A program made the translations under genes and the position numbers. 64,000 bases of DNA, from the NCBI RefSeq assembly GCF_030285625.1, contig NZ_CP127294.1, positions 7,410,001 through 7,474,000 on the forward strand, read 5' to 3'. Under the pieces are notes generated by a model that saw only the letters and a program-made list of their open reading frames with translations, was not told the origin of the DNA and did not search any database. This DNA comes from Amycolatopsis sp. 2-15. Lineage in GTDB: Bacteria; Actinomycetota; Actinomycetes; Mycobacteriales; Pseudonocardiaceae. Numbering within the stretch: the first letter of the stretch is position 1; each line of letters begins with the position of its first letter. Below, in pieces: positions 1 to 64,000 of this stretch.

Positions 1-3000
1 GTCGCCGGTGCCGGTGTGCTGGGTGTCGGTGAGCCGGTTGCCGGACTTGTCGTAGGTGAAGGACTGCCAGTACGGAGCCGGGCCCGTCAGAGAAGTCGTC
101 GTGGGGTCGTTGTCACAAGCGCCGGCAGACGGAGTCCACGCGTCGGTCAGCCGCTGGAGGTAGTCGTAGCGGAAGCACTGGTTGTCCGAGGGCTGGTCCA
201 GCGGCGTGTCGGAGATCGACGTGATGTTGCCGGCGGGGTTGTAGACGTAGTGGGTGTCCGCCTGCATCGGGTGCGGAACCTCGGCGTCGACGATGGTGCG
301 ATCCAAACGCCGGGTGTGCTCGTCGTAGTAGTACGACAGCCAGGCCCGGTGATCGGTTTCGCCGAGCTGCAGACGCTGGATCTCACCGTAGGGGCTGTAG
401 TCGGACGACGTGACGTAGTCATCGTCGCCGGTCGTGGTGAGCGGGTCGCCGAGATCGTCGTAGACGTAGAGCATGCTCTCGGCGGTCGCGTCAGCGGTGG
501 CGGGGAAGCTTGATCCGCCGAGGCTGCCGTCGGGGTTGTAGGACAAAAACGTCTGGTAAGAGCCAGCAAGCTTCGGTCCCTCGACGGCCGGAATCGTCAC
601 CGTCTGGATTGCCGGTTGGTACAGCGGCGAGTACGCGTTAACCTTCTCGGTGTAGGCGTTGCCGTTGATCCAGCGGGTGGAGCTGGCTACCTGGCCAACG
701 CCCTTGAAAGCGGTGTCGTAGGCCCATTCGGCGAGCTTCGTACCCGCGGTGCTGCCCTGGTATTCGCCGGTCTTCCGACCCAAGTCGTCGTAGCTGTAGG
801 CGAGCGTGACGTTGCGGGCGTCGGTCGTGCTCGTCTGCTGACCGAGCTGGTTGTACGTGTACGTCGTCGCGCCGCGGTCGGGGTCGTCGGCCTGCTTGAG
901 CTGGCCATGGATGTCGTAGGTGTACGCCCAGTGATTGCCGCTCGAGTCCGTGACCGAAGCCAGCTGGTCGCCGGGCGTGTAGGTGTACGTGGTTTCGTCG
1001 TAGTCCCCAGTGGGCTGCGGGCCGTGGTACTGCCGCAGCGCACTGGTGTGGCCGCGTGCGTCGGTGATGGTGGTCGTGGCGACCCCACCGGCCGGCGGGG
1101 TCACGTTGGTCCGGTCACCGCCGTACGTAGTCGTGCTGCGCCACTTCTCCACGCCGCCCGCCTCGTAGATCGAGGCGGTGGGACGACCCGCGCCGTCGAA
1201 CTGGGTGAGGGTCAAACCTGGGATCTCGGTGTCGCTGGCGACCCAGAGCTTCGTGTCGACGTTCTGGTCGTTGAAGAACGGCTGAGTCGTCTTGTACGCG
1301 CGGTTCTGCGAGTCGTAGCGGGTGTCCACCAGCAGGCGACCGCCGCCGGGGGCCGGAGTCTGCACCTGGCGCGGACGGTAGAAGCTGTCGTAGATCGTGG
1401 TCGAGGTGGTGAACCGGCCGTTGGCGTTGATCTGCGTCGCGGAAACGGAGCTCGGTGCGTCGTTCCGGATGTCGTAGGCGTAGCGGAGGTTGCCCTGCGG
1501 GTTGTCCGAGCGGAGCCGATTCGGCTGCCACACCTCGGTGTTGCGGCCGAGCGCGTCGTAGGTGATCTCTGTGACGCGCGCGTTGGCGTCCGTGGTGGTC
1601 TTGGCGGCGCCCCACGCGGGTTCGAAGACCGTGGTGGTCTTCTGCTTGAGGGTGTTCGCGGTCTCCAGTTGGGTCACGGGGCCACCGGTGGCGGGCGTGT
1701 AGGTGCTCGTTGCCTGGTGGCCCGCGGCGTCGATCACCTTTGTGGTGCGGCCGTAGACATCGCGCTCGGTCTTCGCGGCTGTCCGGTAGACTGGGTTGCC
1801 AGCGTTGTACGCGTCGAGGTCCTGGGCGGTCGTGACATCACCGGTCGTGGGCGCGACGCCGTTGGCCTGGTTGTCGTACAACGACAAAGTGTCGGAAACG
1901 ACGTCGCGCGGGTAGACCGGCGTTGTTCCGCAGCTGACGGCGGTGTTTTCGACGCGGGACGGGTACGACAGCAGCCACAGCGAGGTGTTCTGCGCATAGG
2001 TTGTGGTCGTACATCGGTCGTCGGTGGCGTCGTTCACATCACCCAGATCGCTCACCTGCGTGGGTAGACCATTCGCGTCGTACGTCGTGGTCGTCTTGGT
2101 GGTGCGCCAGCCGCCGGCGGCCAGAGCAGTGAACGATCGAGAAGTCGCCGGGTGAACGATGTAGGCGTTGTAGGCAGCCCGTGTCGCTGTAGGGCCTTGC
2201 CAGCTGGGCTCGGTGATGGACTTGCCGACGACGGCGCCGTTCGCACCGTTTTTCGTGATGCTTTCGAGGGTGAAGCCCTGCAGCCAGTCTTCGTCGACGT
2301 GGTTGCCGTTCTCGTCGTCGGTCACTGAGATCGAGCGCTTGCCGTTGTTGGGGAGAGTGTCCCCGTTCATGCCCTGGAAGTAGCGGGTTTCGGTGTAGGT
2401 CTGCGGACCGTCCGGGTCGTCGGGTCGTCCAGTGCGGACGATCACCTTCCCGAAGCCGCGGAACTCGTCCCACGACTTCTTGTCGTTCGGGGTGAACTCC
2501 GAAGTGCTGTAGTGCCAGGCCGCGCCCTCGGGGTACTCGTAGCTGGTGAGTTGCTCGGTGCTCGAGCTGATCCGGTCGGACTGCACGATCGAGGAGACGA
2601 CGTACTTCTGGAAGTAGTCGGTGCGCTCGGCGAAGCTCTTGGGTGCCCATGTTACGGGGAAGCAGCGTTTCGTGTTTGTCTCGGGGTTCGCCGGCAGGGA
2701 AGTCGCGGTGCAGTCCGGGTCGGCGTAGTTGACCGTGGTCACACCACCGGATTCGGAGACGATGGCCGACAACCGGTACCGGTTGAGCGGTCCGATGCCG
2801 TCCGCCTTGTCGACGCGGTTGGCGAGCTTCTTGCCTTCGAAGGTGACCGGTGGCAGGGAGATAGGGGTACCGACGAGGCCGGTACGGGTGATGTTCTTGA
2901 ACCACAGCGCCGCCTTCTCACCGTCTCCCGGGTCGGGGAAACTCTGGTCGAGCGACCAGCTGGTCACGTCGGCGTAGCCGGTGCCCGATCGTACCTGCGC

Positions 3001-4203
3001 GGTGATCTTGGCGAGGCGTTTCGTGGACCAGAACGTCGGACTCGGGTGGTCCTTGCAGCTGGCAGCGTCACATCGATCCGTCAGCGGCACGTCCGGCCAG
3101 TTCTCGGGCTTGTCGAAGGTGCACTGGCTGCCCGGCACGCATCGGTCGGCGGTCGCGAACTCCACCCTGCCGACGGCAGGGGCGGCGACGTGGGTGTTCA
3201 GCCCGTACTGGATCTCCCGCAGCGTGCCGCCGCGGACGTAGGACACGGGGGTGTCCTTGCCGTCCTGGCCGTACTTGTTGGTCTCGACGTCGTAGGTGTA
3301 GAGGATCTCGTTGCCGTGCGGGTCGATCACCTTGTCGAGGTTCCAGCGGTAGCCCTGGACACACGAGGAGTCCTCGAACACGTTGTTGGCCGCGTGGCAC
3401 GGTTCGCCCGCGTCGTCGCCGTACACAGGAACGGTCCACGTCGAGTTCGCCGACGAGGTCGAGCCAAAGAAGTACTGGGTGCCGTCGACGGTCGTGATCT
3501 TCCAGGACTCGCCGTCCTGAGCGCCGTTGCCCGAACCGGTCACGTGCTCAATGCGAGCCCCGCTGTCACTGCGTTGCCGCCAGACGTTCTTCGTGGTGTC
3601 GTGGATCAGCATGCCGCCGGATCCGTTGTACGCGGCCGTCGCGTTGTCCGACTTCCAGCACAGGTCACCGACCTTGGGCGGCGTGGTGCCACCGTCCTTG
3701 TCGTCCTGGCACGAGCCATAAGTACGTTCTACGAACCCGGGTGCGAGGTCCCAGCCGTCACCGACCCACGAGGCTTGGTTGTTCGTGGCACTGGTGTGCC
3801 CGTCGACGGACGACGAAGAGTAGGACAGCGCGAGACTCGGCGTCAGATCGCCAGGCACCGGAGGCACGTCCAGCGGGTACGACCAGCTGAAGTCACCAGT
3901 CTGCTCGCTCACGTCCCACGTTGCCGACGGGCTGAGCGAGGTGGCCCGAGTGTCTCCCGCGCCGTCTGGAGCCGTCGACCCGGCCGACTGATTGCCGGTG
4001 AGAGCCTTGGTGGAGGCCTCATCGGGAGCACGTGGCGTCAGGGTCTGCTGGGTCACCGGTGTCGACGGATAGTCCGGCAGCTGCACACTCGGGCCGCCGG
4101 CCGCGCTGGCGACGCTGTTGGTGCTGACGGCGGTCAGGACAAGCGAACAGACGAGCGCCGCGATCATGCCGCGACGGGTGCGGTGCGTCGGCGACGTGCG
4201 CAT
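1..4203 (-). CDS. RHS-repeat secreted protein, 3' end outside window
   Basis: One uninterrupted reading frame of 1401 codons runs from an ATG at 4203 to the left window edge, so the C-terminus is missing. A GGAGG lies just upstream of the ATG. The N-terminus has a positively charged stretch, a hydrophobic segment and an Ala-rich cleavage region (about residues 1-35), as in a Sec signal peptide. Next comes the SpvB/RHS-type entry region (SYPLDVPPVPGDLTPSLALS), then many YD repeats such as YTYDIHGQL, YTYNQLGQ and YSYDDLGR. RHS proteins form a shell that encloses a C-terminal toxin; that toxin would lie beyond the window. The gene follows the LamG gene on the same strand after 107 bp, so the two probably share a transcript. 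The family call is secure; the toxin type cannot be read. Confidence 0.93.
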   Translation of the reverse strand, partial: MRTSPTHRTRRGMIAALVCSLVLTAVSTNSVASAAGGPSVQLPDYPSTPVTQQTLTPRAPDEASTKALTGNQSAGSTAPDGAGDTRATSLSPSATWDVSEQTGDFSWSYPLDVPPVPGDLTPSLALSYSSSSVDGHTSATNNQASWVGDGWDLAPGFVERTYGSCQDDKDGGTTPPKVGDLCWKSDNATAAYNGSGGMLIHDTTKNVWRQRSDSGARIEHVTGSGNGAQDGESWKITTVDGTQYFFGSTSSANSTWTVPVYGDDAGEPCHAANNVFEDSSCVQGYRWNLDKVIDPHGNEILYTYDVETNKYGQDGKDTPVSYVRGGTLREIQYGLNTHVAAPAVGRVEFATADRCVPGSQCTFDKPENWPDVPLTDRCDAASCKDHPSPTFWSTKRLAKITAQVRSGTGYADVTSWSLDQSFPDPGDGEKAALWFKNITRTGLVGTPISLPPVTFEGKKLANRVDKADGIGPLNRYRLSAIVSESGGVTTVNYADPDCTATSLPANPETNTKRCFPVTWAPKSFAERTDYFQKYVVSSIVQSDRISSSTEQLTSYEYPEGAAWHYSTSEFTPNDKKSWDEFRGFGKVIVRTGRPDDPDGPQTYTETRYFQGMNGDTLPNNGKRSISVTDDENGNHVDEDWLQGFTLESITKNGANGAVVGKSITEPSWQGPTATRAAYNAYIVHPATSRSFTALAAGGWRTTKTTTTYDANGLPTQVSDLGDVNDATDDRCTTTTYAQNTSLWLLSYPSRVENTAVSCGTTPVYPRDVVSDTLSLYDNQANGVAPTTGDVTTAQDLDAYNAGNPVYRTAAKTERDVYGRTTKVIDAAGHQATSTYTPATGGPVTQLETANTLKQKTTTVFEPAWGAAKTTTDANARVTEITYDALGRNTEVWQPNRLRSDNPQGNLRYAYDIRNDAPSSVSATQINANGRFTTSTTIYDSFYRPRQVQTPAPGGGRLLVDTRYDSQNRAYKTTQPFFNDQNVDTKLWVASDTEIPGLTLTQFDGAGRPTASIYEAGGVEKWRSTTTYGGDRTNVTPPAGGVATTTITDARGHTSALRQYHGPQPTGDYDETTYTYTPGDQLASVTDSSGNHWAYTYDIHGQLKQADDPDRGATTYTYNQLGQQTSTTDARNVTLAYSYDDLGRKTGEYQGSTAGTKLAEWAYDTAFKGVGQVASSTRWINGNAYTEKVNAYSPLYQPAIQTVTIPAVEGPKLAGSYQTFLSYNPDGSLGGSSFPATADATAESMLYVYDDLGDPLTTTGDDDYVTSSDYSPYGEIQRLQLGETDHRAWLSYYYDEHTRRLDRTIVDAEVPHPMQADTHYVYNPAGNITSISDTPLDQPSDNQCFRYDYLQRLTDAWTPSAGACDNDPTTTSLTGPAPYWQSFTYDKSGNRLTDTQHTGTGD

Positions 4204-4310
4204 GGTTCCTCCAGGCTGGGCAGGACGGGGTCCTGGAAACGCGTGGTGAGGGGGCGATCGGTGGCGAGGCAGGTGCTCGGCGCCACCCATCGCCGGGTGG
4301 TTCGCTGGGA

Positions 4311-7300
4311 TCAACCAGGTGAAGCGGCCGTCCTCGCCGGAGTCGAGGTGGACTTGTCCGGAAGGATCAACGCGGCGGCCGAGCGGGCACCGGCCGGGAA
4401 CGACGGCGTGACGTCGGGCACGTGGTCCAGCGCGTAACCGAGCAGCTTGTCGACGGTCCAGCCCTCGCAGGTGGCCAGCGTGCTGATCATTGACTCCCCC
4501 ACCGGGCTGACGCAGCGGTAGATCGGGTTCGCCGCGACGCCGGCCGGGGCGGCGGTCCACAATCGGCCCGTCGTGCCGATCACCGTCTTGCCCTCGCAGA
4601 GAGCATCGGTCGACACGAACTGGTCCGTGTCCGTCACGCAGCTGGTGATCGCCTGGGTGCCGGACGGGGAATTCAGCGCCACGAATCCGTGCGATCCTTC
4701 GAGGGTGTACCCGGGCCGCACGCCCTCCGCGGTGGTGAAGTGGTCGATCGTCGTGCTGCTGTTGTAACGGACCAGCGGTGCGTAGGCGAGCGTGTAGCCG
4801 AGGATCCCCTCGCCCGTGGCACCTTCGCACGCGGCGTCGAGTGACTCAAAGTGATCCGGACCCGTGTTGCAGCGGTAAACCGCGACCGTCTCGATGTTCG
4901 TCGGCTGAACCGTGTACACCGATCCGATGGGCCCGCCCACTGTCTGGCCCTCGCATGCCGGGTCAGGCGAGGTGAACGCATCGGTCCCCGCGTAGCACGA
5001 GTACAACCTGCGGGTGTTCGGCTGGCTGTCGTCGACCAGCATGCCGAGGCTCTGATCGAAGTGGTACCCGCCCGGAGCCGACTCGGTTGTCGGGTAGGCC
5101 CCCCGTCGGCCCGCTCCATCGGCATAACGTCCGAGCTGCCCTGTCGTCGGAGCCGGCCAGCTGGCCCTGCGCTGGATGGTGTCCTCGGGCATCACGTCGT
5201 AGTGGGTCGAGACCTCGTCGATCATGCCAGGGAAGAACTCCGCCGGGCTGCCGCTGACCAGGTCGCGTCCGATCGCCAGGCCGCGGGTCGCCGGCCAGGG
5301 AGCGACGTTGTTCTGCACGCCGCCGAGCTGCCCGTCCACGTACAGCCGGAACTGAGCCGCGCCGGCGTCGTAAACGCCGGTCAACGCGGTCCAGCGGTTC
5401 ACCTCGGGCACCTGGAACGACGCCGTGTAGTTGAGCGGCGCTGCGTCCTTGTCCTGAGTGGCAGCGCCGAAGACCCAGCGGTTGAGCTGCGGCCGGTACT
5501 GCAGGACGAATCCGCTCATGCGCGTACCGTCCTGGCTCACGACCGTGGCGACCTTGTCGGTCCGCGCCAGCTTCGCCCACGCGGAGACGGTGAAGCTGCG
5601 CGCCATCGGCACTCCTCCGTCCGAGGTGGTCGCGACTCCGGTCGTGCCGTCGAGCTGCAGCGCGTTGCCCATGACACCACCTGCGACGATCGACGCGCCT
5701 CCGGACAGCGTGGCGTCGTTGTGCCGCCAGGAGTAGTCCTGCGCGGTCCCGTTGTCGAAGTGCCACTGCCCAGCGTCTGCTTCCGAGACGTCCGCGACGA
5801 CACGGCGGATCTCACCGTCGCTGAGCGCCTTGCCGAAGACGCGGACATCGTCGATGCCCTGGGGGAAGAACCCGCTGTTCTGGCCGTTCCACTTGCCCCG
5901 GCCGATCGTGAACGGCCCAGCGGAAGCTCCGAGGGTGACACCGACCTGGACGGTCGTGAGCGCACCGTTGACGTAGAGCTTCATTTCCTGTGCAGAGGCG
6001 TCGTAGACGACACCGAGGTGGGTCCACTCGCTCGGGGTGACCGTCACGTTGGACACGACCGTGGTGACCGGAGGATTGTCCTCATCCGCTTGCGGAACGA
6101 CGACACTCCACTTTCCACTGTCACCGCTGTACCGCAGCTGGAACACGCTGGTGCGATTGCCGTCCTGGCCGAGGACCACGTAGTTGCCCGTGTCGGTATT
6201 CGTGAGGACGACCCACGCCGTAGCCGAGAAACTCTTGGTCGTGTCGAGCACCGCTCCCGCGGTCTCGGCGTACCCGGAGGTGCCGTCAAGCCACGCACCG
6301 GCTCCGGCCCGTCCACCGAACCACGACGCCCCACCTTTCATGGTGGCGTTGTGGCCGCGACCGCTCGAATCCGACACCGCGGTTCCGGTGTTCTCGTCGA
6401 ACTTCCAGTACGCCGTGTCGGCCACCGGCAAGTCCGGCGGTGTCTCGTCGAGCGCCGGGTACGCGGCATACAGGGAAAGGATCCTGTCCTTGTCCAGCAC
6501 GCCGGAGTACAGCCGCACGTCGTCGACGCGGCCTGGCCAGAACTGCGCCGGTGCACCGGCCACCTTGCCGCGGCCCAGTTCGGCACCGCCGCTCGCCTGC
6601 CACGCGGTGTCGAGCGTGCCGTCACCGACGCGTTTGCCGTTCACGTAGAGCCAGGTCTTTCCGGTCTGCTTGTCGTAGACGCCGGTGAGGAACGCCCAGG
6701 TGTTGATCTCGGCCGGCAGCGTGGACACCGCGGCCTTCGCCACCACGGGGCTGTCCACGTCGGACCCCGCCATCTCGAAGACCCACTTGCCGCAGGCGTT
6801 CGGGTCGTCGGACATGCCGTCGAAGCAGAACGCCGACATGTCGTCCGCGACGTGCCCGAGGCGGAACTTGCTGGTGTGCACGCCGTCCAGGCTGACCGCC
6901 GTGAACTTCGACGTGGTGTCGCTCTTGCGATCGAGGTACACCCAGGCGGACACGGTGAAGCTGTCGTCGCTCCTGAGCTCGACGCCGCTGGTCGAGACCA
7001 CGCCGGTCTTGCCGTCGAGCGAAACCGCGTTCCCGACCCGGCCCGGTACGAGGCGTGCGCCGGTGGTGAGCGAGCCGGGCCGGTCCCCGGTCGAGTCGGC
7101 GACGTTCGTGCCGCTGGACTCGTCGAGCTGCCAGTTGTGGACCAGGTTCAGCTCGCGTCCCGCCATCGTGCGGATCTCGTCGCTGAACAACGCCCGGGGG
7201 TAGACCTTCACATCATCGACCGCGCCCGTGAGCTGGCTTGTCCACGCGCCCCGGTCCTTGCCCCGCCCGATGTCGAACTCGCCGGTGGCGTTCCACACGG

Positions 7301-10300
7301 CACTCGTCGTGGTCGAACCCGCGAGGCTCCCGTTGACGTAGAGCTGCATTTCCTTCGTGGCGGCGTTGTAGCTGGCCACGAGGTGTGTCCACACTCCCGT
7401 CTGCACGGGCTGGTCGGACTGCACCGTGACCGCGGGCGGGCCGTCGGCGTCGGCGGAGCTGATGGCGAAGGACCAGCGGTCGATCGCGCTGCCCGTGTAG
7501 CCCAGGATGAAGGACGAGGACCTCGAGCCACTCTGGCTCGCCACAGTGCCCGTGCCCGCCGTCTTGGTACCCAGCTTGACCCAGCTGGTGACCGAGAAGC
7601 TCTTCGTCGTGTCGACCGCCGGCGGTGCGCTCACCGCACCGTCGGCGCCGGTGAAGTTCGCGGCCAGGTCCTTGGGATCAGGGTTGATGTTCTGGCCCGG
7701 CGCCCAATCGACCTTGCCGCTGACCGTGCCGTTGAGACCACGGCTCGAGCCGTCCTTCGCATCGCCGTCGAGTGCCCACGCGGCCGCCGGGACGTTGTTC
7801 TGAGCCACGATGCCCTGGATTTCGGAAGCACCGAGAGGACGGCTGTACGCACGCACCTCGTCAACAGCTCCGGACCAGAATCCGGTGGGCGCGCCGTACT
7901 GGCCGCGCCCGATCACGAAGGCACCGTTCGCCATCCACGGGACGGCCGCTGCCGTCGCGGATCCCGCCTGGACGCCGTTGACGTACAGGGTGAGCGTCTT
8001 CGCGGTGCTGCTGTACACACCGGACAGGTGCGTCCAGACACCGGGCTGGACGGTATTCGAAGCCGATCGCGCTTCAGCGGCCGTACCGCCGGCCGCGTCG
8101 GAGCCGTTCATCCCGAAGACCCAGCTGCCGCCGATCTGCTTCAGGTACAACCCGCTGGCGTTGACGCCGTCTTGCGACACCGCGGCCATGTCGCCGAGCT
8201 TGCTCGGCTTCACCCACGCGTTGACGGTGAAGCTCTGATCCGTGCGCACCGCGGGTCCGGCTGTCGAGGCATAGCCTTGGGTGCCGTCCAGGATGAGCGC
8301 TCCGTTTACTGCACCTTGCTGGGTGAACGCGGCACCGGTGTGCAGTGCGGCCATCTCTCCCCCGGCCGCGCTGTTGCGCGCCGTGGTGCCATCGGCCTCG
8401 TCGAGGTTCCAGTAACCCGCGGCCACGTTGTCGAGCGTGACGATGGACTTCACTTCAGAGTCGGACAGGACGCGGTCATAGGTGCGGACCTCATCGACGG
8501 CGCCGCCGAGGTAGTCGGCTCCGACACCTGCAGAGGCGCTCCGGCCCAGGGCGAACTCTCCGCTGGCCGGCCACGGTGACGTCCAGTCGGCTGTCCCTGC
8601 GAGGTCACCGTTGACGTAGAGCCGAACCTTCTTCGCGGTGGAGTCGTAGACCCCGGCCAGGTGCGTCCACGCCCCCGTCTGCGCCTTCTCAGATGAAAGA
8701 ACAGTCGTGACACCAGCCGCGGACGAGTCCGAAGTCTTGAGCTCGAGCGCCCACTTGTCGCTTCCGGTACCGGTGTAGCCGAGCCGGACCGCGGTAGCCG
8801 TCGCGCCGTTCTGGCTGAGCATCGTCGCCCAGCCCTGGGTCTTCGTCGTGAGGTTGACCCAGCCGGCGAAGGTGAACCCGGCGGCCGTGCTCGCGGACAC
8901 CGGAGCCGTCGCGTAATCGTCAACGCCGTCGAACTTGAGCGCGGACCCGATGGAGCCCTGCACGTAGTTCGGTGCGCCGTGCAATGTCGCGTCGCGGAAG
9001 CCCAACGTGGCCGAGTCCTTGGTGGAACCGTCGAACGACCACTGTGCCAGCGGTCCGTTCCCGGCCCGGACGTAGAAGTGGTAGGTCTTCATCGGACTGC
9101 GGTGGCCCGCGCGGTCGACGCTCTGCACGAACAGATCACGGGGCCCGTCGCCGGGAGGGGTGAGCGTGACGGATGCTTTACCTCCCAGCGCGTCCGCATC
9201 GACCCTGGTCGACGGGGCTTCGTTCCACCCGTAGAGGTAGTGATCGATATCCGGAACACCGTTTGCAGTGAACGTGAACGTGTCGGAGACACCGACGCCG
9301 CCGTGCCAGGTGTTGTCCTCGCTGTACACCGGCGCTGTGACGACCGGTGGTTTGTCGACTCCCACTTGATCGACCTTGAACGCCGGGCCGGACACGGAAT
9401 TACCCCGGTCAGCGCGGTCGAAAGGGGTGAGCGACCACGTGACCGACTGGTCGTTGCGGCCGGATAGGTCGACGGCCGTGCTGGCGAACGCTCCGGACGC
9501 CTGGTAGATGTCCGGCTCGCGGTGGTCGACCGCGGGGCCGCCGTAGATGTCCCAAATGGCTTTCAGCTGGTCGTTGCCGTCGGGGTCCGAGAGCCGGCCC
9601 ATCAGCCGGATCGAGCTGTCACCGACGTATGGCGTGCCGCCGCACCATTTGCACGGCGTCGGCAGCGGTGGGTCGGTCTTCAGCTCGTACGGGGGGTTCG
9701 GGCGCGTGTTGTACCAGACCCGGAGGAAAGTTGTGGGGACGTCGTACTTCCGCCACCAATCCGAATTGGTCTCGTTGCCGGCTTGCAGGAAGTAGTTGGT
9801 CGTGGTGCCCGCGCGGACGTCGGCAGGGGTCAGGTCGAAGCCGACGCCCTTGAAACCATCGCAGCCCGGGTAGTTGGTAGGAACTTGCACGTCAGCACCG
9901 ACCTGGTGACCAGCTGGCATGTTGTTCCAGTTGGTGTCGAATGACAGACCCCAGCCTGCTAGAAACAGCTTGTGGTTGCTGGTGATGTTGCATCTGGGGC
10001 CGAATACCACGCTGGTGTCGAAGTGGACATCGTTGATGATCTTGCCCGAAAGAAAGGTCGTGTCGAACTGGAAGTACGTTCTTGCGATCTTGATACCGTT
10101 GCAATCGCTGAAGTTGCAGTAGCCGACCTTGGCCCACGCATCACCGTCGTTCGTGCCGTTGACGTAGGACTGATCGGGGTAGCCCGAGAAAACCTTCGCC
10201 CACATCGACTGATTCCACGAGCGCATGTCCGGGTCGATCACCACAGGGAAGTGTCTCCCCGGATCCTCGAGCATCGCGACCGCGGGGCGGAGCAGCAGCG

Positions 10301-11075
10301 TCGACTCCTTCACCGTCGCCTCGACCGGCGCACTCGCGACTTCGGGGCCACGCGCGTCCCACATCGTTGACGTGGGCGCCGCGAAGACGATGTTGCCGGC
10401 TGCATCCACCGCCTCGATCCGGCCCGACTGGTCACTGGAAACGGTGAGGCCCTTCGCGGCGAGCTTGAATGCGATGGACTTCAGCGCCGGGTTCTTCGCT
10501 GCAGTCGCGTTCTTGACGACGAGCCGCTCGTTGTATCCGTCGGCGGCAGCCTGCATCATCAGGTCGACGCCAGGAAACACTTCGTGGTAAGTCGCAGTCG
10601 GCCCGTCGAGAGTCGGGACAGGCAGTTTCTGCGGCCACGACAGCGACAACGTCTTGTCGCCCTTGCCGAAAGTCACCAACGGCGTGTCCCCGCCCGCCGA
10701 GAACGACAGGTCGTCCACAGTGGCTTGGGGATGCACAGACCTATCTACGGACTTCGTCAACGTCGTGTTCACCGGCACCCAGCCAGCTCCGCTGCGCACC
10801 CGGACCGGCATGGACGCCAGCTCCGCGTTCAACTGCCCGTCAGGCTGCGCGAAAACCCGCTTGGTCTCGGTCCTCTGGTCGGCTACCTCCACCGGTGTCC
10901 CCTGCCGTATTGCCGCCGCGAACGCGGCCCCGGCATCGGGCGCCGACGCCACGGGCGCCGCCTCCGGCACTGACGGCGAGCTTGCCGTCACCACCACGAG
11001 CACGCTCGCGACCACGAGCACAACCAATCCGAACACGCGCAGCTTGAAGCCACGCGAAAGTCTTCGATACTCCAC
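4311..11075 (-). CDS. giant secreted LamG-domain protein
   Basis: This encodes about 2254 residues. I place the start at the GTG at 11075 because GAGGAGG lies 9 nt upstream; an in-frame start at 11159 would add 28 residues without a good ribosome site. A single hydrophobic segment near residues 15-30 is followed by an Ala/Pro-rich stretch, which suggests export. After a region containing a DNRLRE-like segment, six LamG/concanavalin-like modules follow. Each opens with a W-x-[FL]-D motif, at roughly residues 673, 887, 1095, 1312, 1552 and 1765, and contains a conserved YVNG strand. The last 250 residues hold repeats ending in the motif CEG, resembling the DUF5648 repeat. Such proteins usually accompany actinobacterial RHS proteins, here the next gene. 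A role in cell-surface carbohydrate or protein binding is inferred. Confidence 0.88.
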   Translation of the reverse strand: MEYRRLSRGFKLRVFGLVVLVVASVLVVVTASSPSVPEAAPVASAPDAGAAFAAAIRQGTPVEVADQRTETKRVFAQPDGQLNAELASMPVRVRSGAGWVPVNTTLTKSVDRSVHPQATVDDLSFSAGGDTPLVTFGKGDKTLSLSWPQKLPVPTLDGPTATYHEVFPGVDLMMQAAADGYNERLVVKNATAAKNPALKSIAFKLAAKGLTVSSDQSGRIEAVDAAGNIVFAAPTSTMWDARGPEVASAPVEATVKESTLLLRPAVAMLEDPGRHFPVVIDPDMRSWNQSMWAKVFSGYPDQSYVNGTNDGDAWAKVGYCNFSDCNGIKIARTYFQFDTTFLSGKIINDVHFDTSVVFGPRCNITSNHKLFLAGWGLSFDTNWNNMPAGHQVGADVQVPTNYPGCDGFKGVGFDLTPADVRAGTTTNYFLQAGNETNSDWWRKYDVPTTFLRVWYNTRPNPPYELKTDPPLPTPCKWCGGTPYVGDSSIRLMGRLSDPDGNDQLKAIWDIYGGPAVDHREPDIYQASGAFASTAVDLSGRNDQSVTWSLTPFDRADRGNSVSGPAFKVDQVGVDKPPVVTAPVYSEDNTWHGGVGVSDTFTFTANGVPDIDHYLYGWNEAPSTRVDADALGGKASVTLTPPGDGPRDLFVQSVDRAGHRSPMKTYHFYVRAGNGPLAQWSFDGSTKDSATLGFRDATLHGAPNYVQGSIGSALKFDGVDDYATAPVSASTAAGFTFAGWVNLTTKTQGWATMLSQNGATATAVRLGYTGTGSDKWALELKTSDSSAAGVTTVLSSEKAQTGAWTHLAGVYDSTAKKVRLYVNGDLAGTADWTSPWPASGEFALGRSASAGVGADYLGGAVDEVRTYDRVLSDSEVKSIVTLDNVAAGYWNLDEADGTTARNSAAGGEMAALHTGAAFTQQGAVNGALILDGTQGYASTAGPAVRTDQSFTVNAWVKPSKLGDMAAVSQDGVNASGLYLKQIGGSWVFGMNGSDAAGGTAAEARSASNTVQPGVWTHLSGVYSSTAKTLTLYVNGVQAGSATAAAVPWMANGAFVIGRGQYGAPTGFWSGAVDEVRAYSRPLGASEIQGIVAQNNVPAAAWALDGDAKDGSSRGLNGTVSGKVDWAPGQNINPDPKDLAANFTGADGAVSAPPAVDTTKSFSVTSWVKLGTKTAGTGTVASQSGSRSSSFILGYTGSAIDRWSFAISSADADGPPAVTVQSDQPVQTGVWTHLVASYNAATKEMQLYVNGSLAGSTTTSAVWNATGEFDIGRGKDRGAWTSQLTGAVDDVKVYPRALFSDEIRTMAGRELNLVHNWQLDESSGTNVADSTGDRPGSLTTGARLVPGRVGNAVSLDGKTGVVSTSGVELRSDDSFTVSAWVYLDRKSDTTSKFTAVSLDGVHTSKFRLGHVADDMSAFCFDGMSDDPNACGKWVFEMAGSDVDSPVVAKAAVSTLPAEINTWAFLTGVYDKQTGKTWLYVNGKRVGDGTLDTAWQASGGAELGRGKVAGAPAQFWPGRVDDVRLYSGVLDKDRILSLYAAYPALDETPPDLPVADTAYWKFDENTGTAVSDSSGRGHNATMKGGASWFGGRAGAGAWLDGTSGYAETAGAVLDTTKSFSATAWVVLTNTDTGNYVVLGQDGNRTSVFQLRYSGDSGKWSVVVPQADEDNPPVTTVVSNVTVTPSEWTHLGVVYDASAQEMKLYVNGALTTVQVGVTLGASAGPFTIGRGKWNGQNSGFFPQGIDDVRVFGKALSDGEIRRVVADVSEADAGQWHFDNGTAQDYSWRHNDATLSGGASIVAGGVMGNALQLDGTTGVATTSDGGVPMARSFTVSAWAKLARTDKVATVVSQDGTRMSGFVLQYRPQLNRWVFGAATQDKDAAPLNYTASFQVPEVNRWTALTGVYDAGAAQFRLYVDGQLGGVQNNVAPWPATRGLAIGRDLVSGSPAEFFPGMIDEVSTHYDVMPEDTIQRRASWPAPTTGQLGRYADGAGRRGAYPTTESAPGGYHFDQSLGMLVDDSQPNTRRLYSCYAGTDAFTSPDPACEGQTVGGPIGSVYTVQPTNIETVAVYRCNTGPDHFESLDAACEGATGEGILGYTLAYAPLVRYNSSTTIDHFTTAEGVRPGYTLEGSHGFVALNSPSGTQAITSCVTDTDQFVSTDALCEGKTVIGTTGRLWTAAPAGVAANPIYRCVSPVGESMISTLATCEGWTVDKLLGYALDHVPDVTPSFPAGARSAAALILPDKSTSTPARTAASPG

Positions 11076-11400
11076 GAAAGACGGCCTCCTCGGCCTGGCC
11101 AGCGCGCGTCCCCCGACCCGCGCGACCCAAAAGTAAAAACAACAATCCACGATCACCAAGACACCGCAAAGCCGCCGATCGGGTGATCACGGTCCACAAG
11201 AGACACACAACGTGGCGCTATGTCCGCTTTGTGGCGATAGGCCGCTGACCAGCAGCAACCCTGAGTCTGCCGAACGGCCCAACGGCTGCGCCGCTTGGTC
11301 CACGCCGTCCACAAGACGTTACAAAGGCTCGGTAACGAACCTCGGCAGTGCGTTGATCCAGTGATCGACGTCGCCCACACATCAACTCGAAGGACCGCCC
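11076..11400. other. intergenic region between divergent genes
   Basis: These 325 bp separate the minus-strand LamG gene from a small plus-strand gene. The ribosome site of the LamG gene lies at about 11084-11091. I found no convincing gene, palindrome or promoter match, although promoters for both directions must lie here. Confidence 0.4.
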
Positions 11401-11745
11401 GTGACCGAGGAAGCGCCAGTGCTCGCGGAAGTACCCATCGTCGTGACACCAGAGCGCCCTTCCCGCCCGGTTTCTCTGGTGGCGGTCGCCGCCGCGGTAG
11501 GTCTCGTTATCGGCGCGGCCGGCGTCGGCGTCCCGTGGCTGCTGACCACACACGGCACCGGAGTCACAAGAGGACTGCCACTCACGGCACCCGACACACT
11601 CGGCGGCGTGGACAAGGCCGACGTGCAACCTGTGAAGCTGAAGGACGACTTCGCGCACCGTCAATTCGCCCAGCGCAACGCCACCAACGACCACGAGAAC
11701 ACCACCCGCGTTTCGGCCGCGTCCGAGGACGATCTTGCACGTTAA
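11401..11745 (+). CDS. small single-pass membrane protein, probably 3'-truncated
   Basis: The frame starts with GTG at 11401 and gives 114 residues. A Pro-rich N-terminal tail is followed by one transmembrane segment of about 25 residues (VSLVAVAAAVGLVIGAAGVG, roughly residues 24-48) and a polar extracytoplasmic tail. I do not recognise a family. The last ten codons and the stop fall inside a dispersed repeat (11721-11750) that also occurs at 26.9 and 40.4 kb. The native C-terminus was therefore probably replaced when a mobile element inserted. Position next to the RHS/LamG locus suggests a link, but nothing proves it. Confidence 0.5.
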   Translation: MTEEAPVLAEVPIVVTPERPSRPVSLVAVAAAVGLVIGAAGVGVPWLLTTHGTGVTRGLPLTAPDTLGGVDKADVQPVKLKDDFAHRQFAQRNATNDHENTTRVSAASEDDLAR

Positions 11746-11750
11746 CCACA
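11721..11750 (+). repeat. dispersed repeat copy 1 (probable IS end)
   Basis: The 30-bp sequence starting GTCCGAGGACGATCTTGCAC and ending GTTAACCACA recurs exactly at 26921-26950 and, with one base missing, at 40449-40477. All three copies have the same orientation. It supplies the final codons and stop of the gene that ends at 11745. The copy at 40.4 kb continues into a sequence shared with the upstream region of the IS256 remnant, so this is most likely an insertion-sequence terminus or scar. Confidence 0.75.
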
Positions 11751-12136
11751 CGGCTGCGTTTGCCATGTTGACGACTACTGGAAGCTGAGGAACCGGCGCG
11801 TACCAGCAGACTTCTGCGGCGCACGGTGTTCAGAAAGAACTGCGGTGATCCGGACCAGCGCACGGTTCCCGGCAGACCGAGTCCGCCGGGAACCGAGTCG
11901 CATCGCCTGGTGGCCAGCACGGGTCAGAACGGCGCGTCAAACTGGGTGGACGAACTTGCCTTCGCGGACTTGAATGATGCCGCGTTTGCCGATGGCCACG
12001 ACGGCCGCGATGAACATGACAGGACACCACACGGCGTCAGCCCGGTCCTCTTCGGTTTCGGTACGCGCGGGAGGAAGGTGTGCTGGGTGGTACCGCTAGG
12101 CTGGCCGGTCCGACGAGTGACGCTGTGAGGATGGGT
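11751..12136. other. no gene recognised
   Basis: This stretch of about 390 bp follows the repeat and precedes the NTPase pseudogene. Frames on both strands are short and show no family features or consistent codon bias. It reads as insertion scar plus the leader of the next gene. Confidence 0.4.
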
Positions 12137-15100
12137 ATGGACGACTCCCTTCAAGCTCTCCTGTCCCGCCTTGTCGTGGGACCCGCGTTCCTGTTACTCG
12201 GGCAGGCGTCCGCAAGCTGGGTTGACCGCGGGGCCGAGGCGCCTCCCTCGACACCCTCGCTGGGCAGCGCCCTCGACGTGTACCAGCAGGCTGCGGAAGC
12301 TCTGAGCAGTGCGGAGACACCCGACTCCTCGTCGACGTCGCCGAATTTTCTTGGAACGGGGTCTTCACCTCACGCATCGACTCCGCGCTCGAGCGGGCGT
12401 TCACCGCGAGCTGGCGGCGCGTCAGGTCAATCGGTGTACCGCAGCTAGGGAGGAGCCCGCGCAGCGCGACCGAGCTGCGAATCCGTCACCTGTTCGGGGG
12501 GATTTTCCTACCTGAAGACGAGCGCCCGCCGTCCGATCTGGTGGCCGAGGCGGAGGCGACCGCCAGGGCGGGCGAGATCTTGGGTGTTCTAGCCGAGCGT
12601 TTGGTGACTCCGCGCGGCGTGGTGATCATCGACGGCTACCAGGTCAGCGACTGGTTGACGACCAGGGACTTGTTCGTCTTCCTGGCGAAGCTCGGAGCCG
12701 ACCAGGCCCACCTATTCTCCGTGACGCCGGAGCTGCTGGAGGACAGGTTCGTCCGCGCGGCCATCGAACGCGGCCACCTACGTACCCATGTCGACTCCCT
12801 TGCGGAGGTCCTCCGAGAGGCCGACGTCGAGGGCAGGTTGGACATGTCGGCGGCCGGGCGTGGGGCCGGCGGCAGGCTGGTCCCGGCAGGGCGTGGTTTC
12901 GTGGAGTTGGATATAGGTACGTGGAACCAGGTCATCAGCGCCGCCCGGCCCATCGACACGAGCTTGCTCGAACCGTTCCCCTCGGCGTCCCTTGCCATCG
13001 AGTACGAACGGTTCCGGAACCTGATCGGCTACAGCGACGGAGCCCCGCCGTTCAAGGCGGTGGCCAGCGGCTACAAGCTGCGCCGGGACTTCGAGGACGA
13101 CCTGCTGCAGCACGTGACACGCGGGCTCAGCGACCTCTCGACGCTCGATCCGATCATTGTCGCGGGCAGACGGCGACTGGGAAGACCCTCGCGCTGTGCG
13201 GATTGGCGCTGGATGTGGCGCGCAGCGGCCAGGCCGCGGTGTTGCACCAGGCCAGGCGCGGTGACCGCCCTGCGGCAGCAGAAGTCGACCGGTTCGCGCT
13301 ATGGGCTGAAGAGGTAGCAGGACTGCCGACGGTGCTTATCTGGGACGGCATGGCCGACGACGACGAGTACTACTCGCTGCAGAAGAAGCTGCGAGCACGC
13401 GGACGCCGTGTACTGATCGTGGGCAGCAGCTACCGCGTCCCGGGGACGGCAACTCGGAAGCTGGTCGTCGACGTCAATCTCTCCAAGGAAGAGATCAATA
13501 AAGCGAGGAAGTGGCTCGGCCGGTTCGGGCTGGAACTCCCCGGCAGCGGCGGAGTTGAGGTCGACTCGTCCTTCCTGGCGATGCTGTACCGGTTGATCCC
13601 TGACTCGCAGTTCAGCATCCAACGGGGGCTCACGAGAGAAGCCCGGCACTACGAGACCGCATTCGAACGGCTGGCCAAGGAGGACGCGCCCGATCGAGTC
13701 GGACTGACCGCCCTGGCCCAAGCCCTGTCCGACGCAGGCTACGACATCAACTCGCTGCGGCCGTCCGAACGCCCCCACGAGGAGCTGATCAACCTCTCTT
13801 TTGCCGAACGGAGCGTGGCCGAACAGCTGACAGCTATCGTCCTGATCGCGGGTAAGTGGGGCCTAACCATCCCACTCGAGCTAGTCCTCCGGGTGATCGG
13901 GCGGGACGGCTGGAGCCATCTGGCAGAGATCGTCTCGCGCTTCGATCTCTTCAGGTGGGAGGAGGACGCCAACGGCGAGCAGGTGCTGGGGGTGCGCACC
14001 CAGCTGGAGGCCGAGCTTCTCGCGCGCGAGGACCTCAACACCAAGGCGGAGATCAGCGTGATCTGCGAGATGATCGAGAGCTCGCGGCCGGACCACTCCA
14101 AATGGGGCGGGGTTGAGGTCGACTTCATCGTCGCTCTCGTGGACAAGATCGGCCACAAGTCGTCCGACGTCCCCAAGTACTCCCGCTATTGGCTGGACGT
14201 GGCCGCAGCCTTCAAGATCCTCCGGGAGAAACTTGGCAGCGCTCACCACCGACTCGTGCTCGCCGAGGCCAACCTGACCCGGGAGTACGCGAAGCGGGCG
14301 CACGGTGACAGCCAGAACGACCAGGCTGCGCGGCTGGCGCTTCTGGTCGACACCCAGCACCTACTCGAGGAGACTATCGAGCACGCTGACCTGTCGGAGA
14401 TGGCGAAGCGCAACCTCCTCGTGGAACTCGGGAGCACGATCGGCACGCAGGTGTACGAGCAGGCACCCACGGCCGGCAGCGCGCACCTGTCCGCGCTCAT
14501 GAAGGACGTCACCCGATCAGTATTGGCCGCGCGCCAGATCGACCCGGAGAACTACTATCCGGTGGACGTAGTGGCGTGGACGACGTCGAGGGCATTGGAG
14601 AACGCGGAGCTCGAGGACTCGCTGAGGGTGGACATGCTGGCCAACGCCGCAGCATCTCTCGACTCGGTGGATTCCGAAGGGCTGAGCCCGACCCAACGCG
14701 CCCTCTACGACCTCCGACAGAGCGACATGGCGCGGCTGCTGAACAATTCAGTCGTCGAGCAGCGGCACCTAGAGTCGCTTAAGTCAAGCAATGACCCCGC
14801 CGCTTTTTACTTCCTCGCTCGGCTCGACGCGGGAAAGGGCCAAGAAGGCAAGCAGGCGGCCGTGCGTAACCTCCTAAACGCTCCGCCTGAGGTCCGGGAG
14901 GACTGGAGGTGTTCCCGCCTGCTGCTCGACCTGTTCTGGGAGCTGAAGACCGGCAAGAAGTTCCTTCGCGGTGAACGGGAAGCTCTGGCGTTCTCCACCC
15001 AGGACTGGAGCGATTGCGTCGGGGTGGTGCAGTCCGTCTCCTCAGCAAGGTCCTTTGACCAGTACCGCCTGGAGTTCCTGCACGGCCTCGCACTGTTCCA

Positions 15101-15714
15101 TCTCGGCCAATACCGCCAGTCGGAGGCGTTATTCCAAGATCTTGACCGCCGCACCGTTGAGCTTTCGTCGAGGGTCGTGGCGACGTACCTTGCGTCAACG
15201 GAGAGCGGTGAGCCGCAGTCGCACAGCGGGCGCGTCACGTGGACCTCGCCGGACGGCCGCCGCGGCAAGGTGTGGCTGGATAAGCTCTCCATCGAGGTAG
15301 CGTTTATTCCCAGAAGGTTCACGGTCTTCGAGCCGCCGCAGCGCGGGGAGACGCTCCCAGACTTCCATATTGCCTTTAACATGCGGGGAGCCCTCGCGGA
15401 CCCGGTTCGCGGACTGCGCCGGTCGGACGGCGGCCAGCGCCATGTGGGATGAGATCGCACGGTTCGAGGCCGAATACGAGCGGCTGTCGCAGCACAAGCG
15501 TCTGTGCACCGGCGAACCGTTGGAACCCCTTCCCCGGGAGGTACTGCCAAACACCGTCGATAGCCTCGCCACCTTCAAGGCGCTCGTTTCCCAGATCTAC
15601 ATGCACTGGCACGAGAAGTGTCGGAGAGAACGATCGATTACCACAAGCGTCAGGTCGAGGGCCTTTGGCGCGGATTCCGCGTGCCACAGGGGCGGACTGC
15701 TCGTTCGGAGCTAG
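12137..15714 (+). pseudogene. SIR2-like/STAND-type P-loop NTPase, multiply frameshifted
   Basis: The pieces join into one protein of about 1190 residues if at least four single-base shifts are repaired. The N-terminus (ATG 12137, LLSRLVVGPAFLLLGQ) continues after a shift near 12315 into LLVDVAEFSWNGVFTSRID. That second frame runs to about 13165. The third frame begins exactly at the Walker A motif, where DPIIVAG joins QTATGKT; one base is missing between them. It then runs as a long helical repeat region to about 15430. Further shifts near 15430 and 15612 separate C-terminal pieces (AMWDEIARFEAEYERLSQ, then SERTIDYHKRQVEGLWRGF). The domain order of an N-terminal sensor or effector, a P-loop and helical repeats suggests an antiphage STAND-type protein. 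The SIR2-like call is tentative. Sequencing error is possible, but several independent indels favour decay. Confidence 0.6.
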
Positions 15715-16592
15715 AGTCTCTAGTGGAGCGCAGTTTAATGGCGCGGTCTCCGCGTCTGCCGTGTGATCATCTGGAGGTCTTGCGGGAGCTGGACGTCATT
15801 GGTTCAGCCTCTGCGTTCGCGGGCATCCAGCTCGCCCATGCGGTCGCCGCCATCTCCCGGACCCGAGGAGACGCCTTCCTGAAGCTGGTCGCCGCGACGT
15901 GGGCCAGTGTGCAGCCCTCATAGGCCGAATCGGCACACAACTGACGAGACAGCGCCGGTGTCGTGGCAACGCGTCGTAGGGCGGAGGTGCTCATCGATTG
16001 CGCGGGAGGCACCCGCCCCGAGTCAGTGATGCCGAGCGAGCCGCCGTGCCCAAGTCGCCGCGGGTACGGTAGTGTGTCGCGCCGCAACGGGCCTGCTGAG
16101 CACTCACCGGCCACAGGAGTAACGCGTGGCGATCGCGAGCATGGCCATCAGGCCGCTGGCGAGCGCCTACACGAACCCGACCGTGTTGAAGCCGCTCACC
16201 GCGATGTGGTCAGCCAGCACGCCAAGAACGACAGTGCTCACCGCGGCGGTTTCAATCACGGGGCCGATGATAAGAGTCGACCTCTGGGAGAACCTGTCCG
16301 CGAGCACACCATCGAACAACAATCGTCGTCAGACTACTGATAACCACTGCACTTCGACAATACCGGCGCCCGTGACCGACCCATTGGCCGCTGCTACCAG
16401 TAATGAGTAGGCAACGACGGACAACGCACTACCGGGATCCGAGAAAGTGTCACGGTCATCCAACCGGTGTAGTCACGATTGCGGAACAAAAGCCGCTGGG
16501 ATCCTGCCCAGTCGAAATGGTCGGACCTTCGTCTTCCGCGAGTCCTCCGGGAGTTGACGACCGTTGCTGTGGCAGCCGCCGAGGCGTGACCG
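15715..16592. other. degenerate region without an intact gene
   Basis: Nearly 880 bp lie between the NTPase pseudogene and the immunity gene. Apart from an MFS-like fragment at about 16115-16330 I see no coding region. Frames on both strands are interrupted and carry no recognisable motifs. Confidence 0.45.
16115..16330 (-). pseudogene. MFS transporter fragment
   Basis: Reading the minus strand from 16330 gives FDGVLADRFSQRSTLIIG followed by hydrophobic residues and an in-frame stop. The G-x-L-A-D-R-F-x-x-R pattern is the loop 2-3 signature of major facilitator transporters. Only about 70 residues are left, with no start, so this is a relic. Confidence 0.4.
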
Positions 16593-16853
16593 TCAATAAT
16601 CAGCGCGTTCGATGACGAGGTCAGCGTCACCGTCGAGTTCGGAACCTCCCGTGAGATGTAAGTGAGATCCGATGGGGACTGACTCTTGAGCGAGTGTGAG
16701 TAGGTGGCGCGCAAGCGACGCCAGCCCCGCAGGATTGCCCCGGACAAGTACCTCTGATCCATCGATGGTCACGTCCAGGGCAAAACCGTCGTCCCAGCGA
16801 AACTTCAAGCCCTTACCTGGAACGTACTGATCGAATTCGATTCGTGATTCCAA
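16593..16853 (-). CDS. Imm32-type immunity protein
   Basis: The product is 86 residues from a TTG at 16853. It opens with the pattern IEFDQYVPGKGLKFRW and contains GLASLARHLLTLAQ and a final GSHLHL segment, which I recognise from Imm32 immunity proteins of polymorphic toxin systems. It lies 3 bp downstream of the toxin stop codon at 16857, as expected of a toxin-immunity pair. It would bind and neutralise the cognate toxin in the cytoplasm. The gene is intact although its toxin is interrupted, so it may act as an orphan immunity gene against sibling strains. Confidence 0.72.
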   Translation of the reverse strand: MESRIEFDQYVPGKGLKFRWDDGFALDVTIDGSEVLVRGNPAGLASLARHLLTLAQESVPIGSHLHLTGGSELDGDADLVIERADY

Positions 16854-17110
16854 TTTTCACTTCTGGTCGATGTAGATGTGGTTGTTTTCGGTGATCATCG
16901 ATTTTCCTGGCTTGCGGAGGCTCGGTTCGAGCTTCTCGAAGTTCATGTGGGAGCCACCTCCGTGCCGGCCGAGGATATCCGAGTCACCCATGCGCACTGC
17001 ACGTGTGCCGTCCGTTGAAACGAAGCGGCCGCTGCCGGGAACGGGCTCGTTGTAGCCCCCGGGACCGAGCCACTTCTCAGCAGCGTCCAGTGCCGCGTCT
17101 GTGCTGATCC

Positions 17111-18299
17111 TAGTGCCGTATCAAGCAACGTTGGGTAGGTAATCGGGGCGGCGGATTTTGGAGTTGATGGCGAAGTGGCGTTTGGGGTGGCTGTGGCGGT
17201 TGCGCCAGCGGAGGTAGCCGGTGATGGCGGCTTCCTGGGCGGCGTGGCTGGGGTAGTCGCTGCCGTCGAGGGTGAAGTAGCGGACCGCGGTGAACTCGCA
17301 CTCGATCCAGTTCAGCCAGGACGCGCTGGTGGGTGTGTAGATCAGTTCGATGTCGTTGGCCGCGCACCAGTCCCGGACCTCGGCCTTGCCGTGTGGTCCG
17401 TAGTTGTCGCTGACCAGGTAGAGCTTCCCGGTCGGGAAGCGGCGGCGCAGTTGCTTGCAGAAGTCGAGGAACTGCGGCCAGCGTTTGCGGTCGCGGAACC
17501 GGTAGAACATCTGCCCGGAGGCCAGATCGAGCGCAGCGAACATCTGCCGGACACCCTTGGTGCGGGTGTAGGTCGCGCGCTGCCGGGCCGGGCGGCTGCG
17601 GGGAAACCAGCCGCGGCCGGGGCGGGGTTGCAGGTTCAGCGGCCCGAACTCATCGACACAGATCACTCGCCCGTCGGCGGGTGGGTGATCGTAGAGGTCG
17701 AGGATGCGGTTCTTCTTGGCCACGAAATCGGGATCCTTGCTGGCTTTCCACGTCTTCGTCGCCTGCCATGACACGCCTGCCTTGCGCAGGATCTGCCGGA
17801 CGGTCTCGGTGCTCGCCCTGATCCATGCGTGTTCGGCGAGGTAGGCGACCAGCTTGGTCAGGCTCCAGGTCGTGAACGGCAATCCCAGCTCGGCGGGCTT
17901 GCAGGCGGCGATGCGGCTGATTTGATCACGGGCGGCCGGCCCGAACTTAGCCGGTCGACCGCCCCTCCATTTTGGGGACAACGCCGCGAACCCGGACTCG
18001 TTGAACGCGTGGATCACCTCCCGCACATAGCCTTCGGTCGCGGCGAACATCGCCGCGATCTCCTTCGCGGACCGGCCTTGCGACGAGGCCAGCACAATCC
18101 CGGATCGTCGCAGCCGCACCCGATCCCGGGCCGACCTCGTGATCTTGACCAGCCGCTGGGCCTCCTCCGGCTCCAGCGACCGCGCGAACACCTCCGGCTG
18201 ACGCGCCACCAGCCTCACCTCCACAGCCAGCCTCGCGATCACCGGCCCGGATGTCCACACGACACGATGACAACGTCAACGTTTCTTGATGAGGCACTA
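17111..18299 (-). mobile_element. IS630-family insertion sequence, complete
   Basis: The element is about 1.19 kb and is bounded by imperfect inverted repeats. The left end (17110-17133) and the reverse complement of the right end (18277-18300) share CTAGTGCC, then ATCAAG, then AACGTTG. TA dinucleotides sit at both boundaries, matching the TA target of this family. It carries one intact transposase gene and splits a toxin cassette. Confidence 0.88.
17121..18260 (-). CDS. IS630-family transposase
   Basis: This encodes 379 residues and appears complete. The N-terminal third holds helix-turn-helix segments (RSAKEIAAMFAATEGYVREVI, then an ETVRQILRKAG segment). The C-terminal half is a DDE domain: VICVDEFGPLNL carries the first Asp, LYLVSDNYGPHG the second, and SWLNWIECEF the final acidic residue after the typical family W-x-N-x-I-E pattern. 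It would cut and paste the surrounding element. The stop lies close to the left inverted repeat, as usual in compact IS630 elements. Confidence 0.92.
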   Translation of the reverse strand: MWTSGPVIARLAVEVRLVARQPEVFARSLEPEEAQRLVKITRSARDRVRLRRSGIVLASSQGRSAKEIAAMFAATEGYVREVIHAFNESGFAALSPKWRGGRPAKFGPAARDQISRIAACKPAELGLPFTTWSLTKLVAYLAEHAWIRASTETVRQILRKAGVSWQATKTWKASKDPDFVAKKNRILDLYDHPPADGRVICVDEFGPLNLQPRPGRGWFPRSRPARQRATYTRTKGVRQMFAALDLASGQMFYRFRDRKRWPQFLDFCKQLRRRFPTGKLYLVSDNYGPHGKAEVRDWCAANDIELIYTPTSASWLNWIECEFTAVRYFTLDGSDYPSHAAQEAAITGYLRWRNRHSHPKRHFAINSKIRRPDYLPNVA

Positions 18300-18504
18300 G
18301 TCCCATCGACAGGATGCCCGTCCGAGTTGTACTGACCACACGAGCTCCATGGTGCGGAGTTGTGCGCGAGAACGGTGCGTTGGCGGTCGATGGCGACGTA
18401 GTACGTGTGGTCGACATCGATGGTCAGGTTGTACACGCGCGTCGGAAGCTGTCGGTTTTGGACTGAATCGACTCGAACCCAGGTGCCAGATTCGTCCTGG
18501 GGAC

Positions 18505-18815
18505 GTCGCCACCTGGGTCAGCGAAGCCGGCGCGAGCGCCGTCGCCTACGAGTTCGAGTTGTTCACGAACGCCGTCGTGGAGTACATGTCTGGATTGGCA
18601 GCCAACGGTACGAATCCTATGGACTTCCTTCTCCAACTGGGGCCGGCCCGCTTCGTGACGAGGCGTTGGCGCGCACGGAGTACCGGCAGCTGCATCATCA
18701 TCATTCCGATGCGGAGATCGAGCAGTACCTCGAGACCTACGGTTACCGCAATCCGAACGGCACCGTCGGCCGCTGCTACCACGAGACCAACCGATCCCTG
18801 CGCGTCGCGGACTAG
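18505..18815 (+). pseudogene. unrecognised short gene with a frameshift
   Basis: Two plus-strand frames read as one broken protein. The first carries a protein-like stretch starting VAYEFELFTNAVVEYMSG and ending in MDFLLQLG. The second, from about 18645, reads RDEALARTEYRQLHHHHSDAEI and ends ETNRSLRVAD before a stop at 18815. I do not recognise a family. It lies between the toxin cassette and the nuclease gene and may be another cassette remnant. Confidence 0.3.
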
Positions 18816-18887
18816 CAGCGAAAGCTCTCGATCCTCCCTCCGGGGCGCCTCCGCAAGCCTGAAGGCGTCGGCGGGCAAGATGCTGGC

Positions 18888-20348
18888 GTGACAGGAACCG
18901 ATCTCGACGCACGGCTGGACGCGATCAGCCAACTGCAGAACCCGGCTACCCGAGGTCGAGAGCTTGAGGACTTGGTCGCCGAAGTCTTTCGCCAATCTCA
19001 CTTCAAGGTCACCCTGAACTCAGGCGTGGCACGGCCGCGGCAAACTGACGTTCTGGCGACCAGGGCCACCGAAACCTTCTTGGTCGAGTGCAAGTGGCGT
19101 AACAGCAGAGCAGACATAGACGACCTCGACAGTCTTCGCTCTCGATTGAGGCGCACCGACAGCGGGGTGGTCGGCATACTCCTCAGCTATGTAGGATTTA
19201 CCGGCTCTGCGCTGTCAGACGTCGAGCATCACCGCCAGCAACCCGTACTCCTGATCTCTGGCGGTGAGCTTCAACACGTCACCAGCGGTCTCGAACCTCT
19301 CTCGGAGCTGCTATGGCGTAAGAAGGATGCGCTACTCACAGATGGCACAGTCCTGCTCGACGAGCCAGTCAAGAAGCGCTCGACTGCACGGCGCCGCTTC
19401 GACCTACCGCAGGCCGAGGGCCAGTTCATGTGGCCTGACGGCATGCGGAGCCGGATAATCGAATGCGGAGGTCAGTTTGGCCAGTTTATATTCGCTCACA
19501 AGCTCCCGGACATCGACTGGGCGCCGGCTTCCGGCAACGGTGTCACGCTTGATGTGGCGCCAACCATACTGAACCAACGTGATCTCGTCGATCTCGTCGA
19601 CAAGCTGGCAGCCTTGGGATGGGCAACTCCAGATGCGCGCTGGAGCATGCAGCAAGCGAACCGAAACTGGCATGGCCTTGGCTGTGCTGCGTTCGCGGAC
19701 CAGTTGCCCCGATGGCAACAGCGGGCCGACACACCCGATGCCCACCACAGCGAGGAGATCTGCTATCTCGACCGCTGTGACGGCGGCTTCTACACGCTCA
19801 CAGCGAACCTGGCTTCCCACCGAAGCCGACAGACCACAGCAGTCACGCTGTCATTCCAGCTGGAAGGCGTGCCGCTCGATACTGCCCCGCTACTGCAGCT
19901 CTGCCGCTCGATCGGCGCTCACGAGGGCTTGTACTTCCGGCCACGTATGGAGCGATCTGTTATACGAAGCCGGGCACCTCGCACTCTCGTCACAGACGTG
20001 CAGCCGCTTGCGTATCTGATCGAGCCTGAACGTCTCTTGGGCGACGTTGCAACCGAATGGGTCACAGGCATTATCATCGCCAACCCGTTCTACGCCACGC
20101 CGGCCAACAAGCCCGCCATCGAGCTACCCGTCGGTCTCGAGCTGATCCAGGACAGCGAGCACCTAGTCTGCGACCTTGCCGAGCACCACATGCTCAAGGC
20201 CCTCGATCGTTACGCCTATGACCTACGAGGCTTCGAGAGCGCGCGGACGTCGGAAGCCCTAGTTTGCCGCCCCATCGCGAACTGGAGCCGTAAGCACGAT
20301 GCAGCACGCGATAAGGCCAGGCCGCCACGACGGACGTCCGCTCAGTGA
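18888..20348 (+). CDS. Mrr-like restriction endonuclease (PD-(D/E)XK)
   Basis: The product is 486 residues from a GTG at 18888. Residues about 20-110 contain a PD-(D/E)XK nuclease core: GRELEDLVAEVF forms the first helix, RQTDVLA supplies the metal-binding Asp, and FLVECKW supplies the E-x-K pair. This is the Mrr_cat arrangement of restriction enzymes that cut foreign or modified DNA. The remaining 370 residues match no family I know and may sense the target. No methyltransferase is adjacent, which suits a modification-dependent or solitary defence nuclease. The gene is intact amid decayed genes. Its 3' end lies about 70 bp from the broken end of the IS256 remnant. Confidence 0.7.
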   Translation: MTGTDLDARLDAISQLQNPATRGRELEDLVAEVFRQSHFKVTLNSGVARPRQTDVLATRATETFLVECKWRNSRADIDDLDSLRSRLRRTDSGVVGILLSYVGFTGSALSDVEHHRQQPVLLISGGELQHVTSGLEPLSELLWRKKDALLTDGTVLLDEPVKKRSTARRRFDLPQAEGQFMWPDGMRSRIIECGGQFGQFIFAHKLPDIDWAPASGNGVTLDVAPTILNQRDLVDLVDKLAALGWATPDARWSMQQANRNWHGLGCAAFADQLPRWQQRADTPDAHHSEEICYLDRCDGGFYTLTANLASHRSRQTTAVTLSFQLEGVPLDTAPLLQLCRSIGAHEGLYFRPRMERSVIRSRAPRTLVTDVQPLAYLIEPERLLGDVATEWVTGIIIANPFYATPANKPAIELPVGLELIQDSEHLVCDLAEHHMLKALDRYAYDLRGFESARTSEALVCRPIANWSRKHDAARDKARPPRRTSAQ

Positions 20349-20415
20349 ACTGGTTGCCTGCACAGACGAACGCGGCGGCTGAACTCGTCCAGCCGTCGCG
20401 TTCGAGCTCGGTGCC

Positions 20416-21000
20416 TGGCCGTCCGGAACCTTGACATGGATCGCGTCGATGAACACCGCGGCGTAGATCGCGTCGAGTGGCCGGTTCGCCCATTCCTCCA
20501 TCTCGGCGATCACTTCGTCGGTGATCCGGGAGACCGTCTCCTTGCTCACCGACGCCCCGTAAATCTCGCTAAAGTGCGCGGAGATTTCTCCGGTTGTCAT
20601 TCCCCTCGCATACAGCGACAGCACGATCTGATCCACATCCGTCAGGCGACGCTGCCGCTTCTTCACGGTCTGGGGTTCGAACGTGCCTTCCCGATCCCGT
20701 GGCACCTCGATCCGTACTTCGCCGGCGGCGTCCGAGATCACCGTCTTCGGCCTCGCGCCGTTCCGCACGTTGCTCGAGCCCCGGTCCGGATCCGCTTGAT
20801 TCTTCTCGTGCCCGAGGTGCTCGGTCATTTCCTCGTTCAGTGCCGTTTCCAGCACGTTCTTGGTGACAGCTTCAGCAACCCGTCCGGGCCGGTCAACGCC
20901 AGCCCGCGAGCCTTGGCCTCGGCCACCATCGCCGCCGCAGCGGCCTGCTCCGGCGACAGCTGCGCCGACTTCTCGTCACGCTTGCGTGGGACTCACAAGC
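20416..21000 (-). pseudogene. IS256-family (mutator) transposase remnant
   Basis: The minus strand encodes the N-terminal part of an IS256-type transposase: ARGLALTGPDGLLK, then LETALNEEMTEHLGHEKN, then RMTDVDQIVLSLYARGMTTGEI-like sequence up to FIDAIHVKVPDGQ. One base is missing near 20863, where GLLKL meets a shifted frame. After KVPDGQ at about 20416 the homology stops abruptly, so the C-terminal half with the remaining catalytic residues is gone. The element is dead. Its upstream sequence near 21128-21149 matches a repeat at 40.4 kb. Confidence 0.85.
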
Positions 21001-21127
21001 TCCGATGTCATCACTCACAGTGCCCATCCCGCCGGACCTCAGCTCGGCGTGCCGGGCCGGAAACACCGATTCTGCGACAGTCCCCTGCAGGTTCTCACTG
21101 GTTGGACCCGAAGTGACCCCGCGACCC

Positions 21128-21149
21128 ATGGGGTAATTGAGTGTCCGAG
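21128..21149 (+). repeat. 22-bp repeat shared with 40434-40455
   Basis: The 22 bases beginning ATGGGGTAATTGAGTG and ending TCCGAG are identical to 40434-40455. Beside both copies lies a diverged sequence containing CCTGCAGGTT. This is probably the terminal region of the IS256-type element whose transposase remnant ends at 20416. Confidence 0.7.
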
Positions 21150-21271
21150 GGCGACCGGCGCACTATCCACACGCCTGTCGCTCGGTTCGCGGATGGCATG
21201 CTGCTGAGGCGAAGCCGGTGGCTCCACGACGTCGACACGCGGGCCACCGATAGTTGGCCGAAGTAGCCAAA

Positions 21272-21307
21272 GGCGTTGAACGGCGGACGCGTCCGCCGTT
21301 CAACGCC
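21272..21307. repeat. perfect 36-bp palindrome
   Basis: The arm GGCGTTGAACGGCGGAC (21272-21288) is followed by GC and then its exact reverse complement (21291-21307). It can form a 17-bp stem with almost no loop, or serve as a symmetric protein site. It lies about 165 bp upstream of the ESX-type operon and downstream of IS debris. Confidence 0.85.
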
Positions 21308-21472
21308 AGGTACGGCCCGTGGCGGCCGGTCGACGATCCAGCGTCCAGTTCCGGCTCTTCCTCGTCCGGTTCTGCTTAGTCGGTGAGTCGCAGTAAGATC
21401 CACTGAGCACGTTCCGTTACATGGCGGAACCCAGAGTAGGAGGAGCTGGATGCTCGACGCCATGATGCGGTC

Positions 21473-21907
21473 ATGACTGCACCCCGCCGAGATCTGCGGC
21501 TGATGCAGCAGCAGGCCGGCGAGCTGGACGCTCAGCTCGCGGCCGCGAGGCACGCCGCGAGGTCGGCCGATCAGCTGGTCAACGCGATAGTGACGGGCCA
21601 GGGAAAGCTGGTCGACCTGCGGATCGATGACCGGGCGCTCCGTGGCGCGCACGCGCAGAAGCTGGGGGTCGGCATCGTCGACGCCATCCGGAACGCGCGC
21701 AACCATGCGCTGGCGTCGTCGTTGCCGCAGCTGAACGCGCTGTTCGGCAAACAACCGCCGCCTCCGGCGGCCACGGGCCCTGCACCGCAGCGGCACGCGA
21801 CCGCGCCGGAACCTGCCCACTACCCGCCCGAACCGGACGACGACCAGAGCTTCGAGGAGCTCGACTTCCTGACCGACAAGCCGGAGCCGGAAGGTGGACG
21901 CTGGTGA
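21473..21907 (+). CDS. YbaB/EbfC-like DNA-binding protein of an ESX-associated operon
   Basis: The product is 144 residues. Its N-terminal helix (LMQQQAGELDAQLAAARHAARSAD) and the following strand pattern VTGQGKLVDLRIDDRAL match the YbaB/EbfC fold. A Pro-rich and acidic tail (residues about 85-144) extends beyond the fold. Actinomycetes often place such proteins first in small operons with WXG100-type substrates. The stop overlaps the GTG of the next gene by four bases, so translation is coupled. Nucleoid association is family knowledge; a role in secretion is inferred only from context. Confidence 0.75.
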   Translation: MTAPRRDLRLMQQQAGELDAQLAAARHAARSADQLVNAIVTGQGKLVDLRIDDRALRGAHAQKLGVGIVDAIRNARNHALASSLPQLNALFGKQPPPPAATGPAPQRHATAPEPAHYPPEPDDDQSFEELDFLTDKPEPEGGRW

Positions 21908-22209
21908 TCAGCGAAGACCAGCTCTACAACCTCGCGAAGGAAATCGACGCGCGCGTGGCCGCGGTCGAGCAGGCCGCGAAGGCCGGGGAGAGTCTCCCGC
22001 TGGTGCTCGACATCGGCGCAGGTCTCGGCACCGTGACGGTGGACGGCTCGGGCGGACTGGTCTCGGTGGACCTCAACCGTGACGCGATTGCCGGGCACAC
22101 CGGAACAAGCCTGTCCAGGCACGTCCTGCGTGCGATCAACAACGCCGAATCGGCGGCGTCCACGCGGCGCAAAACCATGGTCGAGCACGCGGCACGGGAG
22201 ATCAGATGA
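21904..22209 (+). CDS. small YbaB-like protein
   Basis: The product is 101 residues from a GTG at 21904. A short N-terminal helix leads into LGTVTVDGSGGLVSVDLNRDAI, a beta pattern like that in YbaB-type proteins, then a final helix with RKTMVEHAAREIR. It sits between the first YbaB-like gene and the EspC-like gene with stop-start overlaps on both sides. The operon thus carries two related small proteins that may form a heteromer. Confidence 0.65.
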   Translation: MISEDQLYNLAKEIDARVAAVEQAAKAGESLPLVLDIGAGLGTVTVDGSGGLVSVDLNRDAIAGHTGTSLSRHVLRAINNAESAASTRRKTMVEHAAREIR

Positions 22210-22571
22210 GCAACGGTAACTTCTACCCGCTGGGCAACGCGGCGGCAGGCTCGCGTTTCGAGGTCTATCCCGAGGCCTTGCGGGCAGCGACAGACGACGT
22301 CTACGCCGCGCGGGAGACGGTCGTGAAGTTCGGCATCGACGACCTGTCGCCGATGGTTCTGCGCGACGACGATGTCGGGCTGCTGGGTGTCCAGTCGGAC
22401 GTGGTCACAGCCTTCAACGATGCCATCGCAGGGATCCGAGACAAGACCGGCAAGGGCGCCGTGCAGCTGGAACGGTTCGCGCAAGCGCTGGACAAAGCGG
22501 CTGACTACTACGAAACCCAGGACGAAGAGGACTTCAAGCAACTGCGCGCGAAAGAAGAGGGGGTGAACTGA
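22206..22571 (+). CDS. EspC-like type VII secretion target
   Basis: This encodes 121 residues of alpha-helical character. The N-terminal segment FEVYPEALRAATDDVYAARE fits the ESX EspC/WXG-like family. Near the C-terminus YETQD provides a Y-x-x-x-D signal of the kind that directs substrates to ESX secretion machines. It is translationally coupled to the gene before it and separated by 2 bp from the WXG-type gene after it. The two probably form a secreted helical pair. No ESX membrane components lie in the window. Confidence 0.7.
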   Translation: MSNGNFYPLGNAAAGSRFEVYPEALRAATDDVYAARETVVKFGIDDLSPMVLRDDDVGLLGVQSDVVTAFNDAIAGIRDKTGKGAVQLERFAQALDKAADYYETQDEEDFKQLRAKEEGVN

Positions 22572-22573
22572 TC

Positions 22574-23302
22574 ATGGCTACATCGGCAGCCGTCCCTCCG
22601 GGCCCGCCAGCACAACCGAAACCGTATCCGGAAGAAGCTGACGGGAAGATCCGCAAGATCGCCGAGCTCTTCGATCGTGGCGACATCCTGCAACTGCTGG
22701 AAGACGTCCGCAACAACCTGCTGGGCAACGCCGTTCAAGTCCAAAACTTGGCCATGGAGTTCGCGAAGAACCACACCCTCGCTGATGCCGGCGACAACAT
22801 CGACGAAGCTGTGCAGTCGGTGAGCGGTACCTGGAGTGGGCGCGCCGCTGACCAGTTCGCCACCTACGCGAGCAGGGTCGGAAAAGCTCTCGAAGGTCAG
22901 CAGAACGTCGTCGCCGGCATGTCCGGTGTCCTCACCGACATCGCCGGCTGTGTGATCGAGACCTACAGCAAGGCCATCGAGTTCATCGGTGCATGCGCTG
23001 TCGAGCTGGGGAAGCTTGGTTACAAGACGATTATTGCAGCCGTGACCTCGGTGATTCCCATCGCGGACATCTTCACGTCGAAGGACCTGATCGACGCAGT
23101 GGTGGACGCGTTCGCAACCCTCGTCGAGTCGATCGTCGGCTTGTTCGCACAAGCCCGAGACACGTTGGGCGGGTTCAAGCAGAAAGCCATCGCGCTGGTG
23201 CAAGGCAACACCGATTTCCCGGATATTCCCGAACTGCCCGGCAGCTCCGGAATAGATGACGAGAAGCAGTGGCGCGTCGAGCCGTCGGCGGCACCGGCAT
23301 GA
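22574..23302 (+). CDS. WXG100-like protein with C-terminal extension
   Basis: The product is 242 residues. A Pro-rich start is followed by a helical hairpin whose turn carries the W-x-G motif (VSGTWSGRAADQF, about residues 84-96). A hydrophobic central stretch (FIGACAVELGKLGYKTIIAAVTS) and another helix follow, ending in a Pro/Ser tail. This is longer than the usual 100-residue WXG protein, so the extension may be an effector or anchoring part. It ends in an ATGA overlap with the lipoprotein gene. Confidence 0.68.
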   Translation: MATSAAVPPGPPAQPKPYPEEADGKIRKIAELFDRGDILQLLEDVRNNLLGNAVQVQNLAMEFAKNHTLADAGDNIDEAVQSVSGTWSGRAADQFATYASRVGKALEGQQNVVAGMSGVLTDIAGCVIETYSKAIEFIGACAVELGKLGYKTIIAAVTSVIPIADIFTSKDLIDAVVDAFATLVESIVGLFAQARDTLGGFKQKAIALVQGNTDFPDIPELPGSSGIDDEKQWRVEPSAAPA

Positions 23303-23907
23303 GGGCATGGGCACTGGCCGGGCTCGTGGTCCTCGCCGCGGGCCTGCTCAGCGGGTGTGGTCCGGTCAAGCCGCACCGCCTGCTCTCGCAGCCTCCGGCT
23401 CCGGCGCAGACCGGTGCGCCACTGCCGTTCACCCAGGTCGACCGGCCCGTCGACCTGGCCAAGTTCGACTCGGATCCGTGCAGCCTGCTCACCAAAGACC
23501 AAGCCGCAGCCGTCGTGGCTGACCCACCCAACGACATCCGCGCGAACAGGCGAGCCACGCTGCCCGCGTTTGGCTGCTCGTGGACCAACCACGGCGGAGC
23601 ACTCTTCGAGGCCCTCAAGCCGGTCCAGAACCCGAGCACCCTAGCCGAACTGTCAGTCTCCCCCCTGAAGAAGGACGGCGAACTCGACCCGTGGACCGAG
23701 ACGTCGATCGCCGGCCTCCCCGCGGTCGTCTACCACGTCTTCCGGCACACCTACGAGTGCTCCGTCTCCGTCCAAGTCACCCATGACCAGATGCTCACCT
23801 TCGACATCCAAGGCAAAGACCTGCCCGGCAGCTACTGGGACAACGACCGCTGCGGCGGACTCGCGAAAATGGCCGAATTCGTGATCGGCAATCTCCGGCA
23901 AAGCTGA
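23299..23907 (+). CDS. DUF3558-type lipoprotein
   Basis: The product is 202 residues from the ATG at 23299, chosen because it overlaps the preceding stop (ATGA) and leads straight into a lipoprotein signal. A hydrophobic segment ends in the lipobox LLSGC, so Cys18 would be lipidated. The mature part contains DPCSLLTKDQAAAV and a Cys-Trp pair (GCSWTN), typical of the DUF3558 family common in Pseudonocardiales. It probably acts outside the membrane with the ESX-type proteins encoded before it. Confidence 0.8.
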   Translation: MRAWALAGLVVLAAGLLSGCGPVKPHRLLSQPPAPAQTGAPLPFTQVDRPVDLAKFDSDPCSLLTKDQAAAVVADPPNDIRANRRATLPAFGCSWTNHGGALFEALKPVQNPSTLAELSVSPLKKDGELDPWTETSIAGLPAVVYHVFRHTYECSVSVQVTHDQMLTFDIQGKDLPGSYWDNDRCGGLAKMAEFVIGNLRQS

Positions 23908-24138
23908 GCCGCCCGGCACCGAGACATCGGCCTCGTTGAGAAGATTGCGCTCTCCGCCATGGGCGCGGCCGTTCGAGTGCAGACCTGTTGCGTCACGAGA
24001 CGCCGGACTGTCGCGTTTCAGCCTTTCCCGATGACGATCGACGGCGAGGAGCGGCATGACTGCCGTTGCCCACTCGGTTGCGAATATCGGTGCGGCCGCT
24101 CCTCGCCGTGGGAATCCAGACGCCGAACGCGAAGCGAC

Positions 24139-24465
24139 GTCGCACGCGGGCTGCGCTTCGCCTTCTATGGCCGGATGTCGACGACCGCGCTCTAAGATCA
24201 CGACACGTCGCCGCGCTGGCAGAGTGAAGTGTCCGAGGAGACGATCCGAGGGCATGGCGTGATCGTGACGGAGTGCTTCGACGAGGGCTGTTTACGTCGG
24301 CTGCCGTGGTGCGAGCGACCCGGTGCGGCGGGGTTGCTGGCTGAAGCTCGACGCCCAGATCGCAAGTTCGACGCGGTTGTCGTCGGTGAGTACGAGCGGG
24401 TGTTCTACCGCGATCAGTTCACGGCTGTACTGACGATGTCGAGCGAGCGTGGGTCACGCAGGTAG
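24139..24465 (+). pseudogene. serine recombinase N-terminal fragment
   Basis: The fragment reads LRFAFYGRMSTTAL, then an in-frame TAA, then SEVSEETIRGHGVIVTECFDEGC and VVVGEYERVFYRDQF. It is clearly homologous to the recombinase that starts at 37532, including the active-site Ser in YGRMS. A stop at about 24193 and the loss of everything beyond residue about 110 make it non-functional. With the copy at 37.5 kb it forms a direct repeat bracketing the Wadjet region. Confidence 0.8.
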
Positions 24466-24811
24466 GGACTTGGCAGTCCGTTGGGCCCGACAGCGGGAAC
24501 GCCGACCTGGATGGCGCAACCACCATGTGCGCGCTGCTGTGCGCAGCGTGCTCGCACCTGACGTCGCACGAGGGTTGCGGGTACGCGGTGTGGAAGGTCC
24601 TCGGGTGGGGGGACGCGGCGGTGATGCCGAGGGGCGTGCGGTTACACGAGCACACTGGCGATGCGATCGCCGGGCGCGCCGTGAACCTGAGCCGTGGTCT
24701 CGCACGGTTAAAGTCGACCGGGAGAGCGGCGGAACATCGATTCGTGGCTGGTTCGTTCGTCGTAGAAACAGACGGGCCGAACGGAGGCCCCGAACCGATG
24801 GGATCCGTGAG
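24466..24811. other. no gene recognised
   Basis: These 346 bp follow the recombinase fragment and precede the YCII pseudogene. No frame shows a family motif or ribosome site. It may be decayed flanking DNA. Confidence 0.35.
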
Positions 24812-25167
24812 ATGGCGAAGTACCTGCTCCTCATCTATGGGGACGAGCAGATCTGGGAAGCGGCTCCGCGCAGGAGAGGGCGGAGGTCGAAGCCGGGCAT
24901 GCCGCGTTCAACGCCGCAGCCGGTGCCGCGGTCATCTCCGGCCACGAGCTTCTGCCGACGGCGACCGCGACGAGCCTGCGCGGCAGCGTGAGTGGCCGAC
25001 CGACGCCGACCGACGGACCGTTCCGCGAGTCCAAGGAAGCGCTCGGCGGCTACTACGTGGTGGAAGCACCCGACCTGGACGCTGCGGTCAAACTCGCCGA
25101 GCGGCTGCCCGACCTCAGGGTCGCGCACAGCGGGGTCGAGATCCGGCCGATCAACGAGCCGGGCTAG
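24812..25167 (+). pseudogene. YCII-family (DGPF domain) protein, frameshifted
   Basis: The start MAKYLLLIYGDEQIWEA is typical of the YCII/DGPF family. The frame then shifts by one base near 24865 and continues as AQERAEVEAGHAAFNAA, ATSLRG, TDGPFRESKEALGGYYVVE, ending INEPG at a TAG (25167). The TDGPFxE segment is the family hallmark. Such proteins usually sit beside a DUF6596-type ECF sigma factor, and one follows here in similarly broken form. One indel may be error or decay. Confidence 0.78.
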
Positions 25168-25183
25168 ACCGGATCGGCGCGCC

Positions 25184-26285
25184 TTGACCGGGAACGTCGA
25201 CGTCACGGAGGCGGTCGCGCAGGCGCACGGTCGCGAGTGGGCCAGAGTGCTCGCCGCGACGGTGCGTGTCGTGCGCGATCTCGACCTTGCCGAGGAGTGC
25301 GTCCAGGACGCATACACCCAGGCTCTGCGGAAGTGGACGGTGAGCGGAGTGCCCGCCCGGCCGGGCGCGTGGTTGACCAGTGTCGCGCGCAACCGGGCGA
25401 AGGACCTGCTGCGGCGGGAGCCGGTCCTGCCCTCGGCGTTGCCGTTGCTTGTCACGGACGACATCGTGACCGGGCCGGAGGACAGGGCGGACCCGCAAGC
25501 CGTCGGCGACGACCGGTTGCGGCTCATTTTCACCTGTTGTCACCCGACGCTGTCTCGCGATGCCCAGGTGGCACTGACCCTGCGACTGGTGTGCGGGCTG
25601 TCCACGGCCGAAGTGGCTCGGGCCTTCTTGGTGCAGGACGCAGCGATGGCGGCGCGGATCACGCGGGCGAAGAGGAAGATCAGCGGTGCTCGGATCCTCT
25701 ATCGGATGCCCGACCCCGGTGACCTTCCCCGATGTGTGGACTCCGTTCTCGACGTCGTGCACCTCGTCTTCACCACCGGCCACGTCACGCCGGTCGGCAA
25801 CCAGCTCGTGCGGAGGGACCTCGTCGACGGTGCCCTCCACCTCGCCCGCACCCTGCACCAGCTGCTGCCCGGCAACACCGATGTCGTGTGCGGGGCCGAC
25901 GAGGTACTCGGTCCAGGCCGCGATCGCCGCGGTGCACGCGGAGGCGGCGACCTGGGAGGCCACCGACTGGGTGGAGATAGTCGGGTTGTACGAGGTGCTG
26001 CGCCGCTTGTGGCCGTCCGCGGTCGTCGACCTCAACTGGGCCATCGCCATCGGATTCCGAGACGGTCCGGAGGCCGGCCTCGCCGCGCTCGCGCCCCTGC
26101 TGGACGAACCCGCGCTGGGCACCCACGCCTACCTGAGCGCGGCCCGCGCCGACTTCCTGCGCCGCCTCGGCCGGTGGCCCGAAGCAGCCCTGTCATACGA
26201 GGAGGCCCTGACGATGACCGACAACGAGGTGGAACGCGCCTTCCTGCTCAGACGGCGCGAAGAAGTCGCGCTCCATCTCGACTGA
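25184..26285 (+). pseudogene. ECF-like sigma factor with DUF6596 region, internally deleted
   Basis: The frame from the TTG at 25184 encodes sigma region 2 (DLDLAEECVQDAYTQALRKW, ARPGAWLTSVARNRAKDLLRR) and region 4 (ARDAQVALTLRLVCGLSTAEVARAF-like). It then reads into the conserved C-terminal domain until about 25905. There it joins a shifted frame that begins SVQAAIAAVHAEAATWEATDW and runs to a stop at 26285. About 60-80 residues normally found between these parts are missing, so a deletion with frameshift is likely. The preceding YCII gene is its usual partner. Confidence 0.75.
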
Positions 26286-27199
26286 TCCAGTGAGCGGCGC
26301 GGGCTCAGTGTTCGGCACACCTGGACACACGTGGTGGTGCCAGCCTCGGGAACTGGGGAGTTGACACGTTCCCACTGTGAGGAGCCGGCCGACCATGCAC
26401 GTCGCCGGTCTGCTTGCCCTGATCAATCCCGTGGTCGCCAGTCGGTGAAACCGCGGGCCGAGCGGCGGCTGCGATCTGCTAACGTGGCCTGCTCACCTTC
26501 CGGGTATTCCATGACCCAAGCCTTTCGCGAGGGTCGTCGGTGAGCTTTCAGGCGGCTGCCACTCACCGCCGTCAGGTCGCGGAACTCCTGAATCGATGGG
26601 CTCCACGCCCAAGCGGAGATGGTCCCGTGGTCCAGGGCCCGCCGTAACGTCCTTGAAGACAACTGCAATGAGTTCCGCGGAGTCGACCGCGGCGTCGGTC
26701 GATATGCCTGCGACGCCCAGGTTTCACATGCACGTGCCCGAAGCTGGATTCGCCACTGGCTGCAGTGGCCTCGAACGACTCTGTCGGGTCGCTCACCAGG
26801 CGCGTGTGGCTAGCGAGCGTATCCCTAAGGGACTTGTACCCCCAACGCCTCTGACCAGCATGTTCACACGTAAGAACTCGCAGCCGAAAGAGAATTCGCT
26901 GGTCAGAGACCAAGCTGTGTGTCCGAGGACGATCTTGCACGTTAACCACAACGCTTGCGCTGGCCTGATCAGGCCCTTCAATTGGCCCCTGCCGGCCGAT
27001 CGGGGCGGCATTCAGTGACCACAGCAGTCACGACCCGCCCCAGACTCTTCGACCGGACCTTGAGTCAATCAACGAACCGACCGACGAAACGCTCAATACA
27101 ACACCTCATCTCAAGTGCCGACTGCAACGTCTCGTCCACCACATCAAATGCGATGAGAGACTTTCCAAGCGTCGAAAAGTTCGACAGCCAACCAGTGCC
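26286..27199. other. long non-coding stretch with one IS-end repeat
   Basis: About 900 bp lie between the sigma-factor pseudogene and the IS3 element. I see no gene. The only structure I can support is the repeat copy at 26919-26955. The rest reads as scrambled insertion debris. Confidence 0.45.
26919..26955 (+). repeat. dispersed repeat copy 2 (probable IS end)
   Basis: This copy contains the 30 bp found at 11721-11750, preceded by GT and followed by ACGC as in the copy at 40.4 kb. Its orientation equals that of the other two copies. No transposase gene of the same element is recognisable beside it. Confidence 0.75.
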
Positions 27200-27248
27200 T
27201 GAGCTTCCCCCAGGATCGTGGAGGCATGGACTATGAGGATCATGTGTC

Positions 27249-27539
27249 ATGCCCGAGAAGAGGCGGAAGTTCGACCGGGAGTTCCGTGAAGGAGCTGTCC
27301 GGATCGTCCGCGAGACGAACAAACCGATCGCCCAAGTAGCTGCTGACCTGGGGATTCATGCCGGAACTCTGGCGAACTGGGTCAAGCAGGACAAGGTCAA
27401 CCGTGGCGAGAGTGAAGGCATGAGCGGGGACGAGCGGGCTGAACTGGCCCGGCTTCGGGCGGAGAACGCTGAGCTGCGGATGGAGCGTGATGTCCTCAAG
27501 CGATCCGTGGTCCTGTGGGTGAAGGAGGCGACGCGGTGA
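27249..27539 (+). CDS. IS3-family transposase OrfA
   Basis: The product is 96 residues. An N-terminal helix-turn-helix ([13 protein letters not shown], then [21 protein letters not shown]) would bind the element ends. A leucine-zipper-like coiled coil follows ([24 protein letters not shown]). The stop overlaps the start of OrfB by four bases, and OrfB lies in the -1 frame. IS3 elements use programmed -1 slippage there to make the full OrfAB transposase. Confidence 0.92.
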
Positions 27540-28435
27540 GCCTGGCCGCGTTCATCGCCGACCAGAGGACCACCTACGACGTGCCGCACGCTGTCGCTTG
27601 CCGGGCTCTGACCGTGTCGGAATCGTGGTTCTACAAATGGAACTCTCGTCGACACCAGCAGGCGCCGACGCTGGCCGAACGGCGGCGGACGGAGGTCGAC
27701 GCGGCCGTCGCGGAGGCGTTCGAGGCCGCCCATGGCTTGCATGGCTCACCGCGTATTCACGCTGATGTACGCGCTGCGGGGTGGGTGGTGAGTGAGAAGA
27801 CGGTGGCGAGCTCGATGGCCCGCCAAGGCTTGGTCGCCCGAACGAAGAAGCGGCGGAAGAATCTGACTCGGCCGGACAAGCGGGCGGTGCCGTTCCCGGA
27901 TCTGGTGAAACGGGACTTCACCGCGCCGGCACCGAACACGAAGTGGGTCGGCGATATGACCGAAATCCCGACCGACGAGGGCAAGCTCTACCTGTCGACG
28001 GCGATCGATCTGTTCTCCCGCCGGCTGCTCGGCTACGCCACCAGCGTCCACCCGGACGCTGAACTCGCAGGTGAGACCATCAAAATGGCCGTCGCCGCCC
28101 GCGGCGGAAGAGAACGGGTCGCCGGTGTGATCTTCCACTCCGACCGCGGTTCGACCTACACCGCGCACGATTTCACTGTGCTCTGCAGCAAGCTCGGTAT
28201 TCGACAGTCGATGGGCAGGACCGGGTCATGTTTCGACAACGCCGCGGCCGAGTCGTTCTTCTCAACCTTGGAACACGAAGTGCTCTCCCGTCATCATTTC
28301 ACAACCCGGAAAGAAGCACAACAGACTATTGTTGAATGGGTCGTCGAATTCTATAATCGACGACGTCGCCACAGTTCCTGCGACATGCAATCCCCAATCG
28401 ACTACGAGACCACTGCGGCCAACCGAGCCGCATAG
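27536..28435 (+). CDS. IS3-family transposase OrfB (DDE integrase)
   Basis: The GTG at 27536 overlaps the OrfA stop and gives 299 residues. An HTH_21-like segment ([15 protein letters not shown]) precedes the rve integrase core. The catalytic residues are visible: Asp in [11 protein letters not shown], Asp in [12 protein letters not shown], and Glu in [14 protein letters not shown]. The final [10 protein letters not shown] motif is typical of the family. It would act as the OrfAB fusion on the surrounding inverted repeats. Confidence 0.93.
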
Positions 28436-28465
28436 AGGAGCCCTCCACGGTTCGGGGGAAGCTCA

Positions 28466-28743
28466 GCCCACGTTCGTAGGCCATCTGATCTGCTGTTAGA
28501 CCCGATTGATTGCCAGCGCGACACAGGGGATCCGCGCCTCGCGACAGCAAGTATGCGGTGGTGTCGGCGCGAAGCGGCTCACCAGCCTGCACATGACCGT
28601 CAATCTCGAGCATCAACGGCATGATGAAGCAAGGTTAGCCCGTAGTGCTCCTCGTGAACGCCTACACCCTCATCCAAGAGAGTCTTCAAAGTCTCAATGT
28701 CACCATTTTCAACCGCAATGTGAGCCGGGCTTATTTCATACAC
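28466..28743 (-). pseudogene. ankyrin-repeat protein, frameshifted and cut by IS3
   Basis: A GTG at 28743 has GGAGG 7 nt upstream and overlaps the preceding toxin stop by one base (TAGTG). The frame encodes ISPAHIAVENGDIETLKTLLDEG and YGLTLLHHAVD, a classic ankyrin repeat. It then shifts near 28610 into a frame reading TTAYLLSRGADPLCRAG and SGLTADQMAYERG. There the IS3 element interrupts it. Ankyrin proteins often serve as immunity proteins for polymorphic toxins, and the one-base overlap with a toxin tail supports that here. Both the frameshift and the insertion make it non-functional. Confidence 0.7.
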
Positions 28744-28935
28744 TAATTGCCCTCCGAAGCATTAACATTTACATTAGGAAACTGTTTCTTAAATTGGGAT
28801 ATTGCAGATATACACGCGATGCACACCTCTTTTTCGCCATTCATTTGAAGCCTGTATCCTCGTTGGGGATTTCCAAATCGGGTCGTACAACAGCTGCTGC
28901 GGTGAATCCGCCGGTAGGCCGCTGACTCCTCGTAC
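28743..28935 (-). pseudogene. C-terminal fragment of a polymorphic toxin (deaminase-like)
   Basis: About 40 residues before the TAG at 28743-28745 read GEKEVCIACISAISQFKKQF followed by PNVNVNASEGN. The E-x-x-C-x-x-C arrangement followed by an I-x-Q-F-x-x-x-F-P segment resembles the zinc-binding end of toxin-type nucleic acid deaminases. Upstream the reading is not convincing, and the jetD stop lies at 28936, so only the tail is left. It directly precedes the ankyrin-type gene. The deaminase call is an inference from a short motif. Confidence 0.45.
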
Positions 28936-30252
28936 TCATCCTTGGCGTGGCGAACTGCGGTGAGCCAAGTCAGCGAGCAAGGTATCCAGCTGGGCTTCCT
29001 CGTGCACCGCCACTTGGTGGCGCTGCATCGCCTCCGCAAGGTCTGGACACCACGGGGTTTCGGGCACTGCGCCAATGAGCGGCAGCTGGGCGTTTCCCAC
29101 TGCGGCCAGGTAGTCCTCGGCGGCGTAACGCCACGGCAGAGCGCCACGATCGAACAGGCGCCCGGCGATACGGACGCCTGCGGTGTCGAAGTCGCCGTGA
29201 TAGCGCACGGTGACTCCTCCCGCGACAAGCCGGTCCAGCACTTTGATGGCCACAGTCGCCGGATTCCCCGAAGTGCACAGCAGCGGACTCGTCGAGCCTG
29301 CGCGCGCAGCTGCCTGGAGCACCTGCGGGTTCTCACAGACGAACACCTGCGCTCCCGGCGCAGCCCACATGCGGTCTGCGGCAGCGTGCCATTCCTGGAG
29401 CGTCACGTGGGTGACGACACCAAGATCGGAGCGGGCTCGCATTGCGTTCGCCCACGGGTGTTCGCCCGGCGGGCGTACCGACCACGCCAGGACCGTGCCC
29501 GAGACCGCGTCGGGAGTGACGCCGGCCATTGCCCACAGTTCACGCCGAGCTGCGGGTGTACGGGGAATGTCCTCGCCACTCGCTGCCGCCAGCGCCCGGA
29601 GTACGAGGACAGCGGTCAACTGCCCGTCGTCCAGGGCGTGTGCGTCTGCGCAAGCCCGGCTCGCCAGCTCTGCCAATTCAAACGACGGCGTTGCCGGCCA
29701 GGCTTCGGCCACCGCGTCCGCATTCCGGTCGCCCAGCGGGATGGTCGTCGCAAGCATCTGCAAGACCGCCACAGTCCGGTGGATCACACCGCCGGCCCCA
29801 TCGCCGGCACGGCTGAGCAAACCAGCGCGCCGGACGCCTTCCTGCCATCGGGATAGCCACGGTGCAGCACCCAGTCCCGATTCGGCCACCGCGGCCTCCC
29901 AGGTGGTCCACAAGCCGAGCTTCTCCACTCGTCTGGCCCGGCTGGTGGCCTTCCGGTCGAGGAGCGGTTCACCCGTCAGTTCGGCTACGACGGTCACCAA
30001 GCCTTGGGCGACCGCCGACGAACGCAAAGCCGCGTCGAGCTCTGGCAGTGACACACTGCGGCGTCCCGGCCCGAGCACCCGCCCGAGCAGTCCGGACAGG
30101 TCCTCGGCCGACTCGTAGTCCAGCTCGATGACCACCGAGCCACGCACAGTCAGTTCGTTGTTCTCCAGTCGCTTGCGCAGCGACAGCCACAAGGGAGCCA
30201 AGCTCGGTCGAGCAAGGTAAGCGCGCGAGGACAACGGTATGCCGCCGGTCAC
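28936..30252 (-). CDS. jetD: Wadjet type II nuclease subunit JetD (TIGR02679/DUF2399)
   Basis: I choose the GTG at 30252 because it overlaps the jetC stop (GTGA), giving 438 residues. The C-terminal DUF2399/TOPRIM-like region contains VFVCENPQVL with the acidic Glu, then VRYHGDFDTAGVRIAGRLFDRG with the D-x-D pair. These acidic residues bind metal in Toprim nucleases. In Wadjet, JetD cuts circular plasmid DNA after the JetABC motor has fully extruded it. It is the last gene of the operon, and the typical order jetA-B-C-D is kept. Confidence 0.92.
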   Translation of the reverse strand: MTGGIPLSSRAYLARPSLAPLWLSLRKRLENNELTVRGSVVIELDYESAEDLSGLLGRVLGPGRRSVSLPELDAALRSSAVAQGLVTVVAELTGEPLLDRKATSRARRVEKLGLWTTWEAAVAESGLGAAPWLSRWQEGVRRAGLLSRAGDGAGGVIHRTVAVLQMLATTIPLGDRNADAVAEAWPATPSFELAELASRACADAHALDDGQLTAVLVLRALAAASGEDIPRTPAARRELWAMAGVTPDAVSGTVLAWSVRPPGEHPWANAMRARSDLGVVTHVTLQEWHAAADRMWAAPGAQVFVCENPQVLQAAARAGSTSPLLCTSGNPATVAIKVLDRLVAGGVTVRYHGDFDTAGVRIAGRLFDRGALPWRYAAEDYLAAVGNAQLPLIGAVPETPWCPDLAEAMQRHQVAVHEEAQLDTLLADLAHRSSPRQG

Positions 30253-33200
30253 GCGCCGCCCGCCGAGCGGAGGTAGTGACGGGTGTGACCGTCCCAATGC
30301 ACGTGGGTGGCAGCGGCAGCAGTCCCCTCGGCACGACGGATCTCGTAGATATCAACGCTGGGAACTTGCGGATAGGCTCCCCACAGGGCGTGCCCGGTCA
30401 TGCAGAAGTCCACGTCCATCCGGACCAGCAGCCCCATCAGCTCCCCGATCGTTCGGTCGTCCACCTTGGCGAATGCGTCGTCCAGCAGAATGAGGCGCAG
30501 GGCTCGGGCAGTGTCGGGCAGCCCGGACAAGTACGCATCAGCGGCCGCGAAGAGAGCGAGGTACGAGACGAACCGCGTCTCGCCCTGGGACAGCTTGGCG
30601 CGTCGGCTGATCTTGCGCACCTGCCCGGGTGCCGGGCCGAGAATGGACACTTCAACCCGGTGCCACTGCCGGTAGTCCAAGGCGGCGCGCAGATGCTCGC
30701 TGTAGCCGGTTGCCTCGTCCTCTGTGAACCGCTCGTCGACCCGCTCCTTGAGCAAGCGGATGAGTTCTTCGGTGTCTTCCGATCGCCGCACCGCGGCTGT
30801 TTCGGCGACCAGTTCGCGGATCCGCCCGATCGGGCTGTCCCTCGGTTCCACCAGTTCCCACCGAAGCCGAACGCCGATGCCGTGACTCGTCCTGATGTCT
30901 CGTAGACTGGCATCCATGGCCTTCACCAGGCCCTCCGCCTGAGTCAGGCGGCGTCGCAGCTCTTCACCGACGCCACCGATGACGAAGTCGGTGAAGACCC
31001 GGTGTTCCCGTTCGGTGAGCGCGCCAGCCGCACGTTCGGCTTGCTCACGCAGCCGGGCTGCGGCGAGCGCGACCGGCTGGCGCCCCGTGGCATCAGTCAG
31101 GTCCACCAGCCAGAGACCCTCCTGGTTGTCCGAGTTGAGGTCGAAGGTATTGGCCAGGTCTCCTGCCGTGACCTGCACCGCCCGCACCAGTCCGGCTTCA
31201 CCGACGTGCTGGCCCGAGGTGTCGACGTGCTGCTGAACGGCCACCGCGGCCCGTTCGACCTGTGTGGTCGTCGTCGTAGCGGCCAAGAGACACAGTTCGC
31301 TCAGGTTTCCGGCCGCTCCGCTTGTGGCTGCTTCGCTCACACCCCGTAGCGCGACTTGCCGGCCCAGCGACTCGACGGCCGCCGTCATCGCTCCCGTGGC
31401 CTCCCTGGCCTTGCGGCGCGACTCGTCGACATCTGCTTTCGCGTCAGCGGCGGCCTCATAGAGCTTCCGTTCCAACGCTTCGAGCTTCGTGACCGAGGAA
31501 TGAACCCTGGTTTTTTCCTGCTCGGCGTCCCGTAACCGTTCTCTCACCTCCTCGGCCTCGTCTCCGAGCGCTTCGCTCAACGTGGTGAACTTTCCGCTCT
31601 CTTCGTGCCATTCGCTCCACGAATTCCGAGCTGCCGACTCGGCCAGCCGTCGGCCGCCGGCAGCGGTCGTGATCTCAGCGGATGCCCTCTCGTGCTTCTC
31701 GCGATGGCCGTGCATCTCGTCGAGGCGATCGGCCAGCAGGGTCCCGGCCCGCTTAGCCTCGTGCGCAGCCTCCACGACGGTGACCAGGCCCGCCACGTCC
31801 GCTGGAAGACCCAGCCGAGCACACAGTTCTCCGTGCGCTCGGCGAGCAGACGCCAATTCTTCACGCAAGCGCTCTGCCTTCGCCGATATTTCGGCAGCCG
31901 CTCGCGCGGACCTGGTTGCCTCGTCGGCCGTAGCTCGCGCCTCAGCACGGGCTTTGATGAGGTCGACGGACTTGGGAGCGGAACGGACGTACTGGTCCAA
32001 TTCATCGTCGGCGCTCTTCAACCGCTCGAGCTCGCGGGTGCGTTCCAGGTCCTGTTCGTCGAGCTTGGACAGTTCCCCTTCAATGGCGTTGAGTCGCTCG
32101 GAACGCGCCGACGAGCGGGCGGCCGCTCCGATGAACCGAGCCGTGTCGACGTGGTGCTTGCCCCGCAGTGGCCCGTTGCCCCAGCCGCCGTCCGGACCGA
32201 CCCATGTGGCGTGGCCGGGACCGAATCCGATCCGGGCGAGCACCGCGGTGACGGGCGCCTCCGGCAGGCTTCCCGTCGAGTCCCAGCTGAGCACCTCGGT
32301 CAGCGCACGACGGGCCACTGGGGCATCCGCGGTCAGCAGGACCTGTCCGTCCCCGGCTACCAGGGAGCCGTCCTCGGTAACAGCAGCCGACAGCAATCCG
32401 GCTGACAGCAGAGCCGCTTCCAGGCCGGCGCGTTCGGCTCCACCTACATCCCCCGTGAAATCGACCAGGCGCCAGAGCGGTCGCGAGCCGGCCGGAGCGT
32501 CTCGCGTCCACGGGACCCCAGGTGGTTCGGGATCGCGCTCGGCGCGGAGGTCCTGCTGTTCCTCCTCCAGTTGCCGCCGCAGCACGGCATCCGTCCGCCC
32601 GGCTTGCCGCACCTCCGCACGCCGGTCTGCGATCATCGAGCGAGCCGGAGCGGCGGCTTCGGTGGCCAGGTGGTCCAGACCGGAGACTTCTTCGTCCGGC
32701 GCCGTGCCGGTCAGCGCGTCGGCGTCGAGGAGCAGCACGCTGACGGCGGTCCGCGACCAGTCAACGTCGCCCAGGATGGCGTGCGTGCGCTCGTCCGAAG
32801 TCCACCGGCGCCACTCCGCGGCCAAGTCCCGGGCGGTGCCGTCCCGTTCGCCGGCCCGGGCTTCCGCCCGTTCGGCGTCCTCTTCGGCTCGACGGCCGAG
32901 ATCCTCCACGTGCTGCTCGGTCTGCCGCAATTCCTGAGCGCGATCTTCGATCGCCGCAGCTTGGGCCCGCCGGTTCAAGGCCTCCCCGGCACGCCTTCCC
33001 GCGGCCTGGCCGACATCACGCACGGTGCTCGCGACCACGTCGGGCGCGGAAGGATCCATCACAATCGGCCGTGGGACAGGTCTCCGGACCGGTTGGGCAG
33101 CGTCGGTCAGTGAGCACCGGACATGTTCCCACTCGCCTTCGGCCGCACCGAGGTCCGCCACTACCTTCACCGGCAGGGCAGTGACCGGCATTTTCGCCTC

Positions 33201-34442
33201 GGTCAAGTAGCGTCGCACTGAGGCCAGGCCCGCGTCGGCTCGCTCCGCCATGACGCGGATCTCTTCCGCGAGATCGTCGGCACGGCCTACCGCACGTGCT
33301 TCTTCGTCCCGTCGGGCGGAGGCGGCCCCGAGATTGCCTGTCGCGACGTGTCCCAATGCTTCGACACGCTTCCTGAGATTTTCGATGTCCAGCCCTGCTT
33401 GGTACGCCGGCAACTCTTTGAGGCCTTCTATGATCGAGCCCAGTTCGTTCTCGCGTTCCTTCGCCTCCTCGAGTTCCCCGATGACGCGCTCGTGCTTCGA
33501 GCGCAGTTCGGTGTGATCAGCGTTCGCCTTGCGCTCCTGCGCCGCGAGCGCGGCAGCCTCGCCCGCGGCGGTCTTGGTGCGCTCTGCCGCATCGAAGAGC
33601 GCCCGCGCGACGTATCGGCGGTACACGTCGAGAAAGTCGTCGAGCTGCTCCACCGCTTTGAGGAGCCGTCGTTGTTCTTCACGCGAATCGGACAACGAAT
33701 CGAGCCGTTCACCCGCCTCCCGGAGGGTCACCTCCGAAAGAGGCGGCAAAGCGTCGGAAAGGATCTTGGGCAGGTTTCCCTCATCGATGCGGTTGCCGAC
33801 GTCCGGCGCGCGGAGTGTGTGCAGCAACTGGAGCAGTCCGGCGTACCGCTCCTTGCCGCTGCTACCGGTCAAGCCGAACACCTGCGCGGCGATCTTCTCG
33901 CGATGGACGTCAGGCCGGTCCGTGATCCGGTCCACGCCGATCAGCTGCCCGAGGTGTTCCCGTGAGAGCGGCTGACGGCGGTCGTCCATCAGGCGCAGGT
34001 CGCCCCCAACTCGCAGCGGGGTCGTGAAGTACCAGGCCTTCGCTTCGCCGGTGCTGGCCGAAAACCGCACCAAGGCCCCGATGGTCAGGTACCGATCGGC
34101 CGGTTCCTCGGCCTCTCGGCTCAGCTCGAGCCAGAGGTAGCCCAGGCGATTCACCTGAGCGTGCGCACCGTGGCGCATCAGATCCTCGAGACGGACCTTT
34201 CCGGAGCCCGTAGCGTCCATTTTGCGGCGGTCGGCGTCGAGCAGGAAGGGCAGCAGCATTTCCAGGGCACGGCTCTTGCCGGAACCGTTGGTACCACGCA
34301 GGATCATGCGGCCGCCGGCGAACCGGAAGAGGGTGTCGTAGTAGTTCCAAACGTTGACGATGCCCGCCCGGGTCAAACCCCACCGGTCGGGGTGGTGCTT
34401 TGGCGGTGCCGGCTCTAAGGTCTCCGCGACCGCGTCCGTCAT
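30249..34442 (-). CDS. jetC: Wadjet type II SMC-like ATPase JetC (TIGR02680)
   Basis: The product is 1397 residues, uninterrupted. Walker A (GTNGSGKS, residues 50-57) lies near the N-terminus. The ABC signature LSQGE (about 1284) and Walker B LILLDD (about 1317) lie near the C-terminus. In between are long charged coiled coils, e.g. ERKANADHTELRSKHERVIGEL-type heptads, and a central hinge-like region. This is the SMC/MukB plan. Wadjet JetC hydrolyses ATP to extrude DNA loops and detect small circles. The start overlaps the jetB stop (ATGA) and the stop overlaps the jetD start, so subunit production is coupled. Confidence 0.95.
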   Translation of the reverse strand: MTDAVAETLEPAPPKHHPDRWGLTRAGIVNVWNYYDTLFRFAGGRMILRGTNGSGKSRALEMLLPFLLDADRRKMDATGSGKVRLEDLMRHGAHAQVNRLGYLWLELSREAEEPADRYLTIGALVRFSASTGEAKAWYFTTPLRVGGDLRLMDDRRQPLSREHLGQLIGVDRITDRPDVHREKIAAQVFGLTGSSGKERYAGLLQLLHTLRAPDVGNRIDEGNLPKILSDALPPLSEVTLREAGERLDSLSDSREEQRRLLKAVEQLDDFLDVYRRYVARALFDAAERTKTAAGEAAALAAQERKANADHTELRSKHERVIGELEEAKERENELGSIIEGLKELPAYQAGLDIENLRKRVEALGHVATGNLGAASARRDEEARAVGRADDLAEEIRVMAERADAGLASVRRYLTEAKMPVTALPVKVVADLGAAEGEWEHVRCSLTDAAQPVRRPVPRPIVMDPSAPDVVASTVRDVGQAAGRRAGEALNRRAQAAAIEDRAQELRQTEQHVEDLGRRAEEDAERAEARAGERDGTARDLAAEWRRWTSDERTHAILGDVDWSRTAVSVLLLDADALTGTAPDEEVSGLDHLATEAAAPARSMIADRRAEVRQAGRTDAVLRRQLEEEQQDLRAERDPEPPGVPWTRDAPAGSRPLWRLVDFTGDVGGAERAGLEAALLSAGLLSAAVTEDGSLVAGDGQVLLTADAPVARRALTEVLSWDSTGSLPEAPVTAVLARIGFGPGHATWVGPDGGWGNGPLRGKHHVDTARFIGAAARSSARSERLNAIEGELSKLDEQDLERTRELERLKSADDELDQYVRSAPKSVDLIKARAEARATADEATRSARAAAEISAKAERLREELASARRAHGELCARLGLPADVAGLVTVVEAAHEAKRAGTLLADRLDEMHGHREKHERASAEITTAAGGRRLAESAARNSWSEWHEESGKFTTLSEALGDEAEEVRERLRDAEQEKTRVHSSVTKLEALERKLYEAAADAKADVDESRRKAREATGAMTAAVESLGRQVALRGVSEAATSGAAGNLSELCLLAATTTTTQVERAAVAVQQHVDTSGQHVGEAGLVRAVQVTAGDLANTFDLNSDNQEGLWLVDLTDATGRQPVALAAARLREQAERAAGALTEREHRVFTDFVIGGVGEELRRRLTQAEGLVKAMDASLRDIRTSHGIGVRLRWELVEPRDSPIGRIRELVAETAAVRRSEDTEELIRLLKERVDERFTEDEATGYSEHLRAALDYRQWHRVEVSILGPAPGQVRKISRRAKLSQGETRFVSYLALFAAADAYLSGLPDTARALRLILLDDAFAKVDDRTIGELMGLLVRMDVDFCMTGHALWGAYPQVPSVDIYEIRRAEGTAAAATHVHWDGHTRHYLRSAGGA

Positions 34443-35704
34443 GTGCTCTCTCCGCGATGGTCCGGCTGAGCGGGAAACAAGGTGTACGGATCTTCCTCTT
34501 CGAGCCGGCGCATCGCTCGCGTGCGTACGGGCGCGCGGTGGGGCTCGGGTCGGTACCGTGCGGTCGCGGGGTGCAGAACCAGGCCGCCGTCCGACGAGGC
34601 AGCCAGGCTCATGGACTCGAGCAGACCGACCACAGCTGTTTTCAACGACGCGGGGTCGCTACGGTAGCCGTCACCGAACGCCTTGCCGTACTGCTCGATG
34701 AGCAAGTCGATGTTCGAGTCGACCGCTGCCCAGGGAGCGAGGGCGCCGGGCACCGTTCTCCCCTTGGTTACAACGGTGTCGGCCGCGTTGGCGGACAGGT
34801 CGTCGGCCAACGCGTTGATCAACAGCAGCGCCACGTGCGCGACCGTGCCGGTGCCCGGGAACGCCACATCGCTGAGCTTCTCGTCGGCATCGTAAGCCAG
34901 CACGCCTTCAGCCCGCGCCTCGACTGTGAGACCGAAGGACTCGTCGAGCATCCGCGTCACGTCCCGTCGCTCGCGAGACAGTACGTCGCGTTCGGAATCC
35001 GTGAGGTCTTCACGTCGCACGAGCGGATTCTCGACCAACTTCCGCCGGAGACTGCGGCGTGGCTGCTCGGGCTCCGCCGCGTCCCCCGAAGATCCGTCGA
35101 GCAAGCCCTCGGGTGCTTCCACACCGCTCAGAGATCGGGAGAGCAGGTGCGGCAGGAGCGGCCGGTGCACGTCCAGCAGCGCTTCGTCCTGCCTGTTCTC
35201 CCAGCCAGCGACCGACCCGTCGGTCTCGCTGAGCACGCCCCACTCGATGAGCAGTCCGATGGCCCGGACCAGGTCACGACGCTCGCTCATCGAGTCCGCC
35301 ACCGCGACACCGGCGGTCACCGCGTCCGCCCGGACTTGCTCCACCAGTGCGTTCATCAGGACTTGGTCTGCCGTGGTCGATGCCAGAAGGCTCGCGCAGA
35401 CCAAGGCCAAGTACATGTAGGTCCGCGGCGTGAACGGCTTGTCAGTGTGGGTACGAGCCGGCCGCACAGCCGTGTCGGGGCTCAACGGCGTTTTGAGCAG
35501 ACGGGCGAATGTCGGTTCCACGACCAGCTGATAGCCGAGAGTGGCCGTGAACATCCGTTTCAGCTGTGAAGCGTGTCGCCGAACCTGGATGAGCTGGTCC
35601 GGCTGTCGCGCGAGGGTGAGTACGGGGTGCATCAGAAGCTCTCTGGCGGCGGTCCGCCGGTCGTCCGCCTCGTGTTCCTGAGTGCCCGTCGGCCTCGCAC
35701 TCAC
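34439..35704 (-). CDS. jetB: Wadjet type II subunit JetB (TIGR02678/DUF2398)
   Basis: This encodes 421 residues starting MSARPTGTQEHEADDRRTAA. It contains the family segments RELLMHPVLTLAR and PLSPDTAVRPARTHTDKPFTPRTYMYLAL, then a long Arg/Glu-rich region. In Wadjet complexes JetB is the MukE-like subunit that links the kleisin-like JetA to the ATPase. It overlaps jetA upstream and jetC downstream by four bases each. The assignment relies on these segments plus its position in a complete four-gene set. Confidence 0.92.
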   Translation of the reverse strand: MSARPTGTQEHEADDRRTAARELLMHPVLTLARQPDQLIQVRRHASQLKRMFTATLGYQLVVEPTFARLLKTPLSPDTAVRPARTHTDKPFTPRTYMYLALVCASLLASTTADQVLMNALVEQVRADAVTAGVAVADSMSERRDLVRAIGLLIEWGVLSETDGSVAGWENRQDEALLDVHRPLLPHLLSRSLSGVEAPEGLLDGSSGDAAEPEQPRRSLRRKLVENPLVRREDLTDSERDVLSRERRDVTRMLDESFGLTVEARAEGVLAYDADEKLSDVAFPGTGTVAHVALLLINALADDLSANAADTVVTKGRTVPGALAPWAAVDSNIDLLIEQYGKAFGDGYRSDPASLKTAVVGLLESMSLAASSDGGLVLHPATARYRPEPHRAPVRTRAMRRLEEEDPYTLFPAQPDHRGEST

Positions 35705-37227
35705 GCTGTCCTCCCACTCTCGTCAGCCGAGGCACCGAGGCGCCGGCCCGCGTGCAGCTTCAGCTCGTGTACGACCACGGTGCCGTCTGGGGCCTCCACC
35801 CGGGTGGCCGCACCGGGTTCGGTCTCGGCGGTGATCTCCAGGTCGAGGTCGGTGTCGGATTCAACGACCGGCCTGGTCAGGTCCTGGTGCTTGGCCAGCA
35901 ACGAACCCACCATCGCGAGCAGCAGATCCCGCGCCGCCGGACTCACCCGCGCACCGTCCAGGGCTCCGGTGGCGACGAGCTCGTCGGCGGCCATTCGACG
36001 AGCACGGGCCTCGGCCTCCGCCTGGCGGAGCAACCGCTCCTCGTCCAGTCCCGGATCCGGCACCGACGCGCTCCCGCCGCGGGCCTGGCGGTCACCTCGG
36101 TCGCGCAAGCTCACCGGTACCTCGATCGGTGTCGCATCCCACCAGGACGTGTTCACACCGTCCTTGGGGCTGGGCTCGTCCGGTCCGCCGAACAGATGCC
36201 GGGCGGGGAACACGCCGAAGGACGCGGCGTAAAGCCGGTGTGCGTCCTCGGTGCCTGCCTGGTCAAACCAAGCGGCCAGCTTGAGCAAGTCGGCACGCCT
36301 GCTGACGCCGATGCCCGCAGCGGCCAGCATGCGCTTGGCGTTGGTGAGCAGCTGACGAAGTGCCTGGTCGGCTGCGGCCCGAAGTGTCTCCGGCCCGGAA
36401 CGCCCGTCACCCCCGCAGTACCAGGCATGGAGTTGCTCCCAATCCACGCGGGTGCGACCGGGCATGCGATCGGCGGGTGTCCCATCCGGCATGATCAGCA
36501 CAGGCAGCGTCTCCAGGACTGCCAGGGTTCGATCGAGTCTTGGCAAGATCCGCTCGCACCGCATCGCGATCGCCGGTGCGTGCCGCGAGACATCTGCTGT
36601 GATGAGGTCGATGTACTCGAGCAGGAGCTCCTTGAACTGGCGGTACTCGTCGCCGGCAAGGTCGTACCGGGACAGCACTGCGTTCAAGTAGGCGTAGAAG
36701 TCCCGGACGCTCTCGTTGAACAGCCGCTGGTTATTGAACACAGTCGTCACGTCACCGGCCAGGGTCTCCGGGTCCGGATGCGGATCGCGCAGGCGTTCGA
36801 TGATGCGGTCCAGGACCTGGACGGTGGCACCGAGCAGTTCCCGCGCGACCTCCTGCGCCCCATCGCCAGCGGCCAGCACCGCTTCGGCGTCTCGGTGGAC
36901 CCTGCCGCCCAGTTTGGAGGCCTGGTAGCGGCTCCGGGAACGCAGGAAGTCCCGAACGGTGGGCACCCGGGCGTCACGGACGCCGCGCACCAGATTGCCC
37001 CAGCTCTGCAACCGTTCACAGCGCTCAGTGACCTCGTCGACCGGTAGGTTGATACCGCGATCTGCGAGCTGCTGAGCCACCTCCGCTGCCGAAAGGTCGG
37101 CCAGCAACGGGCCGGTGAACAGGTCCATGATCGCCCGGTATTCGGCGGACAGGCGGGTCGTCAGGTAGACGAACAGGTTTGCCCGCCCTGTCGCCTCACC
37201 GCCATCGAAGTCCTCACTGTTCGGCAC
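35701..37227 (-). CDS. jetA: Wadjet type II subunit JetA (TIGR02677/DUF2397)
   Basis: This encodes 508 residues from a GTG at 37227 with GGGAGGGG close upstream. Family features include FVYLTTRLSAEYRAIMDLF at the start, LSAAEVAQQLADRGI (a winged-helix-like segment) and FNNQRLFNESVRDFYAYLN. JetA is the kleisin/MukF-like subunit that clamps the SMC heads. As the first gene it carries the operon promoter, which must lie in the 300 bp upstream. No key gene of the system is broken, so the module should work against transforming plasmids. Confidence 0.92.
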   Translation of the reverse strand: MPNSEDFDGGEATGRANLFVYLTTRLSAEYRAIMDLFTGPLLADLSAAEVAQQLADRGINLPVDEVTERCERLQSWGNLVRGVRDARVPTVRDFLRSRSRYQASKLGGRVHRDAEAVLAAGDGAQEVARELLGATVQVLDRIIERLRDPHPDPETLAGDVTTVFNNQRLFNESVRDFYAYLNAVLSRYDLAGDEYRQFKELLLEYIDLITADVSRHAPAIAMRCERILPRLDRTLAVLETLPVLIMPDGTPADRMPGRTRVDWEQLHAWYCGGDGRSGPETLRAAADQALRQLLTNAKRMLAAAGIGVSRRADLLKLAAWFDQAGTEDAHRLYAASFGVFPARHLFGGPDEPSPKDGVNTSWWDATPIEVPVSLRDRGDRQARGGSASVPDPGLDEERLLRQAEAEARARRMAADELVATGALDGARVSPAARDLLLAMVGSLLAKHQDLTRPVVESDTDLDLEITAETEPGAATRVEAPDGTVVVHELKLHAGRRLGASADESGRTA

Positions 37228-37531
37228 GGCCCCTCCCTGCAGAGGTGATCGCTCGGAAGATCACCGACGCAACAAAACGGCTCGCTCTTTCTCCGCCGAT
37301 CGCCGAAATTCACCGAAACGGCGCAAGCGCCACGTCCTGGCGCGGAAGGCGCCCAGTTGAACTCGGCCCCCTGCTTGTTTCCCCGCCTGGTCACGAGAGC
37401 TGCCCCACTGCATGTGCAGGTGGGTCGCAAATGCGGCCATTAGGGTGCAGACCTGCTCTCGATTCGTCATCGGCACCGGGTAGCTGCGTTCCGCCCTTGA
37501 CCCGAATCCACCTCAAGCATCGAGGTGCACG
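37228..37531. other. divergent intergenic region
   Basis: These 304 bp separate the start of jetA (minus) from the start of the serine recombinase (plus). They must hold both promoters. I do not see a clear -35/-10 pair, palindrome or small gene. Confidence 0.4.
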
Positions 37532-38148
37532 ATGATCAGCCCTGCCCGACCAGCTACTCCTACAGACGCGGTGTCGCCGCGTCGGGCCGGCGCCCGACGT
37601 CGCCAGCGAGCCGTCGAAGGTCACGGGCTGAGGTTCGCGTTCTACGGACGGATGTCCACGGTCGAGTTCCAGGACCGGGAAACGTCGTTGGGGTGGCAGC
37701 GAGAGGCCGCCGAGGAGACGATCCGAGGGCGCGGCGTGATTGTGGCGGAGTACTTCGACGAAGGATGTTCACGTCGGCTGCCATGGCGTCAACGGCCGGC
37801 CGCGGCCCAGCTGATGGCAGCGGCGGAGCAACGGAACCGTCCGTTCGATGCCGTCGTCATCGGGGAGTACGAGCGAGCGTTCTACGGAGATCAGTTCGAC
37901 GCAGTGCTGACCGCGCTAACGGTGCGAGGCGTGCAACTGTGGCTGCCCGAGGCGGACGGCCCCGTGCACCTTGATGACCCAGTGCACCGGGCGCTGTTGC
38001 TGCTCCTCGGGTCGCAGTCGCGTCGCGAAGTGCTGCGGGCTCGGCACCGGGTGCTGACTGCGATGCACATCCAAACCTGCGTGCAGGGAAGGTTCCTCGG
38101 CGGCCGCCCGCCCTACGGATACCGCCTGGCCGACGCCGGCCCCCCCGT

Positions 38149-38373
38149 TACCTTTTTCGTGGCTCTCGATCAGGGAGTTGTGGTCGCCGGGTTCGGCATG
38201 ACTGACGCCCCCAGTCGTAGGCATGATCCGGGGGGTGGTGTCACCGGGCCTGGTGGCATCGAGGGACCGCTGATAGGGACACGGCCGCCGCAGGGTAGGT
38301 CTCGTCGTAACGTGGGTGCCGGCCATCGATGCCAGACCGGTGACCACGTCGCGGCGAACGAACGGCATGGTGG
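38149..38373 (+). ncRNA. candidate bridge RNA region in the IS110 left end
   Basis: IS110-group elements encode a structured guide (bridge/seek) RNA in the non-coding end beside the recombinase gene. Here the only non-coding space of useful size is this left end of about 225 nt. It is rich in short inverted repeats and contains a G-rich tract (GGGGGGTGGTG, about 38230-38240) that could pair with the C-rich insertion site. I did not fold it; the assignment rests on family knowledge and position. Confidence 0.5.
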
Positions 38374-39579
38374 ATGAGCAGCAGTTTCGGGGTGTTCCTC
38401 GGCCTGGATGTCGGCAAAGGTGGCCACCACGCGGTCGGCCTGGACCCGGACGGGAAGCGGCTGCATGACGGGCCGCTGCCCAACACCGAACCGAAGCTGC
38501 GGGCGCTGTTCGCCAAGCTCGCCCAGCACGGAACGCTGCTGGTCGTGGTGGACCAGCCGGCCACGATCGGGGCGCTGCCGGTCGCGGTCGCACGCGCGGC
38601 AGGGCATCAGGTGGCCTACCTGCCCGGACTGGCGATGCGCCGCATTGCCGATCTCTACCCGGGCCGGGCGAAGACCGATGCCCGGGACGCGTTCGTCATC
38701 GCCGATGCTGCCCGCTCGCTGCCGCACACGCTGCGGCCGGTCGACGTCGGCGACGACGCCTTGGCCGAGCTGGATGTGCTGGTCGGGTTCGATGACGACC
38801 TGGCCGGCGAGGCCACCCGCATCGCCAACCGGATCCGTGGTCTGCTCACCGGTATCCACCCCGCCCTCGAACGCGCCATCGGACCACGGATCAGCCACCC
38901 GGCCGTTCTGGAACTCCTCTCCCGCTGCGGCGGACCGGCCGGCATCGCCAAAGCGGGCCGCCGCAAACTCGCCGCGATCGCCAAAGTCCACGCACCCCGC
39001 ATGGGCGACGCACTCGTCGACGCAATCATGACCGCTCTCGACGAGCAAACCGTCACCGTTCCAGGCACCGCAGCCGCAGACACCGTGCTGCCCCGGCTCG
39101 CGGACAGCCTGAAAACCGTGCTTCAGCAACGCAAAGCCGTCGCCGAGCAGGTCGAGGGGATACTCGATGCGCACCCTCTTGCCGGGGTCCTGATCTCGAT
39201 GCCCGGCATCGGGGTCAGGACCGCAGCCCGCATCCTGCTGGAGATCGGTGACGCCTCGAACTTCAAGTCCTCCGGGCACTTGGCCGCCTACGCGGGCATC
39301 GCCCCTGTCACCCGCAGTTCTGGGTCTTCGATCAAGGGCGAACATCCCGCGCGAACCGGCAACCGCAAGCTCAAACGCGCCTTTTTCCTCGCCGCGTTCG
39401 CCGCCCTGGCAGACCCGACCAGCAGGACCTACTACGACCGCAAACGCGCCGAGGGCAAGAAACACAACGCAGCACTCATCTGCCTGGCCCGCCGCCGCTG
39501 CGACGTCCTCTACGCCATGCTGCGCAACGGCACCCACTACCGCCACCCCGAACCCGCTCCCACCACAACCGCGGCTTGA
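38374..39579 (+). CDS. IS110-family transposase (DEDD recombinase)
   Basis: The product is 401 residues. The N-terminal RuvC-like DEDD domain starts FGVFLGLDVGKGGHHAVGL with the first Asp. Further acidic residues lie in VVVDQPA and in GRAKTDARDAFVIADAAR. The C-terminal Transposase_20 domain has ISMPGIGVRTAARILLEIGD and the conserved AYAGIAPVTRSSG with the catalytic Ser. Both halves are intact and the length is normal for the family, so the element is probably active. Confidence 0.95.
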   Translation: MSSSFGVFLGLDVGKGGHHAVGLDPDGKRLHDGPLPNTEPKLRALFAKLAQHGTLLVVVDQPATIGALPVAVARAAGHQVAYLPGLAMRRIADLYPGRAKTDARDAFVIADAARSLPHTLRPVDVGDDALAELDVLVGFDDDLAGEATRIANRIRGLLTGIHPALERAIGPRISHPAVLELLSRCGGPAGIAKAGRRKLAAIAKVHAPRMGDALVDAIMTALDEQTVTVPGTAAADTVLPRLADSLKTVLQQRKAVAEQVEGILDAHPLAGVLISMPGIGVRTAARILLEIGDASNFKSSGHLAAYAGIAPVTRSSGSSIKGEHPARTGNRKLKRAFFLAAFAALADPTSRTYYDRKRAEGKKHNAALICLARRRCDVLYAMLRNGTHYRHPEPAPTTTAA

Positions 39580-40433
39580 CAACCACATAGGGACCCCCCC
39601 CACCCACCCGAATCGGGCACACGCGAGCTGGGGCCGCCGCCTGCACCGCCTGGAACCCGATCCAGCCACAGCACCATGGGTGCGGTGGATCTTCCAGCAA
39701 CGAGCCACCGGACGCAGCGTGGCCGGCATCGCCCGGGAGTTGAACGACCGGAGCATCCCGTGCCCGTCGAGCGCCGACCGGGACCGGAACCGACACCGGA
39801 CGAAGCACGAGTGGATCGTCCGGACCATTGTGGGGATACTCGGGAACCCTCGATATACCGGGCGCCAGGTGTGGAATCGGCACGGCGCCAGCACCACGTC
39901 TCCTGTCCGCCGCCGCCGTCCGCAAGTCCGGTCGGCGGCGGCGCGAGGCTGGGCAGAATCGGAGGAGAACACACATCCGGCTCTCGTGGACGAGGCGACG
40001 TTCCTGGCGATCCAGGGCATGCGGGCAGGCCGACCCACGAAGTACGGCGGCACCAGGACGTACGTGCTTGCCGGACTCGTGCAATGTCAGCTGTGCGGCC
40101 GTCGGCTGGACTCGCACTGGGTCAATGGCCGCCCCGGCTACCGCTGCCGCCACGGCCACACCAGCGCCCGTAACCGCCCACCAGAGCTCGCCAAGAACGT
40201 TTACGTCCGCGAAGACCACCTACTCAACGACCTTCGCGCGCGATTCGCCGAGACTGCAGGTGACGATGCGGCCGCGATCGCCGACTACCTGAGAACGAAC
40301 GACCTAACGATCATGTGTGGCGGCCCGACTCGAGAAGTCAAGGCATGCAGCCCACAATGCGGGCTTGCCACGATAGCCGAGACCGCCGGAGGGCAGCTGC
40401 TGTTACTCTGACCTGGCTTCGACGCGCGGCTCT

Positions 40434-40482
40434 ATGGGGTAATTGAGTGTCCGAGACGATCTTGCACGTTAACCACAACGCT
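40434..40482 (+). repeat. dispersed repeat copy 3 joined to IS256-type end
   Basis: The first 22 bases equal 21128-21149. They run directly into the repeat found at 11.7 and 26.9 kb, here with one G missing. This copy therefore joins the two repeat families into one sequence. A further stretch to about 40550, with CTGCAGGTTCC and CCCCATGGGG, resembles the DNA upstream of the IS256 remnant. Confidence 0.72.
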
Positions 40483-40770
40483 CCGGATCCCTGGCTGACC
40501 TGCAGGTTCCCTCTTGTCGACCCCGAAGCCACCCCACGCCCCATGGGGACGACAACGCTGGCCGCTATCGAGAAGTTCGCCCGCTGACAAGTCGCCACCT
40601 CGCCCGGCAGGGCGGGGTGGCGATCCGGTCGATCGTGTCGTTGTCGCAGTCGATCTCGACCATGTCCGGGACGACGTAGGGACCCAGCGCCGGCCAGGAA
40701 GCGCCCGCGCCGCGACCCGGACGGCGACGTCGACATGGACGGCTGAGCGTCCCGGCGTAACGTCGAGTAT

Positions 40771-41325
40771 ATGTTGTTTCGGGACGGCCAGTACCGGTCC
40801 GGTCCGCAGTCGGCCGAGCTATTGGTGAAGACGCGGCGCACTGGACTCGGCTCGCGCGTCGGGCACGATCTCACGATCGAGGCGTCAGAGTGGGTTGCCG
40901 CCGTGTGGGTGAACACGGCGGACCCCGCGTTGTCCTCGGTCTCGGTCGACGTCGTCGCCGGCTCGCTGCGGGTGCGGTCCGGAAGCGGCGGAATCAAACC
41001 GCTCACCGACTCCGACCGCGCCGAGATCGAGAAAAACATTCAGACGAAGATTCTGCACACCGACCGATATCACGCAATCACGTTCCACTCGACGCGAGTC
41101 ATCCAAGATGGCGAATCGCTCACCGTCGACGGCAATCTGACCATCATGGACCAGTCACATCCGATCACCGTGCTGGCCACGGTCAGCGACGACCGCAGGA
41201 TCCGAGGCGGCGCAACCATAGTCCAGACACAATGGGGCATCAAACCCTATTCGGCGTTTTTCGGGGCGCTGAAGCTGGCAAACGAGGTCGCAATCGAGTT
41301 CGACGCGAAACTCACCCCGCCCTAG
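40771..41325 (+). CDS. YceI-family protein
   Basis: The product is 184 residues starting MLFRDGQYRSGPQSAELLVK. The segments GLGSRVGHDLTIE, ILHTDRYHAITFHST and VDGNLTIMDQSHPITV follow the YceI lipocalin-like pattern, in which a beta barrel binds isoprenoid-like lipids. There is no signal peptide, so this is a cytoplasmic member. It has no operon partner. Any link to the biosynthetic cluster that starts 2-3 kb downstream is unsupported. Confidence 0.82.
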   Translation: MLFRDGQYRSGPQSAELLVKTRRTGLGSRVGHDLTIEASEWVAAVWVNTADPALSSVSVDVVAGSLRVRSGSGGIKPLTDSDRAEIEKNIQTKILHTDRYHAITFHSTRVIQDGESLTVDGNLTIMDQSHPITVLATVSDDRRIRGGATIVQTQWGIKPYSAFFGALKLANEVAIEFDAKLTPP

Positions 41326-41784
41326 CCACGCAGAATCATCAGGCCGGCCGCCGCTCGCCGAAATGCAGCATACTGGGTGCCGGCTGAGCGCGGTGGTCGT
41401 GGACAATGGTTAGGCTGGCCCGGCAGGCGCTCACAATCTGGCGAGTGGCGATGCCCTTGGGGGTGCGGCGGCAGCGCGGGCAAGCCATTGTCACGTCGCC
41501 AGTACGCAAACGAGAGCGACCGTAGCAGTTTTATTGAGGCTGACGGAAGAATTTTCTCCGTATTCCGAAACCGTGATAAACAACAACTATTGGGAGATTA
41601 TAGCGCAAGCACCGAACACTCGGAAGTGCGAGTCGTGACATTTCAGGACAAGTTTCGGGATGAACACGATCAAGCGGCCCAAAAGGGGCAATTCCCTGCG
41701 GTTGAGCTATCCGAGTGACGCCCGTACCGACGCTGTCGAAGATCACGTAAATTCGTGAGACGGTTGCCGCTGCGCGGCGGAAGG
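41326..41784. other. no gene recognised; low-GC patch
   Basis: This 459-bp stretch contains no convincing gene. Around 41520-41620 it is clearly richer in A and T than its surroundings, which suggests foreign or degraded DNA. Confidence 0.4.
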
Positions 41785-41995
41785 TGAACGGGGTCCGGAT
41801 CGAGCCGGGGAGATCGAATCCATGCTGCGCGACTGCCCGGCGGTGGCCCAAGGGGTCGTCGTCGCGATGCGGAACCCCGACGGCCGGGCTGTCGGGCTGG
41901 TGGCGTGGGTCGTGCCGAGCGGGCAGGGGACGGCCAACATCGCGGCCCAGCGGGGTCTGGTGCCCGCGAACATGATGCGGGTCCGCCGGACTGGT
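41785..41995 (+). pseudogene. fragment of an NRPS adenylation domain
   Basis: The plus strand reads VNGVRIEPG, then after a one-base shift IESMLRDCPAVAQGVVVAMR and VGLVAWVVPSG. This matches the end of an AMP-binding adenylation domain, where VNGxRIEPGEIE precedes the C-terminal subdomain. Nothing on either side continues the domain. It is a relic of a nonribosomal peptide synthetase that once stood here. Confidence 0.65.
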
Positions 41996-42492
41996 AGCGA
42001 AGGTGCTGACCGCGGCAGAGCCGTTGAGCGGTGCGGGAGGAGGTGCTCGACGAGGTACCTGAGATTGCCGATGCTTCCCCGTTCCGGGGTCGCGCAACGG
42101 TAAGACCCCGGATTCGTCGCTCGCAGCGCACTCCGCGCTCGAAGAGGTGGGCTCGGAGAGGGCGTCTGAGAACTGATGTCACTGGTCTGGGCTGCGGGAG
42201 TCGTCGGGACATGGTCATGATCATGGTTTCGTAGTGTTCAGGTAGTGTTTCGCAGTCGCGGACGCAGCGGCGGTGTTTGGCGGGAAGTCGGCCATTCTTT
42301 AGTTAGTGGTGTGATCCCAGCTGTTTTTCGGGGTCGGTTGCGGTTCCCGAGTGGCAGGACGGGGGGTTTCCTGGGTTGATTTAGCCTCGCGTTAATCGCT
42401 GATTAGGGGTGTGCGGGTCTTGAAGTCGGTTGGTGGCGAGTCGCTGTATTCAAACGAGTATAAATGTCGTGCGTGGCGGGAAAGGGGCTAGT
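41996..42492. other. leader region of the StrR-type regulator
   Basis: About 500 bp without a recognisable gene. The part nearest the regulator (42370-42490) is less GC-rich and probably holds its promoter. I could not fix a -35/-10 pair. GAAAGGGG at about 42480-42487 is the likely ribosome site of the next gene. Confidence 0.4.
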
Positions 42493-43518
42493 GTGAATTC
42501 GGCTTCGGTTCGAGACTTCAAGCTGTCGACAATTGGCAACGAGTCGCAGTTGACCGGATCAGTGAAAACTTCCGCGCTGATGGACATCGGGTTGCTGCAA
42601 CTTTCTGGATCGTTGCGCGTAGACGGTGAAGATCCGGTGCATGTCCGGTTGCTGGCAGATGTCGAGGGAGAACTTCCGCCGATCCTGATCCATCGACAGA
42701 CTATGCGCGTCTTGGACGGACGACATCGATTGCGGGCGGCAATGCTGCGCGGGGAAGAAAAGATTGCCGTCACGTTCTTTGACGGTGATGAGAACCAGGC
42801 GTTCATCATGGGCGTCAGGGCGAACGTCATGCATGGCCTTCCTCTGTCGTTGGCTGACCGGCGGGCTGCCGCGGCTCGAATAATCAAGGCTCATGCCGAG
42901 TGGTCGGATCGCGCGATCGCGGCGGTGTCCGGTTTGTCGGCCGATACGGTCGGTGCGATCAGGCGGTGCTCAACTGATGGTTCCGGGCAGTTGAACAAGC
43001 GTGTCGGCCGGGACGGAAAGACGCGGCCAGTAGATCCGACGGTGGGGCGGCTGCGGGCGGCTGAGTTGTTCACTGCCAAGCCGGACGCATCGCTGCGCGA
43101 GGTAGCGAGGGAGGCGGGTATCGCCGCGGGTACGGCCAGGGATGTCAGGGAACGGATACGGAAGGGACTGGAACCGACTCGAGGCTCCGAGGGGCATCGG
43201 GCGGTCGATTCGGAAAAGGACCAGGTACGCATTTCTTCGAAGTCGGGCCCGGAGTCTTCGCTGGCGGGACTGGAGCAAGTGCTGGCTATACTGCAGGACT
43301 TGAGGAAGGATCCGTCGCTACGGTTCAATGATTCCGGACGACGTGTTTTGCATCTGCTCGATCAGCACGCGCTGACAAGGGAGGACAAGTCTGTCCTGGT
43401 GTCGGGTGCGCCGCCGCATTGTGCGATTGTGATCGCGAGGCTCGCTCAGGCTTACTCGACCGTGTGGAAGGCATTGGCAGAGGAGATCGCGCAGCAGGTG
43501 AAAACTCTGGCGGTTTGA
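42493..43518 (+). CDS. StrR-type (ParB-like) cluster-situated activator
   Basis: I place the start at the GTG at 42493, which has GAAAGGGG about 6 nt upstream; an in-frame start at 42430 lacks one. The product is 341 residues. The ParB-like N-terminal half contains LPPILIHRQTMRVLDGRHRLRAA and IAVTFFDGDENQAFI, then LPLSLADRRAAAARII and WSDRAIAAVSGLSADTVGAIR (a helix-turn-helix). These match StrR of streptomycin and its relatives that switch on antibiotic clusters. The C-terminal 120 residues are divergent. It lies ahead of the YcaO-TfuA cluster on the same strand and is the obvious candidate activator. Confidence 0.85.
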   Translation: MNSASVRDFKLSTIGNESQLTGSVKTSALMDIGLLQLSGSLRVDGEDPVHVRLLADVEGELPPILIHRQTMRVLDGRHRLRAAMLRGEEKIAVTFFDGDENQAFIMGVRANVMHGLPLSLADRRAAAARIIKAHAEWSDRAIAAVSGLSADTVGAIRRCSTDGSGQLNKRVGRDGKTRPVDPTVGRLRAAELFTAKPDASLREVAREAGIAAGTARDVRERIRKGLEPTRGSEGHRAVDSEKDQVRISSKSGPESSLAGLEQVLAILQDLRKDPSLRFNDSGRRVLHLLDQHALTREDKSVLVSGAPPHCAIVIARLAQAYSTVWKALAEEIAQQVKTLAV

Positions 43519-43622
43519 GGTCTTCTCGAGCCAATGTCGCACCGTGTGGGTTCCGGAAGCCTGCCCACGCCTCCGACCTGCGATGACAGGAACCGTCAAC
43601 GGACGCGGCATGATCGCCGGCG

Positions 43623-43760
43623 ATGGCGTTGCGTCTGCTTTGCCTGATTTCCATCCGCCTGCTGGTGCTGCTCGGCCGCGCGCCAGCGTCCAAGGAAGTC
43701 GAGTTGCTGGTGCTGGGCCACGAGCTCGAGTGCTGCGCAGCAAGGATGGGAACCTCGTCC
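43623..43760 (+). pseudogene. N-terminal relic of an integrase-type transposase
   Basis: The frame reads MALRLLCLISIRLLVLLGR, then SKEVELLVLGHELECC. It resembles the start of the integrase-core transposases whose N-terminus is hydrophobic and continues AKDAELLVLRHEVAVLRR. Homology ends after about 45 residues. This relic marks the left side of the biosynthetic cluster as a former insertion site. Confidence 0.5.
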
Positions 43761-43888
43761 GGACTGGGCCTGCCGGGGCTGTGTTCGAGGCGTCGGCGCA
43801 TCCTGCGCTGACGCACGACTCGGCAGGCTGCTTCGACTGTCGTGAGCCGGCTCGCTGACGGTACAGTTTCGAAGATGACGCCCAGCAC

Positions 43889-45106
43889 ATGCCGTCCCGG
43901 AAGACGCGGCTCGAGATGACTGCACCGGGCGGCGACTACTTGACCACGGCCGAGGCGGCGAAGAGGCTGGGAGTCAAGACGCAAACGGTTTACGCCTATG
44001 TCAGCCGGGGTATGCTCCGCCGGGTCCGGGTGACGGGACAGCGCACGAGCATGTTCGTCCGGGCGGAGGTGGACGGGCTGGCGCGTCGGTCGCGGGAGAG
44101 CAGCAGGCCAGCAGGTTCGATCGAGCGGGTCGCCAGCGCTCTCACCCTCATCAAAGACGACGAACTTTACTTCCGGGGTCGGCGGGCGACCGATCTCATC
44201 GCCTCAGAGTCCGCTGAGTCTGTCGCGTCCCTTCTGTGGACCGGTGAGTGCGTCGCGGACCCAGGATTCGTCGCCTCCTCGCGAGGTATCGCACGGGCGC
44301 GGACCGCATCAGCTGGGCTACCCGAGTCAGCACATCTCGCTGACGGTTTGCGAGTTGGCGTTATCGCGCTCGGCGCGGCTGATCCAGCGCGTGACGACTT
44401 CACGCCCGCTTCAGTGATCCGGATGGCGCGCGAGATGATCGGTGCGGTGGTCGACGCGCTGCCTGGACCGCCCGGCAGCGGTGGTATCGCGGACCGGCTG
44501 GCCCTGAAATTGTGCGGGCGTCCGGGCGCGGTCCCGGTTCTCGGCAGCGCGCTGATGCTGCTAGCCGACCACGGCCTGGCCGCGTCGACCGTGGCTGCGA
44601 GGATCGCCGCCAGCACAGGGGCACATCCCTACGCGACAGTTTCGACTGGCTTGAGTGCGTTGGACGGTCCTCACCACGGTAGTGCGAGCACGTCGGCATA
44701 TCGATTCCTCGGCGAGGAGTTGGGCAATCGCTCGGGTCGACAGCGATACCGGGCTGGGCGGCTTCCGGTCCCCGGGTTCGGCCACCGGGTCTACCGCAAA
44801 AGGGATCCCCGCGCAGAAGCTCTTCTGCGGATGCTTCCCGGCAGCCGTGTCACTGAGACTGTCGACCGGATCGTCGCGAAGCTGGGCGGCCGTCAGAACA
44901 CTTTCCCGAACGTGGACCTCGCGCTAGCGGCGATTTCGCACACCTATTCGATGAGGCAGGATGCGGGCGAGGTCGTTTTCGCGATCGCACGTATGGTCGG
45001 TTTCGTCGCGCACGCGATTGAGGAATATCAGGAGCCACGCATGCGGTTTCGCCCGGCGGGGATCTACGCGGGTCCTGCGGCGGTCGGGTACGCGAACGAA
45101 GTATAA
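43889..45106 (+). CDS. citrate synthase-like enzyme fused to an N-terminal HTH
   Basis: The product is 405 residues from the ATG at 43889 (an internal ATG at 43916 is also possible; neither has a strong ribosome site). Residues about 15-55 form a MerR/excisionase-type helix-turn-helix (YLTTAEAAKRLGVKTQTVYAYVSRG). The rest follows citrate synthase: LADHGLAASTVAAR, GPHHGSAS with the catalytic His, PGFGHRVYRKRDPRA, FPNVDLALAAI with the catalytic Asp, and VGFVAHAIEE. Key residues are thus present. Such HTH fusions exist in actinomycetes but their reaction is poorly defined. In this cluster it may condense an acyl-CoA with an oxo acid, or act as a regulator that senses such a compound. Confidence 0.8.
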   Translation: MPSRKTRLEMTAPGGDYLTTAEAAKRLGVKTQTVYAYVSRGMLRRVRVTGQRTSMFVRAEVDGLARRSRESSRPAGSIERVASALTLIKDDELYFRGRRATDLIASESAESVASLLWTGECVADPGFVASSRGIARARTASAGLPESAHLADGLRVGVIALGAADPARDDFTPASVIRMAREMIGAVVDALPGPPGSGGIADRLALKLCGRPGAVPVLGSALMLLADHGLAASTVAARIAASTGAHPYATVSTGLSALDGPHHGSASTSAYRFLGEELGNRSGRQRYRAGRLPVPGFGHRVYRKRDPRAEALLRMLPGSRVTETVDRIVAKLGGRQNTFPNVDLALAAISHTYSMRQDAGEVVFAIARMVGFVAHAIEEYQEPRMRFRPAGIYAGPAAVGYANEV

Positions 45107-45439
45107 TGTGAAGTTTTCGATCCCATTTTGTTTCACTTGGTGGTCTTGGACTACTCCATTTGGGCAAGCTTTTGATCGAAGTCCCGGCAGACCCTGTGGT
45201 TCAGGGTAAAGTGGATATTGTGCGAGTCGGCGATCGGATGGCGCGCATGACCCGCGTTGTCGATTTCATTCTGTGGTTGTTTCCATAGGCAACCGTGGGC
45301 TTGTTTGATGTGGCAATACGACCGATATTGCTGACGGATCTTTCTTTCCGGGAATGCTTGAGTAATTATTGCTTCGTTAGTGCAACGTGATATAAAAGTG
45401 AATTTCTACTGCGAATCTTTTGGAAATTTGGGATGAATC
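45107..45439. promoter_or_regulatory. AT-rich intergenic region, likely promoter of the dehydrogenase operon
   Basis: These 333 bp separate the citrate synthase-like gene from the aldehyde dehydrogenase operon. The last 100 bp are markedly AT-rich for this genome, with runs such as GTGATATAAAAGTGAA at about 45387-45402. A promoter for the following six-gene operon is expected here, but I cannot assign one. No gene is visible. Confidence 0.45.
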
Positions 45440-46888
45440 ATGCCTTTTTCGAAGCTCGACGCCCCTGGTCTGGAGCACGTGATCGGCGACAGCCGGATGC
45501 CGGGCACGGGACATGTCGAGGTGACCGATGCGCCCGATGGATGCCCTCTCTATCAGTGTCCGATGGGGACGGCATCCGAGGTTGACTTCGCGGTCGGCTG
45601 CGCTGCCGAACAGTTCTCCGCCTGGCGGTGGAGCACGAGCAGCGAACGATCGCGGATGCTCGGTCGAGCGGCGCGATTTGTCGCCGATGCGGCTGATGAG
45701 ATCGCCGGCCAGGTCACCCTGGAGACGGGCAAGACGCTCGCCGAGGCCCATTCGGAAGTACGGTCCGCGGCACGTATTCTCGAGACCACCGCGGGGTTCG
45801 TCCCAGCGACTGCGGGAACGGTGACAACCGACCATTCGCGCAAAGTATGGGGTTTGGAACTCACCGAGCCCGCAGGTGTCGTGGCCGTGATCGGCACGTG
45901 GAATATGCCGGTTCAAGTCGCTGCGCTGAAGATCTCTGCCGCTCTCGCCGCCGGGTGCGCAGTCATTTACAAGCCTTCCCCGCTCGCTGCTGCGACCGCA
46001 GGCATGCTGGTCGACGCTTTCGAACGGGCTGGACTTCCGGTGGGCACTTGTGCGATTCTGCACGGTGGTGCCGAAACAGCGCAGCTGCTCGCGTCGCACA
46101 GCGGCATCGCCGTAGTGTCCGTCACGGGGAGCGAACTGGCCGGGCAAGAGTTGATGCGCAGCGCAGCGTCCGGGGCGAAACGCTGTGTTCTCGAACTCGG
46201 CGGGAAGAGCGCGAACATCGTGTTCGCCGATGCGGATCTCGATCGTGCGCTTCAGGGCGTAGTCACTGGATTCGTGCGGAATCAGGGAGCCGTGTGCACG
46301 GCGGGTTCCCGGATATTGATTCAAGACGAGGTCTACCCGCAGTTCCTGGAGCGGCTCGCTCTCGCAGTCGAAGCCGTCCGGGTGGGTGATCCTTTCACGG
46401 CTGTCGACGTGGGCGCGGTTCGCAGCCAGGAGCACTGCGATGCCCTCAGCGACTCGCTTGAGAAGGCGGTCGCGTTCGGCGCGAAGGTGTGTGCGGGCGG
46501 TGGACAGGTGACGGTCCCGGGACGGTCGGGTGCGTACTTCCGGCCCGCGCTGGTCGCTGAAGTCGATCAGCGTGACTCGCTATGGCAGGACGAACTGTTC
46601 GGCCCGGTTGCCGTGTGTGCGCCGTTCCGCGACGAGCGGGATGCGATCAGTCTTGCGAACGACTCGCGGTTCGGCCTCGCCGCGGGAATCTGGGCTCGCG
46701 ATCTAACCCGTTTGGAGCGGGTCTGGCGCGAACTGGACGTTGGTACCGTCTACGTCAATTCCTACCACCGCATCGATTCCGTGCCGCTGGCCGCAAGCGG
46801 CAGGAAGATGTCCGGACATGGCGCTGAACACGGTGCTGCCGGAATTCGCGAGTTTCTTGCCAGCAAGAGTGTGCATATCTACCGCTGA
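45440..46888 (+). CDS. NAD(P)-dependent aldehyde dehydrogenase
   Basis: The product is 482 residues, normal for the ALDH superfamily. The catalytic elements are visible: the Asn in GTWNMPVQ (about residue 154), the general base Glu in VLELGGKSAN (about 252) and the nucleophile Cys in NQGAVCTAGSR (about 286). The C-terminal FGPVAVC and NDSRFGLAAGIW segments are also conserved. It oxidises an aldehyde to an acid. The substrate is unknown but belongs to the pathway encoded by the tightly linked RraA, SDR, AKR and Gfo/Idh genes. The RraA gene follows after 19 bp. Confidence 0.9.
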   Translation: MPFSKLDAPGLEHVIGDSRMPGTGHVEVTDAPDGCPLYQCPMGTASEVDFAVGCAAEQFSAWRWSTSSERSRMLGRAARFVADAADEIAGQVTLETGKTLAEAHSEVRSAARILETTAGFVPATAGTVTTDHSRKVWGLELTEPAGVVAVIGTWNMPVQVAALKISAALAAGCAVIYKPSPLAAATAGMLVDAFERAGLPVGTCAILHGGAETAQLLASHSGIAVVSVTGSELAGQELMRSAASGAKRCVLELGGKSANIVFADADLDRALQGVVTGFVRNQGAVCTAGSRILIQDEVYPQFLERLALAVEAVRVGDPFTAVDVGAVRSQEHCDALSDSLEKAVAFGAKVCAGGGQVTVPGRSGAYFRPALVAEVDQRDSLWQDELFGPVAVCAPFRDERDAISLANDSRFGLAAGIWARDLTRLERVWRELDVGTVYVNSYHRIDSVPLAASGRKMSGHGAEHGAAGIREFLASKSVHIYR

Positions 46889-46907
46889 ACGGCACGGGGA
46901 GACGAAG

Positions 46908-47591
46908 ATGAAAGAATACGGTAGTTCCCTGCGTAAAATAGTTTCAAAAGTGGACCGGCCCTCGGTTGACACTGTGCGGAGGTATGAAGACTTCTATTCC
47001 GCCCTGATCTCCGATGTGCTCGGCAAACACCAAGTGATGCACGTCGACCTGGCGCCGTTGAGTCCAGGTATGCGGTTTTGCGGTCCCGCGGTCACTTCGC
47101 TCGGCCCCGACCTGACTGTGCGCCGAATGGCAATCGATCTCGCTGAGCCTGGAGACGTGCTGGTCGTCGCGGCCGGCGCAGTCCGTGACTATGCTTGTTT
47201 TGGCGACGGCACCGCACAACGCATGATGAACAAACCGATGGCCGCGGCAGTCATCGACGGATGCGTCAGGGACGCTGCGGGCATCCGTCGGCTCGGCTTC
47301 CCGACCTTCGCTCTGGGGACGACGCCCCGCAACTACCACTACCCGGCCTCCGGCGATCACGGGGCTGTCAACGTTCCGGTCATCTGCGGGGGTGTCTACG
47401 TCGAGCCGGGCGACCTCGTGTTCGGCGACGATGACGGAGCCGTGGTGGTGCCGCGGGCTCTGGCCGCCGAGGTGGCCGACGAAGTCGTGGAGCGGATCAC
47501 CGCGGAACGCGCACTGCGGGCCTCCTGGACCGGCTGTCCGCCGTTCGCGGTGGAGGAAGAACTGGTGCGCCGTGGCTACAGCTTCCAGTGA
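46908..47591 (+). CDS. RraA-like protein (HMG/OHA aldolase family)
   Basis: I use the ATG at 46908, preceded by GGGGAGA, giving 227 residues. The fold is that of RraA and class II HMG aldolase: ISDVLGKHQ near the start, LAEPGDVLVVAA, AAVIDGCVRDAAGIRRLGFP with the substrate-binding Arg-Asp, and VEPGDLVFGDDDGAVVVP. Members cleave 4-hydroxy-4-methyl-2-oxoglutarate or decarboxylate oxaloacetate; others inhibit RNase E. Within this enzyme operon a C-C lyase, aldolase or decarboxylase role is more likely than RNase control. The last 20 bases overlap the SDR gene. Confidence 0.83.
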   Translation: MKEYGSSLRKIVSKVDRPSVDTVRRYEDFYSALISDVLGKHQVMHVDLAPLSPGMRFCGPAVTSLGPDLTVRRMAIDLAEPGDVLVVAAGAVRDYACFGDGTAQRMMNKPMAAAVIDGCVRDAAGIRRLGFPTFALGTTPRNYHYPASGDHGAVNVPVICGGVYVEPGDLVFGDDDGAVVVPRALAAEVADEVVERITAERALRASWTGCPPFAVEEELVRRGYSFQ

Positions 47592-48411
47592 GGCTGCGCC
47601 GCACCTGGCGGCGGCACCGCTGAACGGTCAGGTGGCACTTGTGACTGGCGCCGGTGGCGGCGGGTGCGGTACTGCGATCGCGATCGCACTGGCTGATGCG
47701 GGGGCGCGAGTGGCAGTGAACGGCCTCGAGCATCACCGGCCGCAGTTGGAACGACTCGCCAGGTCCCGGCTCGATGACGCGCTGTACCCGTCGATCGCGG
47801 ACGTCGCGGACGGCGAACAGGTGGACCGGATGGTCGGCGAAATCGTGCAGCAGCTCGGAACGCCGACGATCGTCGTGCACAATGCGGGTCCGTCGCTGCC
47901 GCCAAGACACGTGACGCAGCTGTCAGCGTCGCATTGGCGCGCCGAAACCGCAGTGATCCTCGACGGCGCTTACCATCTGGCCAGGGCGACTGCTGCCGGC
48001 ATGACCGCGGGGGAACACGGTCGGCTCATCTTCATCTCGTCGAACACAGCTTTCCGCGGCGGTCGAGGGCGTAGTGCCTCTTACGCGGCGGCGAAGGCCG
48101 GACTGCACGGGCTGGCGGCTCAGCTCGCGATGGAGCTGGCACCGGCGGGTATTACGTGCAATGTAGTCGCGCCTAGCCAGATCGACACTCCCCGGGTTCG
48201 CCGGGGCGGACGACGCGACGAAGACAGCATGCGCCGCGCCGCGGCACAGATACCGCTCGGCCGGCTGGGCAGCGCCGACGACATCGCCGGTGTCGTGAGC
48301 TTCCTGGCCGGCCCGGCCGCCGCCTACATCACCGGGCAAGTGATCCGGGTCGACGGCGGCTCCGCGCTTGCTCCCATGGCCACCTCGCTCGTCAAGGAGG
48401 CGTCCGCATGA
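47572..48411 (+). CDS. short-chain dehydrogenase/reductase
   Basis: The product is 279 residues from a GTG at 47572 that overlaps the RraA gene by 20 bp. The Rossmann motif is TGAGGGGCGTAIAIALADAG, with an extra Gly compared with TGxxxGxG. VVHNAG, the catalytic Ser in FISSNTAF and the Y-x-x-x-K motif in SYAAAKAGLHG are all in place. The C-terminus FLAGPAAAYITGQVIRVDGG is typical of classical SDRs. It would interconvert a hydroxyl and a ketone in the building-block pathway. The stop overlaps the next start (ATGA). Confidence 0.9.
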   Translation: MATASSEAAPHLAAAPLNGQVALVTGAGGGGCGTAIAIALADAGARVAVNGLEHHRPQLERLARSRLDDALYPSIADVADGEQVDRMVGEIVQQLGTPTIVVHNAGPSLPPRHVTQLSASHWRAETAVILDGAYHLARATAAGMTAGEHGRLIFISSNTAFRGGRGRSASYAAAKAGLHGLAAQLAMELAPAGITCNVVAPSQIDTPRVRRGGRRDEDSMRRAAAQIPLGRLGSADDIAGVVSFLAGPAAAYITGQVIRVDGGSALAPMATSLVKEASA

Positions 48412-49418
48412 CCGTGATGCGTTCCGCACGCGCGGAAGATGACGTGCTCGACCCACGAATGTTCGGCCGGACCGGACGCATGGTCAGCGCGATCGGATTG
48501 GGTACTTACCACCTCACCTCCGACCGCGGTGTAGCGCACAGCGAGGCTCTTGACGTCGTCCGGACTGCCTACGACTCGGGTGTCAACGTCTTCGACACCG
48601 CGCCCATGTACGGGATGGGCGAAGCAGAATTCATTCTTGCCGAAGCCTTGAGCAGCGAGGTGCTCGAACGGGTCGTCACTATCGACAAGATCGGCCGGTT
48701 CGAAAAGAGCATCCTCGCCCGCTCCGGCGATCGGTGCTACACCGAACCGTCGTTGATGACCGCGCAGCTCGAGCATTCGCTGCGCGTGCTCGGACTGCAC
48801 CGGCTTCCGGCGCTGCTGCTGCACGAAACGGACTGGACCGAGTGGTGGCCAGACGGGGTGTCGGACACGGCCCCGGTCATGCGCTTTCTCGATGAAGCCA
48901 GGAAACGGCGTCTCGTCGACCACGTCGGTCTTTCCGTGCGGAAGGCAAGGGAGGCCGTGGCCCTCGCTGGAACGGGACTGTTCGATCTGGCGTTGTACGT
49001 CCATTACTTCAACATGGTCTGGGGCGACATCGGCGGACCGGCGATCCAGGCTTTCACCGAGCAGCGCATGGGCGTAGCCGTTGGCGCACCGTACCGGCAA
49101 GGCCTGCTCACCTCGCTCGACGAGGACTTGCCGCGGCGCTTGCGTGCCGAACGGCGCGGATCAGTTCCACCGGGGCTCGTCCGCAGGATCGCGGAAGCAC
49201 AACGGATCGCGCGGGAGTCAGGGCTGTCGATGCCGGAGATGGGCCTGCGCTGGCTGCTCGGCGATCCGCGGGTGCACACCGTCGTCGTAGGCCCGCGGTC
49301 CGTGCGGGAACTCGAGGAGAACGTGGGGTGGGTCACGCAGGGCCCGTTGCCTCCCGACGTGACAACCGCGCTGAGGGCGCTGACTGACATCGAACCGGGG
49401 AGCTGGGAACGTGAGTGA
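48408..49418 (+). CDS. aldo-keto reductase
   Basis: The product is 336 residues. The AKR tetrad is visible: Asp and Tyr in NVFDTAPMYG, Lys in VVTIDKIG and His in ALLLHETDW. The N-terminal GLGTYHLTSDRG strand and the C-terminal RVHTVVVGPRSVRELEEN, which binds NADP, are also conserved. The family resembles the L-fucose/galactose dehydrogenase-like AKRs that act on sugars. It is coupled to the SDR gene by an ATGA overlap and to the Gfo/Idh gene by an 8-bp overlap. Confidence 0.9.
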   Translation: MTVMRSARAEDDVLDPRMFGRTGRMVSAIGLGTYHLTSDRGVAHSEALDVVRTAYDSGVNVFDTAPMYGMGEAEFILAEALSSEVLERVVTIDKIGRFEKSILARSGDRCYTEPSLMTAQLEHSLRVLGLHRLPALLLHETDWTEWWPDGVSDTAPVMRFLDEARKRRLVDHVGLSVRKAREAVALAGTGLFDLALYVHYFNMVWGDIGGPAIQAFTEQRMGVAVGAPYRQGLLTSLDEDLPRRLRAERRGSVPPGLVRRIAEAQRIARESGLSMPEMGLRWLLGDPRVHTVVVGPRSVRELEENVGWVTQGPLPPDVTTALRALTDIEPGSWERE

Positions 49419-50511
49419 TTTCCTTCGCGTCGGAATCATCGGTCATGGCGGCCACGGCGACTACGGGCACCAGATCGACGCGGGTTTCGCCGCAGAGCCG
49501 CGGGTTCTTGTCGCCGCGGTGAGCGATCCGGACCCTCGCACCCGGGCGGCCGCTGCCGCTCGCACAGCGGCCCAGATGCAATACAAGTCATATTCGGAGA
49601 TGCTGGATCGCGAAGACCTAGACATCGTTCTTGTCTGTCCAAGGTGGATCGTCCGGCACGAGGAGATGGTCGTCGCGGCGTTGGAGGCCGGAGCGCACGT
49701 ATATTGCGAAAAGCCGCTGGGGCAAGACCTCATGCAGGTCGACCGGATGCTGGCGGCCGCCGAGAAAGCCGGACGGCTGCTGGCTACCGCGCTGCCCGCC
49801 GTGCACGAGCCACGGTTCCGGCGTTTTACGGACTTGCTGGCGGGCGGAGAGCTCGGCGAGCCCTTGCATTTGCGCGGTCTGTGCAAGTGGGACCATCGGG
49901 CAGGCGGGCAGGATCTCTTCGTACTCGGCGGGCATCTCGCTGACGCCATGAGGCGGATCGGCGGGGAGCCGCTGACGTGCAGCGGCTACGTCGGCACCGG
50001 AACGAAGCCGTTCGTTTTGCGGGAGGCGCGTCAGGGAACGGAAGAGGTCGGCCCTGTCGGCGGCGACCGGATCCATGCCACCTACACCTTCGAGCGCGGT
50101 CTGGTGGGCACGGTCGAATCGTGGCCGTGCGCCATCGAGGACCGTGCTGAGCAGCCATACCGGCTGGAGGTGCATTGCACCAGAGGCATCGCAGTCTGGC
50201 GAGCGCCCTATGCGGACGGTTCGGTTTGGTACACCCGTAAGCCCGTCATCTATGCGCGACACGATGACTGGCACCAGCTGGACACCGAGCCGCCAAGGGC
50301 CTACGCGGGCTATCACACCTACGCCGCGACCGATTTCGTGGACGCCATCCTGCAGGGACGAGATCCTGCTTGCTCCGGGCGAGACGGTGCGGCTGCGGCG
50401 CAGATGCTGCATGCGATCTATTGGTCGCATTTGGAGGGGCGGACTGTGCGGCTGCCGCTGACCGAGCGCCGGCATCCGCTGCGGGGCGCAGACGAGGATC
50501 AGGGCGGATGA
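49411..50511 (+). CDS. Gfo/Idh/MocA-family oxidoreductase
   Basis: The product is 366 residues from a GTG at 49411. The N-terminal Rossmann domain has VGIIGHGGHGDYG in place of the usual GxGxxG spacing. The family motif CEKPLG follows at about residue 98. The C-terminal alpha/beta domain contains HLADAMRRIGG, where the usual G-x-H-x-x-D catalytic arrangement appears as GGHLAD. Members oxidise or reduce sugars and cyclitols with NAD(P). With the AKR and the TIM-barrel gene on either side it points to a sugar- or cyclitol-like intermediate. Confidence 0.88.
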   Translation: MSDFLRVGIIGHGGHGDYGHQIDAGFAAEPRVLVAAVSDPDPRTRAAAAARTAAQMQYKSYSEMLDREDLDIVLVCPRWIVRHEEMVVAALEAGAHVYCEKPLGQDLMQVDRMLAAAEKAGRLLATALPAVHEPRFRRFTDLLAGGELGEPLHLRGLCKWDHRAGGQDLFVLGGHLADAMRRIGGEPLTCSGYVGTGTKPFVLREARQGTEEVGPVGGDRIHATYTFERGLVGTVESWPCAIEDRAEQPYRLEVHCTRGIAVWRAPYADGSVWYTRKPVIYARHDDWHQLDTEPPRAYAGYHTYAATDFVDAILQGRDPACSGRDGAAAAQMLHAIYWSHLEGRTVRLPLTERRHPLRGADEDQGG

Positions 50512-51215
50512 GCCCGCGGCTGGGAGTGTCCTCCGCCTGCGCGAAAAATCTCAGCAGCGCGGACCTGGCGTCGCTGGTGATCGGCCTTGGGGGGCAAGCA
50601 GTCGACTTGCGGGCCGGCCGCAGCCACCGCTGGGAGTTGACTGGGCTGGACGACTTCCACGCCAGGGGGGTCGACGTGGGGCACGTCGGACTCAGCGTGG
50701 TGCTCGGGGATCCGGGTCATGAGCCCGAGGAGATCGCGGAGCAGGCAGACCGTCATGGTGCGGTTCCCGTCCGGGTGTTCGCCGCGGAGCAGCCCGGCCT
50801 GGCCGACAACCAGCTGATGAAGGCTCAGCTGGAAGCTCTGGCGGGCAGGACCAGACCACCGGGCGATGTTCTCGTCGACACCCACCAGGGATATGCATCG
50901 TTGCGGGAGATTGAACGACTCCACGACCGATTCGGCGTGAGAACGGTCGTCGATCTCGAAGGGCTGGCCTTCCTGGAACCCCGCATCGAAAAGGCCGGGG
51001 CGCGGCTGGCTTCGTTCACCCACACCGTGCACGTCAAGGGTTTCGCCCTTCGCCGGGGGAGCTTGAAGACCGAGCATCGGCCCTTCGGACGCGCCGATCG
51101 GGCCGTCCTGTCAAGAACGCGAGAGGCGTTCGCCGAGGTTCCCTACGTCTGCTTGCAGTCGGAAGCGGAGGCCGTGGCACAAGACTTCGCCGCTATGGCG
51201 GAGGTCTGGACATAG
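50508..51215 (+). CDS. short TIM-barrel protein (xylose isomerase-like)
   Basis: I choose the ATG at 50508 because it overlaps the preceding stop (ATGA); the product is 235 residues. MSPRLGVSSACAKNLSSADL, LGGQAVDLRAGR, DVLVDTHQGYASLREIERL and TVVDLEGLAFLEP recall the AP endonuclease 2/xylose isomerase-like barrel. The protein is about 40 residues shorter than usual, and the full set of metal ligands is not obvious. It may be an isomerase or epimerase for the product of the preceding oxidoreductases. It ends 56 bp before the mini-peptide gene. Confidence 0.65.
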   Translation: MSPRLGVSSACAKNLSSADLASLVIGLGGQAVDLRAGRSHRWELTGLDDFHARGVDVGHVGLSVVLGDPGHEPEEIAEQADRHGAVPVRVFAAEQPGLADNQLMKAQLEALAGRTRPPGDVLVDTHQGYASLREIERLHDRFGVRTVVDLEGLAFLEPRIEKAGARLASFTHTVHVKGFALRRGSLKTEHRPFGRADRAVLSRTREAFAEVPYVCLQSEAEAVAQDFAAMAEVWT

Positions 51216-51256
51216 TCCGGACTGACAGCCCCTGCGCTGGGGTCGACTACTGCTGG

Positions 51257-51266
51257 AAGGAGGTGA
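51257..51266 (+). promoter_or_regulatory. perfect 10-nt Shine-Dalgarno of the mini-peptide gene
   Basis: AAGGAGGTGA is fully complementary to the 3' end of actinobacterial 16S rRNA. It ends 5 nt before the ATG at 51272. No other gene in the window has so strong a site, which marks this tiny frame as translated at a high rate. Confidence 0.9.
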
Positions 51267-51271
51267 GCACA

Positions 51272-51334
51272 ATGGAGCACATCTTCACCGAGGACAACGA
51301 GACCATCATCGTGGTGGCGCAGCAGCAGAACTGA
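51272..51334 (+). CDS. candidate RiPP precursor, 20 residues
   Basis: The frame encodes MEHIFTEDNETIIVVAQQQN and a TGA. It is preceded by a perfect ribosome site and followed after 14 bp by a strong hairpin. The YcaO gene starts 91 bp downstream. YcaO-TfuA pairs convert peptide amides to thioamides and need a peptide substrate; this is the only candidate in the cluster. The acidic first half (TEDNE) could be the recognition part and the VVAQQQN end the core. It has no Cys or Ser and only two Thr, so azoline chemistry is not possible at Cys/Ser and a backbone thioamide is the likelier change. At 20 residues it is as short as PqqA or MftA, so the final product may be a small molecule rather than a long peptide. 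The function is inferred; expression signals are seen directly. Confidence 0.7.
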   Translation: MEHIFTEDNETIIVVAQQQN

Positions 51335-51348
51335 GTTAGCGCTGGCCA

Positions 51349-51378
51349 GGCGGGTGGGGCGCCGACGCCCCACCCGCC
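51349..51378 (+). terminator. 13-bp perfect hairpin behind the mini-peptide gene
   Basis: The arm GGCGGGTGGGGCG (51349-51361) pairs exactly with CGCCCCACCCGCC (51366-51378) around the loop CCGA. There is no U-run, which is common for actinomycete terminators. Placed between precursor and YcaO, it would cause partial termination or protect the short transcript, so the peptide is made in excess of the enzymes. Confidence 0.85.
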
Positions 51379-51425
51379 ACTGAGCAGTACGCGGAACCTT
51401 CCCGACGGTGGATACGGAGTGAGGA

Positions 51426-52592
51426 ATGGATACCAGTGACCCGCCCCGGATCGCCTGGACGTCCGGCACCTGGCGGAGCAGACATCCGGAACAGACCTGG
51501 TCGGCGCTGGAGCCGGTGGCCGAGGCCGCTGGTGTCACCAGGGTCGCGGATGTCACGGGGCTCGACGACATCGGCGTGCCGGTGCACATGGCAGTGCGGC
51601 CTCATGCCCGCGCCCTGTCGGTGTCCCAAGGCAAAGGAACGACCGGCATTTTGTCCAAGATCTCGGCCGTGATGGAAGCGATCGAGCTTTACTACGCGGA
51701 AAACCTGGCAGACGCCGATATCGCCGGCACGCCTGCCACCGAGCTCGGCAGCTTGCTCAGCTATCCCGTGGAAGCGCTCGACCTGCACCCAGGTGGGCTG
51801 TGGCATCGGCGATACCCGCTCGACTGGCTCGTCTGCAGCTCAATGATCACCGGACGATCCGCGGCCCTGCCGCGAGAACTGGTGGATCTGGACCGCACGG
51901 TGGTCAGCGACAGCTGGTGCCCTCCGCTGTTTTTGTCCACTAGTAACGGCTTGGCCAGTGGTAACTCCGACGAAGAGGCGATGCTGCACGCGCTGTGCGA
52001 GGTGGCCGAGCGGGACAGCATCGCGGCGGCGGGCGACGTGCTCGGCCGGCACTTGTTCGACCCGGCGGAGGTGGCGGATCCCGCCGTCGACGCACTATGC
52101 GAGCGGATCGCCGCCGCGAGCGCACGGCTGCGGGTGTTCGACCTGACCGGCCCGATGGGGCTGCCGTGCGTTGGCGCGTCAGTCGGCGGAGGCAGCCTGC
52201 CGCTGGTGTTCGGCGGCTTTGGCTGTCACCCTTCCACCGCCGTGGCGACGTGCCGGGCGATCACCGAAGCGGTGCAGCAACGCCTGACGGTCATCGCAGG
52301 CACTCGAGACGACCTTCCCGACGAAGTGTACGATCTGCTGCACCTAGGTTTCGTGCGCGAGACCACGCCTGCGCGCGACGAGATCGAATACGTGAGCCCT
52401 CCTGCGGACCTGCCGGTTGCCGGGCTCGGGCAAGCGATGACCTGCGTCGCGGAGAAGATTCACAAGTTCACCGGCTATGAGCCGTTGTGTCTTCGGCTGA
52501 CCGAATCCGGGGCTCCGGTTTCCGTGGTCAAGGTCGTCGCACCAGGACTGAGACTGGCCGGGCACGGCAACTACACAGCAGCCGGAGGGTGA
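51426..52592 (+). CDS. YcaO-domain ATP-dependent enzyme (TfuA-partnered type)
   Basis: The product is 388 residues. The YcaO ATP-binding elements are visible: SQGKG (67-71) followed by MEAIELYYAE (83-92), SNGLASGNSDEEAMLHALCEVAERD (173-197) and CRAITEAVQQRL. These residues bind ATP and magnesium to phosphorylate a peptide amide oxygen. The C-terminus ends AGHGNYTAAGG without the Pro-rich tail of azoline-forming YcaOs, fitting the thioamide-forming class that works with TfuA. There is no fused recognition domain, so peptide binding may be direct. The TfuA gene follows after 4 bp. Confidence 0.93.
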   Translation: MDTSDPPRIAWTSGTWRSRHPEQTWSALEPVAEAAGVTRVADVTGLDDIGVPVHMAVRPHARALSVSQGKGTTGILSKISAVMEAIELYYAENLADADIAGTPATELGSLLSYPVEALDLHPGGLWHRRYPLDWLVCSSMITGRSAALPRELVDLDRTVVSDSWCPPLFLSTSNGLASGNSDEEAMLHALCEVAERDSIAAAGDVLGRHLFDPAEVADPAVDALCERIAAASARLRVFDLTGPMGLPCVGASVGGGSLPLVFGGFGCHPSTAVATCRAITEAVQQRLTVIAGTRDDLPDEVYDLLHLGFVRETTPARDEIEYVSPPADLPVAGLGQAMTCVAEKIHKFTGYEPLCLRLTESGAPVSVVKVVAPGLRLAGHGNYTAAGG

Positions 52593-52596
52593 CCGG

Positions 52597-53889
52597 GTGT
52601 CCACAGTGCACGTCTTTATCGGACCTACCGTCTCAGCGGACCAAGTGCGGAACATCGTGCCGCACGCCCGCATTCACGGCCCCATCGCGCACGGCGACCT
52701 GCTTCGGCTGGAGTTGGGCCCGGAGACGACCGTGCTGATCATCGATGGTGTCTACTACCAGCGACCGGCTGTCCGGCACAAGGAGATCCTGTATGCGCTC
52801 GAGCGTGGTACCGCGGTCGTCGGCGCGAGCAGCATGGGGGCGCTTCGTGCCTGTGAGTTGCGGTATGCGGGGATGGTCGGCATCGGCGAGGTCTACAACC
52901 AGTTCGCCGAGGGCCGGCTCGACAGCGACGACGAGGTCGCTGTGTCACATCTCGGAGCTGAGGATGACCACCTGCCTCGTACGGTCGCGCTCGTCAGTTT
53001 GCGTGCGGCCTGCCGCCGTCGCGTGTCCGAACGTCGGATCTCCCCGGAAGTCGCCGACGCCGCGGTTGCGGCTGTCCGAGAGCTCTATTTCACCGAGCGG
53101 ACGCCGTTCGCGGTCCGCTCAGCCTTGCGGCAGGCCGGATTCCCGCCTGCCGAGGCGGGCGAACTGGTCTCCGATCTAGGCAGAAGCCACGGGGACGTCA
53201 AGTACGCCGACGCCGAACATGCTTTGCGCGTCGTGTCCGGAATCGGACGGAGGCAAGACGGTTCGGTCGTTCGGACCGCCCACCTCCACCGGTGGTTGCG
53301 CACCTATGGCCCGGCTGCCCGTGATGCCCAGGCCGCTACTGTGCTGCAGCTCGTGTGGCCGCGGATGCCTGAGTGCTACGAAGAGCTGGTTTCGCACGAG
53401 CTGGCCCGGCTGTGGAAAGTAGACCCGGTTCTTGCTGAACTTGGCGCCGAGTTCAGCCGAAGGACCGGTATTGATTCGGTCAGCACCGAATTGGCCGAAT
53501 ACTGGCTGGAGAACGCAGGCAGTTTATCCGATGGGTGCGAACTCGGCCGGCTCGCGGTGGCTACTCACCGATCCTGGCCCGGTGTGATCACAGTGCTGGA
53601 CCAGCTGGCCCGGCATTCCGCGGTGCGCGACGTCTGGGAAGCGGCATGCGGGCTCTCCGACGATGTCTCCGAGTTCAACTGCACCTTGCTGGAGCGCGAT
53701 CCCGGGTATTTGCCGGTGCGAATTCCGCACGCGACGGCGGCCGGCTGGCTGGCGCAACGCTGGCAGACCGGCTCCGTCCGGCGCGCGGCGTTGGCACGGG
53801 GGTTTCTCGGCGAGGAGGACGCGGTCCAGGCCGCTCGCCGGTTCATCCCGTTCGATCTCGAGTTCGGTCTGGCCCTCGGAGACGGTTGA
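52597..53889 (+). CDS. TfuA-like protein, partner of YcaO in thioamidation
   Basis: This encodes 430 residues from a GTG at 52597. The TfuA core covers about residues 1-200: VFIGPTVSADQV, VLIIDGVYYQRPAVRHKEILYALERG, VVGASSMGALRACEL and a D-D-E-V-A-V segment (DSDDEVAVSH). TfuA proteins assist YcaO by delivering or releasing sulfide for backbone thioamides, as in thioviridamide- and thiovarsolin-type pathways and for McrA thioglycine. The C-terminal 230 residues extend the usual core and are helical; they may bind the peptide. Translation is coupled with the YcaO gene. Confidence 0.93.
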   Translation: MSTVHVFIGPTVSADQVRNIVPHARIHGPIAHGDLLRLELGPETTVLIIDGVYYQRPAVRHKEILYALERGTAVVGASSMGALRACELRYAGMVGIGEVYNQFAEGRLDSDDEVAVSHLGAEDDHLPRTVALVSLRAACRRRVSERRISPEVADAAVAAVRELYFTERTPFAVRSALRQAGFPPAEAGELVSDLGRSHGDVKYADAEHALRVVSGIGRRQDGSVVRTAHLHRWLRTYGPAARDAQAATVLQLVWPRMPECYEELVSHELARLWKVDPVLAELGAEFSRRTGIDSVSTELAEYWLENAGSLSDGCELGRLAVATHRSWPGVITVLDQLARHSAVRDVWEAACGLSDDVSEFNCTLLERDPGYLPVRIPHATAAGWLAQRWQTGSVRRAALARGFLGEEDAVQAARRFIPFDLEFGLALGDG

Positions 53890-53916
53890 ATTCGGCCAAT
53901 CATCTGCCTGCAGCAG

Positions 53917-53934
53917 TCGTGACGTAAGTCACGA
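53917..53934. promoter_or_regulatory. inverted repeat upstream of the ATP-grasp gene
   Basis: TCGTGAC and GTCACGA flank the spacer GTAA, a 7-bp perfect dyad. It lies just after the TfuA stop and about 28 bp ahead of a good -35 box, so it may be an operator or a weak terminator for the upstream unit. Confidence 0.6.
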
Positions 53935-53961
53935 TCCTGGTCGATGTTGATTCAATCAATC

Positions 53962-53993
53962 TTGACAGCTCGCACGTCATGGCTGGCTAATAA
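53962..53993 (+). promoter_or_regulatory. probable sigma-70-type promoter of the ligase-exporter-kinase unit
   Basis: TTGACA at 53962-53967 is a perfect -35 box. A GCTAATAA element at 53986-53993 offers a -10 match at 18-20 bp spacing. The ATP-grasp start lies about 30 bp downstream. The last three genes of the cluster can therefore be transcribed independently of YcaO-TfuA. Confidence 0.55.
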
Positions 53994-54024
53994 CGTGTGG
54001 AATTCCCGGGAATGGAGGCTGCCG

Positions 54025-55380
54025 GTGGAAAAGGATCAGAACAGATCGTCTGGTCGGCCCAGGGTTCTGATCGTGGGCTCGACGCCGAACATGTACGCTT
54101 TCATTGCGATTCTGCGGCCGCACGCTGAGTTCATCGCGGCGACGAACTGGCGGAATGTGCCGATGACGTGCGCGAAATCTCGGTGGTGCGACGAGTTCTG
54201 GCCGATCGCTGTTCCGGAACCCACTGAATGGGACGTGTCCTCGGGCGTGCCCGCCGACGGTGCCACGGCCGGATTCGTGAGTTACGTGCTGGAATTGACC
54301 GCGGATCTGCGGATCACGCACATAATACCCGCCAGTGACCAGATGATTTTCTGGCTCTCCGGGCACCGGGCGGCCTTCGGCGACGCCGGCGCCATCCTCT
54401 GCTGCCCGGATTTCGCTGCCACCTCGCTTGTGCAGGACAAGGTCCGGCTCAACGAGTTCGCGGAACAGCGAGGCGTGCCGGTACCGCGCAGGATCCCGGT
54501 GGGAGACGATGACGCCGCGCTGGTCGCGGTTCGGGAAGAGCTGGGCTTCCCGGTGGTGGTGAAGGGGCTGACTTCGGCAGGATCGAGCGGGGTGCGCTAC
54601 GCCGAGGACGCTGGGCAATTGAGCTCAGCCGTACAGGAGCTCCGCAAGAACTCGCCCGCGGTGGCCCTCCACGAGTACATCCCGGGAACCACCGAACCGT
54701 CGGTCACGTTTCTGCTGGACAAGAAGGGGGTCCCGGTCGTCGAGACGTGGCTGCGCAAGGTCCGGTACGCCGACAGCGGGCGGTCTTGCTGCGTGATTTC
54801 GGTGTCACCGCCTCCGATCGCGCCCGCTGTCCGGGAAATGGCCCGGGAGCTGGGAATGATGGGCTGGTGCGCGTTCCAGTTCAAAGCAGACTCCCGGAGT
54901 GGTGAGCTCGTGCTCATCGAGGGAAATCCCCGAAGCGGCAACAACTTCAAGATCCTGGTGGAAATCTGGCGGAGCTTGGGCATCGACGTGGGCAAGCTGA
55001 CACTCGCGGCATGGAATGGCCTGCCGTTGCCACGCCACGTCACCCCGCCAGGACTCGTAGGTGCGTCGGTGCTGGAAGAGCCGACGGCCTTTGTCGTGGC
55101 ACTGAGGGGTCGGCTCAGGGGTTCGTCACGACCTGACAACAAACCGCCCGGCCTGCCGCGGTTCCTCCTGGCGACACTGGCCACCTACCTGCGCCGCCCA
55201 GTTGTCGACGTGGTCACGAAATCGCTGCTGCGCGATCCCTTGTTCTTCGCCGCGGCGGCGAAGCACTTGATTCGCCTCCGATTTCCGCAACCGCAATTCG
55301 TTCCGTGGGGGGACGCGACCTTGCCGCTGCGGCGAGCGAAAAATTGGGACCTCGGCGTGGGTGTGGAGGGCGGAGAATGA
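54025..55380 (+). CDS. ATP-grasp ligase
   Basis: I choose the GTG at 54025, which has GGAGG 6 nt upstream, giving 451 residues; an in-frame ATG at 53944 has no ribosome site and overlaps the promoter. The N-terminal part starts RPRVLIVGSTPNMYAFIAIL. The ATP-grasp core follows with FPVVVKGLTSAGSSGVRYAED (Lys and Gly-rich loop), HEYIPGTTEPSVTFLLD and ELVLIEGNPRSGNN with the metal-binding Glu-x-Asn. Such enzymes join a carboxylate to an amine through an acyl phosphate. Here it could couple the peptide or its fragment to the acid made by the upstream enzymes. The last 100 residues are Arg-rich and hydrophobic. Confidence 0.87.
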   Translation: MEKDQNRSSGRPRVLIVGSTPNMYAFIAILRPHAEFIAATNWRNVPMTCAKSRWCDEFWPIAVPEPTEWDVSSGVPADGATAGFVSYVLELTADLRITHIIPASDQMIFWLSGHRAAFGDAGAILCCPDFAATSLVQDKVRLNEFAEQRGVPVPRRIPVGDDDAALVAVREELGFPVVVKGLTSAGSSGVRYAEDAGQLSSAVQELRKNSPAVALHEYIPGTTEPSVTFLLDKKGVPVVETWLRKVRYADSGRSCCVISVSPPPIAPAVREMARELGMMGWCAFQFKADSRSGELVLIEGNPRSGNNFKILVEIWRSLGIDVGKLTLAAWNGLPLPRHVTPPGLVGASVLEEPTAFVVALRGRLRGSSRPDNKPPGLPRFLLATLATYLRRPVVDVVTKSLLRDPLFFAAAAKHLIRLRFPQPQFVPWGDATLPLRRAKNWDLGVGVEGGE

Positions 55381-56582
55381 CTCGCGGGCAGCCGGGTAGT
55401 CTGTGGAACAAAGCTACCTTCTCCTACCTGGCGGGAACCTTTCTGTCGCAGTCGGGAACGTTCGTGTCCGCGACCGCGCAAAGCTGGGTGATCCTGGCGG
55501 CCACGCACGATCCCCTCAAGCTCGGGTTGTTCACCGCGGCCCGCTTCCTGCCGTCGACCGTGCTGGCTCCAGTGATCGGCAACTTCGTCGACGGACGGCA
55601 CGCGCGTTCGGTAGTGGTCGCGGGCAACCTGGTGCAGGCAGCCATGGCCTTGCTCTGCGTTGCGCTGGCGTTCTCGCCGAATTCACTGCTTTTCGTGCCG
55701 TTTCTGCTCGCCGGCGTGATCAGCCAGATCTTCTCGCTGCTGGAATTCTCCGGCAGACAGGCATTTCTCGGTGCGATCGTGCCTGACGAGCACCGTGCCC
55801 GGTTCACGGGAACGAGCAATTCGGCATCGACGCTCGGCAGGATCGTCGGGCCTGCGATCGCCGGGCTCGTCCTGTCGCTGGGCACCGCCGGTCTCGCGTT
55901 CGCACTGGACGCGATCAGCTTCGTTCTTGCGGTTGTGCTTTTGCCCCGGGGCCTGCACGAGTTGCCGGTGCCGAAGAAGAAGAGCTCGCTGCGCGAGGGT
56001 CTGCGTCTGGTCCTGGGCTTGCCGGAAATTCGGGACCTGCTGCTGATCTTCGCTCTGGTCAGCCTGATCTCGTTCAACGTCGCGACGATGATACCGCTCC
56101 TGGCCGGCTCGGATTACCTCAACAGCCCGGCGGCACTGGCCGCGTTCAACGCGGCGTTCGGCGTTGGTTCGTTCGCGGGGGGCCTGATGCGGACGTTCCT
56201 GAAATCGGCGCCGACCGTCTCGGCGCTGGTCGGGTTGCTGGTGTTCGGGGTGACGTTCGCGATCGTCGGCCTGGTCCACCCATTGTGGGCGGTCGTTGCG
56301 CTGATCGCCGTCAGCGGTGTTGGGAGGTTGATGTTCACCGCCTCCTCGACTGCTGTGCTCATGATTGGCGTCGGCCAGGAACGACGGGGTCTCGTCAGCG
56401 GTCTCTACTCTTTCGTCTTCAACGGCACGACGCCGGTCGGAGCGTTGGTCGTGACCTCGCTGTCGGAGAGCTTGGGTACTCGGACGACGTTCGTCATCTG
56501 CGGCTCAGTCGCTGTCGCCAGCAGCGTTCTGTACGCTGTTTCTCTGCGAGCCCGAAGGGAACACGCATTTGTTTCGGCGTGA
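55377..56582 (+). CDS. MFS exporter
   Basis: The ATG at 55377 overlaps the ligase stop (ATGA) and has GGAGGGCGGAGA upstream; the product is 401 residues. Twelve hydrophobic segments can be counted. The loop after helix 2 reads GNFVDGRHARSVVV, a variant of the G-x-x-x-D-R-x-x-R/K motif. The sequence resembles the EntS/MFS_3 group of drug and siderophore exporters. As the only transporter in the cluster it is the likely export and self-resistance route for the product. Confidence 0.9.
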   Translation: MTRGQPGSLWNKATFSYLAGTFLSQSGTFVSATAQSWVILAATHDPLKLGLFTAARFLPSTVLAPVIGNFVDGRHARSVVVAGNLVQAAMALLCVALAFSPNSLLFVPFLLAGVISQIFSLLEFSGRQAFLGAIVPDEHRARFTGTSNSASTLGRIVGPAIAGLVLSLGTAGLAFALDAISFVLAVVLLPRGLHELPVPKKKSSLREGLRLVLGLPEIRDLLLIFALVSLISFNVATMIPLLAGSDYLNSPAALAAFNAAFGVGSFAGGLMRTFLKSAPTVSALVGLLVFGVTFAIVGLVHPLWAVVALIAVSGVGRLMFTASSTAVLMIGVGQERRGLVSGLYSFVFNGTTPVGALVVTSLSESLGTRTTFVICGSVAVASSVLYAVSLRARREHAFVSA

Positions 56583-57918
56583 TCGGAGATCGGTTTTGGG
56601 ATCCCTGGCAGCGACACTGATTCCGGCCCGCGTCGATTCTGCCGCCGATCCGGCTCTCGCAGTCGCGTTGCGCATTGCCCAGGCGGGCTGCGGTGCGGTC
56701 GCGGCAGACAAGGTGATGGAACGGGGAGCGCGCGAGATAGGGCTGGCGAATCATGCGGAGAGCGGAAGGCTCATCGTCATCGTGCTGGGCAAAGCCGCCA
56801 GAGGCGCGCTCAGCGGGCTGCAGCGTGCCCTGAAAGGGAAAATCCACAGTAGCTTCGCCGTTGGCGGTACCGGTTACCCCGTCCCCGGGCAGGCCAATGC
56901 TTACGCGCTGGGCGACCATCCTTTGCCGGCGGAGAACAGCACGCGCGCTGCCCGCTCGTTGCGGGAGTTCGTCTCAGCGCAGGCCTTGACCAGCCGAGAC
57001 GTCGTAGCCGTGGCGGTGACCGGCGGTGCGACCGCGATGCTCTCGGAGACCATCGCCCCGCTGTGGCCCGGCGACCTGGCCGCGGTGAGCCGTCTGCTCC
57101 TCCGGTCGGGACTCGATGTCACCATCGTCAACGCCGTCCGGCGGACTTGCGCGCCTTTGCTTGCCGGAGGCTTGCTCGATCTTCTTGCTCCGGCGCAGTG
57201 CGTCGGCCTCGTGCTTACCGACAACGTGCAGGTCGGGCTCACCGGTGTGGGGTCAGGCCCGACGTTCGCGACCGAACTGGACTTGCCCTTCGTCAGGTAT
57301 GTCGTTGCTAACGAAGTGCGCGATGACGGCGTCCGTGCCCGCGTGCTCGCTGCGGTTGACAGGGTATCGAGCCGACGCGGCTTCGGCGTGAAGCACAGCA
57401 ATCATGAAGTGGGAGGACCGGGGCTGGCGTTGTCGGCGATGATCGGGGAGGGCCGGGCTCATGGGCTCGCGGTGGAGAGCCTCGGTGCCGCTGTGCAAGG
57501 AGATGTCGAACTGGTCGCCCGGACATTCGCGGACCGGCTGCTCACGTCGGGAACTAATCCTGGCCGACCCGTCGCGGTGCTGGGATGCGGAGAGGTGACT
57601 GTGACTGTGCGTGGTTCAGGACGTGGCGGCCGCTGTCAGGAGCTGGCGTTGCGCTTGGCGCAGGCGTATTCGGGCGGGAATGCATTCACGTTCGTCGCCG
57701 CCGCCACGGACGGTGCCGACTACCTGCCCGGTGTCTCCGGGGCCTGGGTGAGTCACGAAACGTCGAGTAAAGCAGCTTCGCGCTGCCTCGACATCCCGGC
57801 GTTGCTTCGTGCCAACGACTCATACCGGGCGCACGATGCGCTCGGTCAGGTGCTCACGGGTCCTTCTGGCGCCAGCAACACGTGTGACGTGTATGTGGGG
57901 ATCAGTGGCCTGCCCTGA
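56569..57918 (+). CDS. glycerate 2-kinase (MOFRL family)
   Basis: The frame starts at a TTG at 56569 with GAAGGGAAC upstream and overlaps the exporter by 14 bp; the product is 449 residues. LIVIVLGKAARGAL, GDHPLPAENSTRAA, VAVTGGATAML (the Gly-rich ligand loop), GRGGRCQELALRLA and ATDGADYLPG with a final TGPSGASNTCDVYVGI follow the glycerate kinase/MOFRL fold. In the kinase family the motif is usually GGRNQELAL, so Cys replaces Asn here. It would phosphorylate glycerate or a similar hydroxyacid, which links this unit to the ALDH and RraA branch. The changed residue leaves room for a different substrate. Confidence 0.85.
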   Translation: MFRRDRRSVLGSLAATLIPARVDSAADPALAVALRIAQAGCGAVAADKVMERGAREIGLANHAESGRLIVIVLGKAARGALSGLQRALKGKIHSSFAVGGTGYPVPGQANAYALGDHPLPAENSTRAARSLREFVSAQALTSRDVVAVAVTGGATAMLSETIAPLWPGDLAAVSRLLLRSGLDVTIVNAVRRTCAPLLAGGLLDLLAPAQCVGLVLTDNVQVGLTGVGSGPTFATELDLPFVRYVVANEVRDDGVRARVLAAVDRVSSRRGFGVKHSNHEVGGPGLALSAMIGEGRAHGLAVESLGAAVQGDVELVARTFADRLLTSGTNPGRPVAVLGCGEVTVTVRGSGRGGRCQELALRLAQAYSGGNAFTFVAAATDGADYLPGVSGAWVSHETSSKAASRCLDIPALLRANDSYRAHDALGQVLTGPSGASNTCDVYVGISGLP

Positions 57919-58066
57919 TTTTGCTGGACCGGATTGTGCGGGTCGGGTGCTGTGCTTGGTGTTGGCCGAACAGCGGCACAAGTTCTTTTATTCGGCGCGG
58001 TGAACTAAACCTATGTGCCTGTGTGTGGCTGGCGCAGTAGCCCCGGTGGTCGCGTTGACGACGCAT

Positions 58067-58097
58067 CCGGCCGGCGCAGTCAACCTGCGCCGGCCGG
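58067..58097 (+). terminator. 13-bp perfect hairpin ending the cluster
   Basis: CCGGCCGGCGCAG (58067-58079) pairs exactly with CTGCGCCGGCCGG (58085-58097) around a 5-nt loop. It lies 149 bp after the kinase stop, between convergent genes, and can end transcription from either side. Confidence 0.8.
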
Positions 58098-58229
58098 ACC
58101 GGCTCGGCCGTTCCGCTCGGATGGTCGCGAGGGGAGCGACGCCGGAACAGCCAAGACTCAACGCCCGTCACCGGGCCGTAGTTGTGGTCTTCCCTCCCCG
58201 GTCACCGGGCGGCGGTCCTCCCGCCAGCC

Positions 58230-58337
58230 GTCACGGCCGTCACACGGCCTGTGACAGCGACAAACGCGGGTTGACCTGCGACAACGCCTGCGTGACGGCT
58301 GTGACAGCTCGACGGGAGTCCCGTCACAACCGTCACG
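58230..58337. repeat. iteron-like cluster GTCACNNCCGTCAC
   Basis: Three 14-bp copies occur within 108 bp: GTCACGGCCGTCAC (58230-58243, plus), GTCACAGCCGTCAC (58305-58292, minus) and GTCACAACCGTCAC (58323-58336, plus). The last two form an inverted repeat with 15-bp arms and one mismatch around 17 bp. Additional single GTCAC words lie nearby. The third copy overlaps the stop of the wHTH regulator gene. Confidence 0.7.
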
Positions 58338-58731
58338 AGCAGCCGCCTTCAGACGGTTTAGCGCATCGGGCCAGACCCGTCACAGCAAACCGGACGGGCG
58401 GAGCGCGCCGCGCAGTGACGAGTTCGGCGGCTGTGCTCGCGACAGACCGGAGCGCCGTCACGTGCTCGGTCAGCCGATCGAGTCCGAGCGGTGTCAAACG
58501 GAGCACCAGGCTATCTCTCTCGAACCGGGTCTCCAGGTATCCGGCGGCGCGCAGGGTCACCAGGTGCGGCGCGAGACTCCGCCCGCCCACACCCAGAGCG
58601 GTCCCGACCACTACAGCCCTGCGCCAGCGCATGTCCGCCAGCTGGCACAGTACGAACAGCCGGACCGGCAGGAGCAGCAGTGGATCCAGCTCGCGTTGAA
58701 ACGCCGGCACGATCGGCGGGCTCGGCGTCAT
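58333..58731 (-). CDS. winged-helix transcriptional regulator
   Basis: The ATG at 58731 overlaps the preceding stop (ATGA), giving 132 residues. LLPVRLFVLCQLADMRWRRAVVVGTALG leads into a recognition region with LAPHLVTLRAAGYLETRFERDSLVLRLTP, a winged-helix pattern like that of ArsR/MarR-type regulators of the DUF/transcriptional regulator group. It ends a three-gene minus-strand operon and lies beside GTCAC repeats, which could be its sites. The target is unknown. Confidence 0.68.
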   Translation of the reverse strand: MTPSPPIVPAFQRELDPLLLLPVRLFVLCQLADMRWRRAVVVGTALGVGGRSLAPHLVTLRAAGYLETRFERDSLVLRLTPLGLDRLTEHVTALRSVASTAAELVTARRAPPVRFAVTGLARCAKPSEGGCS

Positions 58732-58967
58732 CGGTCGATCGCCGGCCGATCGGCGTCGCCCGGGGTCGGTGCGAGGCGGAGACAGGTCACGCACGGCATC
58801 CCGACCGGGCGTTCCAACAACTCAAGCTCGCCGCGGCCGAACGTCGCGCCGCAATACGCAGTCAGCCGTTCAGGCGCCAGGCCCTCTGCTGAGAGCGGGA
58901 AGACATGGACGACGCGGCGGGATTCGCCGACCGTGCCGGGCAGCGGACGCGCGATGTAGACGGTCAT
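58728..58967 (-). CDS. small Cys-containing protein
   Basis: The ATG at 58967 overlaps the stop of the gene before it and the stop overlaps the start of the gene after it. The product is 79 residues. A single Cys (AYCGATFGRGELELLE) and a later pair (GMPCVTCLRL) form a likely zinc site. The neighbouring gene encodes a similar CGxxxx / PCTTC arrangement. I know such small proteins from the vicinity of XRE regulators in Pseudonocardiales, but no function is established. Confidence 0.62.
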   Translation of the reverse strand: MTVYIARPLPGTVGESRRVVHVFPLSAEGLAPERLTAYCGATFGRGELELLERPVGMPCVTCLRLAPTPGDADRPAIDR

Positions 58968-59404
58968 CGGGTCGGCCGCCGGCGATGGTGGTCGGCGGGA
59001 GCGGGCGCGCTCGGGGTACTGCCCGTTCCCGCCGACGTGGTGGTCCGGCTGTCCTGCTCGGGAATGAACCGCACGCGTTGAGGCGGGCGCGGCAGCAGGG
59101 CGGCCGGAGTCTGGAGACGGCCGAAGACCCAACGCCAGCACGACGGCTTGCGATGGGACGCGGGTTCCGGCGACGGCGTGGCCGTGCGGAGCCAGACCAG
59201 CGACTTGCAGGTAGTGCACGGCCGACCGGGAGGCATCAGGCAGGAGTGGAACAGCACATCGCGGCCGCAGAGCGTGCGGTAGCGGCCTTCGTGGCGCGCG
59301 ATGCCATCGGCCACAGCGTCGTCAGTGACGGCGTGGTCCAGGTTGTCGGCCACGCAGCGGTGCCAGGTCACGTACAAGCGCGAGCCGTGTTCGCCGCTGG
59401 TCAC
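58964..59404 (-). CDS. small zinc-ribbon-like protein
   Basis: I choose the GTG at 59404, which has a GGGGGCGG stretch upstream; the product is 146 residues. LYVTWHRCVADNLDHAV, RYRTLCGRDVLFHSCLMPPGRPCTTCKS gives several Cys and His that could bind zinc. The C-terminal half is Pro/Arg-rich and low in complexity. It opens the three-gene operon. No enzyme family fits. Confidence 0.6.
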   Translation of the reverse strand: MTSGEHGSRLYVTWHRCVADNLDHAVTDDAVADGIARHEGRYRTLCGRDVLFHSCLMPPGRPCTTCKSLVWLRTATPSPEPASHRKPSCWRWVFGRLQTPAALLPRPPQRVRFIPEQDSRTTTSAGTGSTPSAPAPADHHRRRPTR

Positions 59405-59571
59405 ATCCGCCCCCTGGTCTTTGGATCTGTTGAAATCATCCAAACCGGAGAGGCGGGCATGGCCCAGAGCGGAAACGTTGATGTTTCGTGGCGGGGATGT
59501 CGCAGTCAGGGCCATTACCTGCAATGACGGCTGCTACGCTGTGATCACGTCAACCGGGGTGAGGTGGTCGA

Positions 59572-61041
59572 GTGGTCAGCATTCGTCGACGCGAGGAGCT
59601 TGTTTCAGCGCGTAAGGTGGCCGGGCTGACTCAGGAGAACCTTGCCGAGGTGATGGGCGTCGACCGCTCGACAGTCATCCGGTGGGAAGCCGGCGACTAC
59701 GCGCCCCTGCCGTACCAGTGGCCGAAGCTGGCCAAGGTTCTCGGCCGCACCGCGGATGAGCTGCGCGAGCTGATCGGCCTGCGGACGCTGGATGGGACGG
59801 CGGAGCTTGGCTCGGCGCTTGAGCCTGCGTTCGGCTGGCTGGATCGGCACGCTGGGTGGTCTCCCGGTACTGCACGCGGACGCGTGGCAACCGCCGCGCC
59901 GGTGAAGCCGCATTCCGACGCGCCGGCCGGTCGGAGTCGCGTTGCAGCCGCCTTGGCGAACTATTACCGCGACTCGGTTCCCGGGCATGTGCTGTATGCC
60001 GCGCGCTGCGGACAGGTTGACGTCGCGACCAGTGTCCTGACCCGGCCGGACTGGCTGGACCTTGCTTGCCCGTTGACGGCCGAGAACGACCGGATTGTGT
60101 TGTCTGCCAACGAGAATGCGGCACGTGAGCCGGTCGACGAAGTCGGGGCGGTTCGGCGGCTGGCCGAAGCCGCGGCCGACGACGTGCGCATCGCGGACGT
60201 GCCGCTGTATCGGCTCACGGACGTGCAGATCCGACCGGAAATGGTCGGCGGCGACGTCCAGGTGGTGCCGTTCGTCGAGTACGCCCTGAGCATGGATCTT
60301 CTCGAACGGGAGCTACACGATAGCCGCGCGGTACAACCGGGTCGGACGCCGCTCCGGGACCGGTACCTGCCGGATCTTCAGGCCGTGCTCGACCTTCCGG
60401 GACGGCTTTGCGCTGGTGGCGTGCTCGCGTTGACGGCGATCGCACGGCCCGCCGATCCGTTCCGCGGTGAAGCGGACTACCTCCTGCTGGTGCAGGAGCG
60501 CTCGCGGCACGTGGTGAACGCGGCTCGCAGGCTGGCCGTCATCCCGAAGAGCTTCCACGGGCCGCTCGCCGATCAACGCGCCGACGCGCGGATCGGCGCC
60601 ACGCTACGTCGCGAGCTGGAAGAAGAGCTGTTCGGCAGGGGCGACGTCGACCGGACAACCGGCGTCCAGCGGGCCGCCGATCCCATGCACCCGGCCCGAC
60701 TCTCGGCGCCGATGCGGTGGTTGACCGACCAGCCCGGCCGGTTGCGGATGGAGTGCACCGGGTTCGGGTTCAACCTGGTCAGCGGGAACTACGAGTTCGC
60801 CAGCCTGGTCGTGATCGAAGATGAGGAGTTCTGGCCGCGGTTCGGCGGTGACGTCGAAGCGAACTGGGAGGCCGCCGGGCTGCGGCAGTACTCGACGCTC
60901 GACGGAGACCTGATCACCGAACTGATCGGTGACGAAACCTGGAGTAATGAGGGATTGTTCGCATTTCTCCAGGGTCTGCGTCGACTCTCCGAGATCGGCG
61001 GTGAGCGGGTGAGGATTCCCGCAGCCGAATTAGGTCGCTGA
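59572..61041 (+). CDS. XRE-family regulator with NUDIX-like C-terminal domain
   Basis: The product is 489 residues from a GTG at 59572. Residues 1-65 form an XRE helix-turn-helix (ARKVAGLTQENLAEVMGVDRSTVIRWEAGD). The middle part is family-specific. From about residue 290, LALTAIARPADPFRGEADYLLLVQERS and LRRELEEELFG recall a NUDIX domain with a reduced RExxEE box. The NUDIX part may sense a nucleotide-like ligand rather than hydrolyse it. A paralog at 61377-62939 with a different HTH shares this C-terminal part closely. The two are convergent, with a 12-bp overlap to the cupin gene. Confidence 0.82.
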   Translation: MVSIRRREELVSARKVAGLTQENLAEVMGVDRSTVIRWEAGDYAPLPYQWPKLAKVLGRTADELRELIGLRTLDGTAELGSALEPAFGWLDRHAGWSPGTARGRVATAAPVKPHSDAPAGRSRVAAALANYYRDSVPGHVLYAARCGQVDVATSVLTRPDWLDLACPLTAENDRIVLSANENAAREPVDEVGAVRRLAEAAADDVRIADVPLYRLTDVQIRPEMVGGDVQVVPFVEYALSMDLLERELHDSRAVQPGRTPLRDRYLPDLQAVLDLPGRLCAGGVLALTAIARPADPFRGEADYLLLVQERSRHVVNAARRLAVIPKSFHGPLADQRADARIGATLRRELEEELFGRGDVDRTTGVQRAADPMHPARLSAPMRWLTDQPGRLRMECTGFGFNLVSGNYEFASLVVIEDEEFWPRFGGDVEANWEAAGLRQYSTLDGDLITELIGDETWSNEGLFAFLQGLRRLSEIGGERVRIPAAELGR

Positions 61042-61380
61042 CGGCCAGCGGACCGTCAAGACGACCGAATCCGCCAACGCTTCCCAGGAATGGTCAATTC
61101 CAGGACCCCACATGAGGTAATCGCCCGGACGGTTCATAACTTTGCTACCGCCGGTGACTTCCACTCGAAACTCACCTGAGACGAGCATCACCAGCGTGGT
61201 TCGCTGGTCATCGGACGTCCACTCGGGACGCTTATCGCCCGCAGGATGGTTGGCCCACTTGACTTCCACGTCCTTCGACGCTCGAACACCCTGCGACGGA
61301 TCGATGAAGTGGCCGACCAGCCAGCCGCGTGTGTCCGCCGCATCTTCGTTGGCGTTGCCGGCGGTCCAACCGTCAGTCAC
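61030..61380 (-). CDS. small cupin protein
   Basis: The GTG at 61380 overlaps the stop of the XRE-NUDIX gene before it (GTGA); an ATG at 61395 is an alternative. The product is about 116 residues. A jelly-roll pattern is seen: VEVKWANHPAGDKRPEW, TLVMLVSGEFRVEVTGG, MNRPGDYLMWGPGIDHSWEAL. One His-rich turn (GIDHSWEA) may bind a metal or ligand. Coupling to the regulator suggests it makes or senses the signal of that regulator. Confidence 0.75.
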   Translation of the reverse strand: MTDGWTAGNANEDAADTRGWLVGHFIDPSQGVRASKDVEVKWANHPAGDKRPEWTSDDQRTTLVMLVSGEFRVEVTGGSKVMNRPGDYLMWGPGIDHSWEALADSVVLTVRWPSAT

Positions 61381-62939
61381 TGGCTGATCTCCCATTCGAT
61401 CGCGGGTAGTTTCACGCGCTCGCCGCCGATTTCCGCAAGGCGCCTGAGCCCTTGCGACATCGCGAACAATCCTTCGTTGCTCCACGCTACATCACCCAGC
61501 AACTCGGTGACGAGCTCGTCGTCGGTAGTCGAATACTGACGAAGAGTTGCGGATTCCCAGTTTGCTTCGACCACTCCCCCGTAGCGTGCCCAAAACTCTT
61601 CGTCGTCGATGACGATCAGGCTGGCGAACTCGTAGTTTCCGCTGACGAGGTTCAGGCCGAACCCCGTGCACTCCATCCGCAGCCGGCCGGGTTGCGCCAT
61701 GAGCCAGCTCATCGGCTCGGTGAGCTTGGTTGGGTGCAGTGGGTCGGCCGCGAGCATCTCGCCCAGGGTGTTGTCGATGTCGGGCCGGCCGAACAGCTCT
61801 TCTTCCATCTCACGGCGAAGTGTCATGCCCACCTGCGCGTCGCGGCGGACGTCGGTCAGCGGCTGGTGGAAGCCCTTCGGGATCACCGCGAGCCGACGCG
61901 CGGCGTTCAGCACGTTGCCGGACCGCTCTTGGACCAGTAGCAAGTAGTCGGCGTCTCCGCGGTACGGGTCGGCGGACCGGGCGATCGCCGTCAGCGCAAG
62001 GACGCCGCCCGCGCAGAGCCGCTCGCCGACGTCGAGCACCGAGCGGAGGTCCGGCAGGTAACGGTCCCTGAGCGGCATCGCCGTCGAGCCCGCGGCCACC
62101 GCGTCGACCAGTTCACCTTCGAGAAGGTCGGCCGTCAGCGCGTAGTGCACGAACTGGGACACTCCGAACGTGCCGCGAAGCTGGTGTTCACGGATGTCCG
62201 TGCTCGTGAGCCGGTAGATCGGGCTGTCCGTGAGCCGGGTGTTCATGGACAGGGTCTCGGCGAGTCGCTGAACGGCGCGGTCGAAGGCGTGGTCCGCCAG
62301 GTCGAGGTCGGCTTCCGGCTGCGCGCTCGGAACCCGGAACTGGTCGTACGGCGGACGCAGCTCGCAATTCAGGTCGAGCCAGTCTGCGCAGGTCAGGACG
62401 CTGGTGTTCATGGTGAGATCACCGCATTGCGCCGTGTACAGGCCGTGGTCGTCGAGCTGGCTGCCGTAGTAAGTGGTCAGCGCGGCGGCGACGTCACGTT
62501 GGCTGACCCAACCACGCTGAGTTCCGCGGTCGTGTAGCTCCTGGACGTCGATGCGCGCGAGGCGATCGGCGACGGCGCGCCGCGCGGTGCCCGGCGTCCA
62601 GTGCGCGTGACGGTCGAGCCACTCCAACGCGGCGCCGATGTGAGGGTCGGCGTCCAGGCGTTCATCAGCCTCGCTCGACGCACCGGCCGGCGAGGCGCTG
62701 GCTGGTGCGTCGCTGGTCAACGCGCCGAACCGGTCGCGCTCGGCGTCCGACGCCTGCGCCAACGCCGTGTCCAAGACCTGTTGCATGTCTGACTGCGGTC
62801 GAAGATCCGGTTTCTTGTGCCACGACCCCACCGTGCGCGCGCTGATTCCCAGGCGTTCGGCGAAGCGCTCTTGACTCAGCCGCAATGCCGACTGCAATGC
62901 CGTCGCCGTGCGTCCCGTCCATCCCCCGGCCGGATTCAT
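61377..62939 (-). CDS. HTH regulator with NUDIX-like domain, paralog of 59572-61041
   Basis: The product is 520 residues. The N-terminal HTH reads LRLSQERFAERLGISARTVGSWHKKPDL. From about residue 100 the sequence matches the other regulator: ALEWLDRHAHWTPGTAR, TSVLTCADWLDL, LPDLRSVLDVGERLCAGGVLALTAIAR, LRREMEEELFG and MECTGFGLNLVSGNYEFASLIVI. The acidic box REMEEEL is again an incomplete NUDIX signature. Three 11-bp-spaced heptamers lie directly upstream. It is cotranscribed with the cupin gene. Confidence 0.82.
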   Translation of the reverse strand: MNPAGGWTGRTATALQSALRLSQERFAERLGISARTVGSWHKKPDLRPQSDMQQVLDTALAQASDAERDRFGALTSDAPASASPAGASSEADERLDADPHIGAALEWLDRHAHWTPGTARRAVADRLARIDVQELHDRGTQRGWVSQRDVAAALTTYYGSQLDDHGLYTAQCGDLTMNTSVLTCADWLDLNCELRPPYDQFRVPSAQPEADLDLADHAFDRAVQRLAETLSMNTRLTDSPIYRLTSTDIREHQLRGTFGVSQFVHYALTADLLEGELVDAVAAGSTAMPLRDRYLPDLRSVLDVGERLCAGGVLALTAIARSADPYRGDADYLLLVQERSGNVLNAARRLAVIPKGFHQPLTDVRRDAQVGMTLRREMEEELFGRPDIDNTLGEMLAADPLHPTKLTEPMSWLMAQPGRLRMECTGFGLNLVSGNYEFASLIVIDDEEFWARYGGVVEANWESATLRQYSTTDDELVTELLGDVAWSNEGLFAMSQGLRRLAEIGGERVKLPAIEWEISQ

Positions 62940-62962
62940 TGCGCTCCCGAATGTCGGTGATC

Positions 62963-62991
62963 TGCGGTGGTTGTGCGGTGATGCTGCGGTG
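62963..62991. promoter_or_regulatory. three heptamer direct repeats with 11-bp period
   Basis: TGCGGTG occurs at 62963-62969, 62974-62980 and 62985-62991, separated by exactly 4 bp each. Heptamers at 11-bp period are the usual binding pattern of SARP-type and related regulators. They lie 24-52 bp upstream of the start of the minus-strand regulator gene. Confidence 0.75.
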
Positions 62992-63050
62992 CTTGTGCAT
63001 GGGTTGCGAGGCCGTTCCAGCCTTGAATTGAAGGCATGGAAAAGACCTCG

Positions 63051-63431
63051 CTAACGCTTCGGCCGGATGTGCTCGACCACGGTTGCCAGGCTCGTTTGAA
63101 CATCTTCGAGCCGGTCTGTGATCTCGGCCAGCCGCTGTTCAAGCGCGTCCAATCGGGACGCGAGCTCGTTGCCGTCGTCGGCCGGCTCGTCCGGGTGCGG
63201 CGGCGTGCGGTTCTGCAGCACGGCCAGCAGATGCCGCGGGTGCCAGCCCAGCGTCGTCGACAGCGCTTCGAGCGTCCGGGCACTGCGGCGCCGCTCGACG
63301 ACATGATGCTGAAGCTCGCGCACGGTCGCTTGCGACACGTGCGACCGCTCGGCCAGCTCGCGTTGCCGCCAGCCCAGTTCCCGCACGCGCATGTCGATCG
63401 CCTTCGCGACCGCCGCCCAGTCCTCCGTCAC
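63051..63431 (-). CDS. XRE-family helix-turn-helix protein with coiled-coil tail
   Basis: The product is 126 residues. The HTH covers about residues 10-65 (RVRELGWRQRELAERSHVSQATVRELQ). The C-terminal 35 residues (LASRLDALEQRLAEITDRLEDVQTSL) form a clear coiled coil, so the protein is probably a dimer. It lies upstream of the minus-strand regulator and downstream of a divergent promoter region facing the excisionase-like gene. Confidence 0.78.
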   Translation of the reverse strand: MTEDWAAVAKAIDMRVRELGWRQRELAERSHVSQATVRELQHHVVERRRSARTLEALSTTLGWHPRHLLAVLQNRTPPHPDEPADDGNELASRLDALEQRLAEITDRLEDVQTSLATVVEHIRPKR

Positions 63432-63586
63432 GTATTCCTCCGCGCTCCGCCTCAGCGCCGAGATTAGCGGCTTTTCAACCGTTCATCAGCGCCGCGGGTG
63501 CGTGTTGCCGCGGCGCGCGGACAAACACGTCCGCATAACAGCTGAAATAAACAACATAGTCTTGAAATCAACAGAATGGTTCTCTC

Positions 63587-63781
63587 ATGAACACCAAAAC
63601 GACCTTTCACACCATTCCCGAGTCCGCGTGGATTCTCGGTGTCTCCCGCAACACGGTCAGCCGGGCGATCCGGACCGGCGCCCTGCGCGCCACCCGATGC
63701 CGGACCGGCCTGCGGGTCTCCTCCGCCGAGCTGGCCAAGGCGCTTCAGGACGGAGGTGCGGCATGGACGACCTCCAGCTGA
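63587..63781 (+). CDS. small excisionase-like HTH protein
   Basis: The product is 64 residues: TIPESAWILGVSRNTVSRAIRTGALRATR is a MerR/excisionase-type HTH_17 motif, and SSAELAKALQDG follows. Its end overlaps the WhiB gene by 19 bp. It could control the WhiB gene or belong to an integrated element. The upstream 150 bp are shared with the divergent XRE gene. Confidence 0.68.
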   Translation: MNTKTTFHTIPESAWILGVSRNTVSRAIRTGALRATRCRTGLRVSSAELAKALQDGGAAWTTSS

Positions 63782-64000
63782 TCGGCATCGCGTGGCGGCT
63801 GGATCGCTTGCGGTGGGTGCCCACCGATGTCCTGACCACCATCGTGACCAGCGATGGAGCCTGCATGACCCCGGCGGCGGGCGGGCCGCCAGACGCTCGT
63901 GACGATCGGGAGTTCGCCACGCGCTTGTGCGGTGGCTGCCCGGTCCAGGACGAGTGTCTTGAACTGGAGCTTCGGACAGCCGGCGCCGAGACGGTCGGCG
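63763..64000 (+). CDS. WhiB-family iron-sulfur regulator, 3' end outside window
   Basis: The ATG at 63763 has GGAGG 7 nt upstream. Seventy-nine codons are visible. The four Cys residues 34, 56, 59 and 65 have the WhiB spacing C-x21-C-x2-C-x5-C, with the CGGCPVQDECLE segment typical of the family. They hold a 4Fe-4S cluster that senses redox state or NO. The GxWGG turn and basic tail would lie beyond the edge. Confidence 0.85.
   Translation, partial: MDDLQLIGIAWRLDRLRWVPTDVLTTIVTSDGACMTPAAGGPPDARDDREFATRLCGGCPVQDECLELELRTAGAETVG

What the first reader, a model, noticed from the sequence alone, without database searches (positions are those of the whole stretch)
43889..57918. Candidate undescribed pathway: TfuA-YcaO thioamidation of a 20-residue peptide combined with a hydroxyacid/sugar building block
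The sequence shows YcaO and TfuA genes behind a tiny, strongly translated frame, flanked by ALDH, RraA, SDR, AKR, Gfo/Idh, TIM-barrel, ATP-grasp, MFS and glycerate kinase genes. Family knowledge says YcaO plus TfuA makes backbone thioamides. The other enzymes are not part of any thioamide RiPP pathway known to me. They point to a small acid or sugar that the ATP-grasp enzyme could join to the peptide. The product class is inference.
Basis: partly seen in the sequence, partly recalled or inferred. Interest (0 to 1): 0.93.

Follow-up and report, generated by a model that had tools for sequence, protein, structure and literature searches.

The report
Tiny-peptide YcaO-TfuA plus sugar-enzyme cluster
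A rare actinomycete gene cluster seems to pair a very short ribosomal peptide, and enzymes that usually swap oxygen for sulfur in peptides, with a set of sugar-type enzymes and a joining enzyme, which suggests an undescribed hybrid natural product whose chemistry is still unproven.

Summary
Twelve same-strand genes (43889-57918) and a 20-codon frame (51272-51334, MEHIFTEDNETIIVVAQQQN) form one compact cluster. The frame recurs there at the same length with start, stop and ribosome site; it is better conserved (84%, no indel) than its spacers (50-66%) and is followed by a conserved hairpin. YcaO and TfuA keep their family-invariant residues. In 20 of 54 other YcaO loci a ribosome-site-preceded short frame lies 100-300 nt upstream of YcaO, against 4% of random positions. 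I therefore favour a ribosomal peptide thioamidated by YcaO-TfuA. The coupled sugar-derived acid stays inference: distant relatives of the TIM-barrel gene sit beside Gfo/Idh in 3 of 3 loci and near ATP-grasp in 2 of 3. Against: only two copies were found, substitutions in the frame show no protein-level selection, no product is known, and YcaO-TfuA with ATP-grasp is already in print. A new variant of a known kind.

The parts
43889..45106 (+). citrate-synthase homologue with N-terminal helix-turn-helix
   Evidence: PF00285 176.8 bits, PF12728; 75% in A. bartoniae
45440..46888 (+). aldehyde dehydrogenase
   Evidence: PF00171 446.5 bits; 81% in A. bartoniae
46908..47591 (+). RraA-like aldolase family protein (start codon not settled)
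   Evidence: PF03737; nearest PDB 5x15, 3noj; 80%
47602..48411 (+). short-chain dehydrogenase (start codon not settled)
   Evidence: PF13561; 85%
48408..49418 (+). aldo-keto reductase
   Evidence: PF00248; nearest PDB L-galactose dehydrogenase 7ezi; 81%
49411..50511 (+). Gfo/Idh/MocA sugar oxidoreductase
   Evidence: PF01408, PF22725; 81%
50508..51215 (+). 235-aa protein, predicted sugar isomerase/epimerase-like TIM barrel
   Evidence: no family hit; model pLDDT 75, Foldseek to 3cqj and ketose epimerases; 73%
51257..51266 (+). ribosome-binding site AAGGAGGTGA of the short frame
   Evidence: sequence; AAGGAGG-N4-9-RTG only 3 times in the window
51272..51334 (+). 20-codon frame, MEHIFTEDNETIIVVAQQQN, putative precursor peptide
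   Evidence: 20-codon counterpart MERVFTDDKETIIVLANLEN in A. bartoniae, 12 of 20 residues identical; 53/63 bases, no indel; only such frame outside the 12 genes shared by both clusters
51349..51378 (+). hairpin between the frame and ycaO, no T tail
   Evidence: no shuffle of 200 folds as well in either species; 29/32 bases conserved; not called a terminator
51426..52592 (+). YcaO
   Evidence: PF02624 186.9 bits; family-invariant residues present; 80%
52597..53889 (+). TfuA, with a C-terminal extension beyond the TfuA domain
   Evidence: PF07812 134 bits, residues 50-169; 6xp8; S79 and K202 invariant in 54 of 54; 72%
53944..55380 (+). ATP-grasp ligase-like protein
   Evidence: PF02786, PF02222, PF07478; 72%; structure model unusable
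55377..56582 (+). MFS transporter, exporter-like
   Evidence: PF07690, PF05977; 86%
56569..57918 (+). glycerate 2-kinase family protein (DUF4147/MOFRL)
   Evidence: PF13660, PF05161; PDB 2b8n; 76%

Best explanation
A specialised-metabolite cluster built round a 20-residue ribosomal peptide. The peptide is translated from its own strong ribosome site; the hairpin behind it may keep expression of the enzyme genes below that of the peptide (inferred). YcaO activates one or more backbone amides of the peptide with ATP, and TfuA supplies sulfur from a ThiS-type carrier encoded elsewhere in the genome (inferred from the families; the conserved residues are shown). The Gfo/Idh, TIM-barrel, SDR, AKR, ALDH, RraA and citrate-synthase-like enzymes make a small polyhydroxylated acid, the glycerate-kinase homologue phosphorylates it or an intermediate, the ATP-grasp protein joins it by an amide bond to the peptide or a fragment of it, and the MFS protein exports the product (all inferred). 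My estimates: precursor plus thioamidation about 0.7; coupled acid about 0.35.
For: Twelve genes plus frame conserved in order with sharp borders in A. bartoniae; frame conserved in length, start, stop and ribosome site and better than its spacers; YcaO and TfuA over the Pfam cut-offs, nearest solved relatives MJ1094 and the TfuA 6xp8, invariant residues kept; 20 of 54 other YcaO loci have a short frame in the same position against 91 of 2160 random positions; three ThiS-family matches in the genome; Gfo beside TIM in 3 of 3 distant loci, ATP-grasp near by in 2 of 3; EntS/MFS_3-like exporter, no importer family among the 12 genes.
Against: Only two copies found. Ten substitutions in the frame look random at protein level (p 0.51) and are spread 4:2:4 over codon positions. 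No homologous peptide in 53 more distant loci. The NCBIfam thioamidation models for YcaO and TfuA match below their curated cut-offs (161.9 of 365 and 163.9 of 235.2 bits). No peptidase among the families of the 12 genes. No named ligase close to the ATP-grasp protein (best E 4.6e-6), so its substrate is open. Ten of the 20 short upstream frames are one related family.
Confidence: 0.5

Rival explanations
1. The peptide is a scaffold: YcaO-TfuA and the other enzymes build on or cut from it a small molecule of one or two modified residues, as in PQQ-type pathways (recalled), so the product is no longer a peptide of this length.
For: Very short precursor, many small-molecule enzymes beside it.
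Against: None of the radical SAM or RRE families that mark PQQ-type pathways (recalled) is among the hits of the 12 genes.
Confidence: 0.13
2. The frame is a regulatory leader: its translation, with the hairpin behind it, tunes expression of ycaO and the genes downstream. YcaO-TfuA acts on another substrate.
For: Frame and hairpin are conserved together; substitutions in the frame show no protein-level selection; hairpin between frame and ycaO.
Against: No Rfam match between 40000 and 60000; no run of one amino acid in the peptide; hairpin without T tail; short frames in this place are common in YcaO loci, and PMC6511847 reads such frames as precursors (passages).
Confidence: 0.12
3. Two functions side by side: a sugar-acid catabolic operon (CS to TIM, glycerate kinase) that happens to flank a separate thioamide peptide cluster.
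For: CS to Gfo and the kinase belong to families common in catabolism.
Against: Both halves are conserved together with sharp borders in a second genome; the kinase lies beyond the ATP-grasp and MFS genes; no importer family among the 12 genes.
Confidence: 0.12
4. The ATP-grasp protein cross-links side chains of the peptide itself (graspetide-like; T6, D8, E10 and T11 are conserved), with the sugar enzymes acting on something else.
For: Acidic residues and threonines conserved in both peptides; ATP-grasp with YcaO-TfuA is reported in graspetide branch 6 (PMC8939145, passage).
Against: Pfam and NCBIfam hits are of the CPSase, D-Ala ligase and biotin-carboxylase kind; no graspetide-ligase model among the 5 Pfam hits or the 25 of 26 NCBIfam hits shown. 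RimK_fam (TIGR00768) appears only weakly (4.1e-5, below its cut-off).
Confidence: 0.08

Closest known systems
YcaO-TfuA thioamidated RiPP clusters of Actinobacteria (RiPPER networks, PMC6511847; global survey PMC8120280)
   Same: Adjacent ycaO and tfuA, short precursor-like frame next to them, variable tailoring genes
   Different: 20-residue frame at the very lower limit of RiPPER's 20-120 window; sugar-type enzymes; not seen in the passages read
Thiovarsolin family (RiPPER Network 22, PMC6511847)
   Same: YcaO-TfuA with an ATP-grasp ligase in the Nocardiopsis and Streptomyces members (passage)
   Different: Precursor repeats, heme oxygenase and amidinotransferase there; none here; the ATP-grasp here has no match named PGM1 in the PDB sequence search
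Graspetide ATP-grasp branch 6 loci with YcaO-TfuA (PMC8939145)
   Same: ATP-grasp beside YcaO-TfuA (passage)
   Different: Different partners (radical SAM, PKS, aminotransferases); ATP-grasp here not of a graspetide model by sequence
Pheganomycin PGM1 peptide ligase (as described in PMC8939145)
   Same: An ATP-grasp joins a non-ribosomal acid to a ribosomal peptide: the model for the proposed step
   Different: Other building block, no YcaO-TfuA named there; homology not found here
std cluster of Streptomyces thermodiastaticus (PMC13174530, abstract and passages)
   Same: YcaO-TfuA thioamidates a precursor (Asn); MFS gene in the cluster
   Different: MNIO and carbamoyltransferase-peptidase there; neither here
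Amycolatopsis bartoniae DSM 45807 cluster (L034 = L072)
   Same: Same 12 genes in the same order and a 20-codon frame
   Different: Other flanks; not mentioned in the passages of its genome paper PMC11727664

Membership tests
YcaO-TfuA thioamide-forming systems | YcaO domain with conserved ATP-binding residues | tested here: met
   PF02624 186.9 bits against 25.7; E84, E87, E192, E195, R196, E281 invariant in 55 of 55; that these bind ATP is recalled
YcaO-TfuA thioamide-forming systems | Adjacent TfuA with catalytic Ser-Lys | tested here: met
   PF07812 134 bits, 4 bp behind ycaO; S79 and K202 invariant in 54 of 54. Ser-Lys pair from PMC13185837 (passage); which residues form it is my inference
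YcaO-TfuA thioamide-forming systems | Match over the curated NCBIfam thioamidation models | tested here: not met
   TIGR03266 161.9 of 365 and NF033432 163.9 of 235.2 bits; both models are named for archaeal McrA-glycine proteins, so this bears on that subgroup only
YcaO-TfuA thioamide-forming systems | Precursor peptide encoded beside the pair | tested here: inconclusive
   Conserved 20-codon frame; protein-level selection not shown
YcaO-TfuA thioamide-forming systems | Thioamide in the product | not testable with these tools
   needs mass spectrometry
Thioviridamide-like thioamitides | Cys decarboxylase and dehydration enzymes, core of the SVMAAAATVAFHC type (recalled) | tested here: not met
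   No such families among the 12 genes; peptide has no Cys
Thioamidated thiopeptides | Lantibiotic-type dehydratase and pyridine synthase, Ser/Cys-rich core (recalled) | tested here: not met
   None among the families of the 12 genes; peptide has no Ser or Cys
Thiovarsolin family | Heme oxygenase and amidinotransferase genes, repeat precursor in most members (PMC6511847, passages) | tested here: not met
   Absent; no repeat in the peptide
Graspetides | Graspetide-type ATP-grasp ligase | tested here: inconclusive
   No such model among 5 Pfam hits or the 25 of 26 NCBIfam hits shown; remote kinship not excluded, structure model unusable (pLDDT 33)

The most novel reading that the evidence does not exclude
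The founding example of a hybrid class in which a minimal 20-residue ribosomal peptide is thioamidated and then fused by an ATP-grasp ligase to a dedicated, cluster-made sugar- or hydroxyacid-derived unit, possibly phosphorylated by the glycerate-kinase homologue.
Probability: 0.3. Interest if true: 0.85.

Novelty: new variant of a known kind. Interest (0 to 1): 0.6.

Why it matters
If true, it extends YcaO-TfuA chemistry to a very short precursor and to a product that merges ribosomal and carbohydrate metabolism. It names a testable cluster of 12 genes with exact borders and a 20-codon gene that standard gene calling would easily miss. It also shows that a Gfo/Idh-TIM pair, twice with an ATP-grasp gene near by, recurs in other loci, a handle for finding such building-block modules.

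Tried and rejected
A resemblance of ETIIVVA in the peptide to ETVVSVA in short frames of L075 and L077 (Streptomyces) gave p 0.008 and 0.057 with the window peptide and 0.008 and 0.017 with the A. bartoniae peptide, before correction for the many frames looked at, and shuffled queries reach the same score over all frames; I do not claim it. YcaO and TfuA trees leave the window and A. bartoniae alone on a long stem, their place among other lineages unresolved. Rejected: chance frames (synteny and families), a catabolic operon alone, thioamitide, thiopeptide or thiovarsolin membership.

Dropped rows: L072 (same locus as L034) was left out of the sets of 54 and 55; L088 was left out of the YcaO tree; L034, L072 and L089-L100 were left out. 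Of the 44 TfuA hits outside the own genome, 38 were fetched; six were not. Paper searches for this architecture; nothing in the listings, or in the passages I read, describes it.
Full report
Anatomy. The window lies in a 10.05-Mb single-contig genome. Twelve genes on the + strand run from 43889 to 57918 with overlaps or gaps of at most about 54 bp, except 333 bp between the citrate-synthase homologue and ALDH and 210 bp between the TIM-barrel gene and ycaO.

The short frame. At 51272-51334, behind AAGGAGGTGA, stand ATG and 20 codons, MEHIFTEDNETIIVVAQQQN. Of three AAGGAGG-N4-9-RTG sites on both strands of the window, the other two start frames of 299 and 336 aa. Behind it lies a hairpin (51349-51378); in both species none of 200 shuffles of the stretch folds as well, but it has no T tail.

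The relative. A TfuA search of 297 family genomes found TfuA in 41, but apart from the own genome only G218 has a close copy (72%); searches of 390 family genomes, 80 of the genus and 19 of the G218 genus (E <= 1e-60) add no third. A scan of genome contigs with a two-sequence YcaO alignment gave 17 loci, one at 80% (Amycolatopsis bartoniae DSM 45807, L072) and 16 at 34-47%. Contig length and position show that L072 and the G218 locus L034 are the same. All 12 genes are there in the same order at 72-86% identity. Comparing the window's stop-to-stop ORFs of at least 100 codons with 52 kb of that genome gives matches (E <= 1e-10) only inside 43.88-57.92 kb. Its short frame reads MERVFTDDKETIIVLANLEN, again 20 codons with a ribosome site.

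Is the frame a gene? For: 53/63 bases identical without indel, against 37/56, 7/14 and 27/44 in the spacers and 130/325 with 8 indels in the CS-ALDH gap (Fisher p 0.003 and 9e-11). It is the only ribosome-site-preceded short frame outside the 12 genes with a counterpart in the relative; two others with counterparts lie inside genes. In 20 of 54 YcaO loci, window not counted, such a frame starts 100-300 nt upstream of YcaO; random positions give 91 of 2160. Ten of the 20 (L076, L078-L086) are one related family, so they are not independent, and the A. bartoniae frame itself falls outside the site list of this scan. Against: placing the ten substitutions at random gives as good a protein score in 51% of trials. 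The DNA is conserved; selection on the peptide itself is not shown.

The enzymes. YcaO is closest by sequence in the PDB to MJ1094 (6pe3) and TfuA to 6xp8. Both exceed the Pfam cut-offs; the NCBIfam models for McrA-glycine thioamidation match strongly but below their cut-offs. Residues E84, E87, E192, E195, R196, E281 of YcaO (55 of 55) and S79, K202 of TfuA (54 of 54) are invariant in the set. PMC13185837 states that TfuA uses a Ser-Lys pair to take sulfide from ThiS-COSH (passage); the genome has three ThiS-family matches. A thioamide is therefore the expected chemistry, though not observed.

The building-block idea. Homologues of the TIM protein are rare (E <= 1e-12 in 3 of 394 class genomes and 3 of 297 family genomes, own genome counted in each). 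Three lie outside the two clusters (L106, L107, L108): Gfo/Idh is directly beside the TIM gene in 3 of 3. L106 and L107 also hold an ATP-grasp gene (one of the L-amino-acid-ligase kind; one next to Gfo/Idh with a PKS and, further off, an MFS gene); none was seen among the ORFs scanned in L108, which were not all. L106 and L108 share a second TIM barrel, a sulfotransferase, and PAPS_reduct and GTP_EFTU domain genes (sulfate activation, my reading). So a Gfo-TIM unit, sometimes with a ligase, recurs in what look like biosynthetic clusters. This supports, but does not prove, a sugar-derived unit joined by the ATP-grasp protein. What the unit is I cannot say; the citrate-synthase, RraA and glycerate-kinase homologues point to a short hydroxyacid.

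Known ground. YcaO-TfuA clusters are many: 229 actinobacterial TfuA proteins with 74 peptide networks in PMC6511847 (passages and section 18), 613 families in PMC8120280 (abstract and passages). ATP-grasp next to YcaO-TfuA is in print in PMC6511847 (Network 22) and PMC8939145 (branch 6; passages). The listings of searches, and the passages read, show none with this gene set; the main text of the A. bartoniae genome paper (PMC11727664) holds neither YcaO nor thioami-. Supplements were closed, so an unlabelled entry in a table is possible.

Verdict. A real, rare, sharply bounded cluster whose most likely output is a thioamidated short peptide; the sugar-acid conjugate is the most interesting reading not excluded. 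New variant of a known kind.

Noticed in passing
28936-37227, - strand: Four genes matching PADLOC JetD2, JetC2, JetB2 and JetA2, i.e. what looks like a complete Wadjet-type anti-plasmid system of the second type (type name from the model names).
   Followed up: partly
37532-39579: Resolvase N-terminal domain protein and IS110-family transposase about 4 kb before the cluster; mobile DNA next to a cluster whose flanks differ in A. bartoniae.
   Followed up: partly
42487-43518: Protein with HTH_23 just before the cluster, by eye like ParB/StrR-type pathway regulators (recalled); it has no counterpart in the A. bartoniae stretch.
   Followed up: partly
51214-51223: Perfect palindrome AGTCCGGACT at the stop of the TIM gene, inside a block identical in A. 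bartoniae where the TIM frame reads on to just before the peptide; possible operator.
   Followed up: no
L075:9755 and L077, 216-219 nt upstream of YcaO: Short frames MQYSNEELSEVFEVEETEETETVVSVAHHT and MQYSNEELAEVFEVEEIDEETVVSVAHHT, another family of short putative precursors; L077 has a JmjC_2 gene behind tfuA.
   Followed up: partly
L076, L078-L086, about 200-250 nt upstream of YcaO: A family of 51-57-residue frames with the motif PQNxGGDPxVPDxxF before ycaO-tfuA in Streptomyces and a Sporichthyaceae MAG.
   Followed up: no
L106 and L108: Shared set Gfo/Idh, two TIM barrels, sulfotransferase, PAPS_reduct and GTP_EFTU domain genes in two families: a probable sulfated-metabolite cluster.
   Followed up: partly
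59572-61041 (+) and 61377-62939 (-): Two similar proteins of about 500 aa on opposite strands, visibly related by sequence; the first has HTH_3.
   Followed up: no
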